Part shown: in pieces, positions 1 through 64,000 of the stretch | Position numbering within the stretch: the first letter of the stretch is position 1 | How the letters are laid out: every line of letters starts with the position of its first letter | Source: Leeuwenhoekiella nanhaiensis | Lineage (GTDB): Bacteria > Bacteroidota > Bacteroidia > Flavobacteriales > Flavobacteriaceae | Direction: 5' to 3' | Length of the DNA: 64,000 nt | Assembly (NCBI RefSeq): GCF_002744755.1 | Contig: NZ_KZ319287.1 | Location: 248,001 to 312,000, forward strand | Notes under the pieces: model-generated | What the model was told of the DNA's origin: nothing | Seen by the model: only the letters and a program-made list of their open reading frames with translations | Database searches by the model: none | Program-made: the position numbers and the translations under genes

Positions 1-2
1 GC

Positions 3-593
3 ACCACAGTAACACCCGGCGATTTTGAACTCAATTTGCTTTCGCTTTGCTCTCTGGTAATCAAGGCAGACGGGCAGGTGAGTCAGCGGGAGATGGACTA
101 TGTACGGCAGTATTTTGTGCAGGCTTACGGCAAGGAGCGCGCTAACGCGACCTTTAGAACCTTTAATGAGGTAGTTAAAAAGCGCGAAATCAATGCGCAG
201 CGTATTTGCGCTTATCTTTCTCAGCGCACGCGAAGAGAAGTGCGTCTGCAAATCGTGCATTTTCTATTTGGAATTGCTCAGGCAGACGGTACCGTTTCGG
301 CTTCAGAGGTTAATAAAATCTCTGAAATTGCAGGTTATTTAGGGCTTAGCCGCAATGAGTTTGAGGGCTTAAAAGCCATGTTCTTTAAAAACGCAGACAG
401 CGCGTACAAAATTCTGGAGATCGACAAGTCGGCCACAGACGCCGAAGTTAAAAAGGCCTACCGCGAGATGGCCAAGAAATACCATCCCGACAAGCTTCAA
501 CATATGGATGAAGCCTACCGCGCCGGTGCCGAAGAGAAATTCCGCAATGTGCAAAACGCGTATGAAACCATTCAGAAAGAGCGGGGGATGTAA
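3..593 (+). CDS. TerB-DnaJ co-chaperone (DjlA-like), 5' partial
   Basis: The reading frame is open to the window edge, so the true start lies upstream; the first available in-window start codon (TTG at 36) would cut into the TerB domain. The visible part begins with a TerB-type helical domain (two copies of a KADG/QADG-V-S-x-x-E pattern) and ends with a J domain: 'AYKILEIDKSATDAEVKKAY', then HPD in 'KYHPDKL'. J domains stimulate Hsp70 ATPase through HPD. The TerB plus C-terminal J layout matches the DjlA-like proteins of Bacteroidota, which normally carry an N-terminal membrane segment; that part is outside the window. The substrate is unknown. Confidence 0.85.
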   Translation, partial: TTVTPGDFELNLLSLCSLVIKADGQVSQREMDYVRQYFVQAYGKERANATFRTFNEVVKKREINAQRICAYLSQRTRREVRLQIVHFLFGIAQADGTVSASEVNKISEIAGYLGLSRNEFEGLKAMFFKNADSAYKILEIDKSATDAEVKKAYREMAKKYHPDKLQHMDEAYRAGAEEKFRNVQNAYETIQKERGM

Positions 594-811
594 GTGATTA
601 CTATCTTTTTAACGGATTCTGTTGCTCATCGATATTCAATCGTTTGCGCAGATGCTACTTTAAAATGCCTGATAATTAAGTGCTTACTTAAAACCATTTG
701 AATTACTTTTATCAGGAAAATTTATTTAGGGCATTATAGTTGAAGGCACTAAATAGTTAACCCCTACGTTAGTACCCTAAATTTAACCCTAACCAGAGCC
801 CCCTTTCTGTT

Positions 812-3800
812 ATGTCTCAAAGAATTTTACTTTGTAGCGCTTTCCTTTTCATTAGCTTTTTTACCAAAGCCCAAACCGTTACGGTTGATAGCCCCAGACC
901 CGCCGAAGATTTAGTCAATATCCTGTTTGATGATTCGTGTGCCGAGATTTCTAATGTTTCCATCTCTTCAACACAGGCAGCCGGTTATTTTAATAATAAT
1001 GGAGGTGCCTTTCCGCTTGCTGACGGTGTTGTTTTACGCACCGGTGTCGCCAGCCTGAGTGCCGGGCCATACACAGGTAATGATGCCGATCTCAGCAGCA
1101 GTCTCAATTCAAACGGTGATGCCTATCTTCAGGACCTCAATGCTGCATCCGGAAACACCGGAGCTATTTCAGAAACGAGTTTCCTGGAGTTTGACTTTGT
1201 GCCCCTCGCCAGTAATTTTAGTTTCAATTTTATTTTCGCCTCTAACGAGTATGGCGAATGGCAATGTTCTTCTCAGGATATTATGGCCATCGTCCTGACC
1301 GATCTGGGAAGCGGGCAGTCTCAAAATCTGGCTGTTACACCTGCAGGAGAGCCGGTTGCCGTGCGCAACATCAGGGATCAGCGCAATAATCCGGCATGTA
1401 ACGGGATTAACGATGATTTATTTGATTCGTACGAGGTAAGCAATCCGCGGTCAACTATCAATATGAGAGGTTACACAGAGGTGCTTAATGCTTCTTCAAG
1501 CCTCACTCCGGGCAATACCTATCGCATTCGTATATCAATTGCTGATGCCAATGATGCTGATTTTGACTCCGCTATTTTTTTACAGGGAGGCAGTTTTAAC
1601 ACCAGCGTAAACCTGGGACCCGATTTTACATTGTGCAGCGGGGACAGCGCCTCACTAACCACTAACCTGGATGCCTCGGTTTATGACCATCGCTGGCTGT
1701 ACAACGGTACAATTATTACAGGACAAACCGGCAATACGATCAGCGTTAACCAAAGTGGTACCTATACCGTTCGGGTTACAAACAATGGTTGTTTGATTAC
1801 CGATGAGGTGGTAGTTAATGAACTTTCGGTACGGGAACCCGAAGATCTGCAGGCCTGCTACAATGGGGGCCAGCCCGCATCTTTTGATTTAACCCGGAAT
1901 AATGCTTCACGGCTGGGTCTGTCTAACAATCAGTTTGAAGTGGTGTACTACGCTTCTCAGGCAGATCTGAATGCCGGGCAGGCTATTCCGCAAGGAGAAA
2001 TTACTAATTACCAAAGCTCGGGCAATCAAACCATCTTCATAAGACTGCGTAATGGAAACACCGGTAATTTTTGCGATGCGGTCTATGATTTCAGGCTTAG
2101 CGTTTTGCCTGAAATTCAAATCACCCAGCCTCAGCCATTAGAGCGTTGTGCTTCCGGTACCACAGATACTTCTTTTAACCTTACCCAAATCAACAACCGC
2201 ATTTTAAACGGACAAAACCCGGCAAATTTCGATATCACGTATTACGAGTCTGAGGCTGATGCTCAAAGTGCTAGTGCTGAGGTTGAGTCACCTTACATCC
2301 TGCCGGCAGGTACAAGCAGCCGTACACTCTGGGCTCGCGTGGCTTATGCTAGCGAAGGACGCTGCTTTGAGACGGTATCTTTCGATATCCTGATCAATAA
2401 TCCGCCACCGGTAGACAGTCTTTCGGATGTATTTACCTGTACTTCGTACGAACTGCCAACGCTTACCAATGGATCGTATTTTCTGGGAGCAAACGGTACC
2501 GGTCAGCGTTTAAATGCCGGTCAAATCATCACCGAAGACACCGAGATTTTCATTTACAACGGTCCTGATGCTAACGGCTGCAGCAGCCAGTCTGTTTTTA
2601 CCGTCAACATTGTATCAGATTACGACCTGGCAGAGCGCGAAGCCTGTGGTGCTTTTGAAATTCCGGTCACACGTGCCGGTGCCTATTACACGCAGCCCGG
2701 TGGTCCGGCGGGTGCAGGTACGCTTATTCCTGCAGGTACTGAGCTTACTACATCGCAAACTATTTATTTTTACTTTGAAGAAAACGGCAGCGTTTGTCGT
2801 GATGATGCTTTTGCCATAACTGTTTTTCCGTTACCTCCGGTAGACGAGCCCGAAGGTGTTATTACCTGTACTAATTATACGTTGCCACCGCTTACTAATG
2901 GCAACTATTATACTGAGCCAGACGGTGGAGGCACACAACTTAATGCGGGCCAGATCATACGCAATACCCAAACGGTGTACATCTTTAATGATGACGGTCG
3001 CTGTACAAATGAATACCTTTGGCGCATTTTTATCGTTCCGCGCTTTAATGACGTGACGCGCTGTGGTTCTTACCGCCTTCCTAATGTGGAGCAGGGTAGT
3101 TTTTATACCCAACCCAATGGTGCGGGCACAGCTATCAGTCCCGGTAGTGACATTACAACTTCCCAAAGGGTATATTATTTCGTAGAGACCAATTCGGGCA
3201 CCAACTGTACTTCTGATTACTCGTTTGAAGTGACTGTCATTGCGATACCCCCGGTAGACTCCTTAGATGACCAGTTGCTGTGTGAAGGCGATGTATATGA
3301 ATTGCCCGTGCTTGCCAACGGCGATTATTTTGATGAACCCAATCGCCAGGGAAACCAATACGCCCCGGGCACTGAGATCAGTGAAAGCATCATTTTGTAC
3401 ATCAACAATGAAATAAACGGATGCTCAGACGAAACCAGTTTTGAGATTGAAGTACGCCCTGCTTTACCTATTGACAATCTTACTTTTGTGTATTCGTGCG
3501 AGCCTTATGAGCTTCCTGATTTAATTGACGGAACCTATTTCACAGAGTCTCAGGGACAGGGCTCACGCATCGAACCCGGTACTGTCATTGATACCACGAC
3601 CACAATTTACATTTATAACGGTTACGATGATTTCCCAGAATGTTATTCGGAAAACGCTTTTGAAATTAATATTCTCGCAGTCACGGTACCGGTTTTTGAA
3701 GATGTTGCGGCTTGCGATAGTTATACACTTCCGCCGCTTGAAGAAGGGAATTATTTTACTGAAACTGGAGGCCAGGGGACTCAGCTTGCACCGGGTGATG

Positions 3801-4876
3801 TAATTACTCAAACACAGGAGCTTTTCATTTATGCCCGTAATGGTACGCGCTTCTTTTGTGAAGACGAAAGTAGCTTTACCGTCACCATATCCTCAACTCC
3901 GGTATTGACTCCTGAACCTGATGTGGAGCAGTGTGGCACCTATACCTTGCCCGATTTGCCTCAGGATCAGTTTGTCCAGGCGTATTATTTGGGGCCAAAT
4001 AAACAAAGCCCCATTGATCCGGCAGATTATGAACTGACCCCCGGCAGTTACACGATTTATAAATATGCTGAAGCTACAGATAACCCCAATTGTTTTGACG
4101 AAGATGTATTTGAGGTAACAGTTTATCCTTTACTTGATTTTACGTTGGAAGGCGGTACTGTTTGCCGCGATGCCGTTACCGGAGATGTAATCAGTACCAC
4201 ACTGCTGGAATCAGGCTTGAGTCCTGCGGAATTTTTAGTGAGCTGGTCTTTAAACGGTACGGTCGTGGCTCAGGGACCAGATTTTGTAGCTTCTGAGGCC
4301 GGTGTTTACACCGTTTCTACCGAAAAATTAAATCCTGAAGTCGGAGCCAATTGTAACTACAACCCTACTACGGTTGAGGTTTTTGAATCCGCAATACCGG
4401 TTCTCGATGCTGAAGTGAGTCAGCCTTTTGCAGAAACTTCGGTCATCGAAGTGAGCGTAACTCAGGGTTATGGGACTTATGAATATCAGCTGGATGACGG
4501 ATTTTTCCAGGAAAATCCGCGTTTTGAAAACGTGCAACCCGGCGTGCATACGGTGACCGTTCGTGGTGTAAACGGAACCTGCGGCGCGGCGGTCATCGAG
4601 GTGGTTGTGATTGATTTTCCAAAGTATTTTACGCCGAATAATGACGGTTTTCACGATACCTGGAACATCAGCTCCCTGCAGGATTATCCCGAAGCACAAA
4701 TTTTTATCTTCAACCGTTTTGGAAAACTGATTAAAAGCTTGCAGCCTAACGGTCCGGGCTGGGACGGCACCTACAACGGGCGCAACCTGCCTTCAGATGA
4801 CTACTGGTTTAATGTGGAATTTATGTATGAAGAACGGCCTATCGTTTTTAAATCCCATTTTACATTGAAGCGCTAG
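812..4876 (+). CDS. Large secreted repeat protein with T9SS type B sorting domain
   Basis: 1354 residues. An N-terminal signal peptide (ending near TKAQ) is followed by a choice-of-anchor-L-type domain (about 25-270; features such as 'FNFIFASNEYGEWQC' and 'FDSAIFLQGGSF'), an Ig/PKD-like segment (about 270-345), further beta-rich segments, and about eight repeats of roughly 75-80 residues (about 540-1110), each starting with Cys, then Y-x-LP, then NG-x-Y(F/Y). The last about 87 residues (from about 1268, 'FPKYFTPNNDGFHDTW' to FTLKR) form the gliding-motility-associated type B C-terminal domain recognised by the type IX secretion system. Expected to be exported and surface attached or released; adhesion is plausible but is inference. 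No PorP/SprF partner lies next to it. Confidence 0.9.
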   Translation: MSQRILLCSAFLFISFFTKAQTVTVDSPRPAEDLVNILFDDSCAEISNVSISSTQAAGYFNNNGGAFPLADGVVLRTGVASLSAGPYTGNDADLSSSLNSNGDAYLQDLNAASGNTGAISETSFLEFDFVPLASNFSFNFIFASNEYGEWQCSSQDIMAIVLTDLGSGQSQNLAVTPAGEPVAVRNIRDQRNNPACNGINDDLFDSYEVSNPRSTINMRGYTEVLNASSSLTPGNTYRIRISIADANDADFDSAIFLQGGSFNTSVNLGPDFTLCSGDSASLTTNLDASVYDHRWLYNGTIITGQTGNTISVNQSGTYTVRVTNNGCLITDEVVVNELSVREPEDLQACYNGGQPASFDLTRNNASRLGLSNNQFEVVYYASQADLNAGQAIPQGEITNYQSSGNQTIFIRLRNGNTGNFCDAVYDFRLSVLPEIQITQPQPLERCASGTTDTSFNLTQINNRILNGQNPANFDITYYESEADAQSASAEVESPYILPAGTSSRTLWARVAYASEGRCFETVSFDILINNPPPVDSLSDVFTCTSYELPTLTNGSYFLGANGTGQRLNAGQIITEDTEIFIYNGPDANGCSSQSVFTVNIVSDYDLAEREACGAFEIPVTRAGAYYTQPGGPAGAGTLIPAGTELTTSQTIYFYFEENGSVCRDDAFAITVFPLPPVDEPEGVITCTNYTLPPLTNGNYYTEPDGGGTQLNAGQIIRNTQTVYIFNDDGRCTNEYLWRIFIVPRFNDVTRCGSYRLPNVEQGSFYTQPNGAGTAISPGSDITTSQRVYYFVETNSGTNCTSDYSFEVTVIAIPPVDSLDDQLLCEGDVYELPVLANGDYFDEPNRQGNQYAPGTEISESIILYINNEINGCSDETSFEIEVRPALPIDNLTFVYSCEPYELPDLIDGTYFTESQGQGSRIEPGTVIDTTTTIYIYNGYDDFPECYSENAFEINILAVTVPVFEDVAACDSYTLPPLEEGNYFTETGGQGTQLAPGDVITQTQELFIYARNGTRFFCEDESSFTVTISSTPVLTPEPDVEQCGTYTLPDLPQDQFVQAYYLGPNKQSPIDPADYELTPGSYTIYKYAEATDNPNCFDEDVFEVTVYPLLDFTLEGGTVCRDAVTGDVISTTLLESGLSPAEFLVSWSLNGTVVAQGPDFVASEAGVYTVSTEKLNPEVGANCNYNPTTVEVFESAIPVLDAEVSQPFAETSVIEVSVTQGYGTYEYQLDDGFFQENPRFENVQPGVHTVTVRGVNGTCGAAVIEVVVIDFPKYFTPNNDGFHDTWNISSLQDYPEAQIFIFNRFGKLIKSLQPNGPGWDGTYNGRNLPSDDYWFNVEFMYEERPIVFKSHFTLKR

Positions 4877-4936
4877 CACTTCAAAGACCTGAAAACGGAA
4901 TGTTTATTGTGGTGCAAAACGGAAATACCTGTTCCT

Positions 4937-5491
4937 ATGAAACATTTCTACCCGTTAATTTTTGTTGTCCTTTGTACCGGTTGTATTCCTTATAAGTTTG
5001 CCCCAAAAATCAAGGGCGATCATATTGAGGTTGCACATAAATTTCATCGAAAACTCTCCCGGGAACATGCCTTTATTTTTGAAGACACTAAAGATGCCGG
5101 CGAGTTTTACGATTATCTGTATTACAAACTGCAGCCCGATCCCAATTTACATCCGGATGATTTTCCCTACAATCTGCCGGTCAATTTCAATGGTCAGCAG
5201 GCCTTCCTGACTTTTTATGAGGTAGAGCGCAGTACAAACACATTAAACCTTATTCCTCTGTTTATAGACGGCGCATTACAGGCTAATGATCGTGAAACAT
5301 TTTTAGAGGATCTCTACACAAGCCGCGTGGGGCGCTGGTACATTGTGATGATTTTGAGGGATGCGGAAGTAAACGATATGCTAAATCCACAACATCCTTT
5401 CCACGAGGAGGCAAAAGCTTATTTAAGCGCTCTGAAAAAGGAATATTTTGGGACCGGTCACTATCCGGGGTTGTTGATGGTTAAAAAATAA
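4937..5491 (+). CDS. Small lipoprotein of unknown function
   Basis: The ATG at 4937 is preferred over the upstream in-frame ATG at 4907 because it places a lipoprotein signal at the N-terminus: MKHFYPLIFVVLCTGC with lipobox LCTGC. The mature protein (about 168 residues) has no motif I recognise; it is polar, with several aromatic-rich beta-like stretches. It follows the T9SS cargo gene by 60 bp on the same strand, so co-transcription is possible. Probably anchored in a membrane by its N-terminal Cys. Confidence 0.7.
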   Translation: MKHFYPLIFVVLCTGCIPYKFAPKIKGDHIEVAHKFHRKLSREHAFIFEDTKDAGEFYDYLYYKLQPDPNLHPDDFPYNLPVNFNGQQAFLTFYEVERSTNTLNLIPLFIDGALQANDRETFLEDLYTSRVGRWYIVMILRDAEVNDMLNPQHPFHEEAKAYLSALKKEYFGTGHYPGLLMVKK

Positions 5492-5569
5492 ACGACTCGT
5501 ACTATTTAGTTCAATTCTAAAATACCCGAAACCCAAAGCATATACCGCAATCTTGACTAACTTTGAAGT

Positions 5570-5959
5570 ATGCAAAACTTAATTTCGGCAATCCTTTCTG
5601 TTCTTGTTTTGGCTCAGAGCTTTAGCGTGAGCCTTGCCGACTTTTTGCATATCCCCGACCTGGTGACGCATTACGAATACCATCAGGAGCATTTTGGCGA
5701 TGACCTGCTTAGTTTTATTGAGAAGCATTATGGCGAACTCAAAGAAGAACACCGGCAGGAGCACGAGGGGCACGACAAGCTTCCTTCGGGGCATCAGCAT
5801 TCCTGCGCCCACACCGCAGTGGTTTTTTTGAGTACCACACAACTTACACCAGAGCATAAAAGCATTCCTGCAGATCAGACCTCGGCTAATTACTTTTACC
5901 GGGATAATTACCACTTCGCAGCAGTTTCAGGCATCTTTCAGCCTCCCAAAAACGTGTAA
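5570..5959 (+). CDS. Small His-rich protein leading the metal efflux operon
   Basis: 129 residues with an N-terminal hydrophobic segment (1-23) and a His/Glu-rich middle (about 45-85; many HxxH pairs, e.g. 'HEGHDKLPSGHQHSCAH'). Short His-rich proteins of this kind stand just before CusA/CzcA-type genes in many Bacteroidota; the role may be periplasmic metal binding or sensing, but I know of no proven function. It lies 88 bp before the pump gene on the same strand, which supports one operon. Confidence 0.7.
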   Translation: MQNLISAILSVLVLAQSFSVSLADFLHIPDLVTHYEYHQEHFGDDLLSFIEKHYGELKEEHRQEHEGHDKLPSGHQHSCAHTAVVFLSTTQLTPEHKSIPADQTSANYFYRDNYHFAAVSGIFQPPKNV

Positions 5960-6047
5960 CACACTGGCGTTATTTTTTCGATTCAGGTATTGAAACCCTC
6001 TAAACAGAGTTTTAAAACCGGTGTTTTTCACGTTTTATAATACAACT

Positions 6048-9000
6048 ATGCTTTCTGCAATCATTCATTTCAGCATTAGGAATAAATTAATTGTCCTGCT
6101 GTTTACTTTTGCCCTAGTCGCATACGGCCTTTATTCCGTAACTCAAATATCGGTAGGCGCCGTGCCCGATGTCACAAACAATCAGGTGCAGGTCATTACG
6201 ACTTCGCAAAACCTGTCGACCGTAGATATGGAGCAATTCATAACCTATCCGGTTGAGCTTGAAATGGCCAATCTGCCCGGTGTCAAAGAGATTCGGTCGG
6301 TGTCAAAATTTGGACTTTCGGTAGTCACCGTGGTTTTTGAAGACGATATGGGTACCTATCTGCCGCGACAGCTTTTGGCCGAAAAAATCAAATCGGCCTC
6401 CGAGCAAATCCCCGCCAGTTTTGGAACTCCGCAAATGGGCCCCATAACAACCGGTCTGGGAGAGATTTATCAATACATACTCGATGTCAAACCGGGCTAT
6501 GAAGACAAATACTCGCCTACCGATTTGCGCAGCATTCAGGACTGGATTGTAAAGCGCCAGCTTTCGGGCATTCCCGGAGTGGTCGAGATCAATACCTGGG
6601 GCGGCTATCTCAAGCAGTACGAGGTCGCGCTAAACACTCAAAAACTGCACGCGATGAACATCACTGCTGCAGAAGTTTTTGCAGCGCTTGAAAACAACAA
6701 CAGCATTGCGGGCGGTGGCTATATTGAGAAAGAAAATCAGGCGTATTTTATACGCGGCGAAGGTCTGGCTTCCTCGCTTGAGGATATTGAGCAGATGGTG
6801 GTTAAAAGCGATAGCGGCATTCCCATTTACATCAGAGATGTGGCAACGGTGGGCTACGGTCACGCGACCCGTTTCGGCGCTATTACCGGTAATGGTGAGG
6901 GCGAAAAAGTACTGGGCCAGGTGATGATGCTCAAAGACGCTAACTCCAAGCAGGTGATAGATGCGGTTAAACAGAGGGTCGAAGAAATAAGCTCAACCCT
7001 GCCCGAAGGAGTTTACATCAATGCCTTTTTAGACCGAAGCGAACTCATCGCAAAAACCACCTTTACCATTACCGAAAATCTGGTTTTGGGATTTTTGATT
7101 GTGATTTTTGTAGTGGTTTTACTGCTGGGTAACTGGCGCAGTGGGCTGGTCGTGGCATCGGTTATTCCCCTGTGTCTGCTTTTTGCCATCTCGCTGATGC
7201 ATATTTTTGATGTGGATGCAAACCTGCTCAGCCTCGGGGCCATCGATTTTGGAATCATCATCGACGGTGCGGTAATTATAGTGGAGTTTGTCGCCTACAA
7301 AATGGCTCAAAAGCAGGAGAGCATTAAAAATCTGAATGCTTCAGAAACCCGTAAACTTAAAGATCAGATAACCGAAGAAGCAGCCTCAACGATGATGAAC
7401 TCGGCGGTTTTTGGCCAACTCATCATTCTCATTGTTTTTATTCCCATCCTGTCGCTGAGTGGAGTTGAAGGCAAAATGTTTATCCCGATGGCGCTGGTGT
7501 TCAGCTTTGCGGTAATTGGCGCGATGCTGCTTTGTTTTACCTATGTGCCGGTGGTTTCTTCCCTGTTTTTAAAGGCCGAAGTGTCCTCTGACAAAAACAT
7601 TTCGGTACGCCTGATGCGCTTTCTGAGACGGCATTACGAGCGTTTACTTGATCGTGCGCTAGACGCCCGAAGACTGGTGATCGGCCTTGCGGTAGGTCTT
7701 TTTGCCGTGGCCGTGTATCTGTTTACAACCATGGGTGGCGAGTTTGTTCCCCAGCTTGATGAAGGCGATTTCGTGATTCAGCCCATACTTAAAACCGGAA
7801 CTTCGCTTGAAGGAACCATTGCCCGTACCACACAGATCGAAAAAATCCTGCTTGATAGTTTCCCGGAAGTAAAACAGGTGGTAAGCCGCATTGGCGCGGC
7901 AGAAGTACCCACAGACCCCATGTCTATGGAGGACAGCGATGTGATCATTACGCTAAAAGACAAGAGCGAGTGGGTGTCTGCAGACTCTAAAGATGAGCTT
8001 GCTGCCCGTTTTAAGGAAGCCCTGAGCATCATTCCCGGGATGGATATTGAATTTACTCAGCCTATTGAAATGCGTTTTAACGAACTCATCACCGGCGTGC
8101 GGGCTGATATCGCTATTAAAGTCTTTGGCGAAGACCTCGATATTCTCAACACAAAAGGAAATGAGATCCGGGATTTGATTGAAAATGTGGAAGGAGCCGC
8201 AGATATTTCGGTCGAAAAAGTAACCGGTCTGCCCCAGATGAGTGTAAAATACAACCGGGCAAAAATAGCGCGCTACGGTTTGAATATTTCAGACTTAAAC
8301 GATCTGGTTAAAATGGGCTTTGCCGGGGAAGCTGTAGGCAACATTTTTGAAGGTGAAAAACGCTTTGACCTGGTCGTGAGACTCGAGCAAAACCAGCGCC
8401 GGGACATCGATAATCTTAGGAATCTTTATGTAGATACGCCTCTGGGCGACAAGGTGCGCCTTAGCGAACTCGCCGATATCAGTTATACCAAAGGCGCAGC
8501 CAAAATCTCCCGGGATGAAACCCAACGCCGCATTGTGGTAGGGGTCAACGTGCGGAACCGCGATCTCGAGTCGGTGGTGGAAGAGATTCAGCAAATTGTA
8601 TCGTCAAATGTGAAATTACCCGCGGGCTACAGCATTACTTACGGCGGCCAGTTTGAAAATCTGCAAAGTGCGACTTCCCGCTTACAGATTGCCGTGCCCG
8701 TCGCGCTTCTGCTCATTTTTATTATGCTGTATTTCGCGTTTAAATCGGTTAAGGAAGCCCTGCTTATTTTTAGCGCGATCCCGCTGGCAGCGGTGGGAGG
8801 GATCTTTTTACTCTGGCTGCGCGGGATGCCCTTTAGCATTTCGGCGGGAGTGGGCTTTATCGCTTTGTTTGGGATCGCTGTGCTCAACGGCATCGTGATG
8901 CTGGAGCATTTTAAAGAATTAAAGTCTAAAGGAATTACCGATATGCGCAAGCTTATCACACAGGGCGCTTCAGACCGGCTTCGGGCCGTCTTGCTTACCG

Positions 9001-10376
9001 CAACGGCAGCCGCATTGGGCTTTTTACCCATGGCGGTTTCTACTAATGCCGGTGCTGAAGTGCAACGGCCACTGGCTACGGTGGTTATCGGCGGTCTCAT
9101 TTCTGCAACCCTGCTTACGCTGGTGGTTTTGCCGGTTTTGGTTTCCTGGTTTGATAACGAATTGAAAAATAAGACTGCCATGAATGTGAAATCTAAAAGC
9201 GCCGGGCTGCTGCTCCTTTTTGTATTGATGGGCGGTCTTGTGCAGGCTCAGGAAGTTTCCGGCTTTGAGGAGGTGCGCGAACTCGCCTATAAAAACAATG
9301 CGGGTTTAAAAGCGGCAGGCCTGCGCAGCGACGAGGCTAATGCAGCCATTGGCAGCGCTTTTACTTTTGATAAAACACAAATTTATTACAGTTATAATGA
9401 GAATGATATAGCGTCAAACAACAGGCCTATTGACGTATTTGGCGTGAGTCAGACCTTTGCGTTTCCTACGGTGTATTTTGCGCAGGCCAAAGTAAACCGT
9501 GCCAATTACAATCTGGTTGCAACCCGTGCCGAACTCACAAAAATTGAGCTCGAACAGAACCTGGCGGAAGCCTATTACCGACTTCAGTTTGTGTCTGAAA
9601 AGCTTCGGTTGTACCAAAACTTGGACAGTATTTATCAAAATTTCGCTTACGCTGCCAAACGTCGTTTTGAGTTGGGTGAAAGCAATTACCTCGAGAAAAT
9701 TTCGGCGCAAGCCAAACAAAAAGAGATTGAAACCCGCCTGAAGCAAGTGCAGGAAGACCTCAAAGCGGCAAACCTGCAATTAAGCCGGCTCGTGCAGGCC
9801 GATACGCTCGTAGTAGCCGTACAGCCTTTGGAACGCCTGGTTCCTGACGGCAATCCAAACGCAGTGCTCACCGCAAATGCCCTTTACGATTCGCGTGTGG
9901 AGCTAGCTGAAGCCCAGCGTAAATTCAGCAGTCAGCAGTTGCTGCCCGATCTTACACTCAATTATTTTCAGGGTTCCAACGACGGACTCAACAAAAACCT
10001 GATTGGCTATCAGTTTGGGGTAAAAATTCCGCTGTTTTTTAGCGGTACCAGCAGCCAGATTAAAACCGCCAGGATTGCGGCGGAGGCCGCGGAGCAGGAA
10101 GCGCTCAATTATAAAATACGACTGCAAAGCCGGGAAAGCGAACTGCGCAGCGAGCTAAACAAATACGCCGAAAGTCTCGTGTATTACGATACCGAGGGTC
10201 TTGCGCTTGCGGGCGAACTCGAGAAAACCGCGATCTCCAGCTACAAAAACGGGGAGGTCAGCTTTTTTGAGTACATCCAGATCCTGCAGCAGGCTTACGA
10301 GATCAAACTCAGTTACCTCGAAAGCGTAAACAACTACAATCAGGCAGTTATTAAACTCAACTACTTGATTTTATAA
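6048..10376 (+). CDS. Heavy-metal RND efflux pump (CzcA/CusA family) fused to TolC-like channel
   Basis: 1442 residues from the ATG at 6048; a GTG at 6021 would add nine residues not typical of the family. Residues 1-1040 are an HME-type RND pump: N-terminal 'IIHFSIRNKLIVLLFTFAL', two large periplasmic loops, and in TM4 the proton-relay pattern D400-FGIII-D406-GAVIIV-E413. That D-D-E set is characteristic of divalent-cation pumps (Co/Zn/Cd/Ni) rather than Cu/Ag pumps. From Met1045 a second, complete signal-peptide-like sequence (about 22 residues, ending LVQAQ) opens a TolC-like outer-membrane factor (about 1070-1440) with coiled-coil helices. The fusion is known in Bacteroidota. It forms a tripartite exporter with the adaptor encoded next. 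Confidence 0.93.
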   Translation: MLSAIIHFSIRNKLIVLLFTFALVAYGLYSVTQISVGAVPDVTNNQVQVITTSQNLSTVDMEQFITYPVELEMANLPGVKEIRSVSKFGLSVVTVVFEDDMGTYLPRQLLAEKIKSASEQIPASFGTPQMGPITTGLGEIYQYILDVKPGYEDKYSPTDLRSIQDWIVKRQLSGIPGVVEINTWGGYLKQYEVALNTQKLHAMNITAAEVFAALENNNSIAGGGYIEKENQAYFIRGEGLASSLEDIEQMVVKSDSGIPIYIRDVATVGYGHATRFGAITGNGEGEKVLGQVMMLKDANSKQVIDAVKQRVEEISSTLPEGVYINAFLDRSELIAKTTFTITENLVLGFLIVIFVVVLLLGNWRSGLVVASVIPLCLLFAISLMHIFDVDANLLSLGAIDFGIIIDGAVIIVEFVAYKMAQKQESIKNLNASETRKLKDQITEEAASTMMNSAVFGQLIILIVFIPILSLSGVEGKMFIPMALVFSFAVIGAMLLCFTYVPVVSSLFLKAEVSSDKNISVRLMRFLRRHYERLLDRALDARRLVIGLAVGLFAVAVYLFTTMGGEFVPQLDEGDFVIQPILKTGTSLEGTIARTTQIEKILLDSFPEVKQVVSRIGAAEVPTDPMSMEDSDVIITLKDKSEWVSADSKDELAARFKEALSIIPGMDIEFTQPIEMRFNELITGVRADIAIKVFGEDLDILNTKGNEIRDLIENVEGAADISVEKVTGLPQMSVKYNRAKIARYGLNISDLNDLVKMGFAGEAVGNIFEGEKRFDLVVRLEQNQRRDIDNLRNLYVDTPLGDKVRLSELADISYTKGAAKISRDETQRRIVVGVNVRNRDLESVVEEIQQIVSSNVKLPAGYSITYGGQFENLQSATSRLQIAVPVALLLIFIMLYFAFKSVKEALLIFSAIPLAAVGGIFLLWLRGMPFSISAGVGFIALFGIAVLNGIVMLEHFKELKSKGITDMRKLITQGASDRLRAVLLTATAAALGFLPMAVSTNAGAEVQRPLATVVIGGLISATLLTLVVLPVLVSWFDNELKNKTAMNVKSKSAGLLLLFVLMGGLVQAQEVSGFEEVRELAYKNNAGLKAAGLRSDEANAAIGSAFTFDKTQIYYSYNENDIASNNRPIDVFGVSQTFAFPTVYFAQAKVNRANYNLVATRAELTKIELEQNLAEAYYRLQFVSEKLRLYQNLDSIYQNFAYAAKRRFELGESNYLEKISAQAKQKEIETRLKQVQEDLKAANLQLSRLVQADTLVVAVQPLERLVPDGNPNAVLTANALYDSRVELAEAQRKFSSQQLLPDLTLNYFQGSNDGLNKNLIGYQFGVKIPLFFSGTSSQIKTARIAAEAAEQEALNYKIRLQSRESELRSELNKYAESLVYYDTEGLALAGELEKTAISSYKNGEVSFFEYIQILQQAYEIKLSYLESVNNYNQAVIKLNYLIL

Positions 10377-10408
10377 ACTCAGACAACACACCATCTATAC
10401 ATAAGATT

Positions 10409-11545
10409 ATGAAAAATATACTTTTAAAACTTCCCGTCATTCTGGTCCTGACCCTGTGTCTGTCCTGCGGAAATAAAACTGAAACGAACCCGCAGGAGTC
10501 TGCTCCCGTTGCTGATGTCGAGGTGAGCGAGGCCCAATTTAAAAATGCCTCAATGCAGCTGGCAAGTCTTACCGAAGCTGTTTTCCCGGAATGGGTTGAA
10601 GCCAGCGGAATGATTGACGTTCCGCCGGAAAACCGCGCGGTGATCACCCCGTATTTGGGCGGCTATGTACGCGACAATCCCTTGCTTATTGGCGATGCGG
10701 TCAAAAAAGGCCAGCCGCTGATCACGCTTGAGAATCCCGAATTTGTGAGCCTGCAGCAGCAGTTTCAGGAGCTGGGCGAACAACTGGAGTACCTCAAGTC
10801 GGAGTACGAGCGCCAGCAGACTCTGGCGGCCGAGAATATCACGTCTAAAAAGAATTTTTTAAAAGCGGAAAGCGAATACAAACGCAGCCTCGCCACCTAT
10901 AACGGACTCCAAAAGCAGTTGCAGTTGCTCAACATCAGTACAACGCAGGCGATGCAGGGCAATTACAGCAGTTTAGCTCGTATTTACGCGCCTATAAACG
11001 GCACCATTGCGCGTACGTTTGTGAGCAAGGGCAGTTATGTGTCGCCCGCAGACCCGCTTATGGAAATTGTGGATATTGACCACATTCATCTGGAGCTTAA
11101 GGTTTTTGAAAAAGATATGCTGAAGGTGAAAAAAGATCAGGCGATTGCATTCAAAATCCCGGAATCTTCGCCCGAATATTATGACGGCACGGTGCACCTC
11201 ATTGGGAATTCGCTGGATATGGAAGGCCGAACCGTAACGGTTCACGGGCATATTGATAACGAGCGGGGCACCCCGCATTTTGCGGTGGGCATGTTTATCG
11301 AAGCCCGAATCAACACAGGAGAAACCGAAGCTTTGGCCCTGCCCGAAACAGCGGTGATCAATCTGGGCGAAAGCTATTATGCCCTGCAACTTCAGGAGCA
11401 AAAGGAGGGAAGCTATCTGTTTGACCGGGTTGAAATCAAACCCGGAAAAATGCAAAACGGGATGACCGAAATTCTAAATTCGGCAGAACTGCCCAAAGAT
11501 GCGCAATACTTGAGTAAGGGCGCTTTCGAGTTGATTCAGGAGTAA
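10409..11545 (+). CDS. Efflux RND periplasmic adaptor lipoprotein (CzcB/CusB family)
   Basis: 378 residues. The lipoprotein signal ends in LCLSCG. The biotinyl-lipoyl-like half motif is seen at 'GGYVRDNPLLIGDAVKKGQP', followed by an alpha-hairpin (about 110-185, Gln/Glu-rich coiled coil) and the second lipoyl half near 'IYAPINGTIARTFVSKGSYV', then a beta-barrel. This is the membrane-fusion protein that links the inner-membrane pump and outer-membrane channel of the preceding gene; 32 bp separate the genes. Its last codons and the following terminator are duplicated downstream at 11941-12033. Confidence 0.92.
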   Translation: MKNILLKLPVILVLTLCLSCGNKTETNPQESAPVADVEVSEAQFKNASMQLASLTEAVFPEWVEASGMIDVPPENRAVITPYLGGYVRDNPLLIGDAVKKGQPLITLENPEFVSLQQQFQELGEQLEYLKSEYERQQTLAAENITSKKNFLKAESEYKRSLATYNGLQKQLQLLNISTTQAMQGNYSSLARIYAPINGTIARTFVSKGSYVSPADPLMEIVDIDHIHLELKVFEKDMLKVKKDQAIAFKIPESSPEYYDGTVHLIGNSLDMEGRTVTVHGHIDNERGTPHFAVGMFIEARINTGETEALALPETAVINLGESYYALQLQEQKEGSYLFDRVEIKPGKMQNGMTEILNSAELPKDAQYLSKGAFELIQE

Positions 11546-11615
11546 TTTTGAGAAGCTTCAAACTTTAAACCTCACAGTTTTCCAAAACCTGTGAGGTTTT
11601 TTGCTATCTAGTTTC
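11516..11615. repeat. Direct repeat copy 1: adaptor gene 3' end plus terminator
   Basis: This stretch (last codons GAFELIQE-stop, trailer and hairpin terminator) recurs at 11941-12033 with few differences (for example GCTATCTAGTTTC against GTTAGCTAGTTTC at the right end). The two copies flank about 325 bp containing a small minus-strand ORF. Confidence 0.85.
11568..11602 (+). terminator. Rho-independent terminator of the efflux operon
   Basis: Stem AACCTCACAG / CTGTGAGGTT with an 11-nt loop followed by a T-run. It lies 22 bp after the adaptor stop codon. Confidence 0.85.
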
Positions 11616-11849
11616 TAAACCATAACAACCAACGGTCCCAATAAACTCAACTTTACATAGAACTTGTCTTTTTAAAAAATCAAGTTGAATAGATCCTGAG
11701 TTTATGTCAAATTCTTTCCTTAAATGATCCAGATCATTTTTCGCCTGAATAAGTGATTTTACAAACTGATCTTCAATTTCCCATTTTAATGTTGTTTGAA
11801 ATGTTGGATATTTTTCGCCCTTTAAGTCGGTAATTAATTTTTTATACAT
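11604..11849 (-). CDS. Small hypothetical protein between duplicated terminators
   Basis: 81 residues, lysine/glutamate-rich, predicted mostly helical ('KSLIQAKNDLDHLRKEFD'), no signal peptide and no recognised motif. Its stop codon lies inside direct repeat copy 1, so the C-terminus is read from duplicated sequence and the ORF may be a truncated or newly formed gene. AT-rich compared with flanking genes. It could be non-coding; codon pattern looks acceptable for a gene, but I cannot confirm it. Confidence 0.4.
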   Translation of the reverse strand: MYKKLITDLKGEKYPTFQTTLKWEIEDQFVKSLIQAKNDLDHLRKEFDINSGSIQLDFLKRQVLCKVEFIGTVGCYGLETR

Positions 11850-11940
11850 ATTTCTATTTTTAGAATTACTATGTATATAACGGGAAATCTTTGATACTGT
11901 TACATTTCTGGTAATGAGCTACTCAAATTCGTATTCCTGC

Positions 11941-12033
11941 AAAGGCGCTTTCGAGTTGATTCAGGAGTAATTTTGAGACGCTTTAAACCTCATCGGTTTC
12001 CAAAACCTGTGAGGTTTTTTGTTAGCTAGTTTC
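11941..12033. repeat. Direct repeat copy 2: duplicated adaptor 3' end plus terminator
   Basis: Near copy of 11516-11615 that begins within the last codons of the adaptor gene but is not preceded by the rest of the gene. Its hairpin (about 11986-12020, AACCTCA / TGAGGTT then T6) keeps terminator form although the stem is less perfect than in copy 1. Confidence 0.85.
11986..12020 (+). terminator. Duplicated, slightly degraded terminator
   Basis: Stem ACCTCA / TGAGGT with a mismatch-containing upper stem and T6 tail. It is the copy of the terminator at 11568-11602 and has no gene directly in front of it on the plus strand. Confidence 0.55.
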
Positions 12034-12119
12034 AATATCCTAAAAATCACTATTGCCTGTAAACGCGAAGCATTTCATAAATAATCAGTAAGTTAGACCG
12101 AATTGAGAATGCTTTACCT

Positions 12120-13475
12120 ATGAAGAATTATTTTCTGCTGCTGCTTTTATTCGCTTTTGCCGGTTCTTTTGCGCAAAGCAAAGAAGAAATAGCGATCATC
12201 AAAGTCTTAGAAAAAGAGTCGGCTACGTGGCGATCAGGTGATGTTGAGGGACACGCGAGTTGCTGGGCAGTTAAACCCTACAGTCGTATTTTGATCTCTA
12301 CCGGTGACGGGCAGGTTATTGATCTTGACCCGCAATTAATGATCAACCCGCCTGAGGGTATGATGGGTTCCGGAGGAACTTCGGTAAATTCAAATTATAA
12401 ATTTCATATCAGTGGTAATGAAGCCTGGGTGAGCCACGACGAGCAATCAACGGCAACAGATGGCAGTATAAGTCAAACGGTAGAAATTAGAATGCTCGAA
12501 AAAATCAAAGGCAGCTGGAAGCTTACCGGGCAGTCTATTCACGTCAAAAAGGATAGAACCCGCTTAACAGCACTAGATTCTATTCGACTGAGTGATCCCT
12601 ATATTTTGGCAGATGAAGCGACGCAAATGTATTATATGACGGGCACAGGGGGTAAGATGTGGAAAAGCAAAGATCTGGCTTATTGGGAAGGTCCGTTTGA
12701 CGTTGTGGAGACTGACCCTAACTCGTGGATGGGCCCCAATCCCATGATTTGGGCTGCAGAGCTGCATCAGTATCAGGGCAGGTATTATGATTTTGCGACG
12801 TTTACTAACAGAGCGGTAAAGATAGACACGGTAGACGGCAATGTGATCGAGCGGCGTGCGAGTCATATTCTGGTAAGTGATTCAGCTTTTGGGCCGTACA
12901 AACCAATGGAAGACGAGATCTACCTGCCGGCAGATAAACCAACTTTAGACGGCACCTTTTGGGTGGATGAAGACGGAAAGCCCTATATGGTGTATTGTTA
13001 TGAATGGTTGCAAAATGGAAACGGAACCATCGAAAAAATAGAATTGAAGCCTGACCTGAGCGGTTCGGTAGGCAGTGGTGAATTGTTATTTAAAGCCAGC
13101 GATGCGCCCTGGTCCCGTGAAAAGGATAAATATGGAAACGACAAGCCTAACAAGGTTACTGATGGACCGTTTTTGTTTAAAACCGAAACCGGAAGATTGG
13201 GGATGTTGTGGACGAGCTGGATTTATGATGACTATGTACAGGGCGTTGCCTATTCTGAGAGCGGCACTTTAGACGGACCCTGGATTCAGGAAGAAAAGCC
13301 CGTCACGCCTCGCAACTACGGTCACGGCATGTTGTTTAAAACCTTTGAGGGCAAAACGCTCATGGCAGCGCACAGTCACTCGGTGGTAGACGGTAAGTAT
13401 CACCGAGTACCCCATTTTTTTGAGGTAGACTTAAGCGGTGAATATTTAAAGGTCATTGGCCCTTATAAACCTTAA
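12120..13475 (+). CDS. Secreted SnoaL-like / GH43-like two-domain protein
   Basis: 451 residues. Signal peptide (1-19, ending SFAQ); residues about 20-145 resemble an NTF2/SnoaL-like domain ('VLEKESATWRSGDVEGHASCW', then beta strands to 'GSWKLTGQSIHV'); residues about 155-451 resemble a five-bladed GH43 glycosidase: 'LSDPYIL' (D159, candidate base), 'LDGTFWVDEDGKPYMVY' (D277), 'VTDGPFLF' (D348 where many GH43 enzymes have catalytic Glu in EGP). The Asp form occurs in some GH43 relatives as I recall, so activity is uncertain. Periplasmic or outer-surface glycan (arabinan/xylan-type) hydrolysis is the family expectation. No SusC/SusD genes are nearby, so it is not in an obvious polysaccharide utilisation locus. 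Confidence 0.8.
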   Translation: MKNYFLLLLLFAFAGSFAQSKEEIAIIKVLEKESATWRSGDVEGHASCWAVKPYSRILISTGDGQVIDLDPQLMINPPEGMMGSGGTSVNSNYKFHISGNEAWVSHDEQSTATDGSISQTVEIRMLEKIKGSWKLTGQSIHVKKDRTRLTALDSIRLSDPYILADEATQMYYMTGTGGKMWKSKDLAYWEGPFDVVETDPNSWMGPNPMIWAAELHQYQGRYYDFATFTNRAVKIDTVDGNVIERRASHILVSDSAFGPYKPMEDEIYLPADKPTLDGTFWVDEDGKPYMVYCYEWLQNGNGTIEKIELKPDLSGSVGSGELLFKASDAPWSREKDKYGNDKPNKVTDGPFLFKTETGRLGMLWTSWIYDDYVQGVAYSESGTLDGPWIQEEKPVTPRNYGHGMLFKTFEGKTLMAAHSHSVVDGKYHRVPHFFEVDLSGEYLKVIGPYKP

Positions 13476-13477
13476 CG

Positions 13478-14626
13478 CTATTTCAACCCAAAAAACGACC
13501 TGATAAACTCTTTTTTGGGAAGGCTCCAGATGATTTGCAGATCGTCTTTGAGGCTGCTGGTGCCATCCAAAAACCGAAAGATTTTGGAGATTTCATTTTT
13601 CTGAAACATCTGCGTAAAAAGTGAAGCGCCCAGTTCGTTTTTGCGGTACAAAACATCGAGTAGGAGCTTGTCGTACCAGCGATAGCGGTCTGCGATTTTA
13701 AAGGTGTTGAGGTTGGTTTCCTTCTTTAAAAAAGCCACCAGTTCTACGGTGCGTTTAAGCGTGTAGGTAAAGGTGTAACCGGTGCTTCCACGAGTCCATC
13801 CGCCGGCCGTGCCTATGTGCAGCAACCGCCGGGTGTTGTGTTTCTCAAAAGGATAAGCCGTCATCGGGATGCTGCCTTTTTCGGTTGAGACGAGTTCGTA
13901 TTGCGAGGCGCCCAAAGCTTCCATATACTCTTCAATCGCAGCTTCATATTCTTCATCGGGCAGCAAGTGTTCTGAGAATAGGGTGTATTCTACCAAAGCC
14001 TTATTGGGCGCTGTGGGCAGAACATATATAAAACGAGTGTTTCCGCGCTGCGGGATGGTAAAATCCATAAACGTCGCGACTTCCGGATCAAAAACAGGTT
14101 CCTGAGTACGCACTTCCCAACCGATAAAATGCTGTTGTAAAACAGGATATTTGGTTTGATTTTTTAGCCGTTCCGGCGGAAGGATACTGCTGAATACCTT
14201 GCCTGCGGTGTAGGTAGCTGCTGAAGTGGTGACTTCAACATATTCGGGGGTTTCGGTTAGGCTTTGGAAGGCTTCGGTTTTAAACGTAAGCTGTTTAGCA
14301 GCCCGAAGCTTTCTAAAAACCGACTCATAAAAATCAATGCCTTCTATTTTGTTGTAGCTATACGACTCTAAGGGAATTTCCGCCGAAAAGTTCTCGCCTT
14401 TAAAAGCGATACGCTCCCATTTTTTAGAAATGACCGCATCCCAATCCCGGGTATTTTCGCTCCAGAAACACCAGGTGCGATCGTTGTTTTTTTTTTCGCT
14501 CTTATCAAGTAGCAAAATGCGTTTATCCTTAAAGTACGGATCACTAACTAATGCCTGAGCCAGCATCAAACCCGAAAGGCCGGCACCCAAAATGAGGTAA
14601 TTGTAGTCTGTAGAGGTGTTTTGCAT
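13478..14626 (-). CDS. crtY: Lycopene beta-cyclase
   Basis: 382 residues. The N-terminal Rossmann motif 'YLILGAGLSGLMLAQAL' binds FAD/NAD(P); 'NDRTWCFWSE' is the signature of the CrtY/CrtL lycopene cyclase family. It converts lycopene to beta-carotene, the precursor of zeaxanthin-type pigments of flavobacteria. No other crt gene is in the window, so it stands alone or belongs to a split pathway. It is convergent with the GH43-like gene, with 2 bp between stop codons. Confidence 0.92.
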   Translation of the reverse strand: MQNTSTDYNYLILGAGLSGLMLAQALVSDPYFKDKRILLLDKSEKKNNDRTWCFWSENTRDWDAVISKKWERIAFKGENFSAEIPLESYSYNKIEGIDFYESVFRKLRAAKQLTFKTEAFQSLTETPEYVEVTTSAATYTAGKVFSSILPPERLKNQTKYPVLQQHFIGWEVRTQEPVFDPEVATFMDFTIPQRGNTRFIYVLPTAPNKALVEYTLFSEHLLPDEEYEAAIEEYMEALGASQYELVSTEKGSIPMTAYPFEKHNTRRLLHIGTAGGWTRGSTGYTFTYTLKRTVELVAFLKKETNLNTFKIADRYRWYDKLLLDVLYRKNELGASLFTQMFQKNEISKIFRFLDGTSSLKDDLQIIWSLPKKEFIRSFFGLK

Positions 14627-14677
14627 AGCGGTCTAAAGCTAGAACTAATAAAGCGATCGTAAAAGGATTTTTTAAGT

Positions 14678-15145
14678 CTAGTATGCTAAAAAACCCAGCA
14701 ATAGGGCAGAGGTGTAGTAATTAAAAATGCGCTTTTCAATCGTAAAATCTTCATTGAGTATTAGGGTGACCGGCAGGGAAAATGATTTTTGAGGACGGGT
14801 GCCTAAGAGAAGTGCCAGATCGTGAACTCCGTTACGCCGGGTAAGCGCCTGGGTATTGGTAAAGGTTTTGCCATCAAAATGGATGCTGTCTGTCGTTTCC
14901 ACATCCATTCGTACGGCGTAATAGTCTGTGTTTAGCTTCTGAATGACTTCAGGTTTGGTAAACACCACCCGGTCAATTTTTTTGCAGTAGGCACACCAGT
15001 CGGCGTGAAAAAATACCAGCGTCTTTTTGGGTTTAGTGACCAAAGCGCTGTCGAGTTCTTCCCAGCTCAGCCAGTTGATCTGCGCCCGTTCCTGAGCTGC
15101 AAGGCTTCCGCAAGCAAGAAAGAGAAACAGGAGTATTGTTTTCAT
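14678..15145 (-). CDS. Secreted thioredoxin-family protein
   Basis: The start at 15145 (MKTILLFLFLACGSLAAQ) gives a signal peptide; the longer frame from 15265 runs back into the TonB receptor gene and is rejected. 155 residues with a thioredoxin fold: 'TLVFFHADWCAYCKKIDRVVF' region with CxxC (WCAYCK) and a cis-Pro region 'SLPVTLIL'. Probably a periplasmic disulfide reductase. It begins 28 bp after the TonB receptor stop codon on the same strand and is probably co-transcribed with it. Confidence 0.85.
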   Translation of the reverse strand: MKTILLFLFLACGSLAAQERAQINWLSWEELDSALVTKPKKTLVFFHADWCAYCKKIDRVVFTKPEVIQKLNTDYYAVRMDVETTDSIHFDGKTFTNTQALTRRNGVHDLALLLGTRPQKSFSLPVTLILNEDFTIEKRIFNYYTSALLLGFLAY

Positions 15146-15173
15146 AGTTTTTATTTTGCCTGTGCGGCCCGCA

Positions 15174-17528
15174 CTAGAAGTCGCCGAAGCGGAGACCGAT
15201 GAAAAAGGTTCGGGGGCGGTTGGGCCCATAAATATAATTCGAGTCGCGCAGGGGTCCGCGATCAAAGTCGGTTTGATAGCTGTTTAACAGGTTTTGTACG
15301 CCGCCGCTCAATTCGAGATGCAGGTATTTTTGCAGGTCGAAATGCCAGGTGAGTTTTGGTGTCAGGTCTAAGAACGCAGGAGTCTTTTCGATTTTTATAA
15401 AACCACTGCTGCTGATTACGTGCGGAGCCAGCATAGGGCCGGTAAAACTTCCGGAAAGGTCAATTTTAAAAGCCTCACTCGGTCTCCAGTTGGCATTGAA
15501 AAAGCCGTACAGATTAGGCGAACGCATAAAATCGCGAATGACCACGTCCGGTTCATTTAGCGAATTGTCATCAGACTCAAAAAGCACCTGTGGCTTGTCG
15601 TAAACCGAACGCTGCCAGGTAATTCCCGCCTGAAACAGAAATTCTTCTCCCGGAGAGAGGTTAAATTCTACATTAGTACCGGCAACGCTTGCGCCGCTAC
15701 CGTTGCGGGATTCTTCCAAAATAGAGCCGTTAGGTAAAGCGGCGCCGGTGCTCACCAAGGTAAACGGATTTTCCAGGGTTGTGTAAAAGCCTTCAATCAG
15801 GAGGCTGGTTTGCAGCTTGTTGAAACTTCGGTCAAAATTGAAAGAAGCAGTATAGGCATTTGAGAATTCGCTTTCCAGATCGTCTGAAAGTATGGCAAAA
15901 CGCTGTTCGCCACCCACTGAACTGATGTGCAGGTCTTCATTAAAAGCCTGCGGGGCTCTAAAACCACGGGCATATCCGCCACGAAACTGCAGCGATTCGG
16001 TGATGTTGTACAGAAGGGTCAATCGCGGACTGAGCACGGTTTGGGATACATCGGCATTTCTGGAAATCTGTGCGATGGCGTAACGACCTTTTACGTTCAC
16101 GTGGTCGAGGCGGGCTCCCAGAAGGGCGGTAAAATCTTCGAATGCCTTGTATTCCCATTGGCTGTAAGCGCCCAGATTGTGCACACGCTGATCGACCAGT
16201 CGCTGATAGCCGGAAATCGCATCTTCGGTATCGTTAAGCCGGTATTCCAGGCCGCTGGTCAGGGTAGATTTTGTGGTGAATTTTCGGGTAAGTTGAGCGC
16301 CGGTAACCAATGCCAGATCCTGAGTAGCCCCAAAAGCATTATTCGCCAGGGTAGAATCTGCCGCAGTGCGCCCACCGCCGAGACCACCGTAGTAACTTTC
16401 CCGGTTGGTATGCTGCACGGAAACGTAGCCTTCAAACACCGTACTGCGGTCATCGTTGTACCACTCATAATCGCTGCCGCCAAAAAAGGTGTTGTGATCC
16501 AATTCTTCGGTAATGTCTGTAAACTGCGGAGCCAGATCAAGCTGATCACCACCGCGGCGGTATTCGCGAATGGCGGTAAGGTCCAGACCAATTTTACTGT
16601 TGTCGTTAGGCCGGTAAAAGGCTTTGGCGCCTACCGAATGATTGGTGAGTTCGGTGATTTCGCTAAAACCATCGCCATTGGCGTCATAAGCATCGCGGTT
16701 GCGGTAAATACCGTAAAGGGTGATTCCGTTGCTGAGGTCTTCGCTTACGAGCGAGGTATTCAGATTCAGGTTGCGATCTACAGCAGTGCCGTCAATCAAA
16801 CCCAGATTGGTGCTCACTTCCCAGCTGTTGTTTACGGGATCTTTGGTGATGATGTTAACCGTTCCCGCAATGGCGCTTGAACCGTAGAGGGCAGAACCGC
16901 CGCTGCGTACGACTTCAACGCGATCTATCATACTCACCGGGATTTGCTCCAGCCCGTAAACACCGTTTAAAGCGCTGAATACCGGCCGGCTGTTGAGCAA
17001 AACCTGCGTGTATTGCCCATCCAGTCCGTTAAGCCTTACCTGAGTAAATCCGCAGTTTTGGCAATTGGTTTCCACCCTTACCCCGGGCTGGTAATTGAGA
17101 CCGTCTGCCAGCGAAAGCGACTGGGTTGCCCTAAATAATTTCGGACTCATCACCTGCACGATTACAGGAGCCTCCTTTTTTGAAAGTCGGTTGCGGGTAG
17201 CGCTCACGACGACTTCTTCAAGGCCGAGTAAATCGGGACTAAGGGTAAAATTCAGGTATTCCTTTTCGAAGTCTGCGGGGCTTAGCCTGTGGTATAGCGT
17301 TTTAAACCCCACAGCACTTATGCTCAGGCGGGATGCGTTGTCAGGAACTTCGAGTTTGTAGAATCCGTTTGCGTCTGCCGAGGTGCCGGTATTGCTGTCT
17401 GTCACATACACATTGGCAAAAGGTAGGGGCTCGCCATTGGCGGAAATAGTGCCGGTAAGGCTACGATTTTGCTGCGCCCACCCGCTAAACAGGTTGAGTA
17501 AAAAGAATAGGATCAGCGAAATACGCAT
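15174..17528 (-). CDS. TonB-dependent outer-membrane receptor, probably for metal chelates
   Basis: 784 residues: signal peptide (ending GWAQ), carboxypeptidase-regulatory-like beta-sandwich (about 20-110), plug domain (about 120-235; 'RVEVVRSGGSALYGSSAIAG'), then the beta-barrel ending in FGLRFGDF with terminal Phe. The plug has an unusual Cys pair, NCQNCGF, at the point where the substrate loop begins; related receptors of Bacteroidota have it. The gene is divergent from a DtxR-type regulator and a DtxR-like palindrome covers its predicted -7 box, so iron or manganese supply is the likely role. The exact ligand cannot be read from sequence. Confidence 0.9.
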   Translation of the reverse strand: MRISLILFFLLNLFSGWAQQNRSLTGTISANGEPLPFANVYVTDSNTGTSADANGFYKLEVPDNASRLSISAVGFKTLYHRLSPADFEKEYLNFTLSPDLLGLEEVVVSATRNRLSKKEAPVIVQVMSPKLFRATQSLSLADGLNYQPGVRVETNCQNCGFTQVRLNGLDGQYTQVLLNSRPVFSALNGVYGLEQIPVSMIDRVEVVRSGGSALYGSSAIAGTVNIITKDPVNNSWEVSTNLGLIDGTAVDRNLNLNTSLVSEDLSNGITLYGIYRNRDAYDANGDGFSEITELTNHSVGAKAFYRPNDNSKIGLDLTAIREYRRGGDQLDLAPQFTDITEELDHNTFFGGSDYEWYNDDRSTVFEGYVSVQHTNRESYYGGLGGGRTAADSTLANNAFGATQDLALVTGAQLTRKFTTKSTLTSGLEYRLNDTEDAISGYQRLVDQRVHNLGAYSQWEYKAFEDFTALLGARLDHVNVKGRYAIAQISRNADVSQTVLSPRLTLLYNITESLQFRGGYARGFRAPQAFNEDLHISSVGGEQRFAILSDDLESEFSNAYTASFNFDRSFNKLQTSLLIEGFYTTLENPFTLVSTGAALPNGSILEESRNGSGASVAGTNVEFNLSPGEEFLFQAGITWQRSVYDKPQVLFESDDNSLNEPDVVIRDFMRSPNLYGFFNANWRPSEAFKIDLSGSFTGPMLAPHVISSSGFIKIEKTPAFLDLTPKLTWHFDLQKYLHLELSGGVQNLLNSYQTDFDRGPLRDSNYIYGPNRPRTFFIGLRFGDF

Positions 17529-17554
17529 TGAAAATGATGTTAGTTAAAAATAAG

Positions 17555-17570
17555 TTTAGGCAAACCTAAA
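17555..17570. promoter_or_regulatory. DtxR/MntR-type operator overlapping the receptor promoter
   Basis: Perfect inverted repeat TTTAGG-CAAA-CCTAAA between the divergent TonB receptor and DtxR-family genes. TTAGG/CCTAA are the half-sites of DtxR/IdeR-type operators. On the minus strand the site contains TAGGTTTG, which fits the Bacteroidota -7 box TAnnTTTG, so a bound repressor should block the receptor promoter. Confidence 0.7.
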
Positions 17571-17621
17571 AAATATATTTAAATAATTTGGCGTATTATT
17601 GTGGTAATATTAAAAATGACT

Positions 17622-18272
17622 ATGACTTTTTCTGAAGAAAACTATCTCAAATCGATCTATTCGCTTCAAAAAGACAGTCCTAAAGGCGTAAGTACCACCA
17701 TTCTGGCTCAGTATCTGGAGTCCAAACCCGCTTCGGTTACCGAAATGATTAAAAAACTGGACGAAAAAGGTCTGGTGCTCTATCAGCCCTATCAGGGGGT
17801 TTTGCTGAATAAAAATGGCGAACTGGTCGCGCTTAAAGTGATACGCAAGCACCGGCTTTGGGAAACTTTTTTAGCTAAAAAACTCGATTTCAGCTGGGAT
17901 GAGATACACGATGTTGCCGAGCAATTGGAGCATATTAAATCAGACAAGCTCATCAAAGAGCTGGACCGTTTTTTGGGCTTTCCTACCCACGATCCACACG
18001 GCGATCCCATTCCTGATGAGCAGGGCAATGTGATCAAGGTCGAAAAGAAGCAGGTCTCGCAATTAATTCCGGGCGAAACCGGAACCTGTGTGGGTGTTAA
18101 TGACACCTCGTCTTCGTTTCTTCAGTTTTTAGATCAGCAAAATATAAAGCTCGGGGCTGTGATTGAAATTGTACACCTGCAGGACTTCGATAAAAGTATG
18201 ACGGTGCGCATTGACGGGCGTGAGCTGTTGCTTTCGCAAATCGCTACCGAAAATATTTACGTAAAACTTTAG
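17622..18272 (+). CDS. DtxR/MntR-family metal-dependent transcriptional regulator
   Basis: About 216 residues from ATG 17622 (ATG 17616 and GTG 17601 are also possible). N-terminal winged helix with recognition helix near 'SKPASVTEMIKKLDEKGL'; dimerisation and metal site with RKHRLWETFL, 'EIHDVAEQLEHI' and 'FLGFPTHDPHGDPIP' (His/Glu/Asp ligands); C-terminal FeoA/SH3-like domain. It represses metal-uptake genes when Mn2+ or Fe2+ is bound. It is followed by a ZIP transporter after 30 bp and faces the TonB receptor, which fits control of metal import. Confidence 0.92.
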   Translation: MTFSEENYLKSIYSLQKDSPKGVSTTILAQYLESKPASVTEMIKKLDEKGLVLYQPYQGVLLNKNGELVALKVIRKHRLWETFLAKKLDFSWDEIHDVAEQLEHIKSDKLIKELDRFLGFPTHDPHGDPIPDEQGNVIKVEKKQVSQLIPGETGTCVGVNDTSSSFLQFLDQQNIKLGAVIEIVHLQDFDKSMTVRIDGRELLLSQIATENIYVKL

Positions 18273-18302
18273 CCTGAACAGTTGGCTGAAACGCTATAGA
18301 TT

Positions 18303-19127
18303 ATGATGAACGAGATTATTGATTATTTTGAAAGCTTAAGTGCGGTAAAAGGAGCCTTTCTGGCTACGCTTTTTACCTGGGGTGTGACTGCCCTGGGAGC
18401 CTCATTGGTGTTTTTCTTTAAAGGAATGAACCGAAAGGTTTTTGACGCGATGCTGGGTTTTGCTGGCGGGGTGATGGTTGCAGCCAGTTTTTGGAGTTTG
18501 CTCGCACCCGGGATTGAGATGAGTCCGGGAGAGGGTTTTGTAAAAGTGATTCCTGCCGCGATAGGTTTTGCTTTAGGTGCCGCTTTTTTATTTGGATTGG
18601 ATAAGGTATTGCCGCATTTACACGTGAACTTTAAGGAAGAGCATAAGGAGGGCGTACGCAGTCCCTGGCATAAATCGGTTTTGTTGACCCTGGCGATTAC
18701 GCTGCACAACATCCCCGAAGGTCTCGCGGTAGGGGTTTTATTTGGAGGAGTGGCAGCCGGTTTTGACGGGGCGACCATTGGTGGTGCTGTTGCACTCGCG
18801 ATCGGGATTGGGCTTCAGAATTTTCCGGAAGGTTTTGCCGTGGCGATGCCCTTACGCAGACAGGGATTTAGCCGCTGGAAGAGCTTTAATTACGGCCAAC
18901 TTTCGGCAATTGTAGAACCTCTGGCAGCTGTTTTGGGTGCTTATGCGGTAATGACTTTTCAGCCTATATTGCCTTATGCACTGGCTTTTGCTGCCGGTGC
19001 GATGATTTTTGTTGTGGTAGAGGAGGTGGTACCCGAGTCGCAACAGGGCAATAATACCGATATTGCCACAATGGGATTCATTGGCGGGTTTATCCTGATG
19101 ATGACGCTTGACGTAGGACTGGGTTAA
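18303..19127 (+). CDS. ZIP-family divalent metal transporter
   Basis: 274 residues, about eight hydrophobic segments. TM4/TM5 carry the ZIP metal-site motifs 'HNIPEGLAVGVLFGG' and 'GIGLQNFPEGFAVAMP' (the first site has His, the second Asn-Phe-Pro-Glu-Gly). The cytoplasmic loop between TM3 and TM4 is His/Glu-containing. Imports Zn, Fe or Mn across the inner membrane. It is probably co-transcribed with the DtxR-family gene before it. Two adjacent ATGs (18303, 18306) make the start uncertain by one codon. Confidence 0.9.
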   Translation: MMNEIIDYFESLSAVKGAFLATLFTWGVTALGASLVFFFKGMNRKVFDAMLGFAGGVMVAASFWSLLAPGIEMSPGEGFVKVIPAAIGFALGAAFLFGLDKVLPHLHVNFKEEHKEGVRSPWHKSVLLTLAITLHNIPEGLAVGVLFGGVAAGFDGATIGGAVALAIGIGLQNFPEGFAVAMPLRRQGFSRWKSFNYGQLSAIVEPLAAVLGAYAVMTFQPILPYALAFAAGAMIFVVVEEVVPESQQGNNTDIATMGFIGGFILMMTLDVGLG

Positions 19128-19238
19128 TGCAACTTTAAGGCTTTTAATGGGTCTTTAAATAAATCCTGATCTGTTAATTGGAATGTCAGGTTGGGAGCAG
19201 TCGATGACCGATTTCGGGCATTCAAGAAAACGAACATT

Positions 19239-19682
19239 ATGAAAAAGCTACTTTTTATTTTAGGATTACTGGTTTCGGGACTGGGTTTTGCTCAGGACGA
19301 AACGGCAAAAGACACGGTACAGGTTGATCAGCCGGTAGAAGTGCCGCAAATTGTGGTTAAAGTGCCTTACGGCAAACTCACGACTTTTGGAGACCTGGCA
19401 ATTAAAATCATAAAGGTGACTGATTCACGGTGTCCGGCAGATGTAAACTGCATCTGGGCAGGAAATGTGATTCTGGACTACGAGGTGTATAAAGACGGCA
19501 AGTTTTTGGAAACTAAAAAACTCACTTTAGGTGGTGGAAATGAAGATTCCACACTTTTTAAGAGTGATTTAAACTGGCTTAAAGCCTACTCTGTTGCGCC
19601 TTACCCAAAGGCTTCAGCAAAAATTGATCAAAAGGATTATGTGATCAAGATGCTTTGGGAACAGCTTACCGAAGACAATTAA
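19239..19682 (+). CDS. Secreted protein of unknown function with conserved Cys pair
   Basis: The ATG at 19239 gives a signal peptide (MKKLLFILGLLVSGLGFAQ); the upstream start at 19191 is disfavoured. The mature part (about 128 residues) is a small beta-rich domain with 'DSRCPADVNCIWAGNVIL', a Cys-x5-Cys pattern common in a family of short Bacteroidota secreted or lipoproteins; a disulfide is likely. Function unknown. It is convergent with the FeoB-associated gene and their stop codons overlap (TTAA shared). Confidence 0.75.
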   Translation: MKKLLFILGLLVSGLGFAQDETAKDTVQVDQPVEVPQIVVKVPYGKLTTFGDLAIKIIKVTDSRCPADVNCIWAGNVILDYEVYKDGKFLETKKLTLGGGNEDSTLFKSDLNWLKAYSVAPYPKASAKIDQKDYVIKMLWEQLTEDN

Positions 19683-19819
19683 TGACAGCCGCAGTTGTCG
19701 CTTCCGCAGGATTTATCGTTTGACTTTCCGCCTAAAAATGCAGGCTTCCAGACGTATTTGGTAACCAAATAGCCCACGGCTACCAGAAAAATAAGGAGTA
19801 CTAAAACATTCTGTATCAT
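19679..19819 (-). CDS. FeoB-associated Cys-rich membrane protein
   Basis: 46 residues, too short for usual ORF cut-offs: MIQNVLVLLIFLVAVGYLVT is one membrane helix, then a basic segment, then a Cys-rich tail CGSDNCGCH. Small proteins of this type stand after feoB in many Bacteroidota and may assist iron uptake or act like FeoC; the mechanism is not established. It lies 51 bp after the feoB stop on the same strand. Its stop codon overlaps that of the convergent gene by 4 bp. Confidence 0.85.
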   Translation of the reverse strand: MIQNVLVLLIFLVAVGYLVTKYVWKPAFLGGKSNDKSCGSDNCGCH

Positions 19820-19870
19820 AACATTTCTTTTTTAAGGTCTGCGTGTTTTCGCGAATGCGAAATAGCCTAC

Positions 19871-21973
19871 CTAAATCAACAATTGGTATGCCACTAAAGC
19901 CACAACGTAAGCAAAACCACTCATAATCACAAGCTGAAGCACCGGCCATTTCCAGGTATTGGTCTCGCGTTTTACAATTGCGAGGGTACTCATACACTGC
20001 ATGGCAAAAGCATAAAACAGCAGCAGCGAAACTCCGCTGGCGAGGTTAAACAACGGTCCGCCCAGAATCGGGTTGATTTCTCCTGCCATTCGATTTTTAA
20101 TGGTTTCTTCCTCGTCACTTCCCACACTGTAAATGGTTGCCAGCGTTCCCACAAATACCTCGCGGGCGGCAAACGAACTCACAATAGCGATACCTATTTT
20201 CCAATCGTAACCAAGCGGGCGCACCACCGGCTCAATAGCTTTTCCTACATAACCAATGTAGCTGTATTCCAGCTTTTCGGAGGCTATGCGCTTGTCGAGT
20301 TCTTCCTGTGGCAGGGAGCTTGCTTCGGGTTGTGCCAGTACATTGGCTTCGGCATTTCTAAAGTTCTCACCCGGCCCGTTTGATGCCAATACCCAAAGCA
20401 CAATAGAAATCGCCAAAATGATTTTTCCGGCACCAAAAACAAAGGATTTGGTCTTTTCAATCACGTTATAAGCCACGTTTTTAAAGAGCGGCAGCTTATA
20501 ATTGGGCATTTCGATTACAAAAAAGGTGCGCTTTTTAATTTTTAAAATACGGTCAAGCAGCCAAGCCGAAAGAATCGCGGTACCAAAACCAATGAGGTAC
20601 AACAGCATCAGCACCAGACTTTGCAGGCTAAAAATATACAGCACTTTCTGATCTGGAATCACCAGCGAAATGATGATGAGATACACCGGAAGCCTGGCGC
20701 TACAGGTCGTAAACGGAGTGACCAGAATGGTGATGAGGCGTTCTTTCCAGCTTTCGATATTTCGCGTGGCCATAATTGCGGGGATCGCGCAGGCGGTCCC
20801 TGAAACCAGAGGCACCACGCTTTTTCCGCTGAGGCCAAAACGCCGCATAATACGATCCATCAGGAATACCACCCGACTCATATAGCCACTTTCTTCCAAA
20901 ATGGAAATAAACAGAAATAAGAATGCGATTTGAGGTATAAAGATGATAATTCCGCCCAGACCGGGAATAATACCTTCTGCGACGAGACTCGTAAACGCAC
21001 CCGGAGGCAGGGTATTGCGCACCCATTCACCCACCGCGGCGGTACCTTCGTCAATCAAATCCATCGGGTAGGAAGACCAGTCGTAAATCGCCTGAAAAAT
21101 AAGTAGCAAAATCGCCAGAAAGATCACATAACCCCAGATTTTGTGGGTAAGCACGCGATCAAGACGGCTGCGTAGATCTTTGGCCGCCAAATGGTCTACC
21201 GTGAGGGTTTCTTTAAGCACGCCATTGATAAACTGATAGCGCACAATGGTTTCTTTTTGCTGCAGCCGCTTTAAATTCGATTTACTTTCGGTCTTAAAGC
21301 TCGAAATGCCCTGCATCTCGTTGCGATCCAGTTTACCAAAGTTTACATCCTGGGTGATAACCAGCCACAGCTTGTATAAATCCTGTTTGGGAAAGGCTTT
21401 GCGCAGGCGGTCAAAATACTCGGGCGCAATCACCGAAGCATTGACGCAAGGTTCAACCGACAGACTTTTATAATTGGCGATCAATTCCTTCAACTGATCA
21501 AATCCCTGATTTTTACGCGAACTCACCAAAGCGATTTTAGTCTCGAGGCGTTCCTCAAGCTTTTCGACATCCAGTGTGATGGCTTTACGCTCCATACGAT
21601 CGGCCATATTGATCACCAGAATCGTAGGGATTTTAAGGTCTTTGATTTGGGTAAACAGAAGCAGGTTGCGTTTCAGGTTTTCAACATCTGAAATCACCAC
21701 CGCCACATCGGGATAATCCTTGTCGTTTTTATTCAGCAGGAGCTCAATAACCACGTTCTCATCAAGCGAACTCGCATTGAGGCTGTAAGTTCCGGGAAGG
21801 TCCAGAATGTGTGCTTTTACACCGCGGGGCAGTTTACAAACGCCTTCTTTCTTTTCAACGGTGATACCGGGATAATTACCCACCTGCTGGTTAAGGCCGG
21901 TCAATTGGTTAAATACCGAAGTTTTACCGGTGTTGGGATTTCCTATTAGGGCTACGTTAAGCTGTTTACTCAT
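19871..21973 (-). CDS. feoB: Ferrous iron transport protein B
   Basis: 700 residues. N-terminal G domain: G1 'GNPNTGKTS' (11-19), G3 'LDLPGTYSL', G4-like NMADR; then helical GDI-like region and the polytopic core with 'GSSYP'-like and Gate motifs ('LVSGTACAIPAIMATRN' and 'FAAREVFVGTLATIYSVG'). Takes up Fe2+ across the inner membrane. Translationally coupled to feoA by a 4-bp ATGA overlap. Full length for the family. Confidence 0.95.
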   Translation of the reverse strand: MSKQLNVALIGNPNTGKTSVFNQLTGLNQQVGNYPGITVEKKEGVCKLPRGVKAHILDLPGTYSLNASSLDENVVIELLLNKNDKDYPDVAVVISDVENLKRNLLLFTQIKDLKIPTILVINMADRMERKAITLDVEKLEERLETKIALVSSRKNQGFDQLKELIANYKSLSVEPCVNASVIAPEYFDRLRKAFPKQDLYKLWLVITQDVNFGKLDRNEMQGISSFKTESKSNLKRLQQKETIVRYQFINGVLKETLTVDHLAAKDLRSRLDRVLTHKIWGYVIFLAILLLIFQAIYDWSSYPMDLIDEGTAAVGEWVRNTLPPGAFTSLVAEGIIPGLGGIIIFIPQIAFLFLFISILEESGYMSRVVFLMDRIMRRFGLSGKSVVPLVSGTACAIPAIMATRNIESWKERLITILVTPFTTCSARLPVYLIIISLVIPDQKVLYIFSLQSLVLMLLYLIGFGTAILSAWLLDRILKIKKRTFFVIEMPNYKLPLFKNVAYNVIEKTKSFVFGAGKIILAISIVLWVLASNGPGENFRNAEANVLAQPEASSLPQEELDKRIASEKLEYSYIGYVGKAIEPVVRPLGYDWKIGIAIVSSFAAREVFVGTLATIYSVGSDEEETIKNRMAGEINPILGGPLFNLASGVSLLLFYAFAMQCMSTLAIVKRETNTWKWPVLQLVIMSGFAYVVALVAYQLLI

Positions 21974-22254
21974 TCAGATAACGTTTCTACAGTGATGTGA
22001 ATGGCCGTTTCTTTGCGAATGGCCAGATGACTGCCGTTTATATTGAGGTACATGGGATCTTTAAATGGCGCGATCTGTACCAGTTCTACTTCATTACCGG
22101 GCAGGCAACCCATTTCGAGCAGCTTAAGCGGCACCATGTCTAGCGTAAACTCTTTGATAATGGCCTTTTGCCCACGCTTTAGTGTATCTAATGAAGTGAT
22201 CAATTTATTTAGATTGAATTTAAACAAGGCAAAAGTAACGGAAATACACTTCAT
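21970..22254 (-). CDS. feoA: Ferrous iron transport protein A
   Basis: 94 residues with an SH3-like FeoA domain: 'TSLDTLKRGQKAII' start, 'LLEMGCLPGNEVELVQIAPF' and 'NINGSHLAIRKETA'. Cytosolic partner of FeoB. The N-terminal 15 residues are extra compared with the usual FeoA start, but no other ATG is available. First gene of the feoAB-small protein operon. Confidence 0.9.
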   Translation of the reverse strand: MKCISVTFALFKFNLNKLITSLDTLKRGQKAIIKEFTLDMVPLKLLEMGCLPGNEVELVQIAPFKDPMYLNINGSHLAIRKETAIHITVETLSE

Positions 22255-22564
22255 AAGAAAAGATTTTAGTCAGGAATTGGGACTTCAGTGGCAAGGAGGA
22301 GGCTTTAAGTTGACAGCAGGCAGTTTCAGGAGGCAGAAAGTTGAAAATTGAAAATTGGAAATCGGAAATAGGAATGTAGAATTCAGAGTGCAAAGTGCAG
22401 AGTTCTGGCGAATGCATTCAATGGCAGTGGCGATGATTGAGTGGATTTTACGTAGTTGTGCCGCAAAATTTGTATCGAAGGCAGAGCAGAAAGTTGAAAA
22501 TATGAAATACAAAATACGGAATGCGGACTTCAGAGTGCAGAGTGAGGAGTTGGTTTTTAAAAGA
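22255..22564. other. Repeat-rich intergenic DNA upstream of feoA
   Basis: No credible gene. Two partial copies of a sequence beginning CAGAAAGTTGAAAAT (about 22336 and 22489) are followed by AGAGTGCAAAGTGCAGAG-like runs, the reverse-complement style of the CACTCTTCACTC runs in the adjacent tandem repeats. The feoA promoter must lie near 22255-22330, but no clear box is visible. Confidence 0.6.
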
Positions 22565-23542
22565 AAGCTTGAAAAACATCCCTCTAAATCTCCCTACAAA
22601 GGGAGACTTTTGCTTTTCGTAGCCGGGAGATTCTCTCCCTTCCTTTGAAGGAAGGGTCGGGGATGGATGTAATGGATGTTCAGGACAATTTCAAATAACC
22701 TGGACTAGTTAATTGAAACCTTATTTCCGCACTCATCACTCATCACTCCTCACTCTTCACTCTTCACTGCGTGCTTCAATTTTCTGAATTCTGAATTCAG
22801 AATGAGGAAACTGACGTGGAGATTTTAGATGAAGCTTGAAAAACATCCCTCTAAATCTCCCTTCAAAGGGAGACTTTTGCTTTTCGTAGCCGGGAGATTC
22901 TCTCCCTTCCTTTGAAGGAAGGGTCGGGGATGGATGTAATGGATGTTCAGGACAATTTCAAATAACCTGGACTAGTTAATTGAAACCTTATTTCCGCACT
23001 CATCACTCATCACTCCTCACTCTTCACTCTTCACTGCGTGCTTCAATTTTCTGAATTCTGAATTCAGAATGAGGAAACTGACGTGGAGATTTTAGATGAA
23101 GCTTGAAAAACATCCCTCTAAATCTCCCTTCAAAGGGAGACTTTTGCTTTTCGTAGCCGGGAGATTCTCTCCCTTCCTTTGAAGGAAGGGTCGGGGATGG
23201 ATGTAATGGATGTTCCGGACAATTTCCAATAACCTGGACTAGTCAATTGAAACCTTATTTCTGCACTCCGCATTCTTCACTCTTCCTTGCGTGCTTCAAT
23301 ATTTTGAATTATGAATTCAGAATGAGGAAATTGACGTGTAGATTTTAGATGAAGCTTGAAAAACATCCCTCTAAATCTCCCTTCAAAGGGAGACTTTTGC
23401 TTTTCGTAGCCGGGAGGTTTTCTCCCTTCCTTTGAAGGAAGGGTCGGGGATGGATGTAGTGGATGTTCAGGACAATTTCAAATAACCTGGACTAGTTAAT
23501 TGAAACTTATTACTGAACTCAGCACTCCTCATTCTGCACTCT
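22565..23542. repeat. Four tandem ~267-bp intergenic repeats with internal hairpins
   Basis: Units start with AAGCTTGAAAAACATCCCTC at 22565, 22832, 23099 and 23352 (periods 267, 267 and 253). Units 2 and 3 are almost identical; unit 4 is diverged and shortened. Each holds two palindromes, TCTCCCTTCAAAGGGAGA and CCCTTCCTTTGAAGGAAGGG, flanked by inverted CATCCC/GGATGG ends, then a CACTC-rich run and GAATTCTGAATTC. The hairpin part is of a type found scattered through Bacteroidota genomes. No coding potential. Confidence 0.9.
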
Positions 23543-24223
23543 TCACTCTTCCCTGCGTCCTTCAATCTCCTTTAGAATCGCGATATCTTCAAGCAGCTGC
23601 TCGATGGCTTCGGGATCTGTTCCGTCGTAGAACCCGCGGATGCGTTTTTTGGAATCGACAAGCATAAAGTTTTCGGTATGAATCATATCGTACTTATCGC
23701 CGTTACCCTGAGTTTTTACCGCCAGATAGCTTTTTCGCGCCAGCTCATAAATCTGTTTTTTGGGTCCGGTGACCAGATTCCACTTGCGGTCATCAACGCC
23801 TTTTTCTACCGCATAGCGTTTGAGTTGCGCAACGGTGTCTGTGGCCGGAATTACCGTGTGCGAGAGTAATTTGACTGAGGGATCGTCTTTTAGTTTTTCC
23901 TGAATGTGCAGCATATGATCGGTCATTTTGGGGCAAATGGTCTGGCAGGTGGTGAAGAAAAAATCAGCCACATAAATCCCGGGATAATCAGCTTGTGTGA
24001 TGGTGTCGCCGTTTTGGTTTACCAGTTTAAAGTCGGTAATCTTATGGTATTTTTTGACGAATTGCACCGTGCTGTCAACCAAAGAGCGGTCTACCATATC
24101 GGGTTGATAGATGGGCAGGCTGGGCGCAGGCTTCATCAGGGTGTAGAAGGTATAGAGAATCCCTGCGGAAAGAATGACCATCACGACGGCAAACTTTTTG
24201 TATTTAGCAAAAAACTGAAGCAT
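23543..24223 (-). CDS. SCO1/SenC-family copper chaperone-like protein
   Basis: 226 residues from ATG 24223 (the TTG at 24232 is less likely). One N-terminal membrane anchor (about 8-30), then a thioredoxin-like domain with the SCO copper motif CxxxC in 'FFTTCQTICPKM' and the distal His in 'MIHTENFMLVD'. SCO proteins deliver copper to the CuA site of cytochrome oxidase or keep its thiols reduced. Bound to the inner membrane, facing the periplasm. No oxidase genes are adjacent. Confidence 0.92.
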   Translation of the reverse strand: MLQFFAKYKKFAVVMVILSAGILYTFYTLMKPAPSLPIYQPDMVDRSLVDSTVQFVKKYHKITDFKLVNQNGDTITQADYPGIYVADFFFTTCQTICPKMTDHMLHIQEKLKDDPSVKLLSHTVIPATDTVAQLKRYAVEKGVDDRKWNLVTGPKKQIYELARKSYLAVKTQGNGDKYDMIHTENFMLVDSKKRIRGFYDGTDPEAIEQLLEDIAILKEIEGRREE

Positions 24224-24323
24224 AGCGGGCAATTTTTCTGCAAAATTACGATGCAGCAGGCTCCCGCCAAAGCCGGAACGGGCTTATTATGGGTATTTGC
24301 GAAAACGGGCCTGTTTCAAAGTT

Positions 24324-24352
24324 TTGATTACGCGACTAAAAGGTTACTTTTG
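24324..24352 (+). promoter_or_regulatory. Predicted promoter of rseP
   Basis: TTG (24324-24326), 18-bp spacer and TACTTTTG (24345-24352) match the Bacteroidota consensus TTG/TAnnTTTG. It lies about 90 bp before the rseP start. Confidence 0.6.
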
Positions 24353-24443
24353 TGCACTTTTTAATCGCGATCGCGGGGCGATTGCCTTATCAGATTTAAG
24401 ATAGATACCGGCGGCAGGTGATGTCGCTTTTTAGAAAATATTT

Positions 24444-25778
24444 ATGGATCCATTTTTTGTAAAAGGTGCTCAGCTGTTCTTGAGCCTTTCAATACTAATT
24501 GTACTTCACGAGTTTGGGCATTTTATTCCGGCCCGGTTGTTTAAAATACGAGTTGAGAAATTCTTCCTCTTTTTTGATGTCAAATTTGCCCTGTTTAAGA
24601 AAAAGATAGGTGAGACCGTTTACGGTATTGGCTGGCTTCCGCTGGGAGGTTACGTCAAGATTTCCGGAATGATTGACGAAAGTATGGACAAGGAAGCGAT
24701 GGCGCAGGAGCCCAAGCCCTGGGAATTTCGTTCCAAACCGGCCTGGCAGCGTCTTATCGTGATGATTGGCGGGGTGACGGTCAATATTATTTTGGGCTTT
24801 TTTATCTACATCATGATCATTGCCAATTACGGGGAAGAATACACCACGGCGGACGATCTGAAGTACGGTTTTGGTTTTTCACCCATAATGGAAACCTACG
24901 GCTTTGAGCAGGGCGATAAAATTCTCGAAGTAAATGGAGAAGCACTTTTAGACCAGATGGATTTTCCACATATGGTGATGATGCGCGATGTGTCTCAGGT
25001 AAAGGTGGAACATGCAGACGGCAGCACCGAAGTGCTTAGCCTTCCCGAAGATATAGGGATGAAACTCTTTAAATCGGGCGAAATGCCGGGCGTTAATGCT
25101 CCGCGTACGCCGGTAAAACTTGATTCGGTATTTAGTGGTGCTGAAAAAGTGGGAATTTTAGGAACCGATGAATTAATCAGCATCAATGATGTGCCCATTG
25201 AGTTTAAAACCGATGCTACTTATGCCTTGCAGAAAAACCGGGACAGCATTGCGACGGTGACTGTGATGCGTGACGGGGTGGCGCGTCAATTTGAAGTGCC
25301 CCTAGGTGATGATAAGATGGTAGGGGTAGGTTTTGATTTTGAAGACAAAGATTATGTGATGCCTAAGCGCAACAAGCGCGAGTATGGTATTGCCGAAAGT
25401 ATAGGCCGCGGTATCAACTACGGCGTAGATCAACTGGTAGATTATGCGGTGCAGTTTAAATACGTGTTTACCTCTAAGGGCGCTTCTCAGGTTGGTGGTT
25501 TTGGCGCGATTGCCGGCCTGTTTCCTGATCAGTGGGACTGGTTGTCGTTTTGGCAAACAACGGCCTTTATATCGATTATTTTGGCTTTTATGAACATACT
25601 GCCCATACCGGCGCTTGACGGTGGTCACGTGATGTTCCTGTTGTATGAGATGATCACTGGCAGAAAGCCCAGCGATAAGTTTTTAGAATACGCCCAGATG
25701 ATAGGCTTCTTCCTGCTCATCGCTCTGGTTTTATACGCAAACGGAAACGATTTGTATCGCTGGATAACGGGCGGCTAA
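24444..25778 (+). CDS. rseP: RseP-type site-2 zinc metalloprotease
   Basis: 444 residues. TM1 has the zinc motif HEFGH ('IVLHEFGHFIPARL'); the C-terminal helix has 'NILPIPALDGGHVMF' (third ligand Asp). Two PDZ domains lie between (about 130-310). Intramembrane cleavage of anti-sigma factors and clearance of signal-peptide remnants are the family roles. Full length. Confidence 0.95.
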   Translation: MDPFFVKGAQLFLSLSILIVLHEFGHFIPARLFKIRVEKFFLFFDVKFALFKKKIGETVYGIGWLPLGGYVKISGMIDESMDKEAMAQEPKPWEFRSKPAWQRLIVMIGGVTVNIILGFFIYIMIIANYGEEYTTADDLKYGFGFSPIMETYGFEQGDKILEVNGEALLDQMDFPHMVMMRDVSQVKVEHADGSTEVLSLPEDIGMKLFKSGEMPGVNAPRTPVKLDSVFSGAEKVGILGTDELISINDVPIEFKTDATYALQKNRDSIATVTVMRDGVARQFEVPLGDDKMVGVGFDFEDKDYVMPKRNKREYGIAESIGRGINYGVDQLVDYAVQFKYVFTSKGASQVGGFGAIAGLFPDQWDWLSFWQTTAFISIILAFMNILPIPALDGGHVMFLLYEMITGRKPSDKFLEYAQMIGFFLLIALVLYANGNDLYRWITGG

Positions 25779-25830
25779 GCCTGAAAAATACAGCAACTAA
25801 AAATCGGCTAAATATTTTTTAAAATATGTT

Positions 25831-25859
25831 TTGCAGGTTTGAATAGTTGTGTATATTTG
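25831..25859 (+). promoter_or_regulatory. Predicted promoter for tRNA-Asn transcription unit
   Basis: TTG (25831-25833), 18-bp spacer, TATATTTG (25852-25859). It is about 200 bp before the intact tRNA and about 95 bp before the interrupted 5' copy. Confidence 0.6.
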
Positions 25860-25941
25860 CATCCGCTTTCAGCAAATAAGCGGTACGTTCTTTAAAACTT
25901 TACAAACGGCAGTATTGCGATACGCCCAAAGTTTTAAAAAT

Positions 25942-25991
25942 ATAAAATTTAAATTCCTCCTTACCTGCCTGCCGATAGGCAGGGCTCAGTT
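25942..25991 (+). pseudogene. Interrupted 5' copy of the tRNA-Asn gene
   Basis: The leader and first bases of tRNA-Asn (TTTAAATTCCTCCTTA) occur here, then a 20-nt palindrome CCTGCCTGCCGATAGGCAGG (25964-25983), then GCTCAGTT, which continues the tRNA D-arm start. Removing the palindrome gives TCCTCCTTAGCTCAGTT, identical to the intact tRNA. After 25991 similarity fades. Confidence 0.65.
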
Positions 25992-26062
25992 CTGAGCTTT
26001 AGCATTTAAAGTGCTTCCGGTAAGTGGAGTGATCCTGAAAAAAGGATCGTATAATTTTAAAT

Positions 26063-26136
26063 TCCTCCTTAGCTCAGTTGGTTAGAGCATTTGACTGTTA
26101 ATCAAAGGGTCCTTGGTTCGAGCCCAAGAGGGGGAG
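26063..26136 (+). tRNA. tRNA-Asn (GTT)
   Basis: Full cloverleaf: acceptor TCCTCCT/AGGGGGA, D-arm AGCTCAGTTGGTTAGAGC, anticodon stem TTTGA/TCAAA with loop CTGTTAA (anticodon GTT at 26097-26099), T-arm with GGTTCGAGCC. CCA is not encoded. Its 3' part is one arm of the 52-bp attachment repeat, so the integrated element rebuilt this tRNA. Confidence 0.97.
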
Positions 26137-26148
26137 CAAATTAAGCCT
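26097..26148. repeat. Attachment site attL (52-bp direct repeat)
   Basis: Identical to 39319-39370. It covers the anticodon-to-3' end of tRNA-Asn plus 12 bp of trailer (CAAATTAAGCCT), the classical target of tyrosine integrases. Confidence 0.93.
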
Positions 26149-26176
26149 TAACTACTTGTAGTTGAGGCTTTTTTGT
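26143..26176 (+). terminator. tRNA-Asn terminator supplied by the element
   Basis: Thirteen-bp stem AAGCCTTAACTAC / GTAGTTGAGGCTT (one G-T pair) with a 2-nt apex gap and a T-rich tail. The outer stem bases belong to the att repeat. Confidence 0.85.
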
Positions 26177-26261
26177 TTTTACTAACTCAGTATCTACGCG
26201 GGTTTAGAGCTCATTTCCTACTTTCATCCAATCCTTTAAGAATAGATCCAAATTTTGAATA

Positions 26262-26315
26262 TGTACACCTAATTAGGTGATACATTGAATAAATAGGTGT
26301 ACAATTCGGTGTACG
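26262..26315. promoter_or_regulatory. Four GGTGTACA-type repeats near attL (candidate integrase arm sites)
   Basis: TGTACACCT (26262-26270), AGGTGATACA (26275-26284), AGGTGTACA (26295-26303) and CGGTGTACG (26307-26315): one inverted and three direct versions in 54 bp between attL and int. Such clusters serve as arm-type or recombination-directionality-factor sites in other integrative elements; here this is inference. Confidence 0.5.
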
Positions 26316-26390
26316 TATTTTTTTCAGGTTATACATTTTTCTACTAGCATAATAGTATAATATTTTTTATGTCTTATTAATTCATATCTA

Positions 26391-27602
26391 ATGAGTATTA
26401 ATAAGTTATCTATTTTGTTTTATCCAAATAAAGCAAGAATAAATAAAAAAGGTTTCTGCGTATTGAGATGCAGATTAACCCTTGAAGGTGAAAGAAAGGA
26501 GTTCTCATCAGGACTTTTTATTAAACCTGAATATTGGAATTCATCTGAACAATTTTATTCTTCTGACACAGCTATAAATGATGAATTAGCCTTAATCACA
26601 AATAAGCTAAATGAATGCTATTTAAAATTGAGAGTTCAAGGTATACCTATTAGAGTAGAAGAAATTTTGAATAATTATTTAGGCATAGATGCCAAGGTAG
26701 AACACAATGAAACAGGTGTATCTGAATATTATCAAAGCTATTTGATGAAGTTTAAGAAGCTTATAGGGCTGGAGATAAAGAAAGTTACCTGGGATAAATT
26801 TTATTACGTAGGGCAACACCTAAAATCCTTTGTAATCTGGAAATACAAATCTAGGGATATACCACTTTCTAAATTGGATATGAATTTCCTTTCAGAATTA
26901 GATTTTTATCTTAAAACAGAGAAGGATCTTAAGCAAGTAACAATCAACAAGATTATACAGAGATTTAGGAAAGTAATACGCATTGCACTTTCTGAAAAGC
27001 TAATTGCAGCAGATCCATTTCTTCTATACAAATCAAAAAGTGTTAGAACTACTATTGTTTATTTGAATGAAATAGAATTGGCTAAGCTTGAAATGCACGA
27101 GTTCTCTCAAAAAAGACTTAATAATACAAGAGATTGCTTTATTTTCTGTTGTTATAGTGGTCTAGCATATGCTGAAATGATTGGCCTAAAGCCAAAACAT
27201 ATTGAAAAAGGATTTGACAATAACCTTTGGATTAAAATGGAAAGGGAAAAAACAGGTAAACCTTTATCAATTCCTTTGCTTCCAAAAGCTCTCAATATTC
27301 TAGAGAGATTTAAAAATGACACTGAATTTATCTTTCCCAGATTGAGCAATCAAAAATTTAATTCTTATCTGAAAGAGATTGCTGATATAGTTGGTATTGA
27401 TAAAAGGTTGACTCATCATACTGCTAGAAAAACTTTTGCAACGACAGTCTTATTATTTAATGATGTTCCTATGGAAATAGTTAGTGAGCTTCTAGGGCAT
27501 TCTAGCATCACTATAACACAAACACATTATGGAAAGATTGTGCAGAAGAAAGTGAGTGATCACGTAAAAGTTCTTAATGAAAAATTAGACTTGAAAAAGT
27601 AG
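26391..27602 (+). CDS. Tyrosine recombinase / integrase of the element
   Basis: 403 residues. N-terminal arm-binding domain (about 1-95), SAM-like core-binding domain (about 105-205), catalytic domain (about 220-400) with 'HHTARKTF' (H343, R346), 'GHSSI' (H370) and nucleophile Y380 in THYGK; a conserved Lys is in KTGKPLSIP. The box I Arg is replaced: 'GLAYAEM' has Ala at 259 where most family members have Arg, as known for CTnDOT-type integrases. It lies 243 bp from attL and reads into the element. It should catalyse integration into tRNA-Asn. Confidence 0.93.
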   Translation: MSINKLSILFYPNKARINKKGFCVLRCRLTLEGERKEFSSGLFIKPEYWNSSEQFYSSDTAINDELALITNKLNECYLKLRVQGIPIRVEEILNNYLGIDAKVEHNETGVSEYYQSYLMKFKKLIGLEIKKVTWDKFYYVGQHLKSFVIWKYKSRDIPLSKLDMNFLSELDFYLKTEKDLKQVTINKIIQRFRKVIRIALSEKLIAADPFLLYKSKSVRTTIVYLNEIELAKLEMHEFSQKRLNNTRDCFIFCCYSGLAYAEMIGLKPKHIEKGFDNNLWIKMEREKTGKPLSIPLLPKALNILERFKNDTEFIFPRLSNQKFNSYLKEIADIVGIDKRLTHHTARKTFATTVLLFNDVPMEIVSELLGHSSITITQTHYGKIVQKKVSDHVKVLNEKLDLKK

Positions 27603-27657
27603 AATAAATTGCAAGTATTGCTGAAATTGTAATACTTGCAATATTGATATTTTAAAG

Positions 27658-28467
27658 ATGGAGAAAATATATTTCTGGAAGTATTTGATAAATGATAAGT
27701 ATGAAATTTCAACTGCTGAAACAAGAGTGGAAATTCATTCAGTCATCAACTCAGAGGATTTTAAAAAGTTGGGAATTTTTCATTTAACTAAGTTTTTTAT
27801 AAACAGTTATGATATTTTTCAAATACCTGAAGATATCGATTCTAAAATTGAAGAACTCTTACAAAACTTTAGCATAGGTGAATTAAAGCGTGAATTACTA
27901 ATTTATGGCTGTTCTTTACAAAGTCAATTTGCAGAAAACTATAATATTTTAAAAGATGATCTTCTTGAAGATTTTGATCTAGAATACAAAGAATTTAAAA
28001 AACTACTTGCAGTTTTAAGAAGCTATTTGTTTGCTGATAATCTCAAAAATCTTCCAACTATAACATTTAAGACATTTTCAGAAGGGAATGTAAACATTAA
28101 AAATTTCTTTGTAATTAAAGATATTTATGAAGCTATTTGCGAAGGCTTCGATCTTAAAAAAGAAAACTTTGAAGAGCGCAGCAGGAATTTATTGGAAATG
28201 ACTAATAGAATTAAGGTTGAAAAATATTCCGAAAAGGTTAAGGTGGATTTTATCAGATGCTTATACGATTTTTTAACAAGCCTTGGATTTGAGAATGTAA
28301 ATGCATTGAAATTCATAGGCGTTTTTTTCAAGCTATTTCAAATTCAACTTAATAATAATGAGGATGAATTGGAAATTTATGATAATCTAGAAGACAATTT
28401 AAAGTCAATAGATTTAAAAAACCTGACTCATTACATCAAAAGGCCACCTAACTTTTCCTATTACTAA
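27658..28467 (+). CDS. Unknown element-encoded protein
   Basis: 269 residues, not recognised. Acidic, Lys/Glu/Leu/Phe-rich and predicted almost wholly helical; no signal peptide, no membrane segment, no Cys cluster. It starts 55 bp after the integrase and ends before a hairpin, so it may be an accessory of the recombination module (for example a regulator of excision as in other Bacteroidota elements), but that is only positional. Strong AT bias like its neighbours. Confidence 0.6.
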   Translation: MEKIYFWKYLINDKYEISTAETRVEIHSVINSEDFKKLGIFHLTKFFINSYDIFQIPEDIDSKIEELLQNFSIGELKRELLIYGCSLQSQFAENYNILKDDLLEDFDLEYKEFKKLLAVLRSYLFADNLKNLPTITFKTFSEGNVNIKNFFVIKDIYEAICEGFDLKKENFEERSRNLLEMTNRIKVEKYSEKVKVDFIRCLYDFLTSLGFENVNALKFIGVFFKLFQIQLNNNEDELEIYDNLEDNLKSIDLKNLTHYIKRPPNFSYY

Positions 28468-28469
28468 TA

Positions 28470-28511
28470 TTGAAACAAAAAGCACTCGCTTTTAAATTTT
28501 TCTTGTTTCAA
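28470..28511 (+). terminator. Terminator-like nested hairpin
   Basis: Outer arms TTGAAACAA / TTGTTTCAA enclose an inner hairpin AAAAGC-actc-GCTTTT followed by AAATTTTT. It lies directly after the stop of the unknown gene. Confidence 0.5.
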
Positions 28512-28581
28512 AAATACCCTTTAACACTACATAATTTTGTAATCGAAAAATAGAATTAACTATTTTTTTAATATTAAAATT

Positions 28582-29385
28582 ATGAGTAATCAAATTCAAT
28601 TTTATCAGGATTCAAAAATTTCTTGGACAGACAAGACTTGGAATCCTTGGAGAGGCTGTAACAAGGTATCAGCCGCGTGTAAACATTGTTATATGTTCAG
28701 ATACTATAGCAATAGAGGTATCAATCCGAATTTAGTAGTTAAACAGGAAGGAGTTTTTGATAAGCCATTAAGAATGGACAGAGGATCAAAAATATTCACT
28801 TGTAGTATGTCAGATTTCTTTCACGAGGGAGCTGACGAATGGAGGGCTGATGCCTGGGAGATTATAAAGAAGACTCCTAATCATAGTTATTTGATTCTAA
28901 CGAAAAGGCCGGAGAGGATTAAAGAAAATCTACCTGAGGACTGGAGTAAGGAAAATTATGGCCACGTATGGTTAGGGGTTACCGTAGAATCTCAAAAAGA
29001 AGTTCATAGAATTCATACTTTGGGAGAGATACCCTGTGAAGTTAGATGGGTTTCTTTTGAGCCATTGTTAGGTAATATAGAGTTAAGCCAACAAGAGCTC
29101 GAAATATTGGACTGGGCTGTTATAGGAGGTGAATCTGGGTATAAAAATCAAGTTAGAAAGACAGAATTGTCTTGGTACAATTCCCTAATGTTTCAAATTA
29201 TGGGGTATGGTATACCATTATTTTTTAAGCAATTAGGTAGTTATTACCATTATGAAGAACTGAAGCTTAGAGATTGGCACGGTCAAGAGTATTGTGAAAA
29301 CTTTCCAGGAAGATATAAGATTAGACAGTACCCCAAGTATTTGTATGGAGAAGAAGAGATTAACCATTTAAAAAAAGCAATATAA
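28582..29385 (+). CDS. DUF5131 / phage Gp37-Gp68 family protein
   Basis: 267 residues. 'ISWTDKTWNPWRGC' followed by C-x6-C-x2-C (GCNKVSAACKHCYM), and 'GGESG' plus 'FFKQLG' near the C-terminus, mark the phage Gp37/Gp68 (DUF5131) family, which has a radical-SAM-like Cys arrangement. Its reaction is not established to my knowledge. It often sits in phages and integrative elements. The downstream DUF3987 gene starts 1 bp after its stop, so they are one operon. Confidence 0.85.
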   Translation: MSNQIQFYQDSKISWTDKTWNPWRGCNKVSAACKHCYMFRYYSNRGINPNLVVKQEGVFDKPLRMDRGSKIFTCSMSDFFHEGADEWRADAWEIIKKTPNHSYLILTKRPERIKENLPEDWSKENYGHVWLGVTVESQKEVHRIHTLGEIPCEVRWVSFEPLLGNIELSQQELEILDWAVIGGESGYKNQVRKTELSWYNSLMFQIMGYGIPLFFKQLGSYYHYEELKLRDWHGQEYCENFPGRYKIRQYPKYLYGEEEINHLKKAI

Positions 29386-29386
29386 T

Positions 29387-30736
29387 ATGGATGTAGTACA
29401 AAATAAACAAAAAGTGACTTTTGAGGGTTCATCATCAGTTACTGCGACAGCAAATTCTACAGAATACATACCAAATGATGTGTATATGAATTTGCCAGAA
29501 CCATTAAAGGAGATTACAGAACAGTTTCAAGGTAGAGAAAGAGATATAATATTACTATCCTCATTGGGAGTTATAAGTGGGTGTATGCCAAATGTATTTG
29601 GGATTTATGCAAATCAAAGATATTATCCAAACCTATACATTTTTGTTATTGCACCCCCTGCTTCAGGGAAAGGCAGTATGAATTGGGCTAAAAAATTAGT
29701 GGAACCAATTCACGAGGAAATTGTTGGAGAGAGCAAAAGAAAAATTTCTGAGTTTAGAAATATTGCTAATAATGAAAATATTCCAGAACCAAAGCTTGAA
29801 ATTAAACTAGTACCTGGAAATACAAGTTCGTCTAAATTTTACACCCATTTAGAGAGAGCAGAAGATGCTTTAATCATTTTTGAGAGTGAAGCAGATACTT
29901 TGTCGAATATGCTTAAACAAGATTGGGGTAATTTTTCAGATTTATTGAGGAAAGGGTTTCATCACGAAACTCTTTCAATAAGTAGGTCAACTGAAGACAG
30001 GTTTTTTGAAATTAAAGATCCCAAATTATCAATAATAGTATCAGGTACTCCAAATCAAGTTAAGCCATTAGTTGACTCAAAAGAGAATGGCCTATTTAGC
30101 AGGTTTATTTATTATTATTTTGATGAAATAAGCAGCTGGAAGGATGTGAGCCCAAATGCTTACAGAGTAAGTTATGATGATTTAATGGCTGAAAAAGCAA
30201 TAGTTGTTAAAGAATTAAGTGATAAGCTTAAAAGTTTAAAAAAGGTTGAAATTAAATTGACTAGAGAACAATGGAACTTTTTTCAAATGAAGATGAGTAA
30301 AATTAATGACCTAATTGTAAAAACCGAAAAAGTAGATTTTCTTTCCATAGTTAGGAGATTAGGTGTAATTGCTTTTAGGTTGATATGTATATTAACAGTT
30401 TTAGAAAAAAATCTTGAAATTGAAGATGAGGAATCTGTTCTAGTTGCTAGTGATATTCACGTTGAAATAACCTTCGAGTTAGTAAATGTGTTGTTGGAAC
30501 ACTCCTTGAAAGTATTTGACAAGTTCGACAATAAAGGTGTTGCCTTAAATATGCAAGAAAGAGAATTAATTAGTCTATTACCGAATGAATTTAAGAGAGG
30601 AGAAGGACTTGAAATATCAAATAGTATAGGAATACCGGAGAGAACTTATGATGAGATTTTAAAGAAGTGGAATGTTATGAAAATTATTCAAAAAGTATCT
30701 CACGGGAATTATAAAAAGATAATTTTCAATAATTAA
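29387..30736 (+). CDS. DUF3987 protein (primase/helicase-like)
   Basis: 449 residues. Walker A-like 'APPASGKGS' (about 90-98) in a RecA/helicase-like core, then 'FESEADTLSNML' and 'SIIVSGTPNQV', which are DUF3987 features. These proteins are found in phages and islands, usually with primase or helicase roles in replication. No Toprim or primase domain is fused to it here. In one operon with the DUF5131 gene. Confidence 0.8.
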   Translation: MDVVQNKQKVTFEGSSSVTATANSTEYIPNDVYMNLPEPLKEITEQFQGRERDIILLSSLGVISGCMPNVFGIYANQRYYPNLYIFVIAPPASGKGSMNWAKKLVEPIHEEIVGESKRKISEFRNIANNENIPEPKLEIKLVPGNTSSSKFYTHLERAEDALIIFESEADTLSNMLKQDWGNFSDLLRKGFHHETLSISRSTEDRFFEIKDPKLSIIVSGTPNQVKPLVDSKENGLFSRFIYYYFDEISSWKDVSPNAYRVSYDDLMAEKAIVVKELSDKLKSLKKVEIKLTREQWNFFQMKMSKINDLIVKTEKVDFLSIVRRLGVIAFRLICILTVLEKNLEIEDEESVLVASDIHVEITFELVNVLLEHSLKVFDKFDNKGVALNMQERELISLLPNEFKRGEGLEISNSIGIPERTYDEILKKWNVMKIIQKVSHGNYKKIIFNN

Positions 30737-30778
30737 GATTTGCAAGATCTGCAAAGTTTGCAGTTTAAAGTATTTGAT

Positions 30779-30802
30779 AAGCGGGCATTAGCCCGCTTTT
30801 TC
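30779..30802 (+). terminator. Rho-independent terminator
   Basis: Stem AAGCGGGC / GCCCGCTT with loop ATTA and T5 tail, 42 bp after the DUF3987 stop. Confidence 0.85.
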
Positions 30803-30857
30803 ATTTCCATATGATATATAATTAACATTAATATTTATAAAATTAAATACGATTATT

Positions 30858-31721
30858 ATGAACTTAAGAAAGTCAGAAAGAAGAAGAGCCAAGATTAAAA
30901 TGGCTTTACAAGGATCAGCTGGAAGTGGGAAAACCTACTCCAGTTTACTATTAGCAAAAGGATTAATCAATGGAGATTTTTCTAAGGTAGCCATTGTAGA
31001 TAGTGAAAATGGAAGTGCAGATTTATATGCTCATTTGGGCCAGTATAATGTACTCTCATTATCACCACCTTTTACACCAGAGAAGTATATTCAAGCTATA
31101 GATGTATGTCTCAAATCTGGGATGAAAGTGATTATCCTAGATTCAATTTCTCAGGTGTGGGATGAGCTATTAGATTTTCATTCCAAGCTTCCGGGTAATT
31201 CATTTTCGAATTGGAATAAGGTTACACCTCGTCAACGTGCATTTGTAGACAAAATTTTACAGGCAGATGCTCACATTATAGCTACAATGAGAACCAAGCA
31301 GGATTATGTATTGAACCAGAAAGATGGAAAATACATCCCTGAAAAAGTAGGCTTAAAGGCTGTACAAAGGGATGGAGTAGATTATGAATTTACTTTAGTA
31401 TTTGATATAGACTCTAAACATTTTGCTGTTGCCAGTAAAGACAGAACCAATTTATTCTCTGGTAAGCCTGAGTTTACTATCAATGCTGCTACAGGAAAGA
31501 AGATTCTGGAATGGTGTAATGATGGTGAAACCTTAGAGGATACCAGACTCAAAATTCTGAATTGTAAAGATCTGGAACAATTAAGAACCTTGTACCAGCA
31601 ACACTATAGTACTCAGGAACTAGCTGCAGACTTCAAACTTAAGAAGGAAACTATAGAAGCTAAAACACATTTATTGAACCCTCAAAAAATAAGTCAAAAT
31701 GGACATAGTGCACACTCTTAA
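30858..31721 (+). CDS. Sak4-like RecA-fold ATPase (phage nucleotide-binding protein)
   Basis: 287 residues. Walker A 'GSAGSGKTYSSLLLAKG' (about 19-35), 'AIVDSENGSADLY', Walker B 'VIILDSISQVWDELL', and sensor-like 'IIATMRTKQDYVL'. This is the AAA_24 group that includes phage Sak4 single-strand annealing ATPases. A role in recombination or replication of the element is expected. The C-terminal 60 residues are an extra helical tail. The next gene overlaps it by 23 bp. Confidence 0.85.
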   Translation: MNLRKSERRRAKIKMALQGSAGSGKTYSSLLLAKGLINGDFSKVAIVDSENGSADLYAHLGQYNVLSLSPPFTPEKYIQAIDVCLKSGMKVIILDSISQVWDELLDFHSKLPGNSFSNWNKVTPRQRAFVDKILQADAHIIATMRTKQDYVLNQKDGKYIPEKVGLKAVQRDGVDYEFTLVFDIDSKHFAVASKDRTNLFSGKPEFTINAATGKKILEWCNDGETLEDTRLKILNCKDLEQLRTLYQQHYSTQELAADFKLKKETIEAKTHLLNPQKISQNGHSAHS

Positions 31722-32709
31722 ACCAGATATGGAATTAACTCCAGTAAAATCTACAAACCTCATAGTATATGATACAGGGGATGATATTGTAAATAAAAAT
31801 CCATTTATAGAGGCTAATACTAAAAGTGTTAGCCTTTCACATTTACAAAGGGATTGTATTATTCCTGTATTCAGCAAGGACAATGAAAAGACCATTGCTC
31901 ATCAGGAATATATAGAAGCAGTTCAGGAATCTGTAAGTAAAATTTTTTCACATCATAGAATAGAAGCCCCAGAGATGCGTGTTAGCCATCAAATTAAAGG
32001 CAGAACACCTAGTGCAATTTATAAGGCAGCAAAAGACCTCCTAGAGCACGAGAAGACCACATATTATGAGAGAATGGCTTTCATTATACGTGTACCTAGT
32101 ATAACTCAAACTATTAATGGTAATAGGTTGGCTTTAACTATAGGTGGGGTTAGATCTTACAACAAGGAAAATCTTTACAGCAAGAAGTCTGTAGAGAAGT
32201 TCCAGGTATTTATAGGGTTCCAAAATATGGTGTGCTGCAATTTATGTATTAACACAGATGGTTTTTCTTCTGAATTGCGGGTTAGTGGAGTTAATGAACT
32301 TACCGGTAAGGTGCAAGAGTTAATCTCAAACTATGATGCAGAAAAACATCTAAGGGAGCTGGAAACTCTCACTCAATATAGCCTTACTGAATCTCAGTTT
32401 GCACAGCTAGTTGGAAAGGCAAGGCTATACAACTATCTGCCTAAAGAACAGAAATCTGAAATACCACCTTTATTACTCAATGATGGGCAGGTTACAGCTA
32501 TAGCAAAAGATTATTATCAGGATGAAAGGTTTTGCATAAATGAAGAAGGTAATATCAACCTTTGGAATGTATATAATCTCTTTACTTCAGCTAATAAGAG
32601 TAGCTATATAGACACCTTCTCAGATAGGAATGTCAATGCATTTGAATTTACAAATGGTTTGGCAAAAACTCTCAATGGTAATTCTAACTACCATTGGTTT
32701 TTGAGTTGA
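31699..32709 (+). CDS. DUF3871 family protein
   Basis: 336 residues resembling the Bacteroidota DUF3871 family (related to DUF932 phage/plasmid proteins): 'EMRVSHQIKGRTPSAIYKAA', 'MAFIIRVPSITQTINGNRLALTIGGVR' region, and C-terminal 'NVYNLFTSANKSSYIDTF'. Function unknown; always accessory-genome linked as far as I know. The ATG at 31699 overlaps the ATPase gene by 23 bp; an alternative ATG at 31729 would remove the overlap. Confidence 0.8.
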   Translation: MDIVHTLKPDMELTPVKSTNLIVYDTGDDIVNKNPFIEANTKSVSLSHLQRDCIIPVFSKDNEKTIAHQEYIEAVQESVSKIFSHHRIEAPEMRVSHQIKGRTPSAIYKAAKDLLEHEKTTYYERMAFIIRVPSITQTINGNRLALTIGGVRSYNKENLYSKKSVEKFQVFIGFQNMVCCNLCINTDGFSSELRVSGVNELTGKVQELISNYDAEKHLRELETLTQYSLTESQFAQLVGKARLYNYLPKEQKSEIPPLLLNDGQVTAIAKDYYQDERFCINEEGNINLWNVYNLFTSANKSSYIDTFSDRNVNAFEFTNGLAKTLNGNSNYHWFLS

Positions 32710-32712
32710 GTG

Positions 32713-32746
32713 ATACCCAGTTCTCTTTTGAGGCTGGGTATTTTTC
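32713..32746 (+). terminator. Rho-independent terminator after the DUF3871 gene
   Basis: Stem ATACCCAG / CTGGGTAT with a 13-nt loop and T-rich tail, directly after the stop codon. Confidence 0.8.
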
Positions 32747-32775
32747 TCACTTACCACAAATAAGATCTAATTAGT

Positions 32776-32958
32776 TTAAAGTTCCTCAACAAGTTGAGCA
32801 AGCTCAGGATAGTTTGCTTTTTCAATTGCTTCATCACCATCTAGATGAATCTTTCTAGAGTTAAAATCTTTAGAAACAGGATATGTAGTTAATTTGGAAT
32901 CTGGATAATTTGCATCAAAGAAAGATATAATATCAGGGCTAAGCCAATTTTTCTCTAT
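32776..32958 (-). pseudogene. Open frame without start codon: remnant of a lost gene
   Basis: The minus strand holds about 60 codons with good protein character ('NWLSPDIISFFDANYPDSKL' through 'LAQLVEEL' and a stop) but no ATG, GTG or TTG in frame; the frame is closed upstream by a stop next to the end of the restriction enzyme gene. It is out of frame with that gene. It looks like the 3' end of a gene whose 5' part was removed, or a tail lost by frameshift. Confidence 0.5.
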
Positions 32959-32962
32959 TTAC

Positions 32963-35900
32963 TTATTCAGCTCCAAATATTTTAGGTGTTAATATCTCAA
33001 TTTCAACCTCTGTAGAATCAATTTTTTTATTGTTTTTGTCTTTGTAAAATTGATGAGCATCTTTTGATAATTTAGACATTGTTAAATGATCTTTATTTGA
33101 TTCATCAAACTCAGGAATATTTATATTTTTTACAATATCTACTCCTTTTTGAATATCTATTGTGTAAGCCTCAATTATTTCTCCAATAACTCTAGAATTT
33201 AAAATTCCACATAAATAATGAGCTTCTTCCTCCGAATTAAATGAAACATATAGAACTTTGGAATCAGATAAAACAAGTTTATTTCCTAAATATTCATCAT
33301 CAACTGATGATACAACAGCTGCAGTCATTTCTTTACTCTGTTCTCTCCATAATACCTTATAAGGCATAAATGTATAGTCTCCAACATTATCAAGTCTATA
33401 CCAAGGAAATTGGTCTTTGTCGAAAAATTTTCCGCTTCTTATTCTTGTTTCAAGTAATAAATCTTTAAAATAAAATAACCAATCGTAAGTCTTTTTATAT
33501 TTAACTTTTAAAACCTTGTCTTCAATACCTCTGTATTTTGATTTTCCTGTGGAATTATGGGGCACAACTATATATAAATAAGAATTTAAACCCCATTTAT
33601 CTATATTTCTTCCTCCAGCCATTGGATAAACTAGATCTTTCTCTACAACACCAGGAAAGACACCTAAATCTTTTGCTTTCTGTAATCTAGATCTTTCAAT
33701 TAAGTTTTCAATATGAATATTGTTCCCAACTGTTTTTTTAATATCTACAAGGTAAATACCTTTTGCTCCACAAGGTTCTATTCCTTTTCTTCCTTTATAG
33801 GGGGATTTTCCTAAATATTTTCCAAGATTAACAAACAATGAATTTTTTATAGTAAGCCAAGGACTTCTTAGATTATTATTTATTGGTTGAGCCGAAAGTT
33901 TTTCAAACCCCATTTTCTTTTTTACTGTTGAATAGCTATCTTCAAATGAAATCTTGTTAGATGAAATATTGTAACATTCGAAATAGTTTTCCATAGGATA
34001 TGTCATTTTTGAATTTTTTTCAAAGACATATACAGATGTTCTATTTGAAGCTTCACCTTTAAAAGGATTTACTTTAAGCATATCATAAACTTCTATTATA
34101 GAAAAGGGAATATTTAATCCATCTCGGGATATTATAAATTTTCTAAAACCTTCACCACCTTTTAAAGATTTGACAAATGTTTGTGGTAAAACAAAGGAAG
34201 TTAGACCATTATCTTTTAAATAATGATCTACACAAACATAAGTTACAGCCATTGCAAAATCATCATGACTTGTGATCTTATCATAAGCACTTTTTTCAAA
34301 TATTCCGTAGCTTAACCATATATCTAAAGTAGCTTTTCTATATGTGTCAGACATTGCTTTCCAAGTAATCCAAGGTGGATTACCTATTATAACATCAAAT
34401 TTGCTTTGTGAAAAAAGAGGTGCAAATGAGTTTTTCAAAATAATCGGCCAGAAACCATTTTTACCACTTAAATGTAAATTGTATAATTTGTCATAAAATA
34501 TTTTTGCATATTCAATCTGCTCTGAATTTAATTTGATTTTATTTTCTGAAATCAATAGTTTATGAAATTCATCAAATGACGTATAATCTTTAAGAATACA
34601 AGAGGAAGTAGTTTTTAAAAAGTAATCATTTTCTTCTCGGGTACTAAAAACAGGAATCTCAAATGCTCCAACAACTGTATTTATATCTATTGAATGTTTC
34701 TTTTCTTTTTGTTTAGCGTGAACTGTTGGAACCAGGATAGAATCACACATATATACTGGAATTGTAATTTCCTTTTCTAACTGTGTTATATCACCCAAAG
34801 CTAGAATGTAATTTGCTTTTGCCGAAATAACTGCAATTGGATTTATATCAAAACCTACAATATTTTTTGTGATATTATCTATTAAATCTGTTTGACTTAT
34901 TTTCCCTTTATGCTTTTCAGAAAATTGTTTGACTAAATGTGTCAAAAAAGCTCCCGAACCACAAGTTGGATCCAAAATAGATGTATTAAGTCCACAATCA
35001 TATTTAGATTTTTCAATTGTGAAATCAACTAGCCAATCTGGTGTATAATATTCGCCAAGTAAATGCCTTAAGCCTCTCGGTATTAAGTCCGAATAGATTT
35101 TTTTTAGAACGTCTCCAACAACTTCAGGTTTAATTACAGAAGCTGTTGTCTCAAAAGTATCTAACTCGGTAATAATATCATTTATGAAATCCATTTTTAA
35201 ATCCTCTGCAAGAACAAACCATTCAAAAAAATGAATTTCAAAGAAATTATCTATATAATAATTAGTATAATGATTTCCTGAAAACAAAGATGTAAGCTCA
35301 TTTTTATATTTTGGTTGCTTAGCTTTCTCAGTTGGGTTTGTTAATGACTCAAGTAAATTGTGGACTAAAAGCTTTATTACAATGCTATAATAAGTCTGTA
35401 GGACAAAAAGGGTGTGCCTGATTTCCATATTCTTTGGCAAAGAATACATCTTAATTAAATCATCCTTATACTTTGTGAAATCTGTTTCCTCTTTTCCGTA
35501 AATATCACCAAATATCCTATTCCACTCCTGAAATAATGTTTCAATTCTTGTGTTTGAATTTTTATTACTATTTAATAGTTCATAGAGGTAAAGAATACTA
35601 TTTTTTGAAATATCAGAACTTGATGAAAATGATTGCAAAAGATTTTCTGAAGACAATCTTTTTCTTTTGGTAGATCTTATAAAAAGGAGTAATTTCTTCA
35701 CTCCTAAGTCAAAATCAGTTATTTTTTCAATTTCATAAGTAAGCTCTCTCTTATTTTGAATATGCTTTGGAAATTTTTTTGTTTTCCTGTTTACGAGTAA
35801 ATCAATTACGTTAGTATCTTTTTTATATCTAAAAAAAATAAAGGTTTTTCCGTCAAAGGCAACTCCTACCTTTGAAAGTAATATTTGTTCAAAATATGTA

Positions 35901-36235
35901 TCATCTCCTTTTCCTAGTTCATCTAAACTAAAATTTACCAAGTAAGAATATAACCCCCTATCCTTATCATCTCTTCCATATATTGCCTCATCTTCACCTA
36001 CTTGTGATTTGAATTTTTTGGGTGTTTTAAATTCAAAAATAATATCAGAATAAATACTGTCCGCTCTTCCTCCTTGAAGTGAAGAAACTTCACTTGAGAA
36101 CGATTTCTTTAGCCCATAAAAATCAGAAATACTATCAAGAAAAATATTTGTATTAATTCTTACGTCCTCTTCATTTTGTGAGTTTAGACTATTGTTTTTA
36201 AACTTGGTTATTATTTTACTTATATCAATTTCCAT
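32963..36235 (-). CDS. Eco57I-type restriction enzyme/methyltransferase (type IIG-like)
   Basis: 1090 residues. N-terminal nuclease motif: 'GGRADSIYSDIIFEFKTPK' (about 55-73; D59/D64, E68, K70, PD-(D/E)xK pattern). Helical linker to about 370, then an N6-adenine methylase core: 'LGEYYTPDWLVDF', motif I 'DPTCGSGAFLTHL', 'GFDINPIAVISAKANYILAL', motif IV 'IIGNPPWITW'. The C-terminal about 350 residues should be the DNA-specificity region. One polypeptide cuts and methylates, so no separate subunits are needed. It faces opposite to the rest of the element and is probably self-contained cargo for phage defence. BREX PglX has a similar methylase core, but the N-terminal nuclease and lack of partners argue against that. 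Confidence 0.88.
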   Translation of the reverse strand: MEIDISKIITKFKNNSLNSQNEEDVRINTNIFLDSISDFYGLKKSFSSEVSSLQGGRADSIYSDIIFEFKTPKKFKSQVGEDEAIYGRDDKDRGLYSYLVNFSLDELGKGDDTYFEQILLSKVGVAFDGKTFIFFRYKKDTNVIDLLVNRKTKKFPKHIQNKRELTYEIEKITDFDLGVKKLLLFIRSTKRKRLSSENLLQSFSSSSDISKNSILYLYELLNSNKNSNTRIETLFQEWNRIFGDIYGKEETDFTKYKDDLIKMYSLPKNMEIRHTLFVLQTYYSIVIKLLVHNLLESLTNPTEKAKQPKYKNELTSLFSGNHYTNYYIDNFFEIHFFEWFVLAEDLKMDFINDIITELDTFETTASVIKPEVVGDVLKKIYSDLIPRGLRHLLGEYYTPDWLVDFTIEKSKYDCGLNTSILDPTCGSGAFLTHLVKQFSEKHKGKISQTDLIDNITKNIVGFDINPIAVISAKANYILALGDITQLEKEITIPVYMCDSILVPTVHAKQKEKKHSIDINTVVGAFEIPVFSTREENDYFLKTTSSCILKDYTSFDEFHKLLISENKIKLNSEQIEYAKIFYDKLYNLHLSGKNGFWPIILKNSFAPLFSQSKFDVIIGNPPWITWKAMSDTYRKATLDIWLSYGIFEKSAYDKITSHDDFAMAVTYVCVDHYLKDNGLTSFVLPQTFVKSLKGGEGFRKFIISRDGLNIPFSIIEVYDMLKVNPFKGEASNRTSVYVFEKNSKMTYPMENYFECYNISSNKISFEDSYSTVKKKMGFEKLSAQPINNNLRSPWLTIKNSLFVNLGKYLGKSPYKGRKGIEPCGAKGIYLVDIKKTVGNNIHIENLIERSRLQKAKDLGVFPGVVEKDLVYPMAGGRNIDKWGLNSYLYIVVPHNSTGKSKYRGIEDKVLKVKYKKTYDWLFYFKDLLLETRIRSGKFFDKDQFPWYRLDNVGDYTFMPYKVLWREQSKEMTAAVVSSVDDEYLGNKLVLSDSKVLYVSFNSEEEAHYLCGILNSRVIGEIIEAYTIDIQKGVDIVKNINIPEFDESNKDHLTMSKLSKDAHQFYKDKNNKKIDSTEVEIEILTPKIFGAE

Positions 36236-36491
36236 TTAATTTCAATCTTGTTTTAAGTCAAAGATAAATTTTTAAATCACCTCGTGTAATTTTAGTTCTG
36301 GTTTTACATTAAACGAATCATCTGAAAATTTCTATTAGGGAAGTTTAAATTGTGATATAGCCTTTTTAAATAAGGATTTAATCAGATCAGTGCCCTGGAT
36401 TTAACTCAAATATTTTTTTTAAATTTTTTGTGAAGTTTAAATAATACGTGTATGTGATATTCCTTCAAATCTACCCCACCCCTTTCAAACC

Positions 36492-36518
36492 GCACTAATT
36501 ACCCCCACCCATTAGTGC
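36492..36518. repeat. Hairpin with C-rich loop
   Basis: Perfect 8-bp inverted repeat GCACTAAT / ATTAGTGC around the loop TACCCCCACCC. No T-run follows, so it does not look like a terminator. Confidence 0.7.
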
Positions 36519-36562
36519 AGGGATAAACTTTTCTGTACCTGAATAAATATTAATTCAATTTA

Positions 36563-36597
36563 TAGTCTTTTCAGTCTAGTCATTCATCTAGTCTTTT
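36563..36597. repeat. Iteron-like TAGTC direct repeats
   Basis: TAGTCTTTT at 36563-36571 and 36589-36597 with a third TAGTC at 36577-36581; spacing 14 and 12 bp. Located 50-85 bp before the 36648 gene. Confidence 0.45.
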
Positions 36598-36647
36598 AAG
36601 CTATAGTTGTATTGATCAGGTTTTTATCAACTCAAATATTTTATACA

Positions 36648-37046
36648 ATGGTTAGAATTGTTGGATTTAAACAAAGAGAAAAAGAGGATGGTACACCATT
36701 CTTTATTTTAGAATTACAGGGAGGCATTGAGATGACTCTAAGTAAGGAAACAGGGCAGTTTTATGCTACAGCTAAAAAGGCTTACGTGACAAGTACATTT
36801 GATGAGCAAACTTGTAAAGCTTTAGTAGGTTCTGAAATGCCAGGATCTATTCAAAAGAAAGAAGTAGAGCCTTACACCTATGTTGTACAGGAAACAGGTG
36901 AAGAACTAATACTTCATCACAGATGGGTATTTGTACCAGAATCTGATAATACAGCTAAAGAAGAAAAATTAGTTAATCAGCTAATGGCAGATGACTCTAT
37001 TTTTTCTAACAATGGGGTTCCTGAATTAGCTCAACAGGCTATTTAA
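36648..37046 (+). CDS. Unknown small element protein
   Basis: 132 residues from ATG 36648; the longer frame from 36612 is not needed. 'MVRIVGFKQREKEDGTPFFI' and following segments are beta-strand rich at the N-terminus with a helical C-terminus; no signal peptide. An OB-like or similar small fold is possible but not recognised. It precedes the RadC-like gene on the same strand, with a long-loop terminator in between. Confidence 0.7.
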   Translation: MVRIVGFKQREKEDGTPFFILELQGGIEMTLSKETGQFYATAKKAYVTSTFDEQTCKALVGSEMPGSIQKKEVEPYTYVVQETGEELILHHRWVFVPESDNTAKEEKLVNQLMADDSIFSNNGVPELAQQAI

Positions 37047-37055
37047 TTATTAATT

Positions 37056-37118
37056 AATCCTTCCACATTTGTTGAACCACTATACTAGGTGTTTTACAGA
37101 TTTGGAAGGATTTTTATT
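37056..37118 (+). terminator. Long-loop terminator-like inverted repeat
   Basis: AATCCTTCCA (37056-37065) pairs with TGGAAGGATT (37103-37112), followed by TTTATTTTTT-like sequence. The loop of 37 nt is unusually long. Confidence 0.5.
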
Positions 37119-37126
37119 TTTTACTT

Positions 37127-37561
37127 ATGAAAGCTGCAGAAATAAAAGTGTCCTATATAAACAAGAATGAACAAAAGATAAAAATATCAAGTAGTAGTTC
37201 TGCTTATGAGTTAATACTAAACCATTGGGATCTCAACATCATAGATTTTATGGAAGAAGTGAAGGTAATACTACTCAACAGAGCCAACACAGTACTTGGA
37301 GTATATGAATTATCAAAAGGGGGTAGTACCTCTTGTGTTGTAGATGTTAAGATTATTCTTAATGTAGCAATTAAAGCACACGCAAGTTCAATAATCCTGG
37401 TACATAACCATCCATCCGGACAGGTAATTCCTAGTGAGACAGACAAAAGACTTACTATTAAGCTCAAAGAGGCCTGTAAAATGGTGGACCTTGAACTGCT
37501 AGATCATTTAGTGATCTCTAGAGACTCTTACACAAGTTTTAGTGATGAAAATCTGTTATAA
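37127..37561 (+). CDS. RadC-like JAB/JAMM domain protein
   Basis: 144 residues. The JAMM metal site is intact: upstream Glu in MEEVKVILL, then 'ILVHNHPSGQVIPSETD' (HxHxPSGx-D). The N-terminal helix-hairpin-helix of full RadC is absent; this short form is typical of mobile elements. The molecular function of RadC-like proteins is still unclear; a nuclease or peptidase role has been proposed. Confidence 0.88.
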   Translation: MKAAEIKVSYINKNEQKIKISSSSSAYELILNHWDLNIIDFMEEVKVILLNRANTVLGVYELSKGGSTSCVVDVKIILNVAIKAHASSIILVHNHPSGQVIPSETDKRLTIKLKEACKMVDLELLDHLVISRDSYTSFSDENLL

Positions 37562-37761
37562 TTTAATGTGTGTAGATGTGCTTACATATCCCTCTAAAAC
37601 ATACTTATAAAGGATAAAGCAAATAGTGTAGATATAATATTATAGCGGAATTTTACATTCTAGTGGAGTAAATCAGCTCCATTTAGAATAGATTCCTTGG
37701 TATATATCTTTTTGTATAGTTGTATTGGGGATGCAGAGCACTAACTGCCTAATAGCCAAAA

Positions 37762-38028
37762 CTATTTTCCTGTAGTTGAATAATCCAGCAATTGAGGTAA
37801 ACTTACATCTAGTGCTTTAGCTATTCTATAGAGCGTAAATAGGGTAGGATTGTTCCTGCCAGATTCTATTCTAGATACATTAGTTACATCAAACTCACCT
37901 AGCATCTTAGTAATTAAGTCAAACTGAGACAGACCTTTCTGCTCTCTAATACGCTGGATATTCTTTCCAACATTTTTGAGGAGCTCAGCTCTTATATTAT
38001 CTAAATCAGACTCTTTCACACTTGTCAT
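37762..38028 (-). CDS. XRE-family transcriptional regulator of the element
   Basis: 88 residues from ATG 38028 (the upstream TTG at 38037 falls inside an inverted repeat). Cro/C1-type helix-turn-helix: 'IQRIREQKGLSQFDLITKML' then 'DVTNVSRIESGRNNPTLFTLYRIAKALDV'. It is divergent from the 38107 gene; two palindromes lie in between, one overlapping its own start codon, consistent with autoregulation and a lysogeny-like switch. Confidence 0.88.
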   Translation of the reverse strand: MTSVKESDLDNIRAELLKNVGKNIQRIREQKGLSQFDLITKMLGEFDVTNVSRIESGRNNPTLFTLYRIAKALDVSLPQLLDYSTTGK

Positions 38029-38039
38029 ATTTGACAAGT
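38020..38039. promoter_or_regulatory. Inverted repeat over the XRE start codon
   Basis: ACTTGTCA-TATT-TGACAAGT, a perfect 8-bp inverted repeat that includes the ATG (complement at 38026-38028) of the regulator. Confidence 0.6.
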
Positions 38040-38069
38040 CAAAGCAACTGATTATATTGTAGAACTATA

Positions 38070-38085
38070 TTGCCATATATGGCAA
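38070..38085. promoter_or_regulatory. Perfect 16-bp palindrome between divergent genes
   Basis: TTGCCATATATGGCAA lies 22 bp before the 38107 gene and 42 bp before the XRE gene; a probable operator. Confidence 0.6.
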
Positions 38086-38106
38086 CCTAACCTAATCTTA
38101 CTAGTA

Positions 38107-38598
38107 ATGAAACAGATTTTTTATGTTGTAGTAGCACTTTTTATGTATACTCAAGTTAATTCCCAAACCTTGGAGGAAACTTCAGATTATTTAGAATACA
38201 TCATTGAAGAAAACCCACCATTTCAGGGTATGTCTACTGAATTTAAGGTAGTAAATACAAGTGATGGAGATAGGTTTACGTATGTTATAGAATTACGTGA
38301 AGGGGATAAAATATTAAACTCAAAAACCAGCCTTGTTTATTTGTCTGAAATTAAAAATATCATACTTGATGTGGCAAATTATGAAGGCCACGTAAAATAT
38401 CAGTTAAGGATAGGTTTAAAAGCTGATAAATTAAACTCATTTGCAGTAGCCTATGGTAACTCTATGAATGCTGTACCTATAGATGAATTAGTAATTGCAT
38501 TACCAAATAATGAGGTTTTAGCTAATAAAATTAAAAGTGCACTGATGCATCTTTTCAAATTAAAAAATTTAAAAGTGTCAGATTTAAATATGTTTTGA
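38107..38598 (+). CDS. Secreted protein of unknown function
   Basis: 163 residues with a signal peptide (MKQIFYVVVALFMYTQVNSQ). The remainder is beta-rich then helical, Asn/Lys/Glu-rich, with no known motif and no Cys in the mature protein. It heads a three-gene plus-strand set at the right end of the element and is divergent from the XRE regulator, which may control it. Confidence 0.65.
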   Translation: MKQIFYVVVALFMYTQVNSQTLEETSDYLEYIIEENPPFQGMSTEFKVVNTSDGDRFTYVIELREGDKILNSKTSLVYLSEIKNIILDVANYEGHVKYQLRIGLKADKLNSFAVAYGNSMNAVPIDELVIALPNNEVLANKIKSALMHLFKLKNLKVSDLNMF

Positions 38599-38607
38599 GT
38601 CTTAGTT

Positions 38608-38784
38608 ATGAGTAATAATGAAGATGGACACGAATTTAGGTTTATATTGTGCTCAATGCTTGCAGCCATTTATAGTTGGTACTTAGTAGATCCAAATTCA
38701 TTTACAGGATACATTAGGTGGTTTTTGGGTACAATTATTTTGTGGATAGTATTTTGGTCAATATTAAAATTCCTTACCAAATGA
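38608..38784 (+). CDS. Small two-helix membrane protein
   Basis: 58 residues, below common ORF cut-offs. MSNNEDGHEFRF is followed by a hydrophobic segment (about 12-27, 'FILCSMLAAIYSWYL'), a short polar turn and a second hydrophobic segment (about 38-56, 'WFLGTIILWIVFWSIL'). It starts 9 bp after the previous stop and its TGA overlaps the next ATG (ATGA), the classic sign of translational coupling. Confidence 0.65.
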   Translation: MSNNEDGHEFRFILCSMLAAIYSWYLVDPNSFTGYIRWFLGTIILWIVFWSILKFLTK

Positions 38785-39212
38785 ATGTTTTAGACAGTAT
38801 TCCATATAGAGTTGGCTCAACATTCGAGGAGCACAATGTTAGCCTGGAATTTTTGAAGGAATTTAATGCAGATTCAAAATACTATGCTAGTTATAGATAT
38901 TCTGAACTATATCTATTTGGTAGGGCTTTTCAAGCAGAATGTTATCTCCATTTTTGGAAGGGAGTATTAAATACAATTCAATATAAAATCCATAAGGAAA
39001 ACTTTGATCTTTTTAGAGATTCCTTGAATGAAGAGTTACCAGTAGATAAACCATTAAAAAGAGATCTGTACAATGAAAGATTTGCACTAGAAAGCTATTG
39101 TAATGGTATAGCTGTAGGATTGACTCAGTTGAATGAGAATTATTTTATGCTGAAAATATCTAAAAACCCAAGCTTACCTCGAATTAAATCAAATAAAAGC
39201 AATAGGTCTTAA
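38781..39212 (+). CDS. Unknown cytosolic protein coupled to the small membrane protein
   Basis: 143 residues from ATG 38781, which overlaps the stop of the two-helix membrane protein by 4 bp; the upstream in-frame GTG at 38718 is rejected for this reason. Charged, helical and aromatic-rich ('ECYLHFWKGVLNTIQYKIHK'), no recognised domain. The pair membrane-protein/soluble protein at the edge of an element suggests a cargo module of unknown purpose (toxin-antitoxin, immunity or abortive-infection type are options without direct evidence). Confidence 0.6.
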   Translation: MNVLDSIPYRVGSTFEEHNVSLEFLKEFNADSKYYASYRYSELYLFGRAFQAECYLHFWKGVLNTIQYKIHKENFDLFRDSLNEELPVDKPLKRDLYNERFALESYCNGIAVGLTQLNENYFMLKISKNPSLPRIKSNKSNRS

Positions 39213-39318
39213 CACCTATATTAATTAAATAATATTAACCATAAGGCATACAATTAGGTTATACTATTATGTTAGTAGAAATGCACACCAATACAAGACC
39301 TTTAAATATAGGGGCTGA

Positions 39319-39370
39319 GTTAATCAAAGGGTCCTTGGTTCGAGCCCAAGAGGGGGAGCAAATTAAGCCT
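39319..39370. repeat. Attachment site attR (52-bp direct repeat)
   Basis: Identical to 26097-26148: the displaced 3' half of tRNA-Asn plus trailer. It has no 5' half and is not a functional tRNA. Confidence 0.93.
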
Positions 39371-39399
39371 GTAAACATACTGTTTACAGGCTTTTTTGT
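39365..39399 (+). terminator. Displaced original tRNA-Asn terminator
   Basis: Thirteen-bp perfect stem AAGCCTGTAAACA / TGTTTACAGGCTT, loop TAC, T-rich tail. It shares outer stem and tail with the terminator at 26143-26176 but has a different inner stem. Confidence 0.85.
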
Positions 39400-39473
39400 T
39401 TTTAGTCGGCTTGGTTTAATTATTCAATTTGACTTCAATAATAAATCCTATTTACTTTAGTTGTTTAAATTGC

Positions 39474-39527
39474 CAAAAAATGACATTACTTTTTTATATT
39501 AGTCAAAAAATGACAAGTCTAAATTTG
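39474..39527 (+). promoter_or_regulatory. Controller operator repeats and leaderless promoter
   Basis: Direct repeats CAAAAAATGACA at 39474-39485 and 39504-39515 (30 bp apart, about three helical turns) precede a -7 box TAAATTTG at 39520-39527. The ATG of the controller is at 39535, so the transcript would start at or within a few bases of the start codon. Confidence 0.6.
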
Positions 39528-39534
39528 TACAGGC

Positions 39535-39837
39535 ATGAGTTTTGGTCAAAGAATAAAAGAGTTAAGAGAAAATAAGAAACTGTTGCAACGTCACTTGGCT
39601 GCAAGTTTGGAAATAGATACCCCTATGTTCAGTAAAATTGAACGTGGGGAAAGAAAAGCGAAAAGAGAACAAGTATTAAAACTCGCAAAACTTTTAGAGA
39701 CTGATGTCGATGAATTATTGACAGCTTGGCTTGCCGATAAAATCTATGATCTTGTTAAGGACGAAACAACCGCTGTGAATGCAATAAAAGTTGCCGAAAC
39801 TACATTAAAATACTCTAAAATTGAAAAACAATTATAA
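39535..39837 (+). CDS. XRE-family controller protein of the R-M operon
   Basis: 100 residues: helix-turn-helix 'IKELRENKKLLQRHLAASLE' and 'FSKIERGERKAKREQVLKLAKLL', then a helical tail. HTH controllers at the head of R-M operons delay nuclease expression until methylation is complete. The gene overlaps the first methylase by 17 bp. Its promoter architecture predicts leaderless mRNA, as known for several C proteins. Confidence 0.82.
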   Translation: MSFGQRIKELRENKKLLQRHLAASLEIDTPMFSKIERGERKAKREQVLKLAKLLETDVDELLTAWLADKIYDLVKDETTAVNAIKVAETTLKYSKIEKQL

Positions 39838-40702
39838 AGGAAGAATAGAGTCAAATTTTTCTACCGTAAATGAGCCTCTTGGGTTATTTCCTAAGAATGT
39901 TGGTATAAAACCTTTTTTAAAATGGGCTGGTGGAAAGACTCAATTATTAACTGAGCTTAATAAATATGTTCCCAATACCTATAATAAATATATAGAACCA
40001 TTCATTGGTGGTGGTGCAATGTATTTTAATCTTAATGCAGAAAAGTCAATTATAGCAGATTCTAATGAAGAATTGATTATAACTTACAGTCAAGTCAAAG
40101 AAAACGTAGAAAATGTAATTGAACATTTAAAGACATTTGAACATAATGAGGTTTTTTATTATAAAATCAGAGGTGTTGACCCAGAGGATTTTGAATACAG
40201 TTATAGAGCAGCAAGATTGATTTATTTAAATAAGACGTGCTTTAACGGTTTATATCGTGTAAATAAAAAAGGGCAGTTTAATGTACCATACGGTAAAGGA
40301 AAGGGTAGCTTTTTAAATGAAGATGTACTTAGAAACTCAAGCGAATTTCTTAAGGAAACAATGATAGTTAAAGGTGATTACCTCTCTGTTTTAAATGATT
40401 TTGCTGATGAAGGTGATTTTGTTTTTTTAGATCCCCCATATTATCCGATAGGAAAATATTCAGACTTTCAGCGATATACTAAAGAATTTTTTTATCACGA
40501 AAATCAAGTACAGCTAAAAAAGGAATTTGACAGATTAGTAAATAAGGGTTGCAAAGTTGTACTAACAAATTCTGATCATGATATTATTATTGACTTGTAT
40601 TCAGAATATCAAATTGATATAATTGAAACTAGAAGAATGATTAGTAGTAATTCAAAGACTAGAAGAGGTAAAGATATAATAGTTTCAGGTGGATATGATT
40701 GA
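39821..40702 (+). CDS. D12-class DNA adenine methyltransferase (Dam-like)
   Basis: 293 residues. 'FLKWAGGKTQLL' (motif X), 'YIEPFIGGGAMYFNL' (motif I, SAM binding), 'FVFLDPPYYPIG' (motif IV, DPPY) in the alpha-class order of Dam, DpnM and FokI-type enzymes. It methylates adenine N6 in the recognition site. The only plausible start is TTG at 39821, inside the controller gene; later ATGs would remove motif X, so coupled translation is likely. Confidence 0.92.
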   Translation: MKNNYKGRIESNFSTVNEPLGLFPKNVGIKPFLKWAGGKTQLLTELNKYVPNTYNKYIEPFIGGGAMYFNLNAEKSIIADSNEELIITYSQVKENVENVIEHLKTFEHNEVFYYKIRGVDPEDFEYSYRAARLIYLNKTCFNGLYRVNKKGQFNVPYGKGKGSFLNEDVLRNSSEFLKETMIVKGDYLSVLNDFADEGDFVFLDPPYYPIGKYSDFQRYTKEFFYHENQVQLKKEFDRLVNKGCKVVLTNSDHDIIIDLYSEYQIDIIETRRMISSNSKTRRGKDIIVSGGYD

Positions 40703-41747
40703 TAACCAAATTGAAATAAAAGAATTTATTAATCAATTCGAATATTTCCCGGGTACAAGATTCATGGGGAGTAAGAATAAGATTATATATGAGCTATGGG
40801 AATATTTCAAAGAAATTGAATTTGAAAGCTTCTTAGATGTATTTGCGGGTAGTAATGTTGTTTCCTACTTTATGAAAACAAAAGGGAAAAGAGTTATTAC
40901 TAATGACTTTATGAAAATTAGCTATTTAGCTTCAAAAGCTATTATAGAAAATGCCAACGTGAAAATTAGTAAAAGGGACCTAACATTTTTGTTAGATACC
41001 TCTTCAAGTGAATCTTTTATCTCAGATAAATTTGAGGGTTTATATTTCAGTGATGAAGAAAATAGGTTTCTTGATCAAATTAGAGGGAACATTGATTTAC
41101 TTGAAGATGAATTTAAACAATCAATTGCCATTTCTGCTCTCGTAAGAGCGTGTATGAAAAAAAGACCACGTGGGATATTTACTTTTATAGGTCATAGATA
41201 TGATGATGGAAGAAAGGATATCCGTAAATCTCTTAAAGATCATTTTATTGACAATATATCTAGCTTTAACAACGCAGTGTTTGATAATGAGAAAAAATGT
41301 GAATCAAATAATATGCTCAGTCAAGAACTGAACAAAACAGCTGATCTCGTATATTTAGATCCCCCATACTACTCTCCTAAATCGGATAATGATTATGTTC
41401 GAAGATATCACTTTGTGGAAGGGCTGGCCAAAAAATGGGATGGATTAGAAATCCAAGAACATACAATAACCAAAAAATTTAAAAGTTACCATTCACCATT
41501 TTCTAAACGCGAATCTGCCTACAGTGCATTTCATTCACTGATTGAAAGACATAAGAAATCTATCATAGCTATCTCCTACTCTTCAAATTCAATACCTACG
41601 AAAAATGAGTTAATAAAAATTTTGAAAAATTACAAAGAGGATGTTGTCGTACACGAAATTGATCACACCTATTCTTTTGGTAATCAGAATAATAAGAAAG
41701 GAAATAAGGCAAATAGAGTCAAAGAATACCTATTTATTGCAAAATAA
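40695..41747 (+). CDS. Second D12-class DNA adenine methyltransferase
   Basis: 350 residues from ATG 40695 (GTG 40689 is also in frame). 'YFPGTRFMGSKNKI' (motif X-like), 'SFLDVFAGSNVVSYF' (motif I), 'LVYLDPPYYSPKSD' (motif IV). More diverged from Dam than the first methylase and with a longer insert before motif IV. Overlaps the first methylase by 8 bp and the nuclease by 1 bp. Two adenine methylases beside one nuclease usually mean an asymmetric recognition site with one enzyme per strand. Confidence 0.88.
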   Translation: MIDNQIEIKEFINQFEYFPGTRFMGSKNKIIYELWEYFKEIEFESFLDVFAGSNVVSYFMKTKGKRVITNDFMKISYLASKAIIENANVKISKRDLTFLLDTSSSESFISDKFEGLYFSDEENRFLDQIRGNIDLLEDEFKQSIAISALVRACMKKRPRGIFTFIGHRYDDGRKDIRKSLKDHFIDNISSFNNAVFDNEKKCESNNMLSQELNKTADLVYLDPPYYSPKSDNDYVRRYHFVEGLAKKWDGLEIQEHTITKKFKSYHSPFSKRESAYSAFHSLIERHKKSIIAISYSSNSIPTKNELIKILKNYKEDVVVHEIDHTYSFGNQNNKKGNKANRVKEYLFIAK

Positions 41748-42778
41748 TGAGAGTACCAAGTGAAGAAATACCACAAGCGGATAATCTCGTAGATGTTATT
41801 CGAACCATAGTTGCAGTATCTCAAGGAGCTAGAACATATCAGCAAATAGCAGGCGCTATTGAAAAGGTTGAGCGTCAAGGGCGTTATTACCGTAAAGCCG
41901 CTGAGATTATTGGTTTGATCGTTACTCCAAGTCAAAATCAGTCTATTTTGACTCAACTTGGTCAAGTATTCATTCAAACTAACCCAACCTTAACTAATCC
42001 GATATTGCTTCGAGGAGTTTTAAATTCTCGAATTTTTCAAAGAATTATTCCTTATCTGGAAGCAAAAGGTAATTTGGGTGTCAGCAGACAGGAATTTGAG
42101 ATGTTTCTCAGAGGAACAGCAGATTTGGGAGCAAATACAATGGCTCCAAGAAGGATAAGCACGGTCATAAGTTGGCTAGTTGAGTTGGAAATAATTGTTA
42201 TCCATAATTCAAGATATATCCTTTCGGCTCAAACAATTAATCAACGGGTTGATAGTATCCAATTTGATAATCCTGACGAACCATTATTGCCAGGTACAAA
42301 TGATTTGAATGAATATACGACTGTTGAACAGCGAAGCTCGTCTGCACAAGAGACAATTATTTCTTACAGAAATAGTGCGGCTTTAGAAAGAGCTGATAAC
42401 GCCCATAGGCATTTAGTAAATCTTACTTCGGAAAGAATCCGAAATGCTAATGCACTTCCAAAATTCAATCAGCTCATCGATCTTGCCACACATATCAATA
42501 ACAAGGATTATATTTTCGAAATGAAGTCCACAACTCACGGAAATGAAAAATCACAAATAAGAGCAGGATTGAGTCAACTTTATGAATATAGATACCTTCA
42601 AAATAAACCACAAGCTAAGCTCGTACTGGTTTTAGAAAACCCATTAAGCGCAAATGAAATTTGGAGACAAGACTATCTAGAACAAGATAGAGATGTCTAT
42701 TTAATATGGGATGGCAATAATGAACTTTATGGTAATGAAAGAACGCGTCAAGATTTAGATTTTCTTGGACTTTTATAG
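41747..42778 (+). CDS. Type II restriction endonuclease with PD-(D/E)xK motif
   Basis: 343 residues. The N-terminal about 190 residues hold helix-turn-helix-like segments ('GARTYQQIAGAIEKVERQGR', 'LGVSRQEFEMFLRG') and are probably the DNA-recognition part. The C-terminal part has D245 (LIDLAT), E258-M-K260 ('DYIFEMKST') and 'IRAGLSQLYEYRYL' with the Gln/Tyr helix seen in PD-(D/E)xK nucleases. Start ATG overlaps the stop of the second methylase (ATGA type). Position last in an operon with controller and methylases supports a restriction role; separate recognition and cleavage parts suggest cleavage outside the site as in FokI, which is inference. Confidence 0.82.
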   Translation: MRVPSEEIPQADNLVDVIRTIVAVSQGARTYQQIAGAIEKVERQGRYYRKAAEIIGLIVTPSQNQSILTQLGQVFIQTNPTLTNPILLRGVLNSRIFQRIIPYLEAKGNLGVSRQEFEMFLRGTADLGANTMAPRRISTVISWLVELEIIVIHNSRYILSAQTINQRVDSIQFDNPDEPLLPGTNDLNEYTTVEQRSSSAQETIISYRNSAALERADNAHRHLVNLTSERIRNANALPKFNQLIDLATHINNKDYIFEMKSTTHGNEKSQIRAGLSQLYEYRYLQNKPQAKLVLVLENPLSANEIWRQDYLEQDRDVYLIWDGNNELYGNERTRQDLDFLGLL

Positions 42779-42933
42779 TGCTAAAGTAAAACTTCAGTTC
42801 TCAAACTTTAACTAAAAAGTTGCTAAGAAAGTCGATATACAAATAAAATTATTGCTCGAGCTAATTGAATGTAGAATATGTGCTTTCCTATCTCACCCCA
42901 ATTCCCTAATTTCTTACTCCTAAAACATTCCCT
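42779..42933. other. Junction between R-M islet and host genes
   Basis: No gene, no third copy of the tRNA-Asn 3' end and no inverted repeats were found. Base composition changes from AT-rich to host-like between about 42840 and 42934. Confidence 0.5.
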
Positions 42934-43404
42934 ATGAAAAAACTTGCATTCCTGTTACTTGCGCTTCCGGTATGGGTAAGCGCACAAAGCACTGCGTATA
43001 CGGTTACTTCCTATAACGAAGAGGGGACCAAAGCGCCCAATACGCATTATCTGGGTGAGGCTTTTTTAAACAGCCTGGTACGAGCAGAAGGCGATCTGGA
43101 GTATAACATTACCAAAGCAACTTTTAAGGCCAACTCCACGCTTGACTGGCATAAACACGCCACGCCGCAGGTTTTGGTGGTGGTAGACGGCGCCGGTTAT
43201 TATCAGGAGCGGGGTAAAGATCCCATACTTATGAAAGCCGGTGATGTGATTCAGTGTGCAAAAGACACTGAGCACTGGCACGCCTCGTCAAAGTATCACG
43301 ATGTGACCTATCTCGCGATTTACGGCGAGCAACCCACCGTCTGGACCGAAGTCTTAACCCGCGAAGCCTACGACGAGGTAGCAGAGCAGCTTTTCAAAAA
43401 CTAA
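42934..43404 (+). CDS. Secreted cupin-domain protein
   Basis: 156 residues: signal peptide (MKKLAFLLLALPVWVSAQ), then a cupin barrel with motif 1 'WHKHATPQVLVVVDGAGYY' (His pair, Glu absent) and motif 2 'MKAGDVIQCAKDTEHWH'. His residues suggest metal binding. Periplasmic; relatives are often listed as quercetin-dioxygenase-like or carboxymuconolactone-associated cupins, but substrate is unknown. First host gene after the accessory region. Confidence 0.88.
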   Translation: MKKLAFLLLALPVWVSAQSTAYTVTSYNEEGTKAPNTHYLGEAFLNSLVRAEGDLEYNITKATFKANSTLDWHKHATPQVLVVVDGAGYYQERGKDPILMKAGDVIQCAKDTEHWHASSKYHDVTYLAIYGEQPTVWTEVLTREAYDEVAEQLFKN

Positions 43405-43430
43405 AACCGGGCGGCCATTCTAAAAATTTT

Positions 43431-43471
43431 AAATGTAAAGCTTGCTTTACATTTATTTTTGAGTATTTTTG
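43431..43471 (+). promoter_or_regulatory. Palindromic operator overlapping a predicted promoter
   Basis: Perfect inverted repeat AAATGTAAAGC-TT-GCTTTACATTT (43431-43454). The TTG of a -33 box (43442-43444) is at its centre; TATTTTTG (43464-43471) is a -7 box after 19 bp. The same half-site AAATGTAAA recurs at 53709-53726. Confidence 0.65.
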
Positions 43472-43507
43472 TCAAGTACACTTTACATTAATCAAAAATC
43501 AATCAGT

Positions 43508-43897
43508 ATGAATTCTCAAGTAATTGCCTCCCGTAACAAATTGGCCAAATGGTCAATCGCCTGGGTTTTGACCACGGCTTTAGTCACTTTTGGCTCCCAG
43601 TTTTTATGGGAAGCCCGGTGGATCACCATTATCGCGATCCTCTTAAGTCTGGCAGTCGGCATCGGGATGGTCCTGGCCAACCGTGATTTTGTGAATGCCG
43701 GTGACGAGCTGCAGCGCAAAATACAATTGGAGTCTATGGGCTTAACCCTGGGGCTTTCGGTGGTGTGCGGTATCGCGTACTCGCAGTTAGACACCACAAA
43801 CCTGATTAAGCAGGACGCAGAGATCGCTTTTCTTATTCTGTTTATGGGGATCACCTACATTTTGTGTGTATTCTTTAATGCCCGTAAGTATTCCTAA
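43508..43897 (+). CDS. Small integral membrane protein
   Basis: 129 residues from ATG 43508 (GTG/ATG-like start at 43469 lies inside the promoter). Four hydrophobic segments (about 15-35, 42-60, 80-98, 105-123), with a conserved 'GDELQRKIQLESMGL' loop seen in a family of membrane proteins that sit next to a YozG-like XRE regulator. Function unknown. The XRE gene follows after 146 bp and probably regulates this unit. Confidence 0.78.
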   Translation: MNSQVIASRNKLAKWSIAWVLTTALVTFGSQFLWEARWITIIAILLSLAVGIGMVLANRDFVNAGDELQRKIQLESMGLTLGLSVVCGIAYSQLDTTNLIKQDAEIAFLILFMGITYILCVFFNARKYS

Positions 43898-44043
43898 GCA
43901 CTAATTCAGGAAGGCTTCAGTACGCAATGTTCAGTCTGAGCCTTTTGAAAACCAGTCCTTTGGGAGCACCTACAAAATTTAGTACCTGACCGGAGCACCA
44001 ATTTAAATCAAAGGCAACCGGTCTCTAACTTAAAATTTCGCAA

Positions 44044-44241
44044 TTGAAGAATACGATAAAAGACTACCGTGCCCGCTTCAATATGACGCAGGAAGATCTG
44101 GCTCAAACCATAAACGTCTCGCGCCAGACCATTAATGCGATTGAAAAGGGTAAATTTGACCCCAGTCTGCCTACGGCATTTCGCCTGGCGGCTGTTTTTA
44201 AATGCAGCATTGAGGAGTTGTTTCGCTTCGAGGCTGAGTAA
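44044..44241 (+). CDS. Short XRE-family regulator (YozG-like)
   Basis: 65 residues from a TTG start; no in-frame ATG precedes it. 'MTQEDLAQTINVSRQTINAIEKGKFDPSLPTAFRLAAVF' region is a complete helix-turn-helix, followed by 'CSIEELFRFE'. This single-domain type is normally paired with a small membrane protein, as here. It is the best candidate to bind the AAATGTAAA palindrome at 43431. Confidence 0.88.
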   Translation: MKNTIKDYRARFNMTQEDLAQTINVSRQTINAIEKGKFDPSLPTAFRLAAVFKCSIEELFRFEAE

Positions 44242-44252
44242 GACCAAGCACT

Positions 44253-44939
44253 ATGCAAAAAAACATACTAAGCCTGCTTCCCAAAATCCTTTCGGCTTTA
44301 CTGGTGGTAGGCCTGGTGTTATCGTATTTCTTAATTCCGGAGGCCAAAGAATTTTTTAACGAAGCCTGGTCTGTTTTGACAAGCGGGGACGAAAAGCGCA
44401 TTGAAGAATGGGTTTCCGGCTTTGGCTGGGCGGGTCCTTTGGTACTCATCGCCGCTATGATTGCCCAGATGTTTTTGATCGTCATTCCTTCGGTGGCGCT
44501 TATGGTGGTTTGTATTTTGGCTTACGGTCCCATCTGGGGCAGTTTGCTGGTTTTTGTCAGTATTTTTTCGGCCTCCAGCATCGGGTATCTTCTGGGAAAA
44601 GTTTTCGGCGCAGGCCTTATCAGCAATCTGGTGGGTTCTAAAACCGAAGATAAACTCGAGGATTTTATTGAAGAATTTGGTTTTTGGGCTATAGCGATCA
44701 CCCGGCTCAATCCGTTTCTGTCTAATGACGCCATCAGTTTTGTAGGCGGAATTTTAAAAATGAATTACCTAAAATTTATAGGTGCTACGCTGGCCGGGAT
44801 TGCCCCGCTAACCCTTTTTATCGCTATTATGGGCGAAAGCACAGACGGCCTGAAAAACGGAATGCTCTGGGGATCTTTGGTAAGCCTGGTAATCTTTGGG
44901 TTTTACGTGTGGTGGAGTAAGCGGAAGCGCAACAGCTAA
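44253..44939 (+). CDS. TVP38/TMEM64 (DedA-like) membrane protein
   Basis: 228 residues with about six membrane segments. The 'IFSASSIGYLLGKVFG' and 'ITRLNPFLSNDAISFVGGILKM' segments are the VTT/DedA-like core of the TVP38/TMEM64 family. Members take part in membrane lipid or undecaprenyl-phosphate handling. It begins 11 bp after the XRE gene and may be co-transcribed. Confidence 0.9.
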   Translation: MQKNILSLLPKILSALLVVGLVLSYFLIPEAKEFFNEAWSVLTSGDEKRIEEWVSGFGWAGPLVLIAAMIAQMFLIVIPSVALMVVCILAYGPIWGSLLVFVSIFSASSIGYLLGKVFGAGLISNLVGSKTEDKLEDFIEEFGFWAIAITRLNPFLSNDAISFVGGILKMNYLKFIGATLAGIAPLTLFIAIMGESTDGLKNGMLWGSLVSLVIFGFYVWWSKRKRNS

Positions 44940-45299
44940 TTACCACAATTTCAAAAACAGAAACACTGCGGCAATAAGAATGCTGTAGAAAATGAATTCG
45001 CCTGTTTCAAAACCGGCAAACAATCCGCGGAATCGGCGTGTTGCAGGCGCATCCTCTGCCGGAATTTCCACATAAAAGTTTTCAAAAGGCCAAAACCCAT
45101 CAAGTTCCTGCTCACGTTGCCCAACTTTACTAAGAGCAGGAGACTCTTTGGAGGTATCGGTTAATAAGAAAAATTCAAAACAGCTGTGATTTTTCTGAAA
45201 ATCAAAACGTGGTGAAATTCCGCAGCAATTAACCATAAAAGCAATGCTATTTAATGCAATAAACAGCAGGGTAAGGCGGATGCAAAGTGCGTTATTCAT
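44940..45299 (-). CDS. Small membrane protein of unknown function
   Basis: 119 residues from ATG 45299; the longer frame (45362) covers the likely promoter. N-terminal hydrophobic segment (about 7-26) and C-terminal hydrophobic segment (about 99-117), with a polar middle of about 70 residues that would face the periplasm. No known motif. Convergent with the TVP38 gene, stop codons adjacent. Confidence 0.6.
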   Translation of the reverse strand: MNNALCIRLTLLFIALNSIAFMVNCCGISPRFDFQKNHSCFEFFLLTDTSKESPALSKVGQREQELDGFWPFENFYVEIPAEDAPATRRFRGLFAGFETGEFIFYSILIAAVFLFLKLW

Positions 45300-45447
45300 A
45301 CCTAAAGCTTTGACACAAATGTAGGGGTATAGCTCTGTCGGGGTAAGGGGAATTTCCCCCATAATCTTAAAAGGTTCTTAAAACTAGCTGCTTTTAAAAT
45401 TGGCGTTATAGCTTGTGAATGCGTTACTTTGTATTTTTTAAATCAGA

Positions 45448-46227
45448 ATGAGAAAGATTTTCGCCTATCCGCTAAGCGTGTTGTTTTATCTGGCTTTTGG
45501 TCTTACCATTTGCGTCTTTCACCCCATACAATGGGTGTGCTATAATTGGTTTGGTTATCAGGCACATAAAAAGAGTGTTGATTACCTCAATTTTAGCATC
45601 ATGCGCTGCCTCAATTTGCTGGGCACGCGTTTTACGTTTACCAACCCGTATACCATTAAGCGTGATCAGCCCATCATCATTGTGGCTAACCATCAGGGGC
45701 AGTGGGATATCCCGCCGCTCATCTGGTATCTGCGTAGGATACATCCCAAATTCATCAGCAAGATCGAATTAGGCAAAGGCATTCCCAGTATCTCGTACAA
45801 CCTGCGAAAGGGCGGTTCGGCTCTTATAGATCGAAAAGACAAGCGACAGTCAATACTCGCGATCCGCGATTTAACCCGTACGCTTAATGCAACCAATAGG
45901 TCTGTGGTGATTTTTCCCGAAGGAACCCGCAGTAAAGATGGTGTACCTAAAGAGTTTGCAACCGGCGGACTCATAACCCTATTTAAATCAATGCCTACGG
46001 CGATTGTGTTGCCGGTGACTATTGAAAATTCATATAAACTGATGCGTTGGGGTGGTTTTCCGCAGGATATTGGCGTTCACGTAAAACATACGGTGCACGA
46101 GCCTATTCCGGTTGCGGGAGCAGATCCTGAGGCTCTGGTAAAACAGGTGCAGGATGTGGTTTTGGGTACCTTTCCCGAGGTACGCAAGCATCAGTCTAAA
46201 TCAGTAATTCCACAAACCAGGCCATGA
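45448..46227 (+). CDS. plsC: 1-acyl-sn-glycerol-3-phosphate acyltransferase
   Basis: 259 residues. N-terminal membrane segment, catalytic NHxxxxD in 'VANHQGQWDIPPL', substrate motif 'FPEGTRSKDG' and 'VLPVTIENSY'. Transfers an acyl chain to lysophosphatidic acid to form phosphatidic acid at the inner membrane. Overlaps the HD hydrolase gene by 4 bp (ATGA). Confidence 0.92.
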   Translation: MRKIFAYPLSVLFYLAFGLTICVFHPIQWVCYNWFGYQAHKKSVDYLNFSIMRCLNLLGTRFTFTNPYTIKRDQPIIIVANHQGQWDIPPLIWYLRRIHPKFISKIELGKGIPSISYNLRKGGSALIDRKDKRQSILAIRDLTRTLNATNRSVVIFPEGTRSKDGVPKEFATGGLITLFKSMPTAIVLPVTIENSYKLMRWGGFPQDIGVHVKHTVHEPIPVAGADPEALVKQVQDVVLGTFPEVRKHQSKSVIPQTRP

Positions 46228-46904
46228 CCGAAACCGTATCCTTGCATCCCGAAGACCTGAAGCTCATAGAGCGCACCCGTGATTTTGTAAAGGAAACACT
46301 GGCTAATGCCGAAGGCGGTCACGACTGGTTTCACATTTTGCGGGTGTATAAGAATGCCCTGCATATTGCCAAAGGCGAAAAGCAGGCCGATGTGCTAACC
46401 TTAGCGCTGGCAGCTTTACTGCACGATATTGCCGATTCTAAGTTTCACGACGGTGACGAAGAAAAAGGACCCAAAATGGCGCGGGCTTTTCTGGCAAAAA
46501 ATCACGTGGATGAGGTGCGTTTGGAAGCGGTGGTGAAGATTATTGAAAACGTCTCCTACCGGGGCGGACATAAGAAAAGTGATTATACCAGCCTGGAGTT
46601 GCAAATTGTGCAGGATGCAGACCGGCTTGACGCGATAGGTGCCATAGGCATCGCCCGTACCTTTAATTACGGGGGTTTTAAAAACCGAAAACTTTACGAT
46701 CCTGCCCTAAAACCCGATCTGGAAATGAGCGCCGAAGATTATAAAAAGTCTGAAGCTCCTACGATTAATCATTTCTACGAAAAATTACTGCTGCTTAAAG
46801 ACCAGATGCATACGCAAACCGCAAAGGAGATCGCTGAAGGCCGCCATGCCTTTATGCAATCTTTTTTAGAACAATTTTATGCCGAATGGGAGGGCGTTAG
46901 GTAA
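46224..46904 (+). CDS. HD-domain phosphohydrolase
   Basis: 226 residues. Metal ligands: H in 'GGHDWFHILRVYKNA', HD in 'ALLHDIADSKFHD', D in 'VQDADRLDAIGAIG'. This is the short YedJ/YpgQ-type HD group, likely a nucleotide phosphohydrolase; substrate unknown. Translationally coupled to plsC. Confidence 0.9.
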   Translation: MTETVSLHPEDLKLIERTRDFVKETLANAEGGHDWFHILRVYKNALHIAKGEKQADVLTLALAALLHDIADSKFHDGDEEKGPKMARAFLAKNHVDEVRLEAVVKIIENVSYRGGHKKSDYTSLELQIVQDADRLDAIGAIGIARTFNYGGFKNRKLYDPALKPDLEMSAEDYKKSEAPTINHFYEKLLLLKDQMHTQTAKEIAEGRHAFMQSFLEQFYAEWEGVR

Positions 46905-47313
46905 GTTTATTCTAACTTAGAAGGCCTTAATTTCTCAAAGTCAAAAAACGCAATTTTCAGTACTTTTTTTGACAACTTTTCCCGGCCAAAATTTCAAAAA
47001 GTTTACAAAAGTTGACAACTTTTAGATTTTTCAGAGCTTCTTAATTTTCATTTTTAAAATCGCATTAGCGCCTATGTTTAAAGGTGTGAGGCTCTTAAAC
47101 CGGACTTCATAATTTAGAATAATTATTTATACAATTAATTGATATACAGATTTTTAAATTAAAAAAGTTAAAGCTTCCGGGCTTTGTTGTCAATCAACCA
47201 TGTTGACAACTTTGTTGAAAACGCAGTGCGGTTTTTTGGGTCTGCTCTTCATTTTTTTTCCAAATTTGTTAGTCCCTAGTGATTAGAAAAGTTAACCAAA
47301 AAATTTACCGAAA
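46905..47313. promoter_or_regulatory. nrdBA upstream region with repeated TTGACAACTTT motif
   Basis: No gene. TTGACAACTTT occurs three times in direct order (46969-46979, 47012-47022, 47203-47213), and GTTGTCAA (47186-47193) makes an inverted repeat with the third copy (TTGACAAC 47203-47210). These do not match the known NrdR box. The region is long for this genome and AT-rich, as expected for a controlled nrd promoter. Confidence 0.6.
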
Positions 47314-48300
47314 ATGAGTAGTGCAGTAGAGCCGATTTTACAGGAAAACAGTAACCGATTTGTCATTTTTCCTATTCAACATCCAGATATTTGGGAATGG
47401 TATAAGAAATCTGAAGCCAGTTTCTGGACCGCTGAAGAAATCGACCTGCACCAGGATCTTACAGACTGGACCGCAAAACTCAATGACGACGAGCGTTATT
47501 TCATCAAGCACATTCTTGCTTTCTTTGCTGCGTCAGACGGTATTGTAAATGAAAACCTGGCTGAAAACTTCGTTAACGAAGTACAATATTCAGAAGCCAA
47601 GTTTTTCTATGGTTTTCAGATTATGATGGAAAACATCCATTCTGAAACCTACTCGCTGCTTATCGACACCTATGTGAAAGACGAGAAAGAAAAAGATATG
47701 CTGTTTAATGCGATCGAAAACTTTCCGGCGATTAAGAAAAAAGCAGACTGGGCATTGAAATGGATTGAAAGTCCTTCGTTTGCCGAGCGTTTGATCGCTT
47801 TTGCTGCGGTAGAAGGTATCTTCTTTTCCGGTGCGTTTTGTTCCATTTTCTGGTTGAAAAAGCGCGGATTGATGCCGGGTCTTACTTTTTCTAATGAATT
47901 GATTTCCCGTGACGAAGGTGTGCATTGCGACTTTGCGGTACACCTGCACAACCACCACCTGATTAATAAAGTTTCAAAAGAGCGTATTAAAGAGATTATC
48001 GTTGATGCCCTTAACATAGAGCGCGAGTTCATCACCGAATCGCTTCCGGTAAGCTTAATCGGTATGAATGCGAAATTAATGACCCAGTACCTGGAGTTTG
48101 TGACCGACCGTTTGCTTGTTGAACTGGAGTGTGAGAAGGTTTACAACGTGACCAATCCGTTTGACTTTATGGATATGATCTCGCTTCAGGGGAAAACCAA
48201 CTTCTTTGAAAAACGAGTAGGAGAGTACCAAAAGGCCGGCGTTGCCAGCGGTAGCGGTGGTAAGGAAGGTTCAAAAATCAGTTTTGACGCTGATTTCTAA
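47314..48300 (+). CDS. nrdB: Class Ia ribonucleotide reductase, beta subunit
   Basis: 328 residues. Iron ligands in '[11 protein letters not shown]' region, '[11 protein letters not shown]' and '[10 protein letters not shown]'; the radical Tyr is expected in 'FFYGFQIMM', as in eukaryotic R2. Supplies the tyrosyl radical for dNTP synthesis. The short Gly/Ser/Lys-rich segment near the C-terminus leads to the alpha-binding tail. Before nrdA on the same strand. Confidence 0.95.
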
Positions 48301-48450
48301 ACCCACCATTGTCAATTAGTTTGGCCTAAGCCAAAATCAGAATATACTTTAGCTTGATTAGGGCAACAGTTGCGAAACTGCCGCCGCAAACCATTATTTT
48401 CTAAAAACGACCGCGACATCGTTTTAGAACACCTTAAAAACCAAAACCTT

Positions 48451-50973
48451 ATGTATGTAGTTAAAAGAGACGGCCGCAAAGAACCTGTAATGTTTGATAA
48501 AATTACAGCGCGCATCAGAAAGCTGTGTTACGGCTTAAACCCACTTGTTGATCCTGTGAAAATTTCGCTTCGCGTAATTGAAGGATTGTACGATGGGGTA
48601 ACCACCAGTGAATTAGATAACCTGGCTGCAGAGGTGTCGGCTACCATGACGACCTCACATCCTGATTATGCTAAGCTTGCCGCTCGCGTTTCGGTCTCTA
48701 ACCTGCATAAAAATACCAAGAAGTCTTTTAGTGATGTCGTGACCGATTTGTATGAGTACATCAATCCGCGTACCGGGCAAAAAGCCCCGCTTATCGCAGA
48801 TGACGTGTATGAGGTGATTATGAACAACAAGGAAGAACTAGATTCTTCCATCATATACAGCAGAGATTTTGGTTACGATTACTTTGGTTTTAAAACTTTG
48901 GAGCGCTCGTACCTGCTAAAGCTTGACGGTAAAATCGCCGAGCGTCCGCAACATATGTTGATGCGTGTGGCTGTTGGTATTCACCTTGATGATCTTGATG
49001 CGGTGAAGGAGACCTATGAGTTGATGTCGAAAAAATACTTCACGCACGCAACACCTACTTTATTCAATTCAGGCACCCCAAAACCACAAATGTCTTCGTG
49101 CTTCCTACTCGCGATGCAGGATGACAGTATAGATGGTATTTACGATACACTGAAGCAAACCGCTAAGATTTCACAAAGCGCCGGAGGAATAGGTCTTTCT
49201 ATTCACAACGTGCGTGCAACGGGTTCTTACATTGGCGGTACTAACGGTACCTCTAACGGAATTGTGCCGATGTTGCGTGTATACAATGACACCGCGCGTT
49301 ATGTAGATCAGGGTGGCGGTAAACGTAAAGGTTCGTTTGCGATGTACATCGAACCCTGGCATGCCGACATTTTTGACTTCCTCGATCTGAAGAAAAACCA
49401 CGGAAAAGAAGAAATGCGCGCCCGTGATTTGTTCTACGCAATGTGGATTCCCGATCTGTTTATGGAGCGTGTACAAAACAACGAGGAGTGGACGTTGATG
49501 TGTCCTAACGAGTGCCCTAACCTGTTTAACGTACACAGTGAGGAATTTGAAAAACTGTATTTGCAGTACGAGTCTGAAGGAAAAGGCCGTAAAACCATAA
49601 AAGCCCGCGAGCTTTGGGAGAAAATCCTCGAGTCGCAAATTGAGACCGGTACGCCGTATATGCTGTATAAAGATGCCGCAAACCGCAAATCTAACCAGCA
49701 GAATTTAGGTACCATTCGTTCTTCAAACCTGTGTACGGAAATTTTAGAATACACCAGTCCGGACGAAGTTGCGGTATGTAACCTAGCTTCCATCGCATTG
49801 CCTATGTTCATTAAAGACGGGCAGTTTGACCATAAAGAACTTTTCAGAATTACCAAGCGTGTTACCCGTAACCTTAACCGCGTAATTGACCGTAACTACT
49901 ATCCGGTAAAAGAAGCTGAAAACAGCAACATGCGTCACAGACCTATAGGTCTTGGAGTACAGGGACTGGCAGATACGTTCATCAAATTAAGACTTCCGTT
50001 TACTTCTGACGAGGCTAAAAAACTGAATCAGGAAATCTTTGAAACCCTTTATTTTGCTGCTGTTACGGCTTCAAAAGAAATGGCTATTGAAGAAGGTCCC
50101 TATTCAACCTTTAAAGGATCGCCTATTTCAAAAGGAGACTTCCAGCACAACCTGTGGGGTATAAAAGACGAGGAACTAAGCGGTCGTTGGGATTGGGCAA
50201 AATTGCGAAAAGAAGTAATGGAGCACGGCGTGCGTAACTCGTTGCTGGTAGCGCCTATGCCAACTGCCTCAACTTCTCAGATCTTAGGAAACAACGAAGC
50301 CTTTGAGCCCTATACTTCTAATATCTACACCAGACGTGTACTTTCGGGAGAATTTATCGTGGTAAACAAGCACCTGCTTGAAGACCTGGTTGCTTTAGGC
50401 TTGTGGGATGAAGAATTGAAGCAGGCGATTATGCGTGCCAATGGTTCTATTCAGCATATAGACGGTATTCCTGAAGATTTAAAAGAATTGTACAAGACCG
50501 TTTGGGAATTGAGTATGAAAGACATTATTGATATGTCCCGCCACCGTGGATATTTCATTGACCAGTCGCAGTCGCTTAACCTGTTTATGGAAAATGCGAA
50601 TTTTGCGAAACTTACTTCAATGCACTTTTATGCGTGGAAGAGCGGCCTAAAAACCGGAATGTACTACCTGCGTACGAAGTCGGCTGTTGATGCGATTAAG
50701 TTTACCTTGAATAAGGAAGTTAAAAAAGAGCCCACAGCAGAGCGCCAGGTTGCTGAGCGAGCTGCTGAAACCCTTAAGGCCAAAACACCCGTACACCGTC
50801 CTGATTCGGTTGAGGAGCGTGCAGAGCCATACGAAGCGGAAGCTGTTTCTGCAAGTGTAGCGCCAAAAGCTGAAGTGAATACAGCGCCTATGAGTGCCGA
50901 AGAAATGCGTGCGATCATCGCGCAGGCGAAGGCTGCAGAAGGCGATGACGACTGCCTGATGTGCGGTTCATAA
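48451..50973 (+). CDS. nrdA: Class Ia ribonucleotide reductase, alpha subunit
   Basis: 840 residues from ATG 48451; the frame from 48370 adds 27 residues without family likeness. The N-terminal ATP-cone '[22 protein letters not shown]' region resembles eukaryotic RRM1. Catalytic region: 'SSNLCTEI', 'NLASIALP', '[19 protein letters not shown]' ; the C-terminal redox pair is in DCLMCGS. A low-complexity Ala/Glu/Pro linker (about 755-825) precedes the tail. Reduces NDPs with NrdB. Confidence 0.95.
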
Positions 50974-51014
50974 GCTGAGTTTAGAGTTCAAATTAAGTAG
51001 TTAAGTGAAAATTA

Positions 51015-51042
51015 CCCCATCTGGTTTCAGATGGGGTTTTTT
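51015..51042 (+). terminator. Terminator of nrdBA
   Basis: Stem CCCCATCTG / CAGATGGGG, loop GTTT, T6 tail, 41 bp after the nrdA stop. Confidence 0.9.
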
Positions 51043-51202
51043 ATTGGGCTTTCTTTAAGTAGTGTACGCAGCCTAAACCGGACTATTAGCAGCTGTTTGT
51101 GAAACTGATTTATCCAATTTAGACTTCCAGCTAAGCCCAGACCGTAATAATTCGCTCTGAAGGAAACAGGCCGCCAAATAGACTTTTATCAATGATTACA
51201 AA

Positions 51203-51236
51203 CAAAAAAAGCGCATCCCGTGATGAAATGCGCTTT
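51203..51236 (-). terminator. Terminator of the phosphate transporter gene
   Basis: On the minus strand AAAGCGCAT / ATGCGCTTT is followed by a T7 run (A7 at 51204-51210 on the plus strand), 22 bp after the stop. Confidence 0.85.
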
Positions 51237-51257
51237 GCTGTTTACGTGCACGTGAGG

Positions 51258-53510
51258 TTAGTTGGTTGCTCCGTGCTTTTTATTTTCAATGTAATAATGC
51301 TCAAGCAAATTCATCGTGGCTTTTACCAGATCTTCCGTTTCCTGAAGAATGCTGAAATACAGCATCGTATTTTTAGGACTCGAGTCGCTGTTGCGGGTAC
51401 GTTCTACCTGCTTTTCAATCTTCACCGAAATACTTTCAAGCAGGTTTTGTTTTTCCTCTAAAATCGATACGATTTCGCCAAAATTCTTGGCTTTAAAGGT
51501 ATCTTCTATTTGTGAGAAGAGCTTATTCAGCTTGGTTTCGATCTCCTTGAGGTCTTTAAGCTGTGTAAACTTAAGTCCCTTATGGTTGTTGTTGAGGTGA
51601 TCGTAACTCGCTGTGGTAACAAACTCTATAGACTGGGTTACGTCCTGCAGATAGCCTAAAACGTCAATGTAAAAGCGACTCGCCTGTACATGGCTTTCAT
51701 CCAGATTCTTGATGAAATAATACAGGTTATTTCGCAATTCTTCAACCTCGTCGTTAAGCTTGGTAATTCCTTTTTTACTCTTACGCAGTTTGCCCAGATC
51801 AACCTTGGCTAAGCCTTCAATGGTCCCAACATACACCTTATTTCCGCGTTTAAAGGCAGAAGCTACGTTGGTGGTACTTTCATTGATTATACCCTGAATA
51901 GAGCTGCTCACGGCGCGTAGCAGGCGGCCTTCTTCAGCTTCAGCTTCAGAACGCTTGCGATGGTTCATATAATTACGTACCAAAATGGCGATAGCAGCTG
52001 CAAATAAAAGGAAGAGCGCGATGCTTCCACCTTTATACAATACGAAAGCCATAATTCCGGCAGCGGTAAATGCACTGATAGCCGTCATAAACCAGCCACC
52101 TATTACATTGAGCACACCCGCAACCCGGTAAACGGCGCTTTCGCTTCCCCAGGCACGGTCTGCAAGCGAACTACCCATCGCTACCATAAAAGTCACGTAG
52201 GTGGTACTTAGCGGTAATTTAAGCGAAGTCGCCATAGAGATCAGTACGCTGGCAACCATAAGGTTTACCGCGGCACGTACCAGGTCAAATGCCGGCATAT
52301 CTATTTTAGCAACACGCGTTGCCGGTTTAATTTTAGCAAAACGCGCTTCGATATAGTCTTTAGAGCTTTGTGGCAATACAGACATAAAGGCGGTATTCAG
52401 TTTCATCGCTCCGCGGACCAAAGATCTGGAGATAGCATTGGCTTTAAAGCGCTCGTGGCCCTCATCCTGACGGGCAAGATCTACCGAGGTTTTAACAACC
52501 CGGCGGGCTTTTTTAGAAAACCAAAGAGTCAAAATCATTACCAGACCGGCGACCAGAAGGAGCATAGGCTGAGTAGGCACTTTTTCCGCCAGCGATTCCA
52601 TAGTAAAGGAGCTGGCAGGTTCACCGCTTGCAAGCCAGATATCGTATGAATTATAGGCAGCCATAGGCACACCGATAAAGTTTACCAGGTCATTACCGGC
52701 AAAAGCCATCGCAAGGGCAAAAGTCCCTAAAACGATAATCATCACATAAACATTGAGTTTAAAGGCTTTGATAAGCAGGTAAGAAACCGCAAACCACACG
52801 ATAAAACTAATGCCTAAAAACGGCCACAGATTGGCGTTAGCCCAGTCCAGAAAAGCACCCTGAACAAAATCGGCACTTTTAAGACCTTTAATGATGATAA
52901 AATAACCGATCGCCGCCGTAGAAATACCGCTGAAAATCGCGGCATACCAGGTAGGGCGTTTCGAAAAGTTGAACGTAAGCAACAAACGCGTAAAAAACTG
53001 CACCAGCGCCCCTATTGTAAAGGCGATGACTACCGAGAGCAGAATACCCGTTATAATTTCTATGGCTTTGTCTGAATTGATGTATTCCCCTAAATGGAGT
53101 AAGGTGTCTGAGTTTCCGGAGAGTTTAATGAAGGTCATACAAAAGGCCGCACCAAGCAATTCAAAAACAATGGAAACGGTTGTAGAAGTGGGAAGTCCCA
53201 ATGTATTAAAGAAGTCCAGTAGTAAAATGTCGGTAAGCATAACGGCCATAAATATGACCATGATCTCGTCAAAGTAAAACTTCTCGGGAACAAAAATACC
53301 TTTACGGGCTACCTCCATCATTCCACTTGAAGAGAGTGCTCCAAAAGCAATACCTACACTGGCAACGATCATAATGGTTTTAAAGCTCACGGCTTTTGAA
53401 CCAATAGCTGAGTTAAGAAAGTTAACCGCGTCGTTACTCACTCCTACCACAAGATCAGCAATGGCAAGAATGGCCAGAGCGATCAACATAATCAGGTAAA
53501 TATTATCCAT
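51258..53510 (-). CDS. PiT-family inorganic phosphate transporter with C-terminal regulatory domain
   Basis: 750 residues. Signature 'GVSNDAVNFLNSAIGSKAVS' near the N-terminus and a second PiT repeat 'LKLPLSTTYVTFMVAMGSSLADRAWG' region (about 430-460); 10-12 membrane helices. The C-terminal about 210 residues are a helical, PhoU-like cytosolic domain ('LDESHVQASRFYIDVLGYLQ'). Imports Pi with H+ or Na+. Longer than simple PitA because of the tail, a form common in Bacteroidota. No Pho box was looked for with any certainty. Confidence 0.92.
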   Translation of the reverse strand: MDNIYLIMLIALAILAIADLVVGVSNDAVNFLNSAIGSKAVSFKTIMIVASVGIAFGALSSSGMMEVARKGIFVPEKFYFDEIMVIFMAVMLTDILLLDFFNTLGLPTSTTVSIVFELLGAAFCMTFIKLSGNSDTLLHLGEYINSDKAIEIITGILLSVVIAFTIGALVQFFTRLLLTFNFSKRPTWYAAIFSGISTAAIGYFIIIKGLKSADFVQGAFLDWANANLWPFLGISFIVWFAVSYLLIKAFKLNVYVMIIVLGTFALAMAFAGNDLVNFIGVPMAAYNSYDIWLASGEPASSFTMESLAEKVPTQPMLLLVAGLVMILTLWFSKKARRVVKTSVDLARQDEGHERFKANAISRSLVRGAMKLNTAFMSVLPQSSKDYIEARFAKIKPATRVAKIDMPAFDLVRAAVNLMVASVLISMATSLKLPLSTTYVTFMVAMGSSLADRAWGSESAVYRVAGVLNVIGGWFMTAISAFTAAGIMAFVLYKGGSIALFLLFAAAIAILVRNYMNHRKRSEAEAEEGRLLRAVSSSIQGIINESTTNVASAFKRGNKVYVGTIEGLAKVDLGKLRKSKKGITKLNDEVEELRNNLYYFIKNLDESHVQASRFYIDVLGYLQDVTQSIEFVTTASYDHLNNNHKGLKFTQLKDLKEIETKLNKLFSQIEDTFKAKNFGEIVSILEEKQNLLESISVKIEKQVERTRNSDSSPKNTMLYFSILQETEDLVKATMNLLEHYYIENKKHGATN

Positions 53511-53708
53511 AAAATAGGGAATCTAATAAAGGTGCAAATTTGATAACAATTTTACGTTTTAATGTTATGCAAAAGTTATATAAGGGGCTGAAAAGGGCTG
53601 CTTTTTAGGCTAAACAGCAGGATATCAGGAGCTAGTTAATGTTAAAATTTAAATTTATTATACTGAAAATCAGGTGTTTAAATATCCAATGTTAACTCAA
53701 TGTTACCT

Positions 53709-53744
53709 AAATGTAAATTTACATTTAAATATCATGTATATTTG
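53709..53744 (+). promoter_or_regulatory. Palindromic operator and promoter of the MORN-repeat gene
   Basis: Perfect 18-bp palindrome AAATGTAAATTTACATTT (53709-53726), then TATATTTG (53737-53744) as -7 box. Same half-site as the operator at 43431-43454 but without the 6-bp centre. Confidence 0.6.
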
Positions 53745-53777
53745 TAAAGTAAAGTTTAACCCTAAATACCTATTATT

Positions 53778-54137
53778 ATGAAAAAGTTACTTGTTATCGT
53801 TGCCCTTGTAGGTGCTGTAAGCTTTGTTTCTGCACAAGAAAAAAAGAATACGTACGTGAAAGAAGGTAATCTGATCAAAGCGACTTTGTTTTATGATAAT
53901 GGACAAGTAAGTCAAGAGGGTTACTACACAGCAGATGGTAAATTGCATGGAGAATGGGTTAGCTATGATACAGACGGTAAGAAAACCGCAGTAGCTAATT
54001 ACAACGAAGGAAAGAAAACCGGAAAATGGTTTTTCTGGGAAGATGACACTTTACGCGAAGTAGATTACAGTCAATCAAGAATCACCAGTGTAAATACCTG
54101 GAAGATTGAAGGTGAGCGTGTAGTAAGCAATGATTAA
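53778..54137 (+). CDS. Secreted MORN-repeat (YwqK-like) protein
   Basis: 119 residues: signal peptide (ending VSAQ) and three MORN-type repeats ('FYDNGQVSQEGYYTADGKLHG', 'YDTDGKKTAVANYNEGKKTG', 'FWEDDTLREVDYSQSRI'). The family is often labelled toxin-antitoxin YwqK antitoxin, but small secreted forms in flavobacteria are probably envelope proteins of unknown role. It stands alone with its own promoter and terminator, which suggests strong regulated expression. Confidence 0.85.
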   Translation: MKKLLVIVALVGAVSFVSAQEKKNTYVKEGNLIKATLFYDNGQVSQEGYYTADGKLHGEWVSYDTDGKKTAVANYNEGKKTGKWFFWEDDTLREVDYSQSRITSVNTWKIEGERVVSND

Positions 54138-54172
54138 ATAAGTCCTGAATCAGGAAACAAATCGAAAAAACA

Positions 54173-54205
54173 AATGCCTGTTGAGAAATCAACAGGCATT
54201 TTCAT
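54173..54205. terminator. Bidirectional terminator between convergent genes
   Basis: Twelve-bp perfect stem AATGCCTGTTGA / TCAACAGGCATT with GAAA tetraloop; T-rich on the right and A-rich on the left, so it can serve both flanking genes. Confidence 0.9.
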
Positions 54206-54221
54206 TTGTTAGATAGAGTAT

Positions 54222-54515
54222 TTAGCGTTTGCTAATTTTATTATGTGTAATGTGTTTTTGCCGCGAGCTTTTAAAGGTGCCTTTTTCAAAATCGCGTAAT
54301 GCGGCATGCTTTGTTGATCTGCCCTGCACACGCTCGCGCCACATTCTAAAACTTGAAGGTTTCATCTGACGACGCATCAATTCTATGACTTCCTGCTCTT
54401 TAAGACCAAACTGAAATTCAATAGCGTCAAAGGTGGTGCGGTCTTCCCAGGCCATTTCGATAATGCGGTCCAGTTCGCGATCTGTAAAGCGTTCGGAATA
54501 GGGGGTAGTACTCAT
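54222..54515 (-). CDS. TIGR03643 family (DUF2805) protein
   Basis: 97 residues: 'ELDRIIEMAWEDRTTFDAIEFQFGLKEQEVIELMRRQMKPSSFRMWRERV' core, a helix-turn-helix-like fold, then a basic tail. A conserved protein of marine bacteria with no proven function; DNA binding is plausible. Confidence 0.88.
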   Translation of the reverse strand: MSTTPYSERFTDRELDRIIEMAWEDRTTFDAIEFQFGLKEQEVIELMRRQMKPSSFRMWRERVQGRSTKHAALRDFEKGTFKSSRQKHITHNKISKR

Positions 54516-54760
54516 TATTATTTTTCTGCGTAAGTTAAAAACTTCGGTTCAAAGAGCTGAGGTCTAATATACAGATTTGCAAAAGCTTAACGTTTCTAAT
54601 CATTCTTTAACACAACGACTTAAAATACGCAGCATTAGCCTAAAAGTTTATGATTTATTTATCTAAGCCGGCTGTTTAGCAATTCAAAAGACTATTAATT
54701 TTGTTCGCATCAGCCATTATGAAAATCAGATCTGGCTGTTATTTAATTTAAAATCATATT

Positions 54761-55348
54761 ATGAGAACGATAAAAATAGCTTTGGGAACGTTGTTGCTTA
54801 CCGGTGCATTGATTTCCTGTAAAAATGATCAAAAAGAGGCTCAGGTTGAGGAGCGTACCGAAAATGAACAACAGGTAGAGAAAGATTCTGCAGACCTGGA
54901 GCGTTTGCGTTATGCGGAAAACGCTGATACCGGCCTTAAAAAACCAAGACTTCCTGAGAATTATGAGATTGACTGGGACGCTGTGGAGTCTGACCCAAAA
55001 ATGCGGTCTGATATTGAAGCGTGGAATGATTACAACACTTTTTCAGCTTCCGTAAAATCATTAGGTCTTAAAGAAGTGCCACAGGAAGAAATTACAGATT
55101 ATATAACCCGTTTGGAGCAGGAAGCAAATAATTTGCAGAATACCATTCCGGCTTCTGTGATGACGGAAGAAGTTCAGGAAGACATAAAAGACATTCGCGA
55201 AGAGGTTGCAGACCTTAGAATGGTTATCAAAAAATACGGAACCGACGAGAAGAAAATTTCGAATCAGGTAGAAGAACTCATTGAAGCCTATGACGATTTA
55301 AATGAGGAGTTACAGGAAACCGCTTCAAAAAAAGGGGTAAGCCTGTAA
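54761..55348 (+). CDS. Lipoprotein, first of three tandem paralogues
   Basis: 195 residues; lipobox ALISC. A polar Glu-rich linker is followed by a helical domain (about 70-190): 'DIEAWNDYNTFSASVKSLGL', then coiled coil-like 'VQEDIKDIREEVADLRMVIKK'. The pattern D-P-x5-I-x-x-W-x-x-Y-x-x-(L/F) is shared with the two following lipoproteins, so they probably arose by duplication. Function unknown. Confidence 0.75.
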   Translation: MRTIKIALGTLLLTGALISCKNDQKEAQVEERTENEQQVEKDSADLERLRYAENADTGLKKPRLPENYEIDWDAVESDPKMRSDIEAWNDYNTFSASVKSLGLKEVPQEEITDYITRLEQEANNLQNTIPASVMTEEVQEDIKDIREEVADLRMVIKKYGTDEKKISNQVEELIEAYDDLNEELQETASKKGVSL

Positions 55349-55535
55349 GATCAATATTGAAATTTCAAAAATTATTAGAATCCTGCCCTTTACCGGCAGG
55401 ATTTTTTTTTGCGCATTGTTAAAATTCGGCCTGCTTTTTTAGAAATACCCATAATTTTTAAGGAAAGCTTATCATATATTCGGAGCTTGTAAATGACTAA
55501 TCTCTTTAATTTTACCCAATTAAAGTCCCCAGGCC

Positions 55536-55979
55536 TTGAAACTCAGTATTTTAATAGTAACATTAAGCTTTATTTCTTTAACCGCCTGCAAAAACGCGGA
55601 CGAGCCTAATGTGCATGATCTTGATTTAAAGGTCCCCGTGGTATCACTTGATCCCGAAGCATCTGAAGCTGTACAGGAATGGACGGGTTATTTGGAGCTT
55701 GAAAAAGATTTAGCTCTTATCGCAAATACCAATGCTTTAAATGCTCTTGATTTATTAGATGATCTGGCCCTTAATAGCAATCAAATGGCGCTGGGAATAC
55801 CCGAAACCCTTGCTACTCCTTCCATTCTTAAAAAGATTAAACGCATCGATTTAGAAATTAATGATTTTTACGCTAACGTCAACCGCAGCGAAACCCGCGA
55901 GTGGGTGGTTGAAAAGCATATTGAGACTCTGGTAAAAGCCTTTGATACCTTAAACAAAGAACTCAACCGCAGTTTATAG
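55536..55979 (+). CDS. Lipoprotein, second of three tandem paralogues
   Basis: 147 residues from a TTG start; MKLSILIVTLSFISLTAC gives a lipobox (LTAC). Shared core 'LDPEASEAVQEWTGYLELEKDLALI' and closing helix 'HIETLVKAFDTLNKELNRSL', which corresponds to 'VEELIEAYDDLNEELQET' of the first gene. Shorter linker than its neighbours. Confidence 0.72.
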   Translation: MKLSILIVTLSFISLTACKNADEPNVHDLDLKVPVVSLDPEASEAVQEWTGYLELEKDLALIANTNALNALDLLDDLALNSNQMALGIPETLATPSILKKIKRIDLEINDFYANVNRSETREWVVEKHIETLVKAFDTLNKELNRSL

Positions 55980-56062
55980 TCGCTAGCCGACTCATTTTCC
56001 AATTATTACGCTTCCCTGAATTTTCAAACTTTTTAATCAACAGCATTGCGTATTTTTACGGC

Positions 56063-56653
56063 ATGCGAATACTCCTTTTTCTAACTACATGCTTTTTGCT
56101 ATTTGCCTGTAAAGAAGAGCAAAAAGAACTTGAAGACCCTCGTGCGGCTACCGATACGCTGCAAATTTCCTTTTTAGAATTTAAAAAACCCAATATCATA
56201 CTCACTCCGGCAACGCGTGAGGCGATCGCCGGTTGGGAATATTATAACACCTTAAGCGAGAATATTGAAGCGCTTGATACGGTGCGCCTGCGGTTTTTAC
56301 GGCAGTATTCAAAGAAATATCTGGATAACGCTGCTGCTTTAGTAACTAAAACTCCGGATTCTTTAATAAACAATGCTATACGAGCTCGGCTATTGGTTGT
56401 TTATTCTAAAATGAATACCACTATTCAGGAAGCTTCAAAACTACAGGTTGATACGCTTGCCGTTTCGCAGGAAGGAACTGAATTGTACAACGCCTTTCAA
56501 AACCTAAAACTGCAGCTTAATCTCAAACATCAAAAATCTATTGAAGAGTTGCTGGAAGAATTTGACATTGAAGCCGATTCGCTGGCCACTGCACGAGACA
56601 CCCTAATAGGCGACAGGAGGCAAAGAGGCACTTTAAATCCAATTGATAACTAA
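56063..56653 (+). CDS. Lipoprotein, third of three tandem paralogues
   Basis: 196 residues; lipobox LFAC. Core 'LTPATREAIAGWEYYNTLSENI' and 'TELYNAFQNLKLQLNLK' line up with the first two genes; a C-terminal extension of about 40 charged residues is unique. Followed after 11 bp by an NTF2-like gene, probably co-transcribed. Confidence 0.75.
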   Translation: MRILLFLTTCFLLFACKEEQKELEDPRAATDTLQISFLEFKKPNIILTPATREAIAGWEYYNTLSENIEALDTVRLRFLRQYSKKYLDNAAALVTKTPDSLINNAIRARLLVVYSKMNTTIQEASKLQVDTLAVSQEGTELYNAFQNLKLQLNLKHQKSIEELLEEFDIEADSLATARDTLIGDRRQRGTLNPIDN

Positions 56654-56664
56654 AAATCACAGCG

Positions 56665-57165
56665 ATGAAATTCAAAATAGGTTTACTATTCCTTTTGATA
56701 ACTCTGGGATTGCATGCGCAGGATCGCGATGCAACCGAGATGGCCATCAACACCCAACTTGAAAAATGGCACAAGGCAGCTGCTGATGCAGACTTTGAAG
56801 CGTATTTTGGTTTGATGACTAAAGATGGCGTCTTTATTGGCACTGATGCTGACGAAAACTGGCAGCTTGATGACTTTAAAGCTTTCTCAAAACCCTATTT
56901 TGATGCAGGGAAAGCCTGGAGTTTTAAAACTCTTGAGCGCACCATTTACCACCCGAAGAAATCAAAAATCGCCTGGTTTGATGAACTTTTAGAAACCCAG
57001 ATGGGCATTTGCAGAGGTTCGGGCGTGATGCGTCTGGACGGTAAAGAATGGAAGGTGCAGCATTATGTACTTTCGATCGCCGTGCCTAACGAAAATGTGT
57101 CTGAACTTACCGAACTGAAAAAGGCGCACGATAGTTTACTTATTGCCAAAATGCGGGCGAATTAA
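56665..57165 (+). CDS. Secreted SnoaL/NTF2-like protein
   Basis: 166 residues: signal peptide (MKFKIGLLFLLITLGLHAQ) and an NTF2-like cone fold of the SnoaL_3/DUF4440 type ('INTQLEKWHKAAADADFEAYFGLMTKDGVFIG', 'GVMRLDGKEWKVQHYVLSIAVP'). Ligand or reaction unknown. The same fold class forms the N-terminal domain of the protein at 12120-13475. Confidence 0.85.
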   Translation: MKFKIGLLFLLITLGLHAQDRDATEMAINTQLEKWHKAAADADFEAYFGLMTKDGVFIGTDADENWQLDDFKAFSKPYFDAGKAWSFKTLERTIYHPKKSKIAWFDELLETQMGICRGSGVMRLDGKEWKVQHYVLSIAVPNENVSELTELKKAHDSLLIAKMRAN

Positions 57166-57167
57166 GT

Positions 57168-57809
57168 TTATCCCTTTATCTCATTAACCAATGCGAAGGC
57201 CTGGTTTACATATTCTTTTTCGAGAAACAATGTAAAATAGTTAGAGGTGGAAATCGCTTCAAAAATGGGAATGCCCTCATAAGCCAACAGCTTAAAGATA
57301 TAAAAGTAAAGACCTACCGTCTTTGAGTTATTGACCGGAAGCGCAATGGAAAGCGAGGATAAATCGTGCTTTACCATCACGCAGGTTTCATTTTCAAAAC
57401 AGCGCTCTACAATATCGGTAAGATCATTGGAGACCAAAATATTACTCTCGTGAAAGGTACTCGAGTAGGTCAAATAGGCTTTGGGAATACGCTTGGTCTC
57501 CTCCAGTAACCGCGACTGACTCTCCAAAATCGTATTGGAGTTGAGAAAGGTAAAATCGGTTATTCCGCTGCGCACCACAATATCACCCAGATCGCGCATC
57601 ATACGCTCATCAAGGCGTTTCTGGGGATAATACCGACGTAAGGCCATCACAATAGAACCCACGTTAACAGGCTTGCCCAGTTCTTTTTCAATACGGGGTT
57701 GAAAATCTTCGGCCAGGGCACTGTAATTAATGATTTTACGCATTAAAGCGTCTTCGGTATACGGTTGATGCTTGATAAGCTGCTCAACCACAGAGGTTAT
57801 GGTTTTCAA
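57168..57809 (-). CDS. ACT-like domain protein divergent from aspartate kinase
   Basis: 213 residues without signal peptide. N-terminal half: helical, with 'IRKIINYS'-like and 'GSIVMALRRYYPQKR' (winged-helix-like). C-terminal half (about 110-213) reads as two ACT-like beta-alpha-beta units ('SSLSIALPVNNSKTVGLYFYIFKLLAYEGIPIFEAISTSNYFTLFLEKEYVNQAFALV'-type order). Such proteins are sometimes misnamed aspartate kinase. Its place next to lysC suggests amino-acid-responsive regulation, which is inference. Confidence 0.65.
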   Translation of the reverse strand: MKTITSVVEQLIKHQPYTEDALMRKIINYSALAEDFQPRIEKELGKPVNVGSIVMALRRYYPQKRLDERMMRDLGDIVVRSGITDFTFLNSNTILESQSRLLEETKRIPKAYLTYSSTFHESNILVSNDLTDIVERCFENETCVMVKHDLSSLSIALPVNNSKTVGLYFYIFKLLAYEGIPIFEAISTSNYFTLFLEKEYVNQAFALVNEIKG

Positions 57810-57825
57810 TGTTATATATTTAACA

Positions 57826-57839
57826 ATTTGTACAAATTT
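57826..57839. promoter_or_regulatory. AT-rich palindrome between divergent ACT-like and lysC genes
   Basis: AATTTGTACAAATT, a perfect 14-bp palindrome inside a larger imperfect one (AACAATTT ... AAATTGTT). Position suits an operator for the divergent pair. Confidence 0.45.
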
Positions 57840-57900
57840 ATATAAAATTGTTGAATTTTTTTAAGCTTCATTTTATTGGCTGTATCTATGCACCACTAAA

Positions 57901-59235
57901 ATGAAGATGATGAACGTTTTAAAATTTGGAGGCACCTCAGTAGGAAGTGCTCAAAATATTAGAAAAGTAGTAGAAATACTTGGAGTTACTGAAAACCCAA
58001 AAATCGTGGTGCTTTCGGCTATGTCTGGGGTAACCAATATGTTGGTTAGCCTTAATCAGGCCAGTATTGATAAAAATGCTACCGCTATACAGGAGGTTTT
58101 GGCGCAATTAAAAGCCAAGCATTATGAAGCGATTGCAGATTTATTTTCGGCAGAAAATCAGCCTGAAGCACAGGCGCAAATAGATAGTTTTTTAGCTAAT
58201 ATTGAGCAAATAGCTGCCTCGGGCCGCACGCTGACCACCTATGCAGAATTGGTTACGTATGGGGAAACTATGCTAACATGGATATTCTCTCAATATTTAA
58301 CGCAGGAAGGCGTGTCTAACGTATTGCTTGATGCAAGCAGCTTTATGAACGTGGGTACCGTTGAAAACCCGGATATCGAAGCAGTTTCTAAAGCATTATT
58401 ACCCCAGTTAGAACAAAACCCTTCTCAAATTTATATTACTCAGGGCTTTGTGTGTCGTGATGATCGCGGAGCTTTGGCTACCTTAAAGCGTGGTGGAAGC
58501 GATTTTAGCGCGACTATTATTGCCGCTGCGGTAAATGCCGATGGCGTACAGATCTGGACAGACATTGATGGTTTACACAATAACGATCCGCGTTATGTGG
58601 AAGAAACCAATCCTATTGAACATTTAACCTATAATGAGGCGGCTGAACTGGCTTATTTTGGGGCCAAAATATTACACCCGCAAACCGTGGCTCCGGTTAT
58701 TGACCGTGACATTCCGGTGTGGTTAAAAAATACCTTTGAGCCTTCAGCAGCAGGGACCAAAATCTCTAATGAGTATCACAATCGGGGCCTGAAAGCTATT
58801 TCGGCTAAAGATGGTATTACCGCGATCAAAATCCGTTCTAACCGAATGCTGGGTGCACACGGTTTCCTGCGCACCATTTTTGAAGTCTTTGACCGTCACG
58901 AGACCTCCATTGATATGATTACCACTTCTGAGGTTGCGATCTCGCTTACCATCGACGATACCACAAACCTGCAGGCGATAAAAAATGAACTTTCGGTAAT
59001 CGCTGAAGTTACGGTTGAAGAAGATCACAGTATCATCTGTATCGTGGGTGAAAACCTGATCGCCGATCAGGAGTCGTATAAAGCTTTTGGTATACTGAAT
59101 TCAATCCCTGTGCGTATGATTGCGTATGGTGGTAGTAATAATAATATCTCGTTGTTAGTACCTACGCGGGAGAAAATTAATGCCTTGCGGTATTTAAACG
59201 CGCAATTGTTCCAGTTACAGGGAGCAATAGCTTAA
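57901..59235 (+). CDS. lysC: Aspartate kinase
   Basis: 444 residues: 'VLKFGGTSVGSAQNI' (ATP/aspartate site), 'TLKRGGSDFSATIIAAA' and 'WTDIDGLHNNDPRYV' of the amino acid kinase fold, then two C-terminal ACT domains (about 300-440; 'GFLRTIFEVFDRHETSIDMI'). Catalyses the first step to lysine, threonine and methionine. Two further Met codons within the first four residues leave the start uncertain by up to three codons. Confidence 0.94.
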   Translation: MKMMNVLKFGGTSVGSAQNIRKVVEILGVTENPKIVVLSAMSGVTNMLVSLNQASIDKNATAIQEVLAQLKAKHYEAIADLFSAENQPEAQAQIDSFLANIEQIAASGRTLTTYAELVTYGETMLTWIFSQYLTQEGVSNVLLDASSFMNVGTVENPDIEAVSKALLPQLEQNPSQIYITQGFVCRDDRGALATLKRGGSDFSATIIAAAVNADGVQIWTDIDGLHNNDPRYVEETNPIEHLTYNEAAELAYFGAKILHPQTVAPVIDRDIPVWLKNTFEPSAAGTKISNEYHNRGLKAISAKDGITAIKIRSNRMLGAHGFLRTIFEVFDRHETSIDMITTSEVAISLTIDDTTNLQAIKNELSVIAEVTVEEDHSIICIVGENLIADQESYKAFGILNSIPVRMIAYGGSNNNISLLVPTREKINALRYLNAQLFQLQGAIA

Positions 59236-59288
59236 ACTTTTGTTAGTTAGTGTTAGCCTTTCTTCTGACCAACCAGGAGATTAACATG

Positions 59289-59320
59289 AAAAACCCGGTG
59301 TTGTGCTTGCCGGGTTTTTT
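59289..59320 (+). terminator. Terminator of lysC
   Basis: Stem ACCCGG / CCGGGT with an 11-nt loop, A5 before and T7 after. Confidence 0.8.
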
Positions 59321-59432
59321 TATGGGCCTATGCCAAAGGCTAAAATCCCCACACGGCTATTTTTTACCAGTTAGTGTAAATACTGAAAATATTTCCTTTT
59401 TACAGCTGTTCTTAGGCTTATGCCAAAGGAAC

Positions 59433-60233
59433 TTAAGGCTGTACCTGAAAACGGTAACCCAACACCGATTGTATAGTAACCGAATCTACCTGCTTAAAGG
59501 TTTCTTCGTCTTCGCTGTCGTATTGCGGTGGCTCCAGATTGAGTGCTTTTGCCTGTTGTGTGTAATAGTCTTCTTTGGTAGGATGCTCGGGATGTACAGC
59601 ATTGATGATGTGGCCAAAAGCGTTTTTGTAGATTACCGCCAGAATAATCCCGATACAGTCTTCGCGATGAATCAGGTTTACCGGTGCTGCGCCATTGCTG
59701 AGTCCGCTGCGGCCGGCCAGGTATTTCACCGGATTGCGCGTACCGCCTACGAGTCCGCCAAAGCGAATGATACTGGTTTTAACTGCAGGTGAAGTAAAAA
59801 ACAACTGTTCGACTTCTACAAGCTGCTTGCCTTTATCGTCTTGCGGTTGTGGCAGGTCAGCTTCGGTGACTTTGCCCTGAGCATCATCATAAACCCCGGT
59901 GCTACTGATGAGAATTACTTTTTTAACGTTAGATTTTTCGACCGCATCAAGCAATTGAGCCATCCGCAAGGCATGATTGTGACCGGTGTTGCGACGTAGG
60001 CCCGGCGGAATGAGAATGATCAAAATTTCGCTTTGCGCTAAAAAGCCCTGAATCTCTCCGCGGATTTCGTCTTCAGCGATTTCAACACGGTAGATGTCAA
60101 AGCCGTAGCTTTTTAATTCCTCTTGTTTGGACTGCGAGGTGACCGATCCTTTTACCTGATGTCCCAGTTCCTGCAAGCGGGCGGCCAATGGCAAGCCCAG
60201 CCAGCCCATACCGGCGATGGCAATTGTGCTCAT
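59433..60233 (-). CDS. NAD(P)-dependent epimerase/dehydratase-like protein
   Basis: 266 residues. Rossmann start 'IAIAGMGWLGLPLAARLQ' (GxGxxG), then 'ILISSTGVYDDAQGKVTE' (SDR Ser/Thr and Tyr positions) and 'VNLIHREDCIGIILAVI'. Resembles YeeZ-type extended SDR proteins. The substrate is unknown. It lies 28 bp after the M28 peptidase gene on the same strand. Confidence 0.85.
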   Translation of the reverse strand: MSTIAIAGMGWLGLPLAARLQELGHQVKGSVTSQSKQEELKSYGFDIYRVEIAEDEIRGEIQGFLAQSEILIILIPPGLRRNTGHNHALRMAQLLDAVEKSNVKKVILISSTGVYDDAQGKVTEADLPQPQDDKGKQLVEVEQLFFTSPAVKTSIIRFGGLVGGTRNPVKYLAGRSGLSNGAAPVNLIHREDCIGIILAVIYKNAFGHIINAVHPEHPTKEDYYTQQAKALNLEPPQYDSEDEETFKQVDSVTIQSVLGYRFQVQP

Positions 60234-60261
60234 AATTTTTTCTTTTTACCGAAAAAACCTT

Positions 60262-62568
60262 TTAAAACTGAATATCCTGAATGGTAATCAGGGCATCAGT
60301 ATTTACAAAAGGCATCGGCGTGCTGTTTGCGGGGCGCGAAGGTAGGCCAAAGTCGGGGTTTTCTAAAAGGTCGTAACTGAAATCAAGCAGCGTAAAGCGC
60401 AGCGAATCGGCTTCGGCAATGGTGAGACTTACCTCAAGCGGCTCCCTGTTGCTCAGACGGTAGCTCAATAGATAGTCTGAGTTGCGATCTGCCAGCGGAG
60501 CTTCTTCGCCCTCACGGGCTTCAACTTCCTGGCCGTTAAAGTTCAGTTTTATAAACCGGGTTTCTTTCGGACTTAGAAGCACCATATCGCGCACATTTCG
60601 TTGCGGAAATACCGTAAAACGCAGGTTACGCTGTCCGTTGATTACCGTATCAGTTTCGGTATAAACCTGAGAAGGCGCTACAAACTGGATTTCGGTTTCC
60701 TTAGCATAGCTAAAGCGACTGCCGTATTTACCCGATCCCGGACTGTCAAAAATTTCGGACGCTGGCTTTGGATTTTCGCCCAGAATTTCAGCAAGCCAGG
60801 AGTCGATATGCGTGTTATACGTCGCGTAAAATGCCTTGTTACTGGTCAAATCGTGTACATAATTGATGCTGGACGGAAAGCGGCGTTCTTGGGTAAAGTC
60901 GCTTTTGGCATAAGCCGAAATAAATGCGCCGATACTTACCAAGAGGAACAGCGTCGCGAGGCGACCTTTCATCTTGTAATAGCCCATCACGGGAAGCAAT
61001 AACCCAAAAAGCAATACGCTTAAAGCGGTGGCAGCAACCAGCATTTTTAATCCCAAACCTACCGGAAATTCTTTGATGTAATGCGCCACGATAAATAAAG
61101 CCGGAGCACAAAGCAGCGTGAGCAGAAACAAATTCGGTTTGTTGCTGCGCAAAATGAGGAATACGGCCAAAAGGGCAAAATACACCGGGATTACAAAGAA
61201 CGAGGCGCCTTCCAGATAGATGCCCACTCCGGACGCGATAAGCAGCCAGAAAAAGACAGGGGTAAAACTCAGGTTTGCCGCATCGTTAGGCCGGTAAAAG
61301 AGTTTGTAAACATAAAAGGTAACGGCAAGCGTAAGTGCAACAAAGCCTGCTAATAGTTCGTAGCCGTTGTATGGAAAGCCCTGTAAAATATCGGCCTGTG
61401 CGGGATCGAGAGCCAGGATGGCTTTCCAACCCCAGCTTATTCCGTAGGCCAAAACCAGAGAAATAAGCAAGGGCAAAAAGCCGCGAAGCACTCCGCGAAT
61501 ACGCAGTTGTTGTTTCCGCAGGCCGTAAATGAGCACCACAAAAAATAAAATCCAGGCGAGGATGAGCATAGGGACAATCCAGCTAAACGGATAATAGACC
61601 ATTTTCAGGAGAGGCACATTAAAATACACATAATCCTGATCGGCCTTTAAATTGAGGTTTGCATCTTTAAAATAATCGAGCAGGGCGGTAAGATAACGCC
61701 CCTGATGCTCCAGCGATTCCCGATCGAGGCGCGAGGCGATGTCATTAGCAGTATGATAGTCAAAGTGATCACCAATAAAAGCGAAGAAAAACCCGTCAAT
61801 ATCCCCATTTTCCCGCAGCACGGTAGAATCGGTATCATTGGGCAAAAGTTTGTAGACGCTGTACATTAGGGAGTTTGCGTAGGGATGCGAGGGGTTGGCT
61901 TCGGCAAACGCCTTGATAAGGCCGCCATTGCCGCCATTGGTCTCTACAATCATGTTCGAAGGGCCACCGCTTCCGCGGGCTTCAAAGTTTAAAGCCAAAT
62001 CAACATCTTTCGCCCAGGGATGCTGATTTACAAAAACCGAAGCGCCATTAAGACCCAGTTCTTCGGCATCCGTAAAAAGAATTATGATGTTGTTTTTAGC
62101 AGGCGCATCCTGCGCAAGAAAGGCTCTGATACTTTCTAGAACTGCAGCAACTCCGCTACCGGCGTCGCTGGCTCCGTGAGAAGCGGTATGCGGCGCGCTG
62201 TCGTAATGTGACATCAGCAGGAGGGTCTGGTCGCCCACGCTGCCGTGGATGCGGGCGATGATGTTTTCGGCCCGGCTTAAAGCACCCCAACCCGGTTTGT
62301 AGGCAAAATCGCTTTGCACTTCAATCTCAAGTCCCATTTCTTCAAGCGTATTTATGATATAGTTCTGTACCTGCCCGTGTGCCGGCATTCCTACGGCGTG
62401 GGGTTTTTGAGCTAACGAATCAACATAGACCATCGCACGGGCGGTTGAGAATTCGGTAAGCGGGGTATCAGGACCTGATACGCTTTGGGGTTTGTGGGTG
62501 TAAAAACTGAAATAGGTAAGCCCCATCAGGAGCAAAAAGGAGAGTATCGCAGCGTAGTTGACTTTCAT
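60262..62568 (-). CDS. M28-family membrane metallopeptidase
   Basis: 768 residues. An N-terminal membrane anchor is followed by the M28 aminopeptidase domain (about 40-310): zinc ligands in 'MSHYDSAPHT', 'GASDAGSGVAAVLE', 'FTDAEELGLNG', 'ALNFEARGSGG'. Then about eight to nine membrane segments (about 325-560) and a C-terminal beta-rich periplasmic domain. The layout resembles yeast Pff1 and ER FXNA peptidases. Periplasmic peptide trimming is likely. Confidence 0.9.
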   Translation of the reverse strand: MKVNYAAILSFLLLMGLTYFSFYTHKPQSVSGPDTPLTEFSTARAMVYVDSLAQKPHAVGMPAHGQVQNYIINTLEEMGLEIEVQSDFAYKPGWGALSRAENIIARIHGSVGDQTLLLMSHYDSAPHTASHGASDAGSGVAAVLESIRAFLAQDAPAKNNIIILFTDAEELGLNGASVFVNQHPWAKDVDLALNFEARGSGGPSNMIVETNGGNGGLIKAFAEANPSHPYANSLMYSVYKLLPNDTDSTVLRENGDIDGFFFAFIGDHFDYHTANDIASRLDRESLEHQGRYLTALLDYFKDANLNLKADQDYVYFNVPLLKMVYYPFSWIVPMLILAWILFFVVLIYGLRKQQLRIRGVLRGFLPLLISLVLAYGISWGWKAILALDPAQADILQGFPYNGYELLAGFVALTLAVTFYVYKLFYRPNDAANLSFTPVFFWLLIASGVGIYLEGASFFVIPVYFALLAVFLILRSNKPNLFLLTLLCAPALFIVAHYIKEFPVGLGLKMLVAATALSVLLFGLLLPVMGYYKMKGRLATLFLLVSIGAFISAYAKSDFTQERRFPSSINYVHDLTSNKAFYATYNTHIDSWLAEILGENPKPASEIFDSPGSGKYGSRFSYAKETEIQFVAPSQVYTETDTVINGQRNLRFTVFPQRNVRDMVLLSPKETRFIKLNFNGQEVEAREGEEAPLADRNSDYLLSYRLSNREPLEVSLTIAEADSLRFTLLDFSYDLLENPDFGLPSRPANSTPMPFVNTDALITIQDIQF

Positions 62569-62762
62569 CTGTTTAAAGTTTTGTGATCTACAGATAATCC
62601 CTATTTGCTTACACCTGTAGGTATTGACTATTTATGAAACATCCATTTTGGGCTTTCCTGGATATAGTACGGGTTTAAAGGTAGTGGCTCTTTCGCTTTT
62701 AAACAAGATACGGGCAAATTTGACGGTATGTTAAAGAAAACGTTTTCGAAAATTCAAATAAA

Positions 62763-63257
62763 ATGCCTAATTTAAAGAGTCTAAAATCTAACTATATGGG
62801 AATCAAGAGTTTTATGGGCAAGCGGTCTAAAGCCGTCGCCGAGGAAGTAAACATTAAAGTGTCAGACTATATGACCACCAAACTGATCACCTTTACACCA
62901 GACCAGTCGATTATGGATGTGATGCAGAAGCTGATCAAACACCGCATCTCCGGTGCGCCCGTGGTCAATGAGAATTATGAACTGCTGGGCGTGATCTCAG
63001 AAGGGGATTGTATTAAGCATATTTCAGACAGCCGATATCACAATCTGCCTATGGACAATGCCACCGTGGGTCAAAATATGGCGATTGATGTAGAAACCAT
63101 AGATGGAAATATGAATGTTTTTGACGCCGCCCGTTTTTTTATAGAGCGAAAGCACCGGCGTTTTCCAATCGTGGAGAACGGTAAACTGGTAGGTCAAATC
63201 AGCCAGATGGATGTGATTAAAGCCGCCTTAAAACTGAAAGGAAACACGTGGAAATAA
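62763..63257 (+). CDS. CBS-domain pair protein
   Basis: 164 residues: two CBS motifs, 'VSDYMTTKLITFTPDQSIMDVMQKL' region with 'ISGAPVVNENYELLGVISEGD', and 'FIERKHRRFPIVENGKLVGQISQMDVIKA'. Binds adenine nucleotides in known members; partner unknown. An ATG at 62796 (MGIKSFMGKR) is an alternative start and may be the better one. Confidence 0.9.
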   Translation: MPNLKSLKSNYMGIKSFMGKRSKAVAEEVNIKVSDYMTTKLITFTPDQSIMDVMQKLIKHRISGAPVVNENYELLGVISEGDCIKHISDSRYHNLPMDNATVGQNMAIDVETIDGNMNVFDAARFFIERKHRRFPIVENGKLVGQISQMDVIKAALKLKGNTWK

Positions 63258-63281
63258 CTAAAACTACAACAGGAAACAGAT

Positions 63282-63309
63282 AAGCGATTGGGCGGCCAAT
63301 CGCTTTTTT
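63282..63309 (+). terminator. Terminator of the CBS gene
   Basis: Ten-bp stem AAGCGATTGG / CCAATCGCTT, loop GCGG, T-run. Confidence 0.92.
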
Positions 63310-63401
63310 TGGTTTTAGGGAAAGCTATTTTTTAAAGAGTAATTTGCTTTGGTAGAATTTGATAAGTTTGAAAATTTATTAAACTTACCGGAAAGCTTTA
63401 T

Positions 63402-64000
63402 TTAAATCACCTTCCTTACCCCAATAAAAACAGGAATTAAAAACGTCATTACCAAAAATACCGGGATTACAAATCCCTCCAATCCCGTGGCCAGCAAAAT
63501 ACTGATCAGCAGCAGTTGAAACCCTAAACCAAATACAGACACCAGGGTCATAAACCAGCCGGGCAGTTTACTGCTTTTTACCGCACTTGGATCAAGCCTG
63601 TAAATGATTTTATCAAAACTGCTATAGAGCAGGGTGTAGAGAAAATACATCGCATTTACCGCGACCTGACTCTCGCCGGCAAGGGCAAGCGGTCTGGAGT
63701 CTTCAAAAATACGACTGGTTGTATCCCCGTTATGGCGGTTACGTAAAATCACATAATAATAATTGTAGAGGGTGCCTTGCAGTTGCAAGCCTATAAATGC
63801 CAGAAAAGCTAACCAAAGAGGTGTTTCGGTGATAAGCGCAAGTGTGGTGAGCAGGACAAAATTGAGTACAATGTCTGCCACCGAATCGTAATAGCGGCCG
63901 GTATACGAGGGCGTGTTTTTAAGACGTGCAAGTTCGCCATCAGACGCGTCGAGTATCGATTTTAAAATGAGTAACAATGCCGCGCTTAGGTAATACCCGT
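63402..64000 (-). CDS. CDP-alcohol phosphatidyltransferase family protein, 5' partial
   Basis: The frame is open to the window edge; the start is outside. The visible 199 residues contain the catalytic motif D-x2-DG-x2-AR ... G-x3-D-x3-D: 'LDASDGELARLKN' and 'GRYYDSVADIV', and several membrane helices. The family joins a CDP-alcohol to a second alcohol in phospholipid synthesis; the product cannot be read from this part. 'DASDGELAR' instead of the more usual DxxDGxxAR with Gly/Lys variants is within family limits. Confidence 0.9.
   Translation of the reverse strand, partial: GYYLSAALLLILKSILDASDGELARLKNTPSYTGRYYDSVADIVLNFVLLTTLALITETPLWLAFLAFIGLQLQGTLYNYYYVILRNRHNGDTTSRIFEDSRPLALAGESQVAVNAMYFLYTLLYSSFDKIIYRLDPSAVKSSKLPGWFMTLVSVFGLGFQLLLISILLATGLEGFVIPVFLVMTFLIPVFIGVRKVI

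Follow-up and report, generated by a model that had tools for sequence, protein, structure and literature searches.

How does a small genomic island move between bacteria when it carries an integrase, recombination genes and a restriction enzyme, and no gene for its own transfer can be found in it? Positions 26,097-39,370 of a 64,000-nt stretch of the Leeuwenhoekiella nanhaiensis genome (the window) raise this question. An earlier note had read this segment as a compact element integrated in a tRNA-Asn gene, perhaps satellite-like and not assigned there to a known class. All features given below lie on the forward (+) strand unless stated otherwise.

The attachment site and the ends of the element

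The element is bounded by two exact copies of a 52-bp direct repeat, attL (26,097-26,148) and attR (39,319-39,370), set 13,222 bp apart from start to start. The integration target, tRNA-Asn(gtt), is complete in its left copy (26,063-26,137), and the identical repeats reported earlier at this tRNA are exact. With up to three mismatches allowed, a 24-bp core of the repeat occurs in the window at the two att places only, with 0 matches in 100 shuffles. Besides the 3' half of the tRNA, the repeat contains 11 nt in which one arm, the 5' one, of a terminator-like hairpin lies, and each junction completes a strong hairpin with a T run after it (-15.8 kcal/mol with z -5.4, and -18.3 kcal/mol with z -6.1). 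Sequence and fold place the left hairpin 3' of the tRNA at 26,143-26,175, where it is formed by the repeat end together with island sequence. The displaced original terminator of tRNA-Asn is recognizable at 39,365-39,397 by its fold and its match to a congener (G002), the 33 nt just past attR being 97% identical to the sequence 3' of tRNA-Asn in that genome. As read from these sequences, the element restores the 3' half of the tRNA and supplies it with a terminator. A tyrosine integrase beside a tRNA and direct repeats that restore this tRNA, the marks of a tRNA-targeting island, are both present. The empty attB was among the checks proposed earlier, and one congener, G002, shows an unoccupied site: there the right-flank sequence of the window follows directly after tRNA-Asn, while other genomes have differing content at this site or are not resolvable there.

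The abrupt AT-richness described earlier is found on the left, where the GC content is 0.310 in the element and 0.439 in the flank, but it does not stop at attR. The right flank has a GC content of 0.353, and the AT-rich stretch continues to about 42.8 kb, covering an R-M cluster that is separate from the element and has no att copy. Immediately within the left end, at 26,338-26,360, lies one arm of a 23-bp inverted repeat whose other arm is at 39,259-39,281 on the reverse (-) strand (22 of 23 positions matched); it is possibly an integrase or accessory site. No comparable pair was found in the other 49 elements of the family described below. Inverted repeats at the ends were rejected as a family trait, since only five of the 50 scored above every one of 20 shuffles and a strong pair occurs in the window element alone.

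Genes of the element

Pfam confirmed the gene set and order given by the earlier note (integrase, DUF5131, DUF3987, Sak4-like ATPase, DUF3871, type IIG enzyme, RadC-like protein and XRE regulator), but that list lacks orf2 and the core gene orf8. The tyrosine integrase (26,391-27,602) has an Arm-DNA-bind_5, a SAM_5 and a catalytic domain (PF17293, PF13102 and PF00589). It is followed by orf2 (27,658-28,467; 269 aa), which has no significant Pfam, NCBIfam or PHROGs family and whose cluster occurs in 4 of the 50 elements, by a DUF5131 protein (28,582-29,385; Pfam; phrog_2045; PADLOC candidate families PDC-M41B/M30B) and by a primase/helicase-like DUF3987 protein (29,387-30,736; PF13148; phrog_2373 and phrog_3022). 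The next two genes, encoding the Sak4-like ATPase SAK (30,858-31,721) and DUF3871 (31,699-32,709; Pfam), are core genes. The cargo is a type IIG restriction-methyltransferase of 1090 aa on the reverse strand (32,963-36,235) with a Pfam methylase domain, which matches a full-length PADLOC model over residues 2-1064 (E 6.8e-223). Beyond it lie orf8 (36,648-37,046; start set at the conserved MVRI, the longest ORF starting at 36,612), a RadC-like JAB protein (37,127-37,561; Pfam) and, on the reverse strand, an XRE-type regulator (37,762-38,037; HTH_3, Pfam). The right end holds orf11 (38,107-38,598; 163 aa), which has by eye a signal-peptide-like start and is matched by no family; orf12 (38,608-38,784; 58 aa), hydrophobic by eye and with no Pfam family, which may not be a gene; and, near attR, orf13 (38,718-39,212), a member of a small-protein cluster present in 28 of the 50 elements. 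The absence of transfer and virion genes noted earlier was borne out: Pfam gave no match to a virion, packaging, relaxase or T4SS family in the 13 ORFs taken as genes, and PHROGs gave none in the ten that it covered (all but the type IIG gene, XRE and orf12).

SAK matches AAA_24 (7e-17) and phrog_1366, a family with no named function (3.9e-72), and weakly the Sak4-like phrog_124 (7.1e-6); its relatives are found in 409 phage records. A sequence-profile search with orf8 gave no match. Its AF2 model (pLDDT 80.5, pTM 0.63) shows five strands and one helix arranged as in an OB fold, and a low-confidence tail that carries conserved residues; the best PDB hits in Foldseek are SSB and PriB, with E no better than 8.3e-3 and TM of at most 0.36 among the hits listed. 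The model points weakly to an SSB-like OB fold. Judged by family and predicted fold, SAK may be a phage-type Sak4-like ATPase and orf8 its SSB-like partner. A Sak4 and SSB annealase pair is described for phage HK620 in the part of the source available to us (PMC5928155), and the likeness extends to class II relatives of the islands, in which orf8 stands immediately before SAK. The islands differ in that in class I the cargo slot comes first and orf8 lies beyond it, 1.2-20.4 kb from DUF3871, and in that the Sak4 membership of SAK is weak by profile. The DUF3871 model (pLDDT 78.6) has no credible fold match in the PDB, the highest probability among those listed being 0.14, and no useful PDB sequence match was obtained for SAK, DUF3987, one helicase or orf8. 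Since DUF3871 occurs in 2 of the 50,697 records of the phage collection and orf8 in none, the collection yielded no phage with such a gene set, a point against the satellite reading favoured below. A 4.25-kb faecal scaffold labelled 'Bacteriophage sp.' carries both SAK (65%) and DUF3871 (51%); it is weak evidence because the record is marked unverified.

A family of small tRNA islands in flavobacteria

The earlier note had proposed a search for the same gene order next to tRNA-Asn in other flavobacteria, and the order recurs in many of them, also at other tRNAs. Among 50 att-bounded elements with this backbone, collected by means of DUF3871, SAK and DUF3871 are present in all 50, the integrase and orf8 in 49 each, RadC in 47 and XRE in 45. 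The backbone runs integrase, SAK, DUF3871, cargo slot, orf8, RadC and XRE, an order to which the window element conforms. An HTH_17 (AlpA) gene occurs in 25 of the 50 elements and is absent from the window element. The left module varies, with DUF3987 in the window element and a helicase or a different set in other members. The islands range from 11 to 30 kb and are found at seven kinds of tRNA gene, tRNA-Asn among them. Of 395 genomes sampled from the family of the host, 55, or about one in seven, have a complete or fragmentary match to DUF3871. The window element is a member of a widespread flavobacterial family of small tRNA islands. Among the papers listed in our literature searches there was no described satellite family for Bacteroidota, and a search of full texts gave one paper with DUF3871, as an entry in a table; the family is not assigned to a known class. 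The earlier view is supported in part: this is a compact, recurring kind of its own in which no transfer genes were found, whereas replication after excision and a helper are conjecture.

In the closest relative, the same tRNA is occupied by a prophage-type segment whose integrase is 51% identical to that of the window element, which would suit a reading of the island as what is left of a decayed prophage or ICE. However, over the 16 kb of this segment that were examined, the two have nothing in common beyond the integrase and a weak HsdM-type methylase similarity, and 50 elements whose att sites match carry the island backbone. Relatives in the form of a larger conjugative element or prophage had been named as evidence that would speak for decay, and no larger conjugative element appeared among the mapped relatives. 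Decay from a prophage was rejected for the window element on the strength of the 50 att-bounded elements with the same backbone, and we regard a remnant of either kind as very improbable.

Movement and mosaicism

The integrase goes with the target tRNA. Pairs with integrases at least 80% identical use the same tRNA in 34 of 35 cases; the corresponding counts are 63 of 126 when pairs are chosen by DUF3871 and 796 of 3081 for all pairs. The pairs in this and the following counts are not independent. Where DUF3871 is at least 86% identical, the integrase is below 65% in 51 of 77 pairs. In 171 pairs of elements that lie next to rseP, compared on full reading frames, the identity of DUF3871 is more than 5 points above that of rseP in 124 and more than 5 below it in one; a cruder comparison on fragments gave 143 above and one below. 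The extremes in identity are 96% for DUF3871 against 58% for rseP, and 92% against 62%, and one same-site pair comes from two genera (rseP 62%, DUF3871 92%). Because DUF3871 is alike where the integrase or rseP has diverged, the sequences indicate that the islands are mosaic and transfer between genera. High conservation of the blocks could partly reflect selection instead of recombination.

Strong mosaicism of this kind across several genera, with homology limited to short blocks in many element pairs, would also be expected if the islands were acquired mainly through natural transformation or generalised transduction, with the integrase or homologous recombination then capturing them and no dedicated helper involved. 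The failure to find a packaging or transfer gene fits such passive spread as well. Against it, the combination of SAK, DUF3871 and orf8 with DUF3987 or a helicase and with an XRE switch suggests replication and regulated induction, and we hold passive spread to be unlikely. As for circular forms, no terminal repeat was found in 16 IMG/VR loci, a weak negative because most of these loci are cut pieces. The 15.5-kb 'plasmid 58' of Bacteroides finegoldii, which has DUF3871, was rejected as an excised form; it carries two integrases and no annotated SAK.

The cargo slot

The content of the cargo slot differs between members, the window element holding one type IIG enzyme. Matches of non-core proteins include, among those listed, models of Gabija, Hachiman, DISARM, Shedu, DndE, Abi_2 and R-M. 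The four bulk family scans of the elements covered the best 25 of 81, 61, 310 and 81 matching families, so that genes for packaging or transfer may have gone unseen in some of them. The slot holds exchangeable anti-phage genes, restriction included, between two blocks of recombination genes. In the first set of 50 elements, 51 of the 68 pairs with DUF3871 at least 86% identical have less than 20% of their cargo residues in common, and two have more than 80%. Mean cargo sharing is 0.17 for pairs with like backbones and 0.06 for pairs of this set overall, which indicates that part of the cargo is inherited along with the backbone. The interval between DUF3871 and orf8 offers a fixed address for finding anti-phage systems in Bacteroidota, and the family an explanation for how such systems pass between genera.

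Tentatively, the islands may be a platform for exchanging defence cassettes. An annealase set (SAK with DUF3871, and SSB-like orf8 with RadC) would provide both recombination activity and homology arms, swapping cargo and integration modules between islands in one cell. The recombination blocks render such swapping directly testable.

Mode of transfer

Since no transfer machinery was found, the islands probably depend for their movement on other elements, phages being the most likely. An integrative mobilizable element has also to be considered, in which a resident ICE or plasmid would supply the relaxase and T4SS acting on an undetected oriT. Conjugative elements are able to mobilise islands in trans, according to the portion of a review that we could draw on (PMC11389934), and a PF03432 relaxase is present in 10 of 48 host genomes. 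However, PF03432, the one relaxase family searched, is absent from the other 38, and of the 15 matches in the ten genomes, not one shares a contig with a DUF3871 less than 400 kb away, several of them being on other contigs of draft genomes and not placeable. The phage-like genes of the islands, with SAK relatives in phage records and DUF3987 matching phage primase/helicase families, also speak against conjugative mobilization, which we judge quite unlikely. The scarcity of this relaxase, and the lack of a match near DUF3871 on a shared contig, make a phage helper look likelier to us than a conjugative one. A contig of tailed-phage type in the host's own genome is a first candidate for such a helper.

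We favour, as the fairly probable reading, an integrative satellite-like hitchhiker whose recombination genes flank and perhaps swap its cargo. The integrase would put the element into the 3' end of tRNA-Asn, and the left module, with the integrase and the primase/helicase-like DUF3987 protein, would serve integration and replication. It is followed by the SAK-DUF3871 recombination block, the cargo slot and a second block of orf8 and RadC with the divergent XRE switch. Cargo and integrase would most likely be exchanged through homologous or single-strand-annealing recombination in the flanking blocks. Upon induction, the element would be excised and replicated by DUF3987 and the recombination genes, and then packaged by a helper phage, a step suggested by the lack of any relaxase, T4SS, capsid or terminase gene found in it. 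Through its cargo it would benefit the host in return and keep out rival phages. Such a family predicts helper phages in Bacteroidota.

The sizes of the islands give a lead on packaging, not a result. In the first set, 15 of 50 elements fall within 18.1-19.0 kb against 8.4 expected (p 0.0013, the bin being chosen afterwards; p 0.0078 for the largest 900-bp window). With the bin fixed beforehand, a second set of 29 independent elements gave 5 against 3.1 expected (p 0.11), and size quantisation was rejected as proof of packaging. Both sets together give 20 of 79 against 10.9 expected (p 0.0002), a value counted as a lead only because it includes the discovery set and related elements. The statistic ignores relatedness (L035 and L040 are near-identical), the second-best repeat served as attR in L212, and a tie in L183 was settled by assigning the tRNA by hand.

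Comparison with known elements

The PICI, cfPICI, P4-like and PLE satellites combine an integrase, a regulator, replication genes and defence cargo with a packaging, terminase or capsid-modifying gene. The window element differs in that no terminase, capsid-remodelling or packaging gene was found among its 13 genes (all 13 by Pfam, ten by PHROGs), and in its gene families. The PICMIs of Vibrionaceae, in the sections available of their description (PMC10803314), are small integrase islands that lack capsid-remodelling genes, protect the host from other phages and are searched for by an integrase, AlpA/HTH_17 and a DUF3987/DUF5906 primase. The window element has the integrase (PF00589) and the DUF3987-type primase (PF13148), but the DUF5906 half of that model was not seen and an HTH_17 gene is absent. 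PICMIs, as far as the same sections go, adjoin fis and are packaged as concatemers, PICMI115 measuring 6.1 kb, whereas the window element lies at tRNA-Asn and the members of its family measure 11-30 kb and sit in tRNA genes, with SAK, DUF3871, orf8, RadC and a large cargo slot. Packaging is demonstrated for PICMIs, whereas for the flavobacterial islands it is a proposal.

The I55-type tmRNA islands of Pseudomonas, in the accessible part of their report (PMC12595487), have an integrase, direct repeats and defence systems, a type II-G enzyme among them, but lack recognised genes with which to transfer autonomously; I55 itself is transduced by a jumbo phage. They resemble the window element as integrase islands at an RNA gene with direct repeats and type II-G defence cargo, but differ in bacteria, target and size, and that part of the report does not mention a core of DUF3871, SAK and orf8. 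Marine virus-like elements, described in the portion at hand (PMC12324425) as small elements of archaea, were rejected as a counterpart. An island of 50K is known from Riemerella, a genus of the same bacterial order as the island hosts. According to the text available (PMC9745183), it lies downstream of a tRNA, has an integrase related to that of phage RAP44, has been reported to excise and circularise, and is described as a phage genome after gene loss. It shares with the flavobacterial islands the place beside a tRNA and a phage-related integrase, but the latter form a compact family with a backbone of its own.

The island and its insertion site

The island in the window is bounded by two exact 52-bp repeats (26097-26148 and 39319-39370), the left boundary lying in tRNA-Asn (26063-26137). 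The 13.2-kb segment between the repeats is AT-rich, with a GC content of 0.310 against 0.439 in the left and 0.353 in the right flank. Each repeat is composed of the 3' half of the tRNA and 11 nt with an AAGCCT end, the latter being the 5' arm of a terminator-like hairpin; the island sequence completes a new terminator-like hairpin at the left junction, and the original hairpin is retained at the right. In the congeneric genome G002, the terminator of the window's right flank (33 nt, 97%) comes immediately after tRNA-Asn, and the match to the window gene right of the island (42934-43404, cupin-like by eye) starts about 1.2 kb past the tRNA. By its sequence, this locus reads as the site without the island.

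The earlier note had listed an integrase, DUF5131, DUF3987, a Sak4-like ATPase, DUF3871, a type IIG enzyme, a RadC-like protein and an XRE switch, and this list is borne out; orf2, orf8 and three right-end ORFs add to it. The Sak4-like ATPase (AAA_24, phrog_1366) is called SAK below. The cargo slot, that is, the stretch from DUF3871 to the small core gene orf8, holds one type IIG enzyme here. The DUF5131 gene (28582-29385) is present in 5 of 50 elements of the family, and because PADLOC puts DUF5131 among candidate defence families, it may be extra cargo within the left module (the genes from attL to SAK). Just beyond attR lies a separate AT-rich restriction-modification cluster (39535-42778), which encodes two adenine methyltransferases of the D12 class, an HTH control-type protein and a protein of 343 aa whose similarity to PD-(D/E)XK is weak. 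A third att copy was sought for this cluster in the window and none was found.

A family with a conserved core and a variable slot

A DUF3871 probe against genome contigs retrieved 100 relatives, the best 80 of which were kept as loci. In 67 of the 80, a tRNA gene lies upstream of DUF3871 in the sequence stretch examined, not always adjoining the integrase. Matching repeats bound 49 of these loci, giving with the window's island 50 elements of 11.3-29.1 kb, which lie in tRNA genes by construction, the att search having been seeded on such genes. The 42 loci of a second set, from other genomes, yielded 29 further bounded elements; among the remaining 13, two repeat elements of the first set, two have no usable repeat and nine have no repeat in the sequence examined. 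Together the 79 elements are spread over tRNA genes of seven kinds: Met (33), Asn (21), Val (8), Arg (6), Ala (4), Ser (4) and Asp (3). At two loci, L203 and L219, a tRNA of the same kind is predicted on both sides, and the element there therefore carries a whole tRNA copy.

Among the 50 elements, the core clusters are SAK and DUF3871 (50 each), integrase and orf8 (49 each), RadC (47) and XRE (45), followed by a right-end small protein of the orf13 family (28; in the window at 38718-39212, adjoining attR) and HTH_17 (25). The left module exists in alternative versions, marked by clusters c7 (20) and c8 (16), helicase (12) and DUF3987 (11). The orf13 family is variable and at times present in two copies (L019, L022). 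In a class II arrangement, orf8 stands immediately before SAK-DUF3871 instead of beyond the cargo slot, and these elements are a probable sister group; in several of them (for example L125, L126, L128, L137, L138, L165 and L177) the cargo is on the same strand.

Where orf8 could be placed (74 elements), attL and DUF3871 are 3.8-6.3 kb apart (sd 0.56 kb), and DUF3871 and orf8 1.2-20.4 kb (sd 3.7 kb). After removal from 283 gene clusters of the six core clusters, eight labelled ones (helicase, DUF3987, DUF5131, restriction-modification and methylase clusters) and those with representatives shorter than 110 aa, 215 remained, and the family scans covered 150 of the 152 clusters of up to 400 aa and 61 of the 63 longer ones. 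The non-core matches include, among the families listed, components of Gabija, Hachiman and DISARM, MADS, type I specificity subunits, Shedu, DndE, Cap4, E2, Mrr, HamA and Abi_2. No terminase, capsid or relaxase was found among the best 25 of 81, 61, 310 and 81 families in the four scans of non-core clusters.

Among sampled genomes, 55 of 395 from the host's family and 50 of 393 from its order have a DUF3871 match, whole or in pieces, counts that include the window's own genome and class II relatives. DUF3871 matches occur in 2 of 50,697 phage records and 1 of 72,556 plasmid records, and a profile query of 2.9 million viral contigs gave 12 loci, on 11 of them; SAK relatives are present in 409 phage records. 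Being common in flavobacterial genomes and rare in phage, plasmid and viral records, DUF3871 can be taken to indicate these islands and not known phages. An 86-kb IMG/VR contig (L275, L276, L287-L289) carries at least two consecutive integrase-helicase-SAK-DUF3871 units, which by gene content appear as tandem islands of this family. In other genomes DUF3871 also occurs as short or interrupted pieces (G004:C45:192199-192336, G436:C17:79456-79692 and G186:C3:537284-537436), which are probably what is left of lost islands.

Among the full texts searched, DUF3871 appears in one paper, as a table entry. No literature on DUF3987 with satellites in Bacteroidetes was found, nor a description of the family in work on Bacteroidetes or Flavobacterium satellites, Flavobacteriaceae islands and DUF3987 or RadC islands (titles and abstract openings of the papers listed, few subscription papers covered). 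Helper-dependent, defence-carrying integrase islands are already known as a general kind; the flavobacterial DUF3871/SAK family, with its core and exchange anatomy, appears to be new, though it may be described elsewhere.

Movement between hosts and probable exchange of modules

Host and element were compared over full reading frames in 19 elements beside rseP (171 pairs). DUF3871 identity exceeds that of rseP by more than 5 points in 124 pairs and falls more than 5 points below it in one, these and the following pair counts for integrase, cargo and tRNA being taken regardless of the relatedness of elements. A slow rate of evolution in DUF3871 could explain this by itself, which gives the extreme pairs the most weight. 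The elements of Aquimarina agarilytica (L033) and a Cellulophaga MAG (L050) share 92% identity in DUF3871, 97% in orf8, 99% in RadC and 91% in integrase, with rseP at 62%; for those of Kriegella (L062) and another Cellulophaga locus (MAG, L063), DUF3871 is 96% and rseP 58% identical.

DUF3871 identity reaches 86% or more in 77 pairs; among them, integrase identity is below 65% in 51 and SAK identity below 70% in 24; in 14, orf8 and RadC are at least 85% identical despite an integrase below 65%. Among such pairs of the first set, less than 20% of cargo residues are common in 51 of 68 and more than 80% in two, the mean cargo share being 0.17 versus 0.06 over all 1225 first-set pairs. When whole elements were compared, homology of at least 80% was limited in many pairs to two blocks, SAK-DUF3871 (about 2 kb) and orf8-RadC, and some pairs share more. 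Two elements of one genome (L134 and L135) are 97-99% alike in the genes of these blocks, whereas their integrase proteins are 31% identical and their left modules differ. Pairs with integrases at least 80% identical use the same tRNA in 34 of 35 cases; for pairs taken by DUF3871 identity the figure is 63 of 126, with a baseline of 796 of 3081. Integrase identity thus tracks the tRNA used, and DUF3871 identity does so much less.

Candidate helpers

Of 48 host genomes, 38 gave no match to the PF03432 relaxase; the other ten gave 15 matches, of which none shares a contig with DUF3871 at a distance of 400 kb or less. In the closest relative, G004 (rseP region 96%), the same tRNA-Asn on contig C12 (L253, L272, L273) has beside it a type I methylase-like gene and an integrase that shares 51% identity with that of the island. 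Genes for a terminase, a portal, a head protease and a major head protein follow 23-29 kb from the tRNA, and the end of the tRNA recurs as a 30-nt copy at a distance of about 51.5 kb. Since 16 of its 51 kb were read, we infer, rather than observe, that this segment is one prophage. Among 13 genomes of the genus, one carries the terminase of this segment. In the window's own genome, a different terminase-like gene (phrog_2, E 2.3e-44) sits on a 28.1-kb contig of its own (L291, G000 C20), which is a candidate helper or ordinary prophage and on which a DnaB-type helicase and further phage-like genes are recognisable by eye.

Carriage by phages of integrase islands without packaging genes has reported precedents in PICMI of Vibrionaceae (PMC10803314) and I55 of Pseudomonas (PMC12595487). 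A test of element sizes for a link with packaging gave a mixed result for the 18.1-19.0 kb bin, with p 0.0013 in the first set, where the bin was chosen, and p 0.11 in the second.

Predicted properties of the core proteins

In the predicted structure of orf8 the strand order is that of an OB fold, and from about residue 101 a tail of low confidence follows. The PDB proteins that match it best are SSB and PriB; no match reaches an E below 1e-3, and TM-scores are low. Two tail residues, S120 and N122, are kept in at least 90% of 43 sequences. In HK620, a nearby-encoded SSB is reported to stimulate a Sak4 annealase by means of the SSB's own last residues (PMC5928155), and by analogy SAK and orf8 may form such an annealase/SSB pair. 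A fold match for the DUF3871 model was sought in the PDB and none was found. The DUF3987 protein matches phage helicase and primase families.
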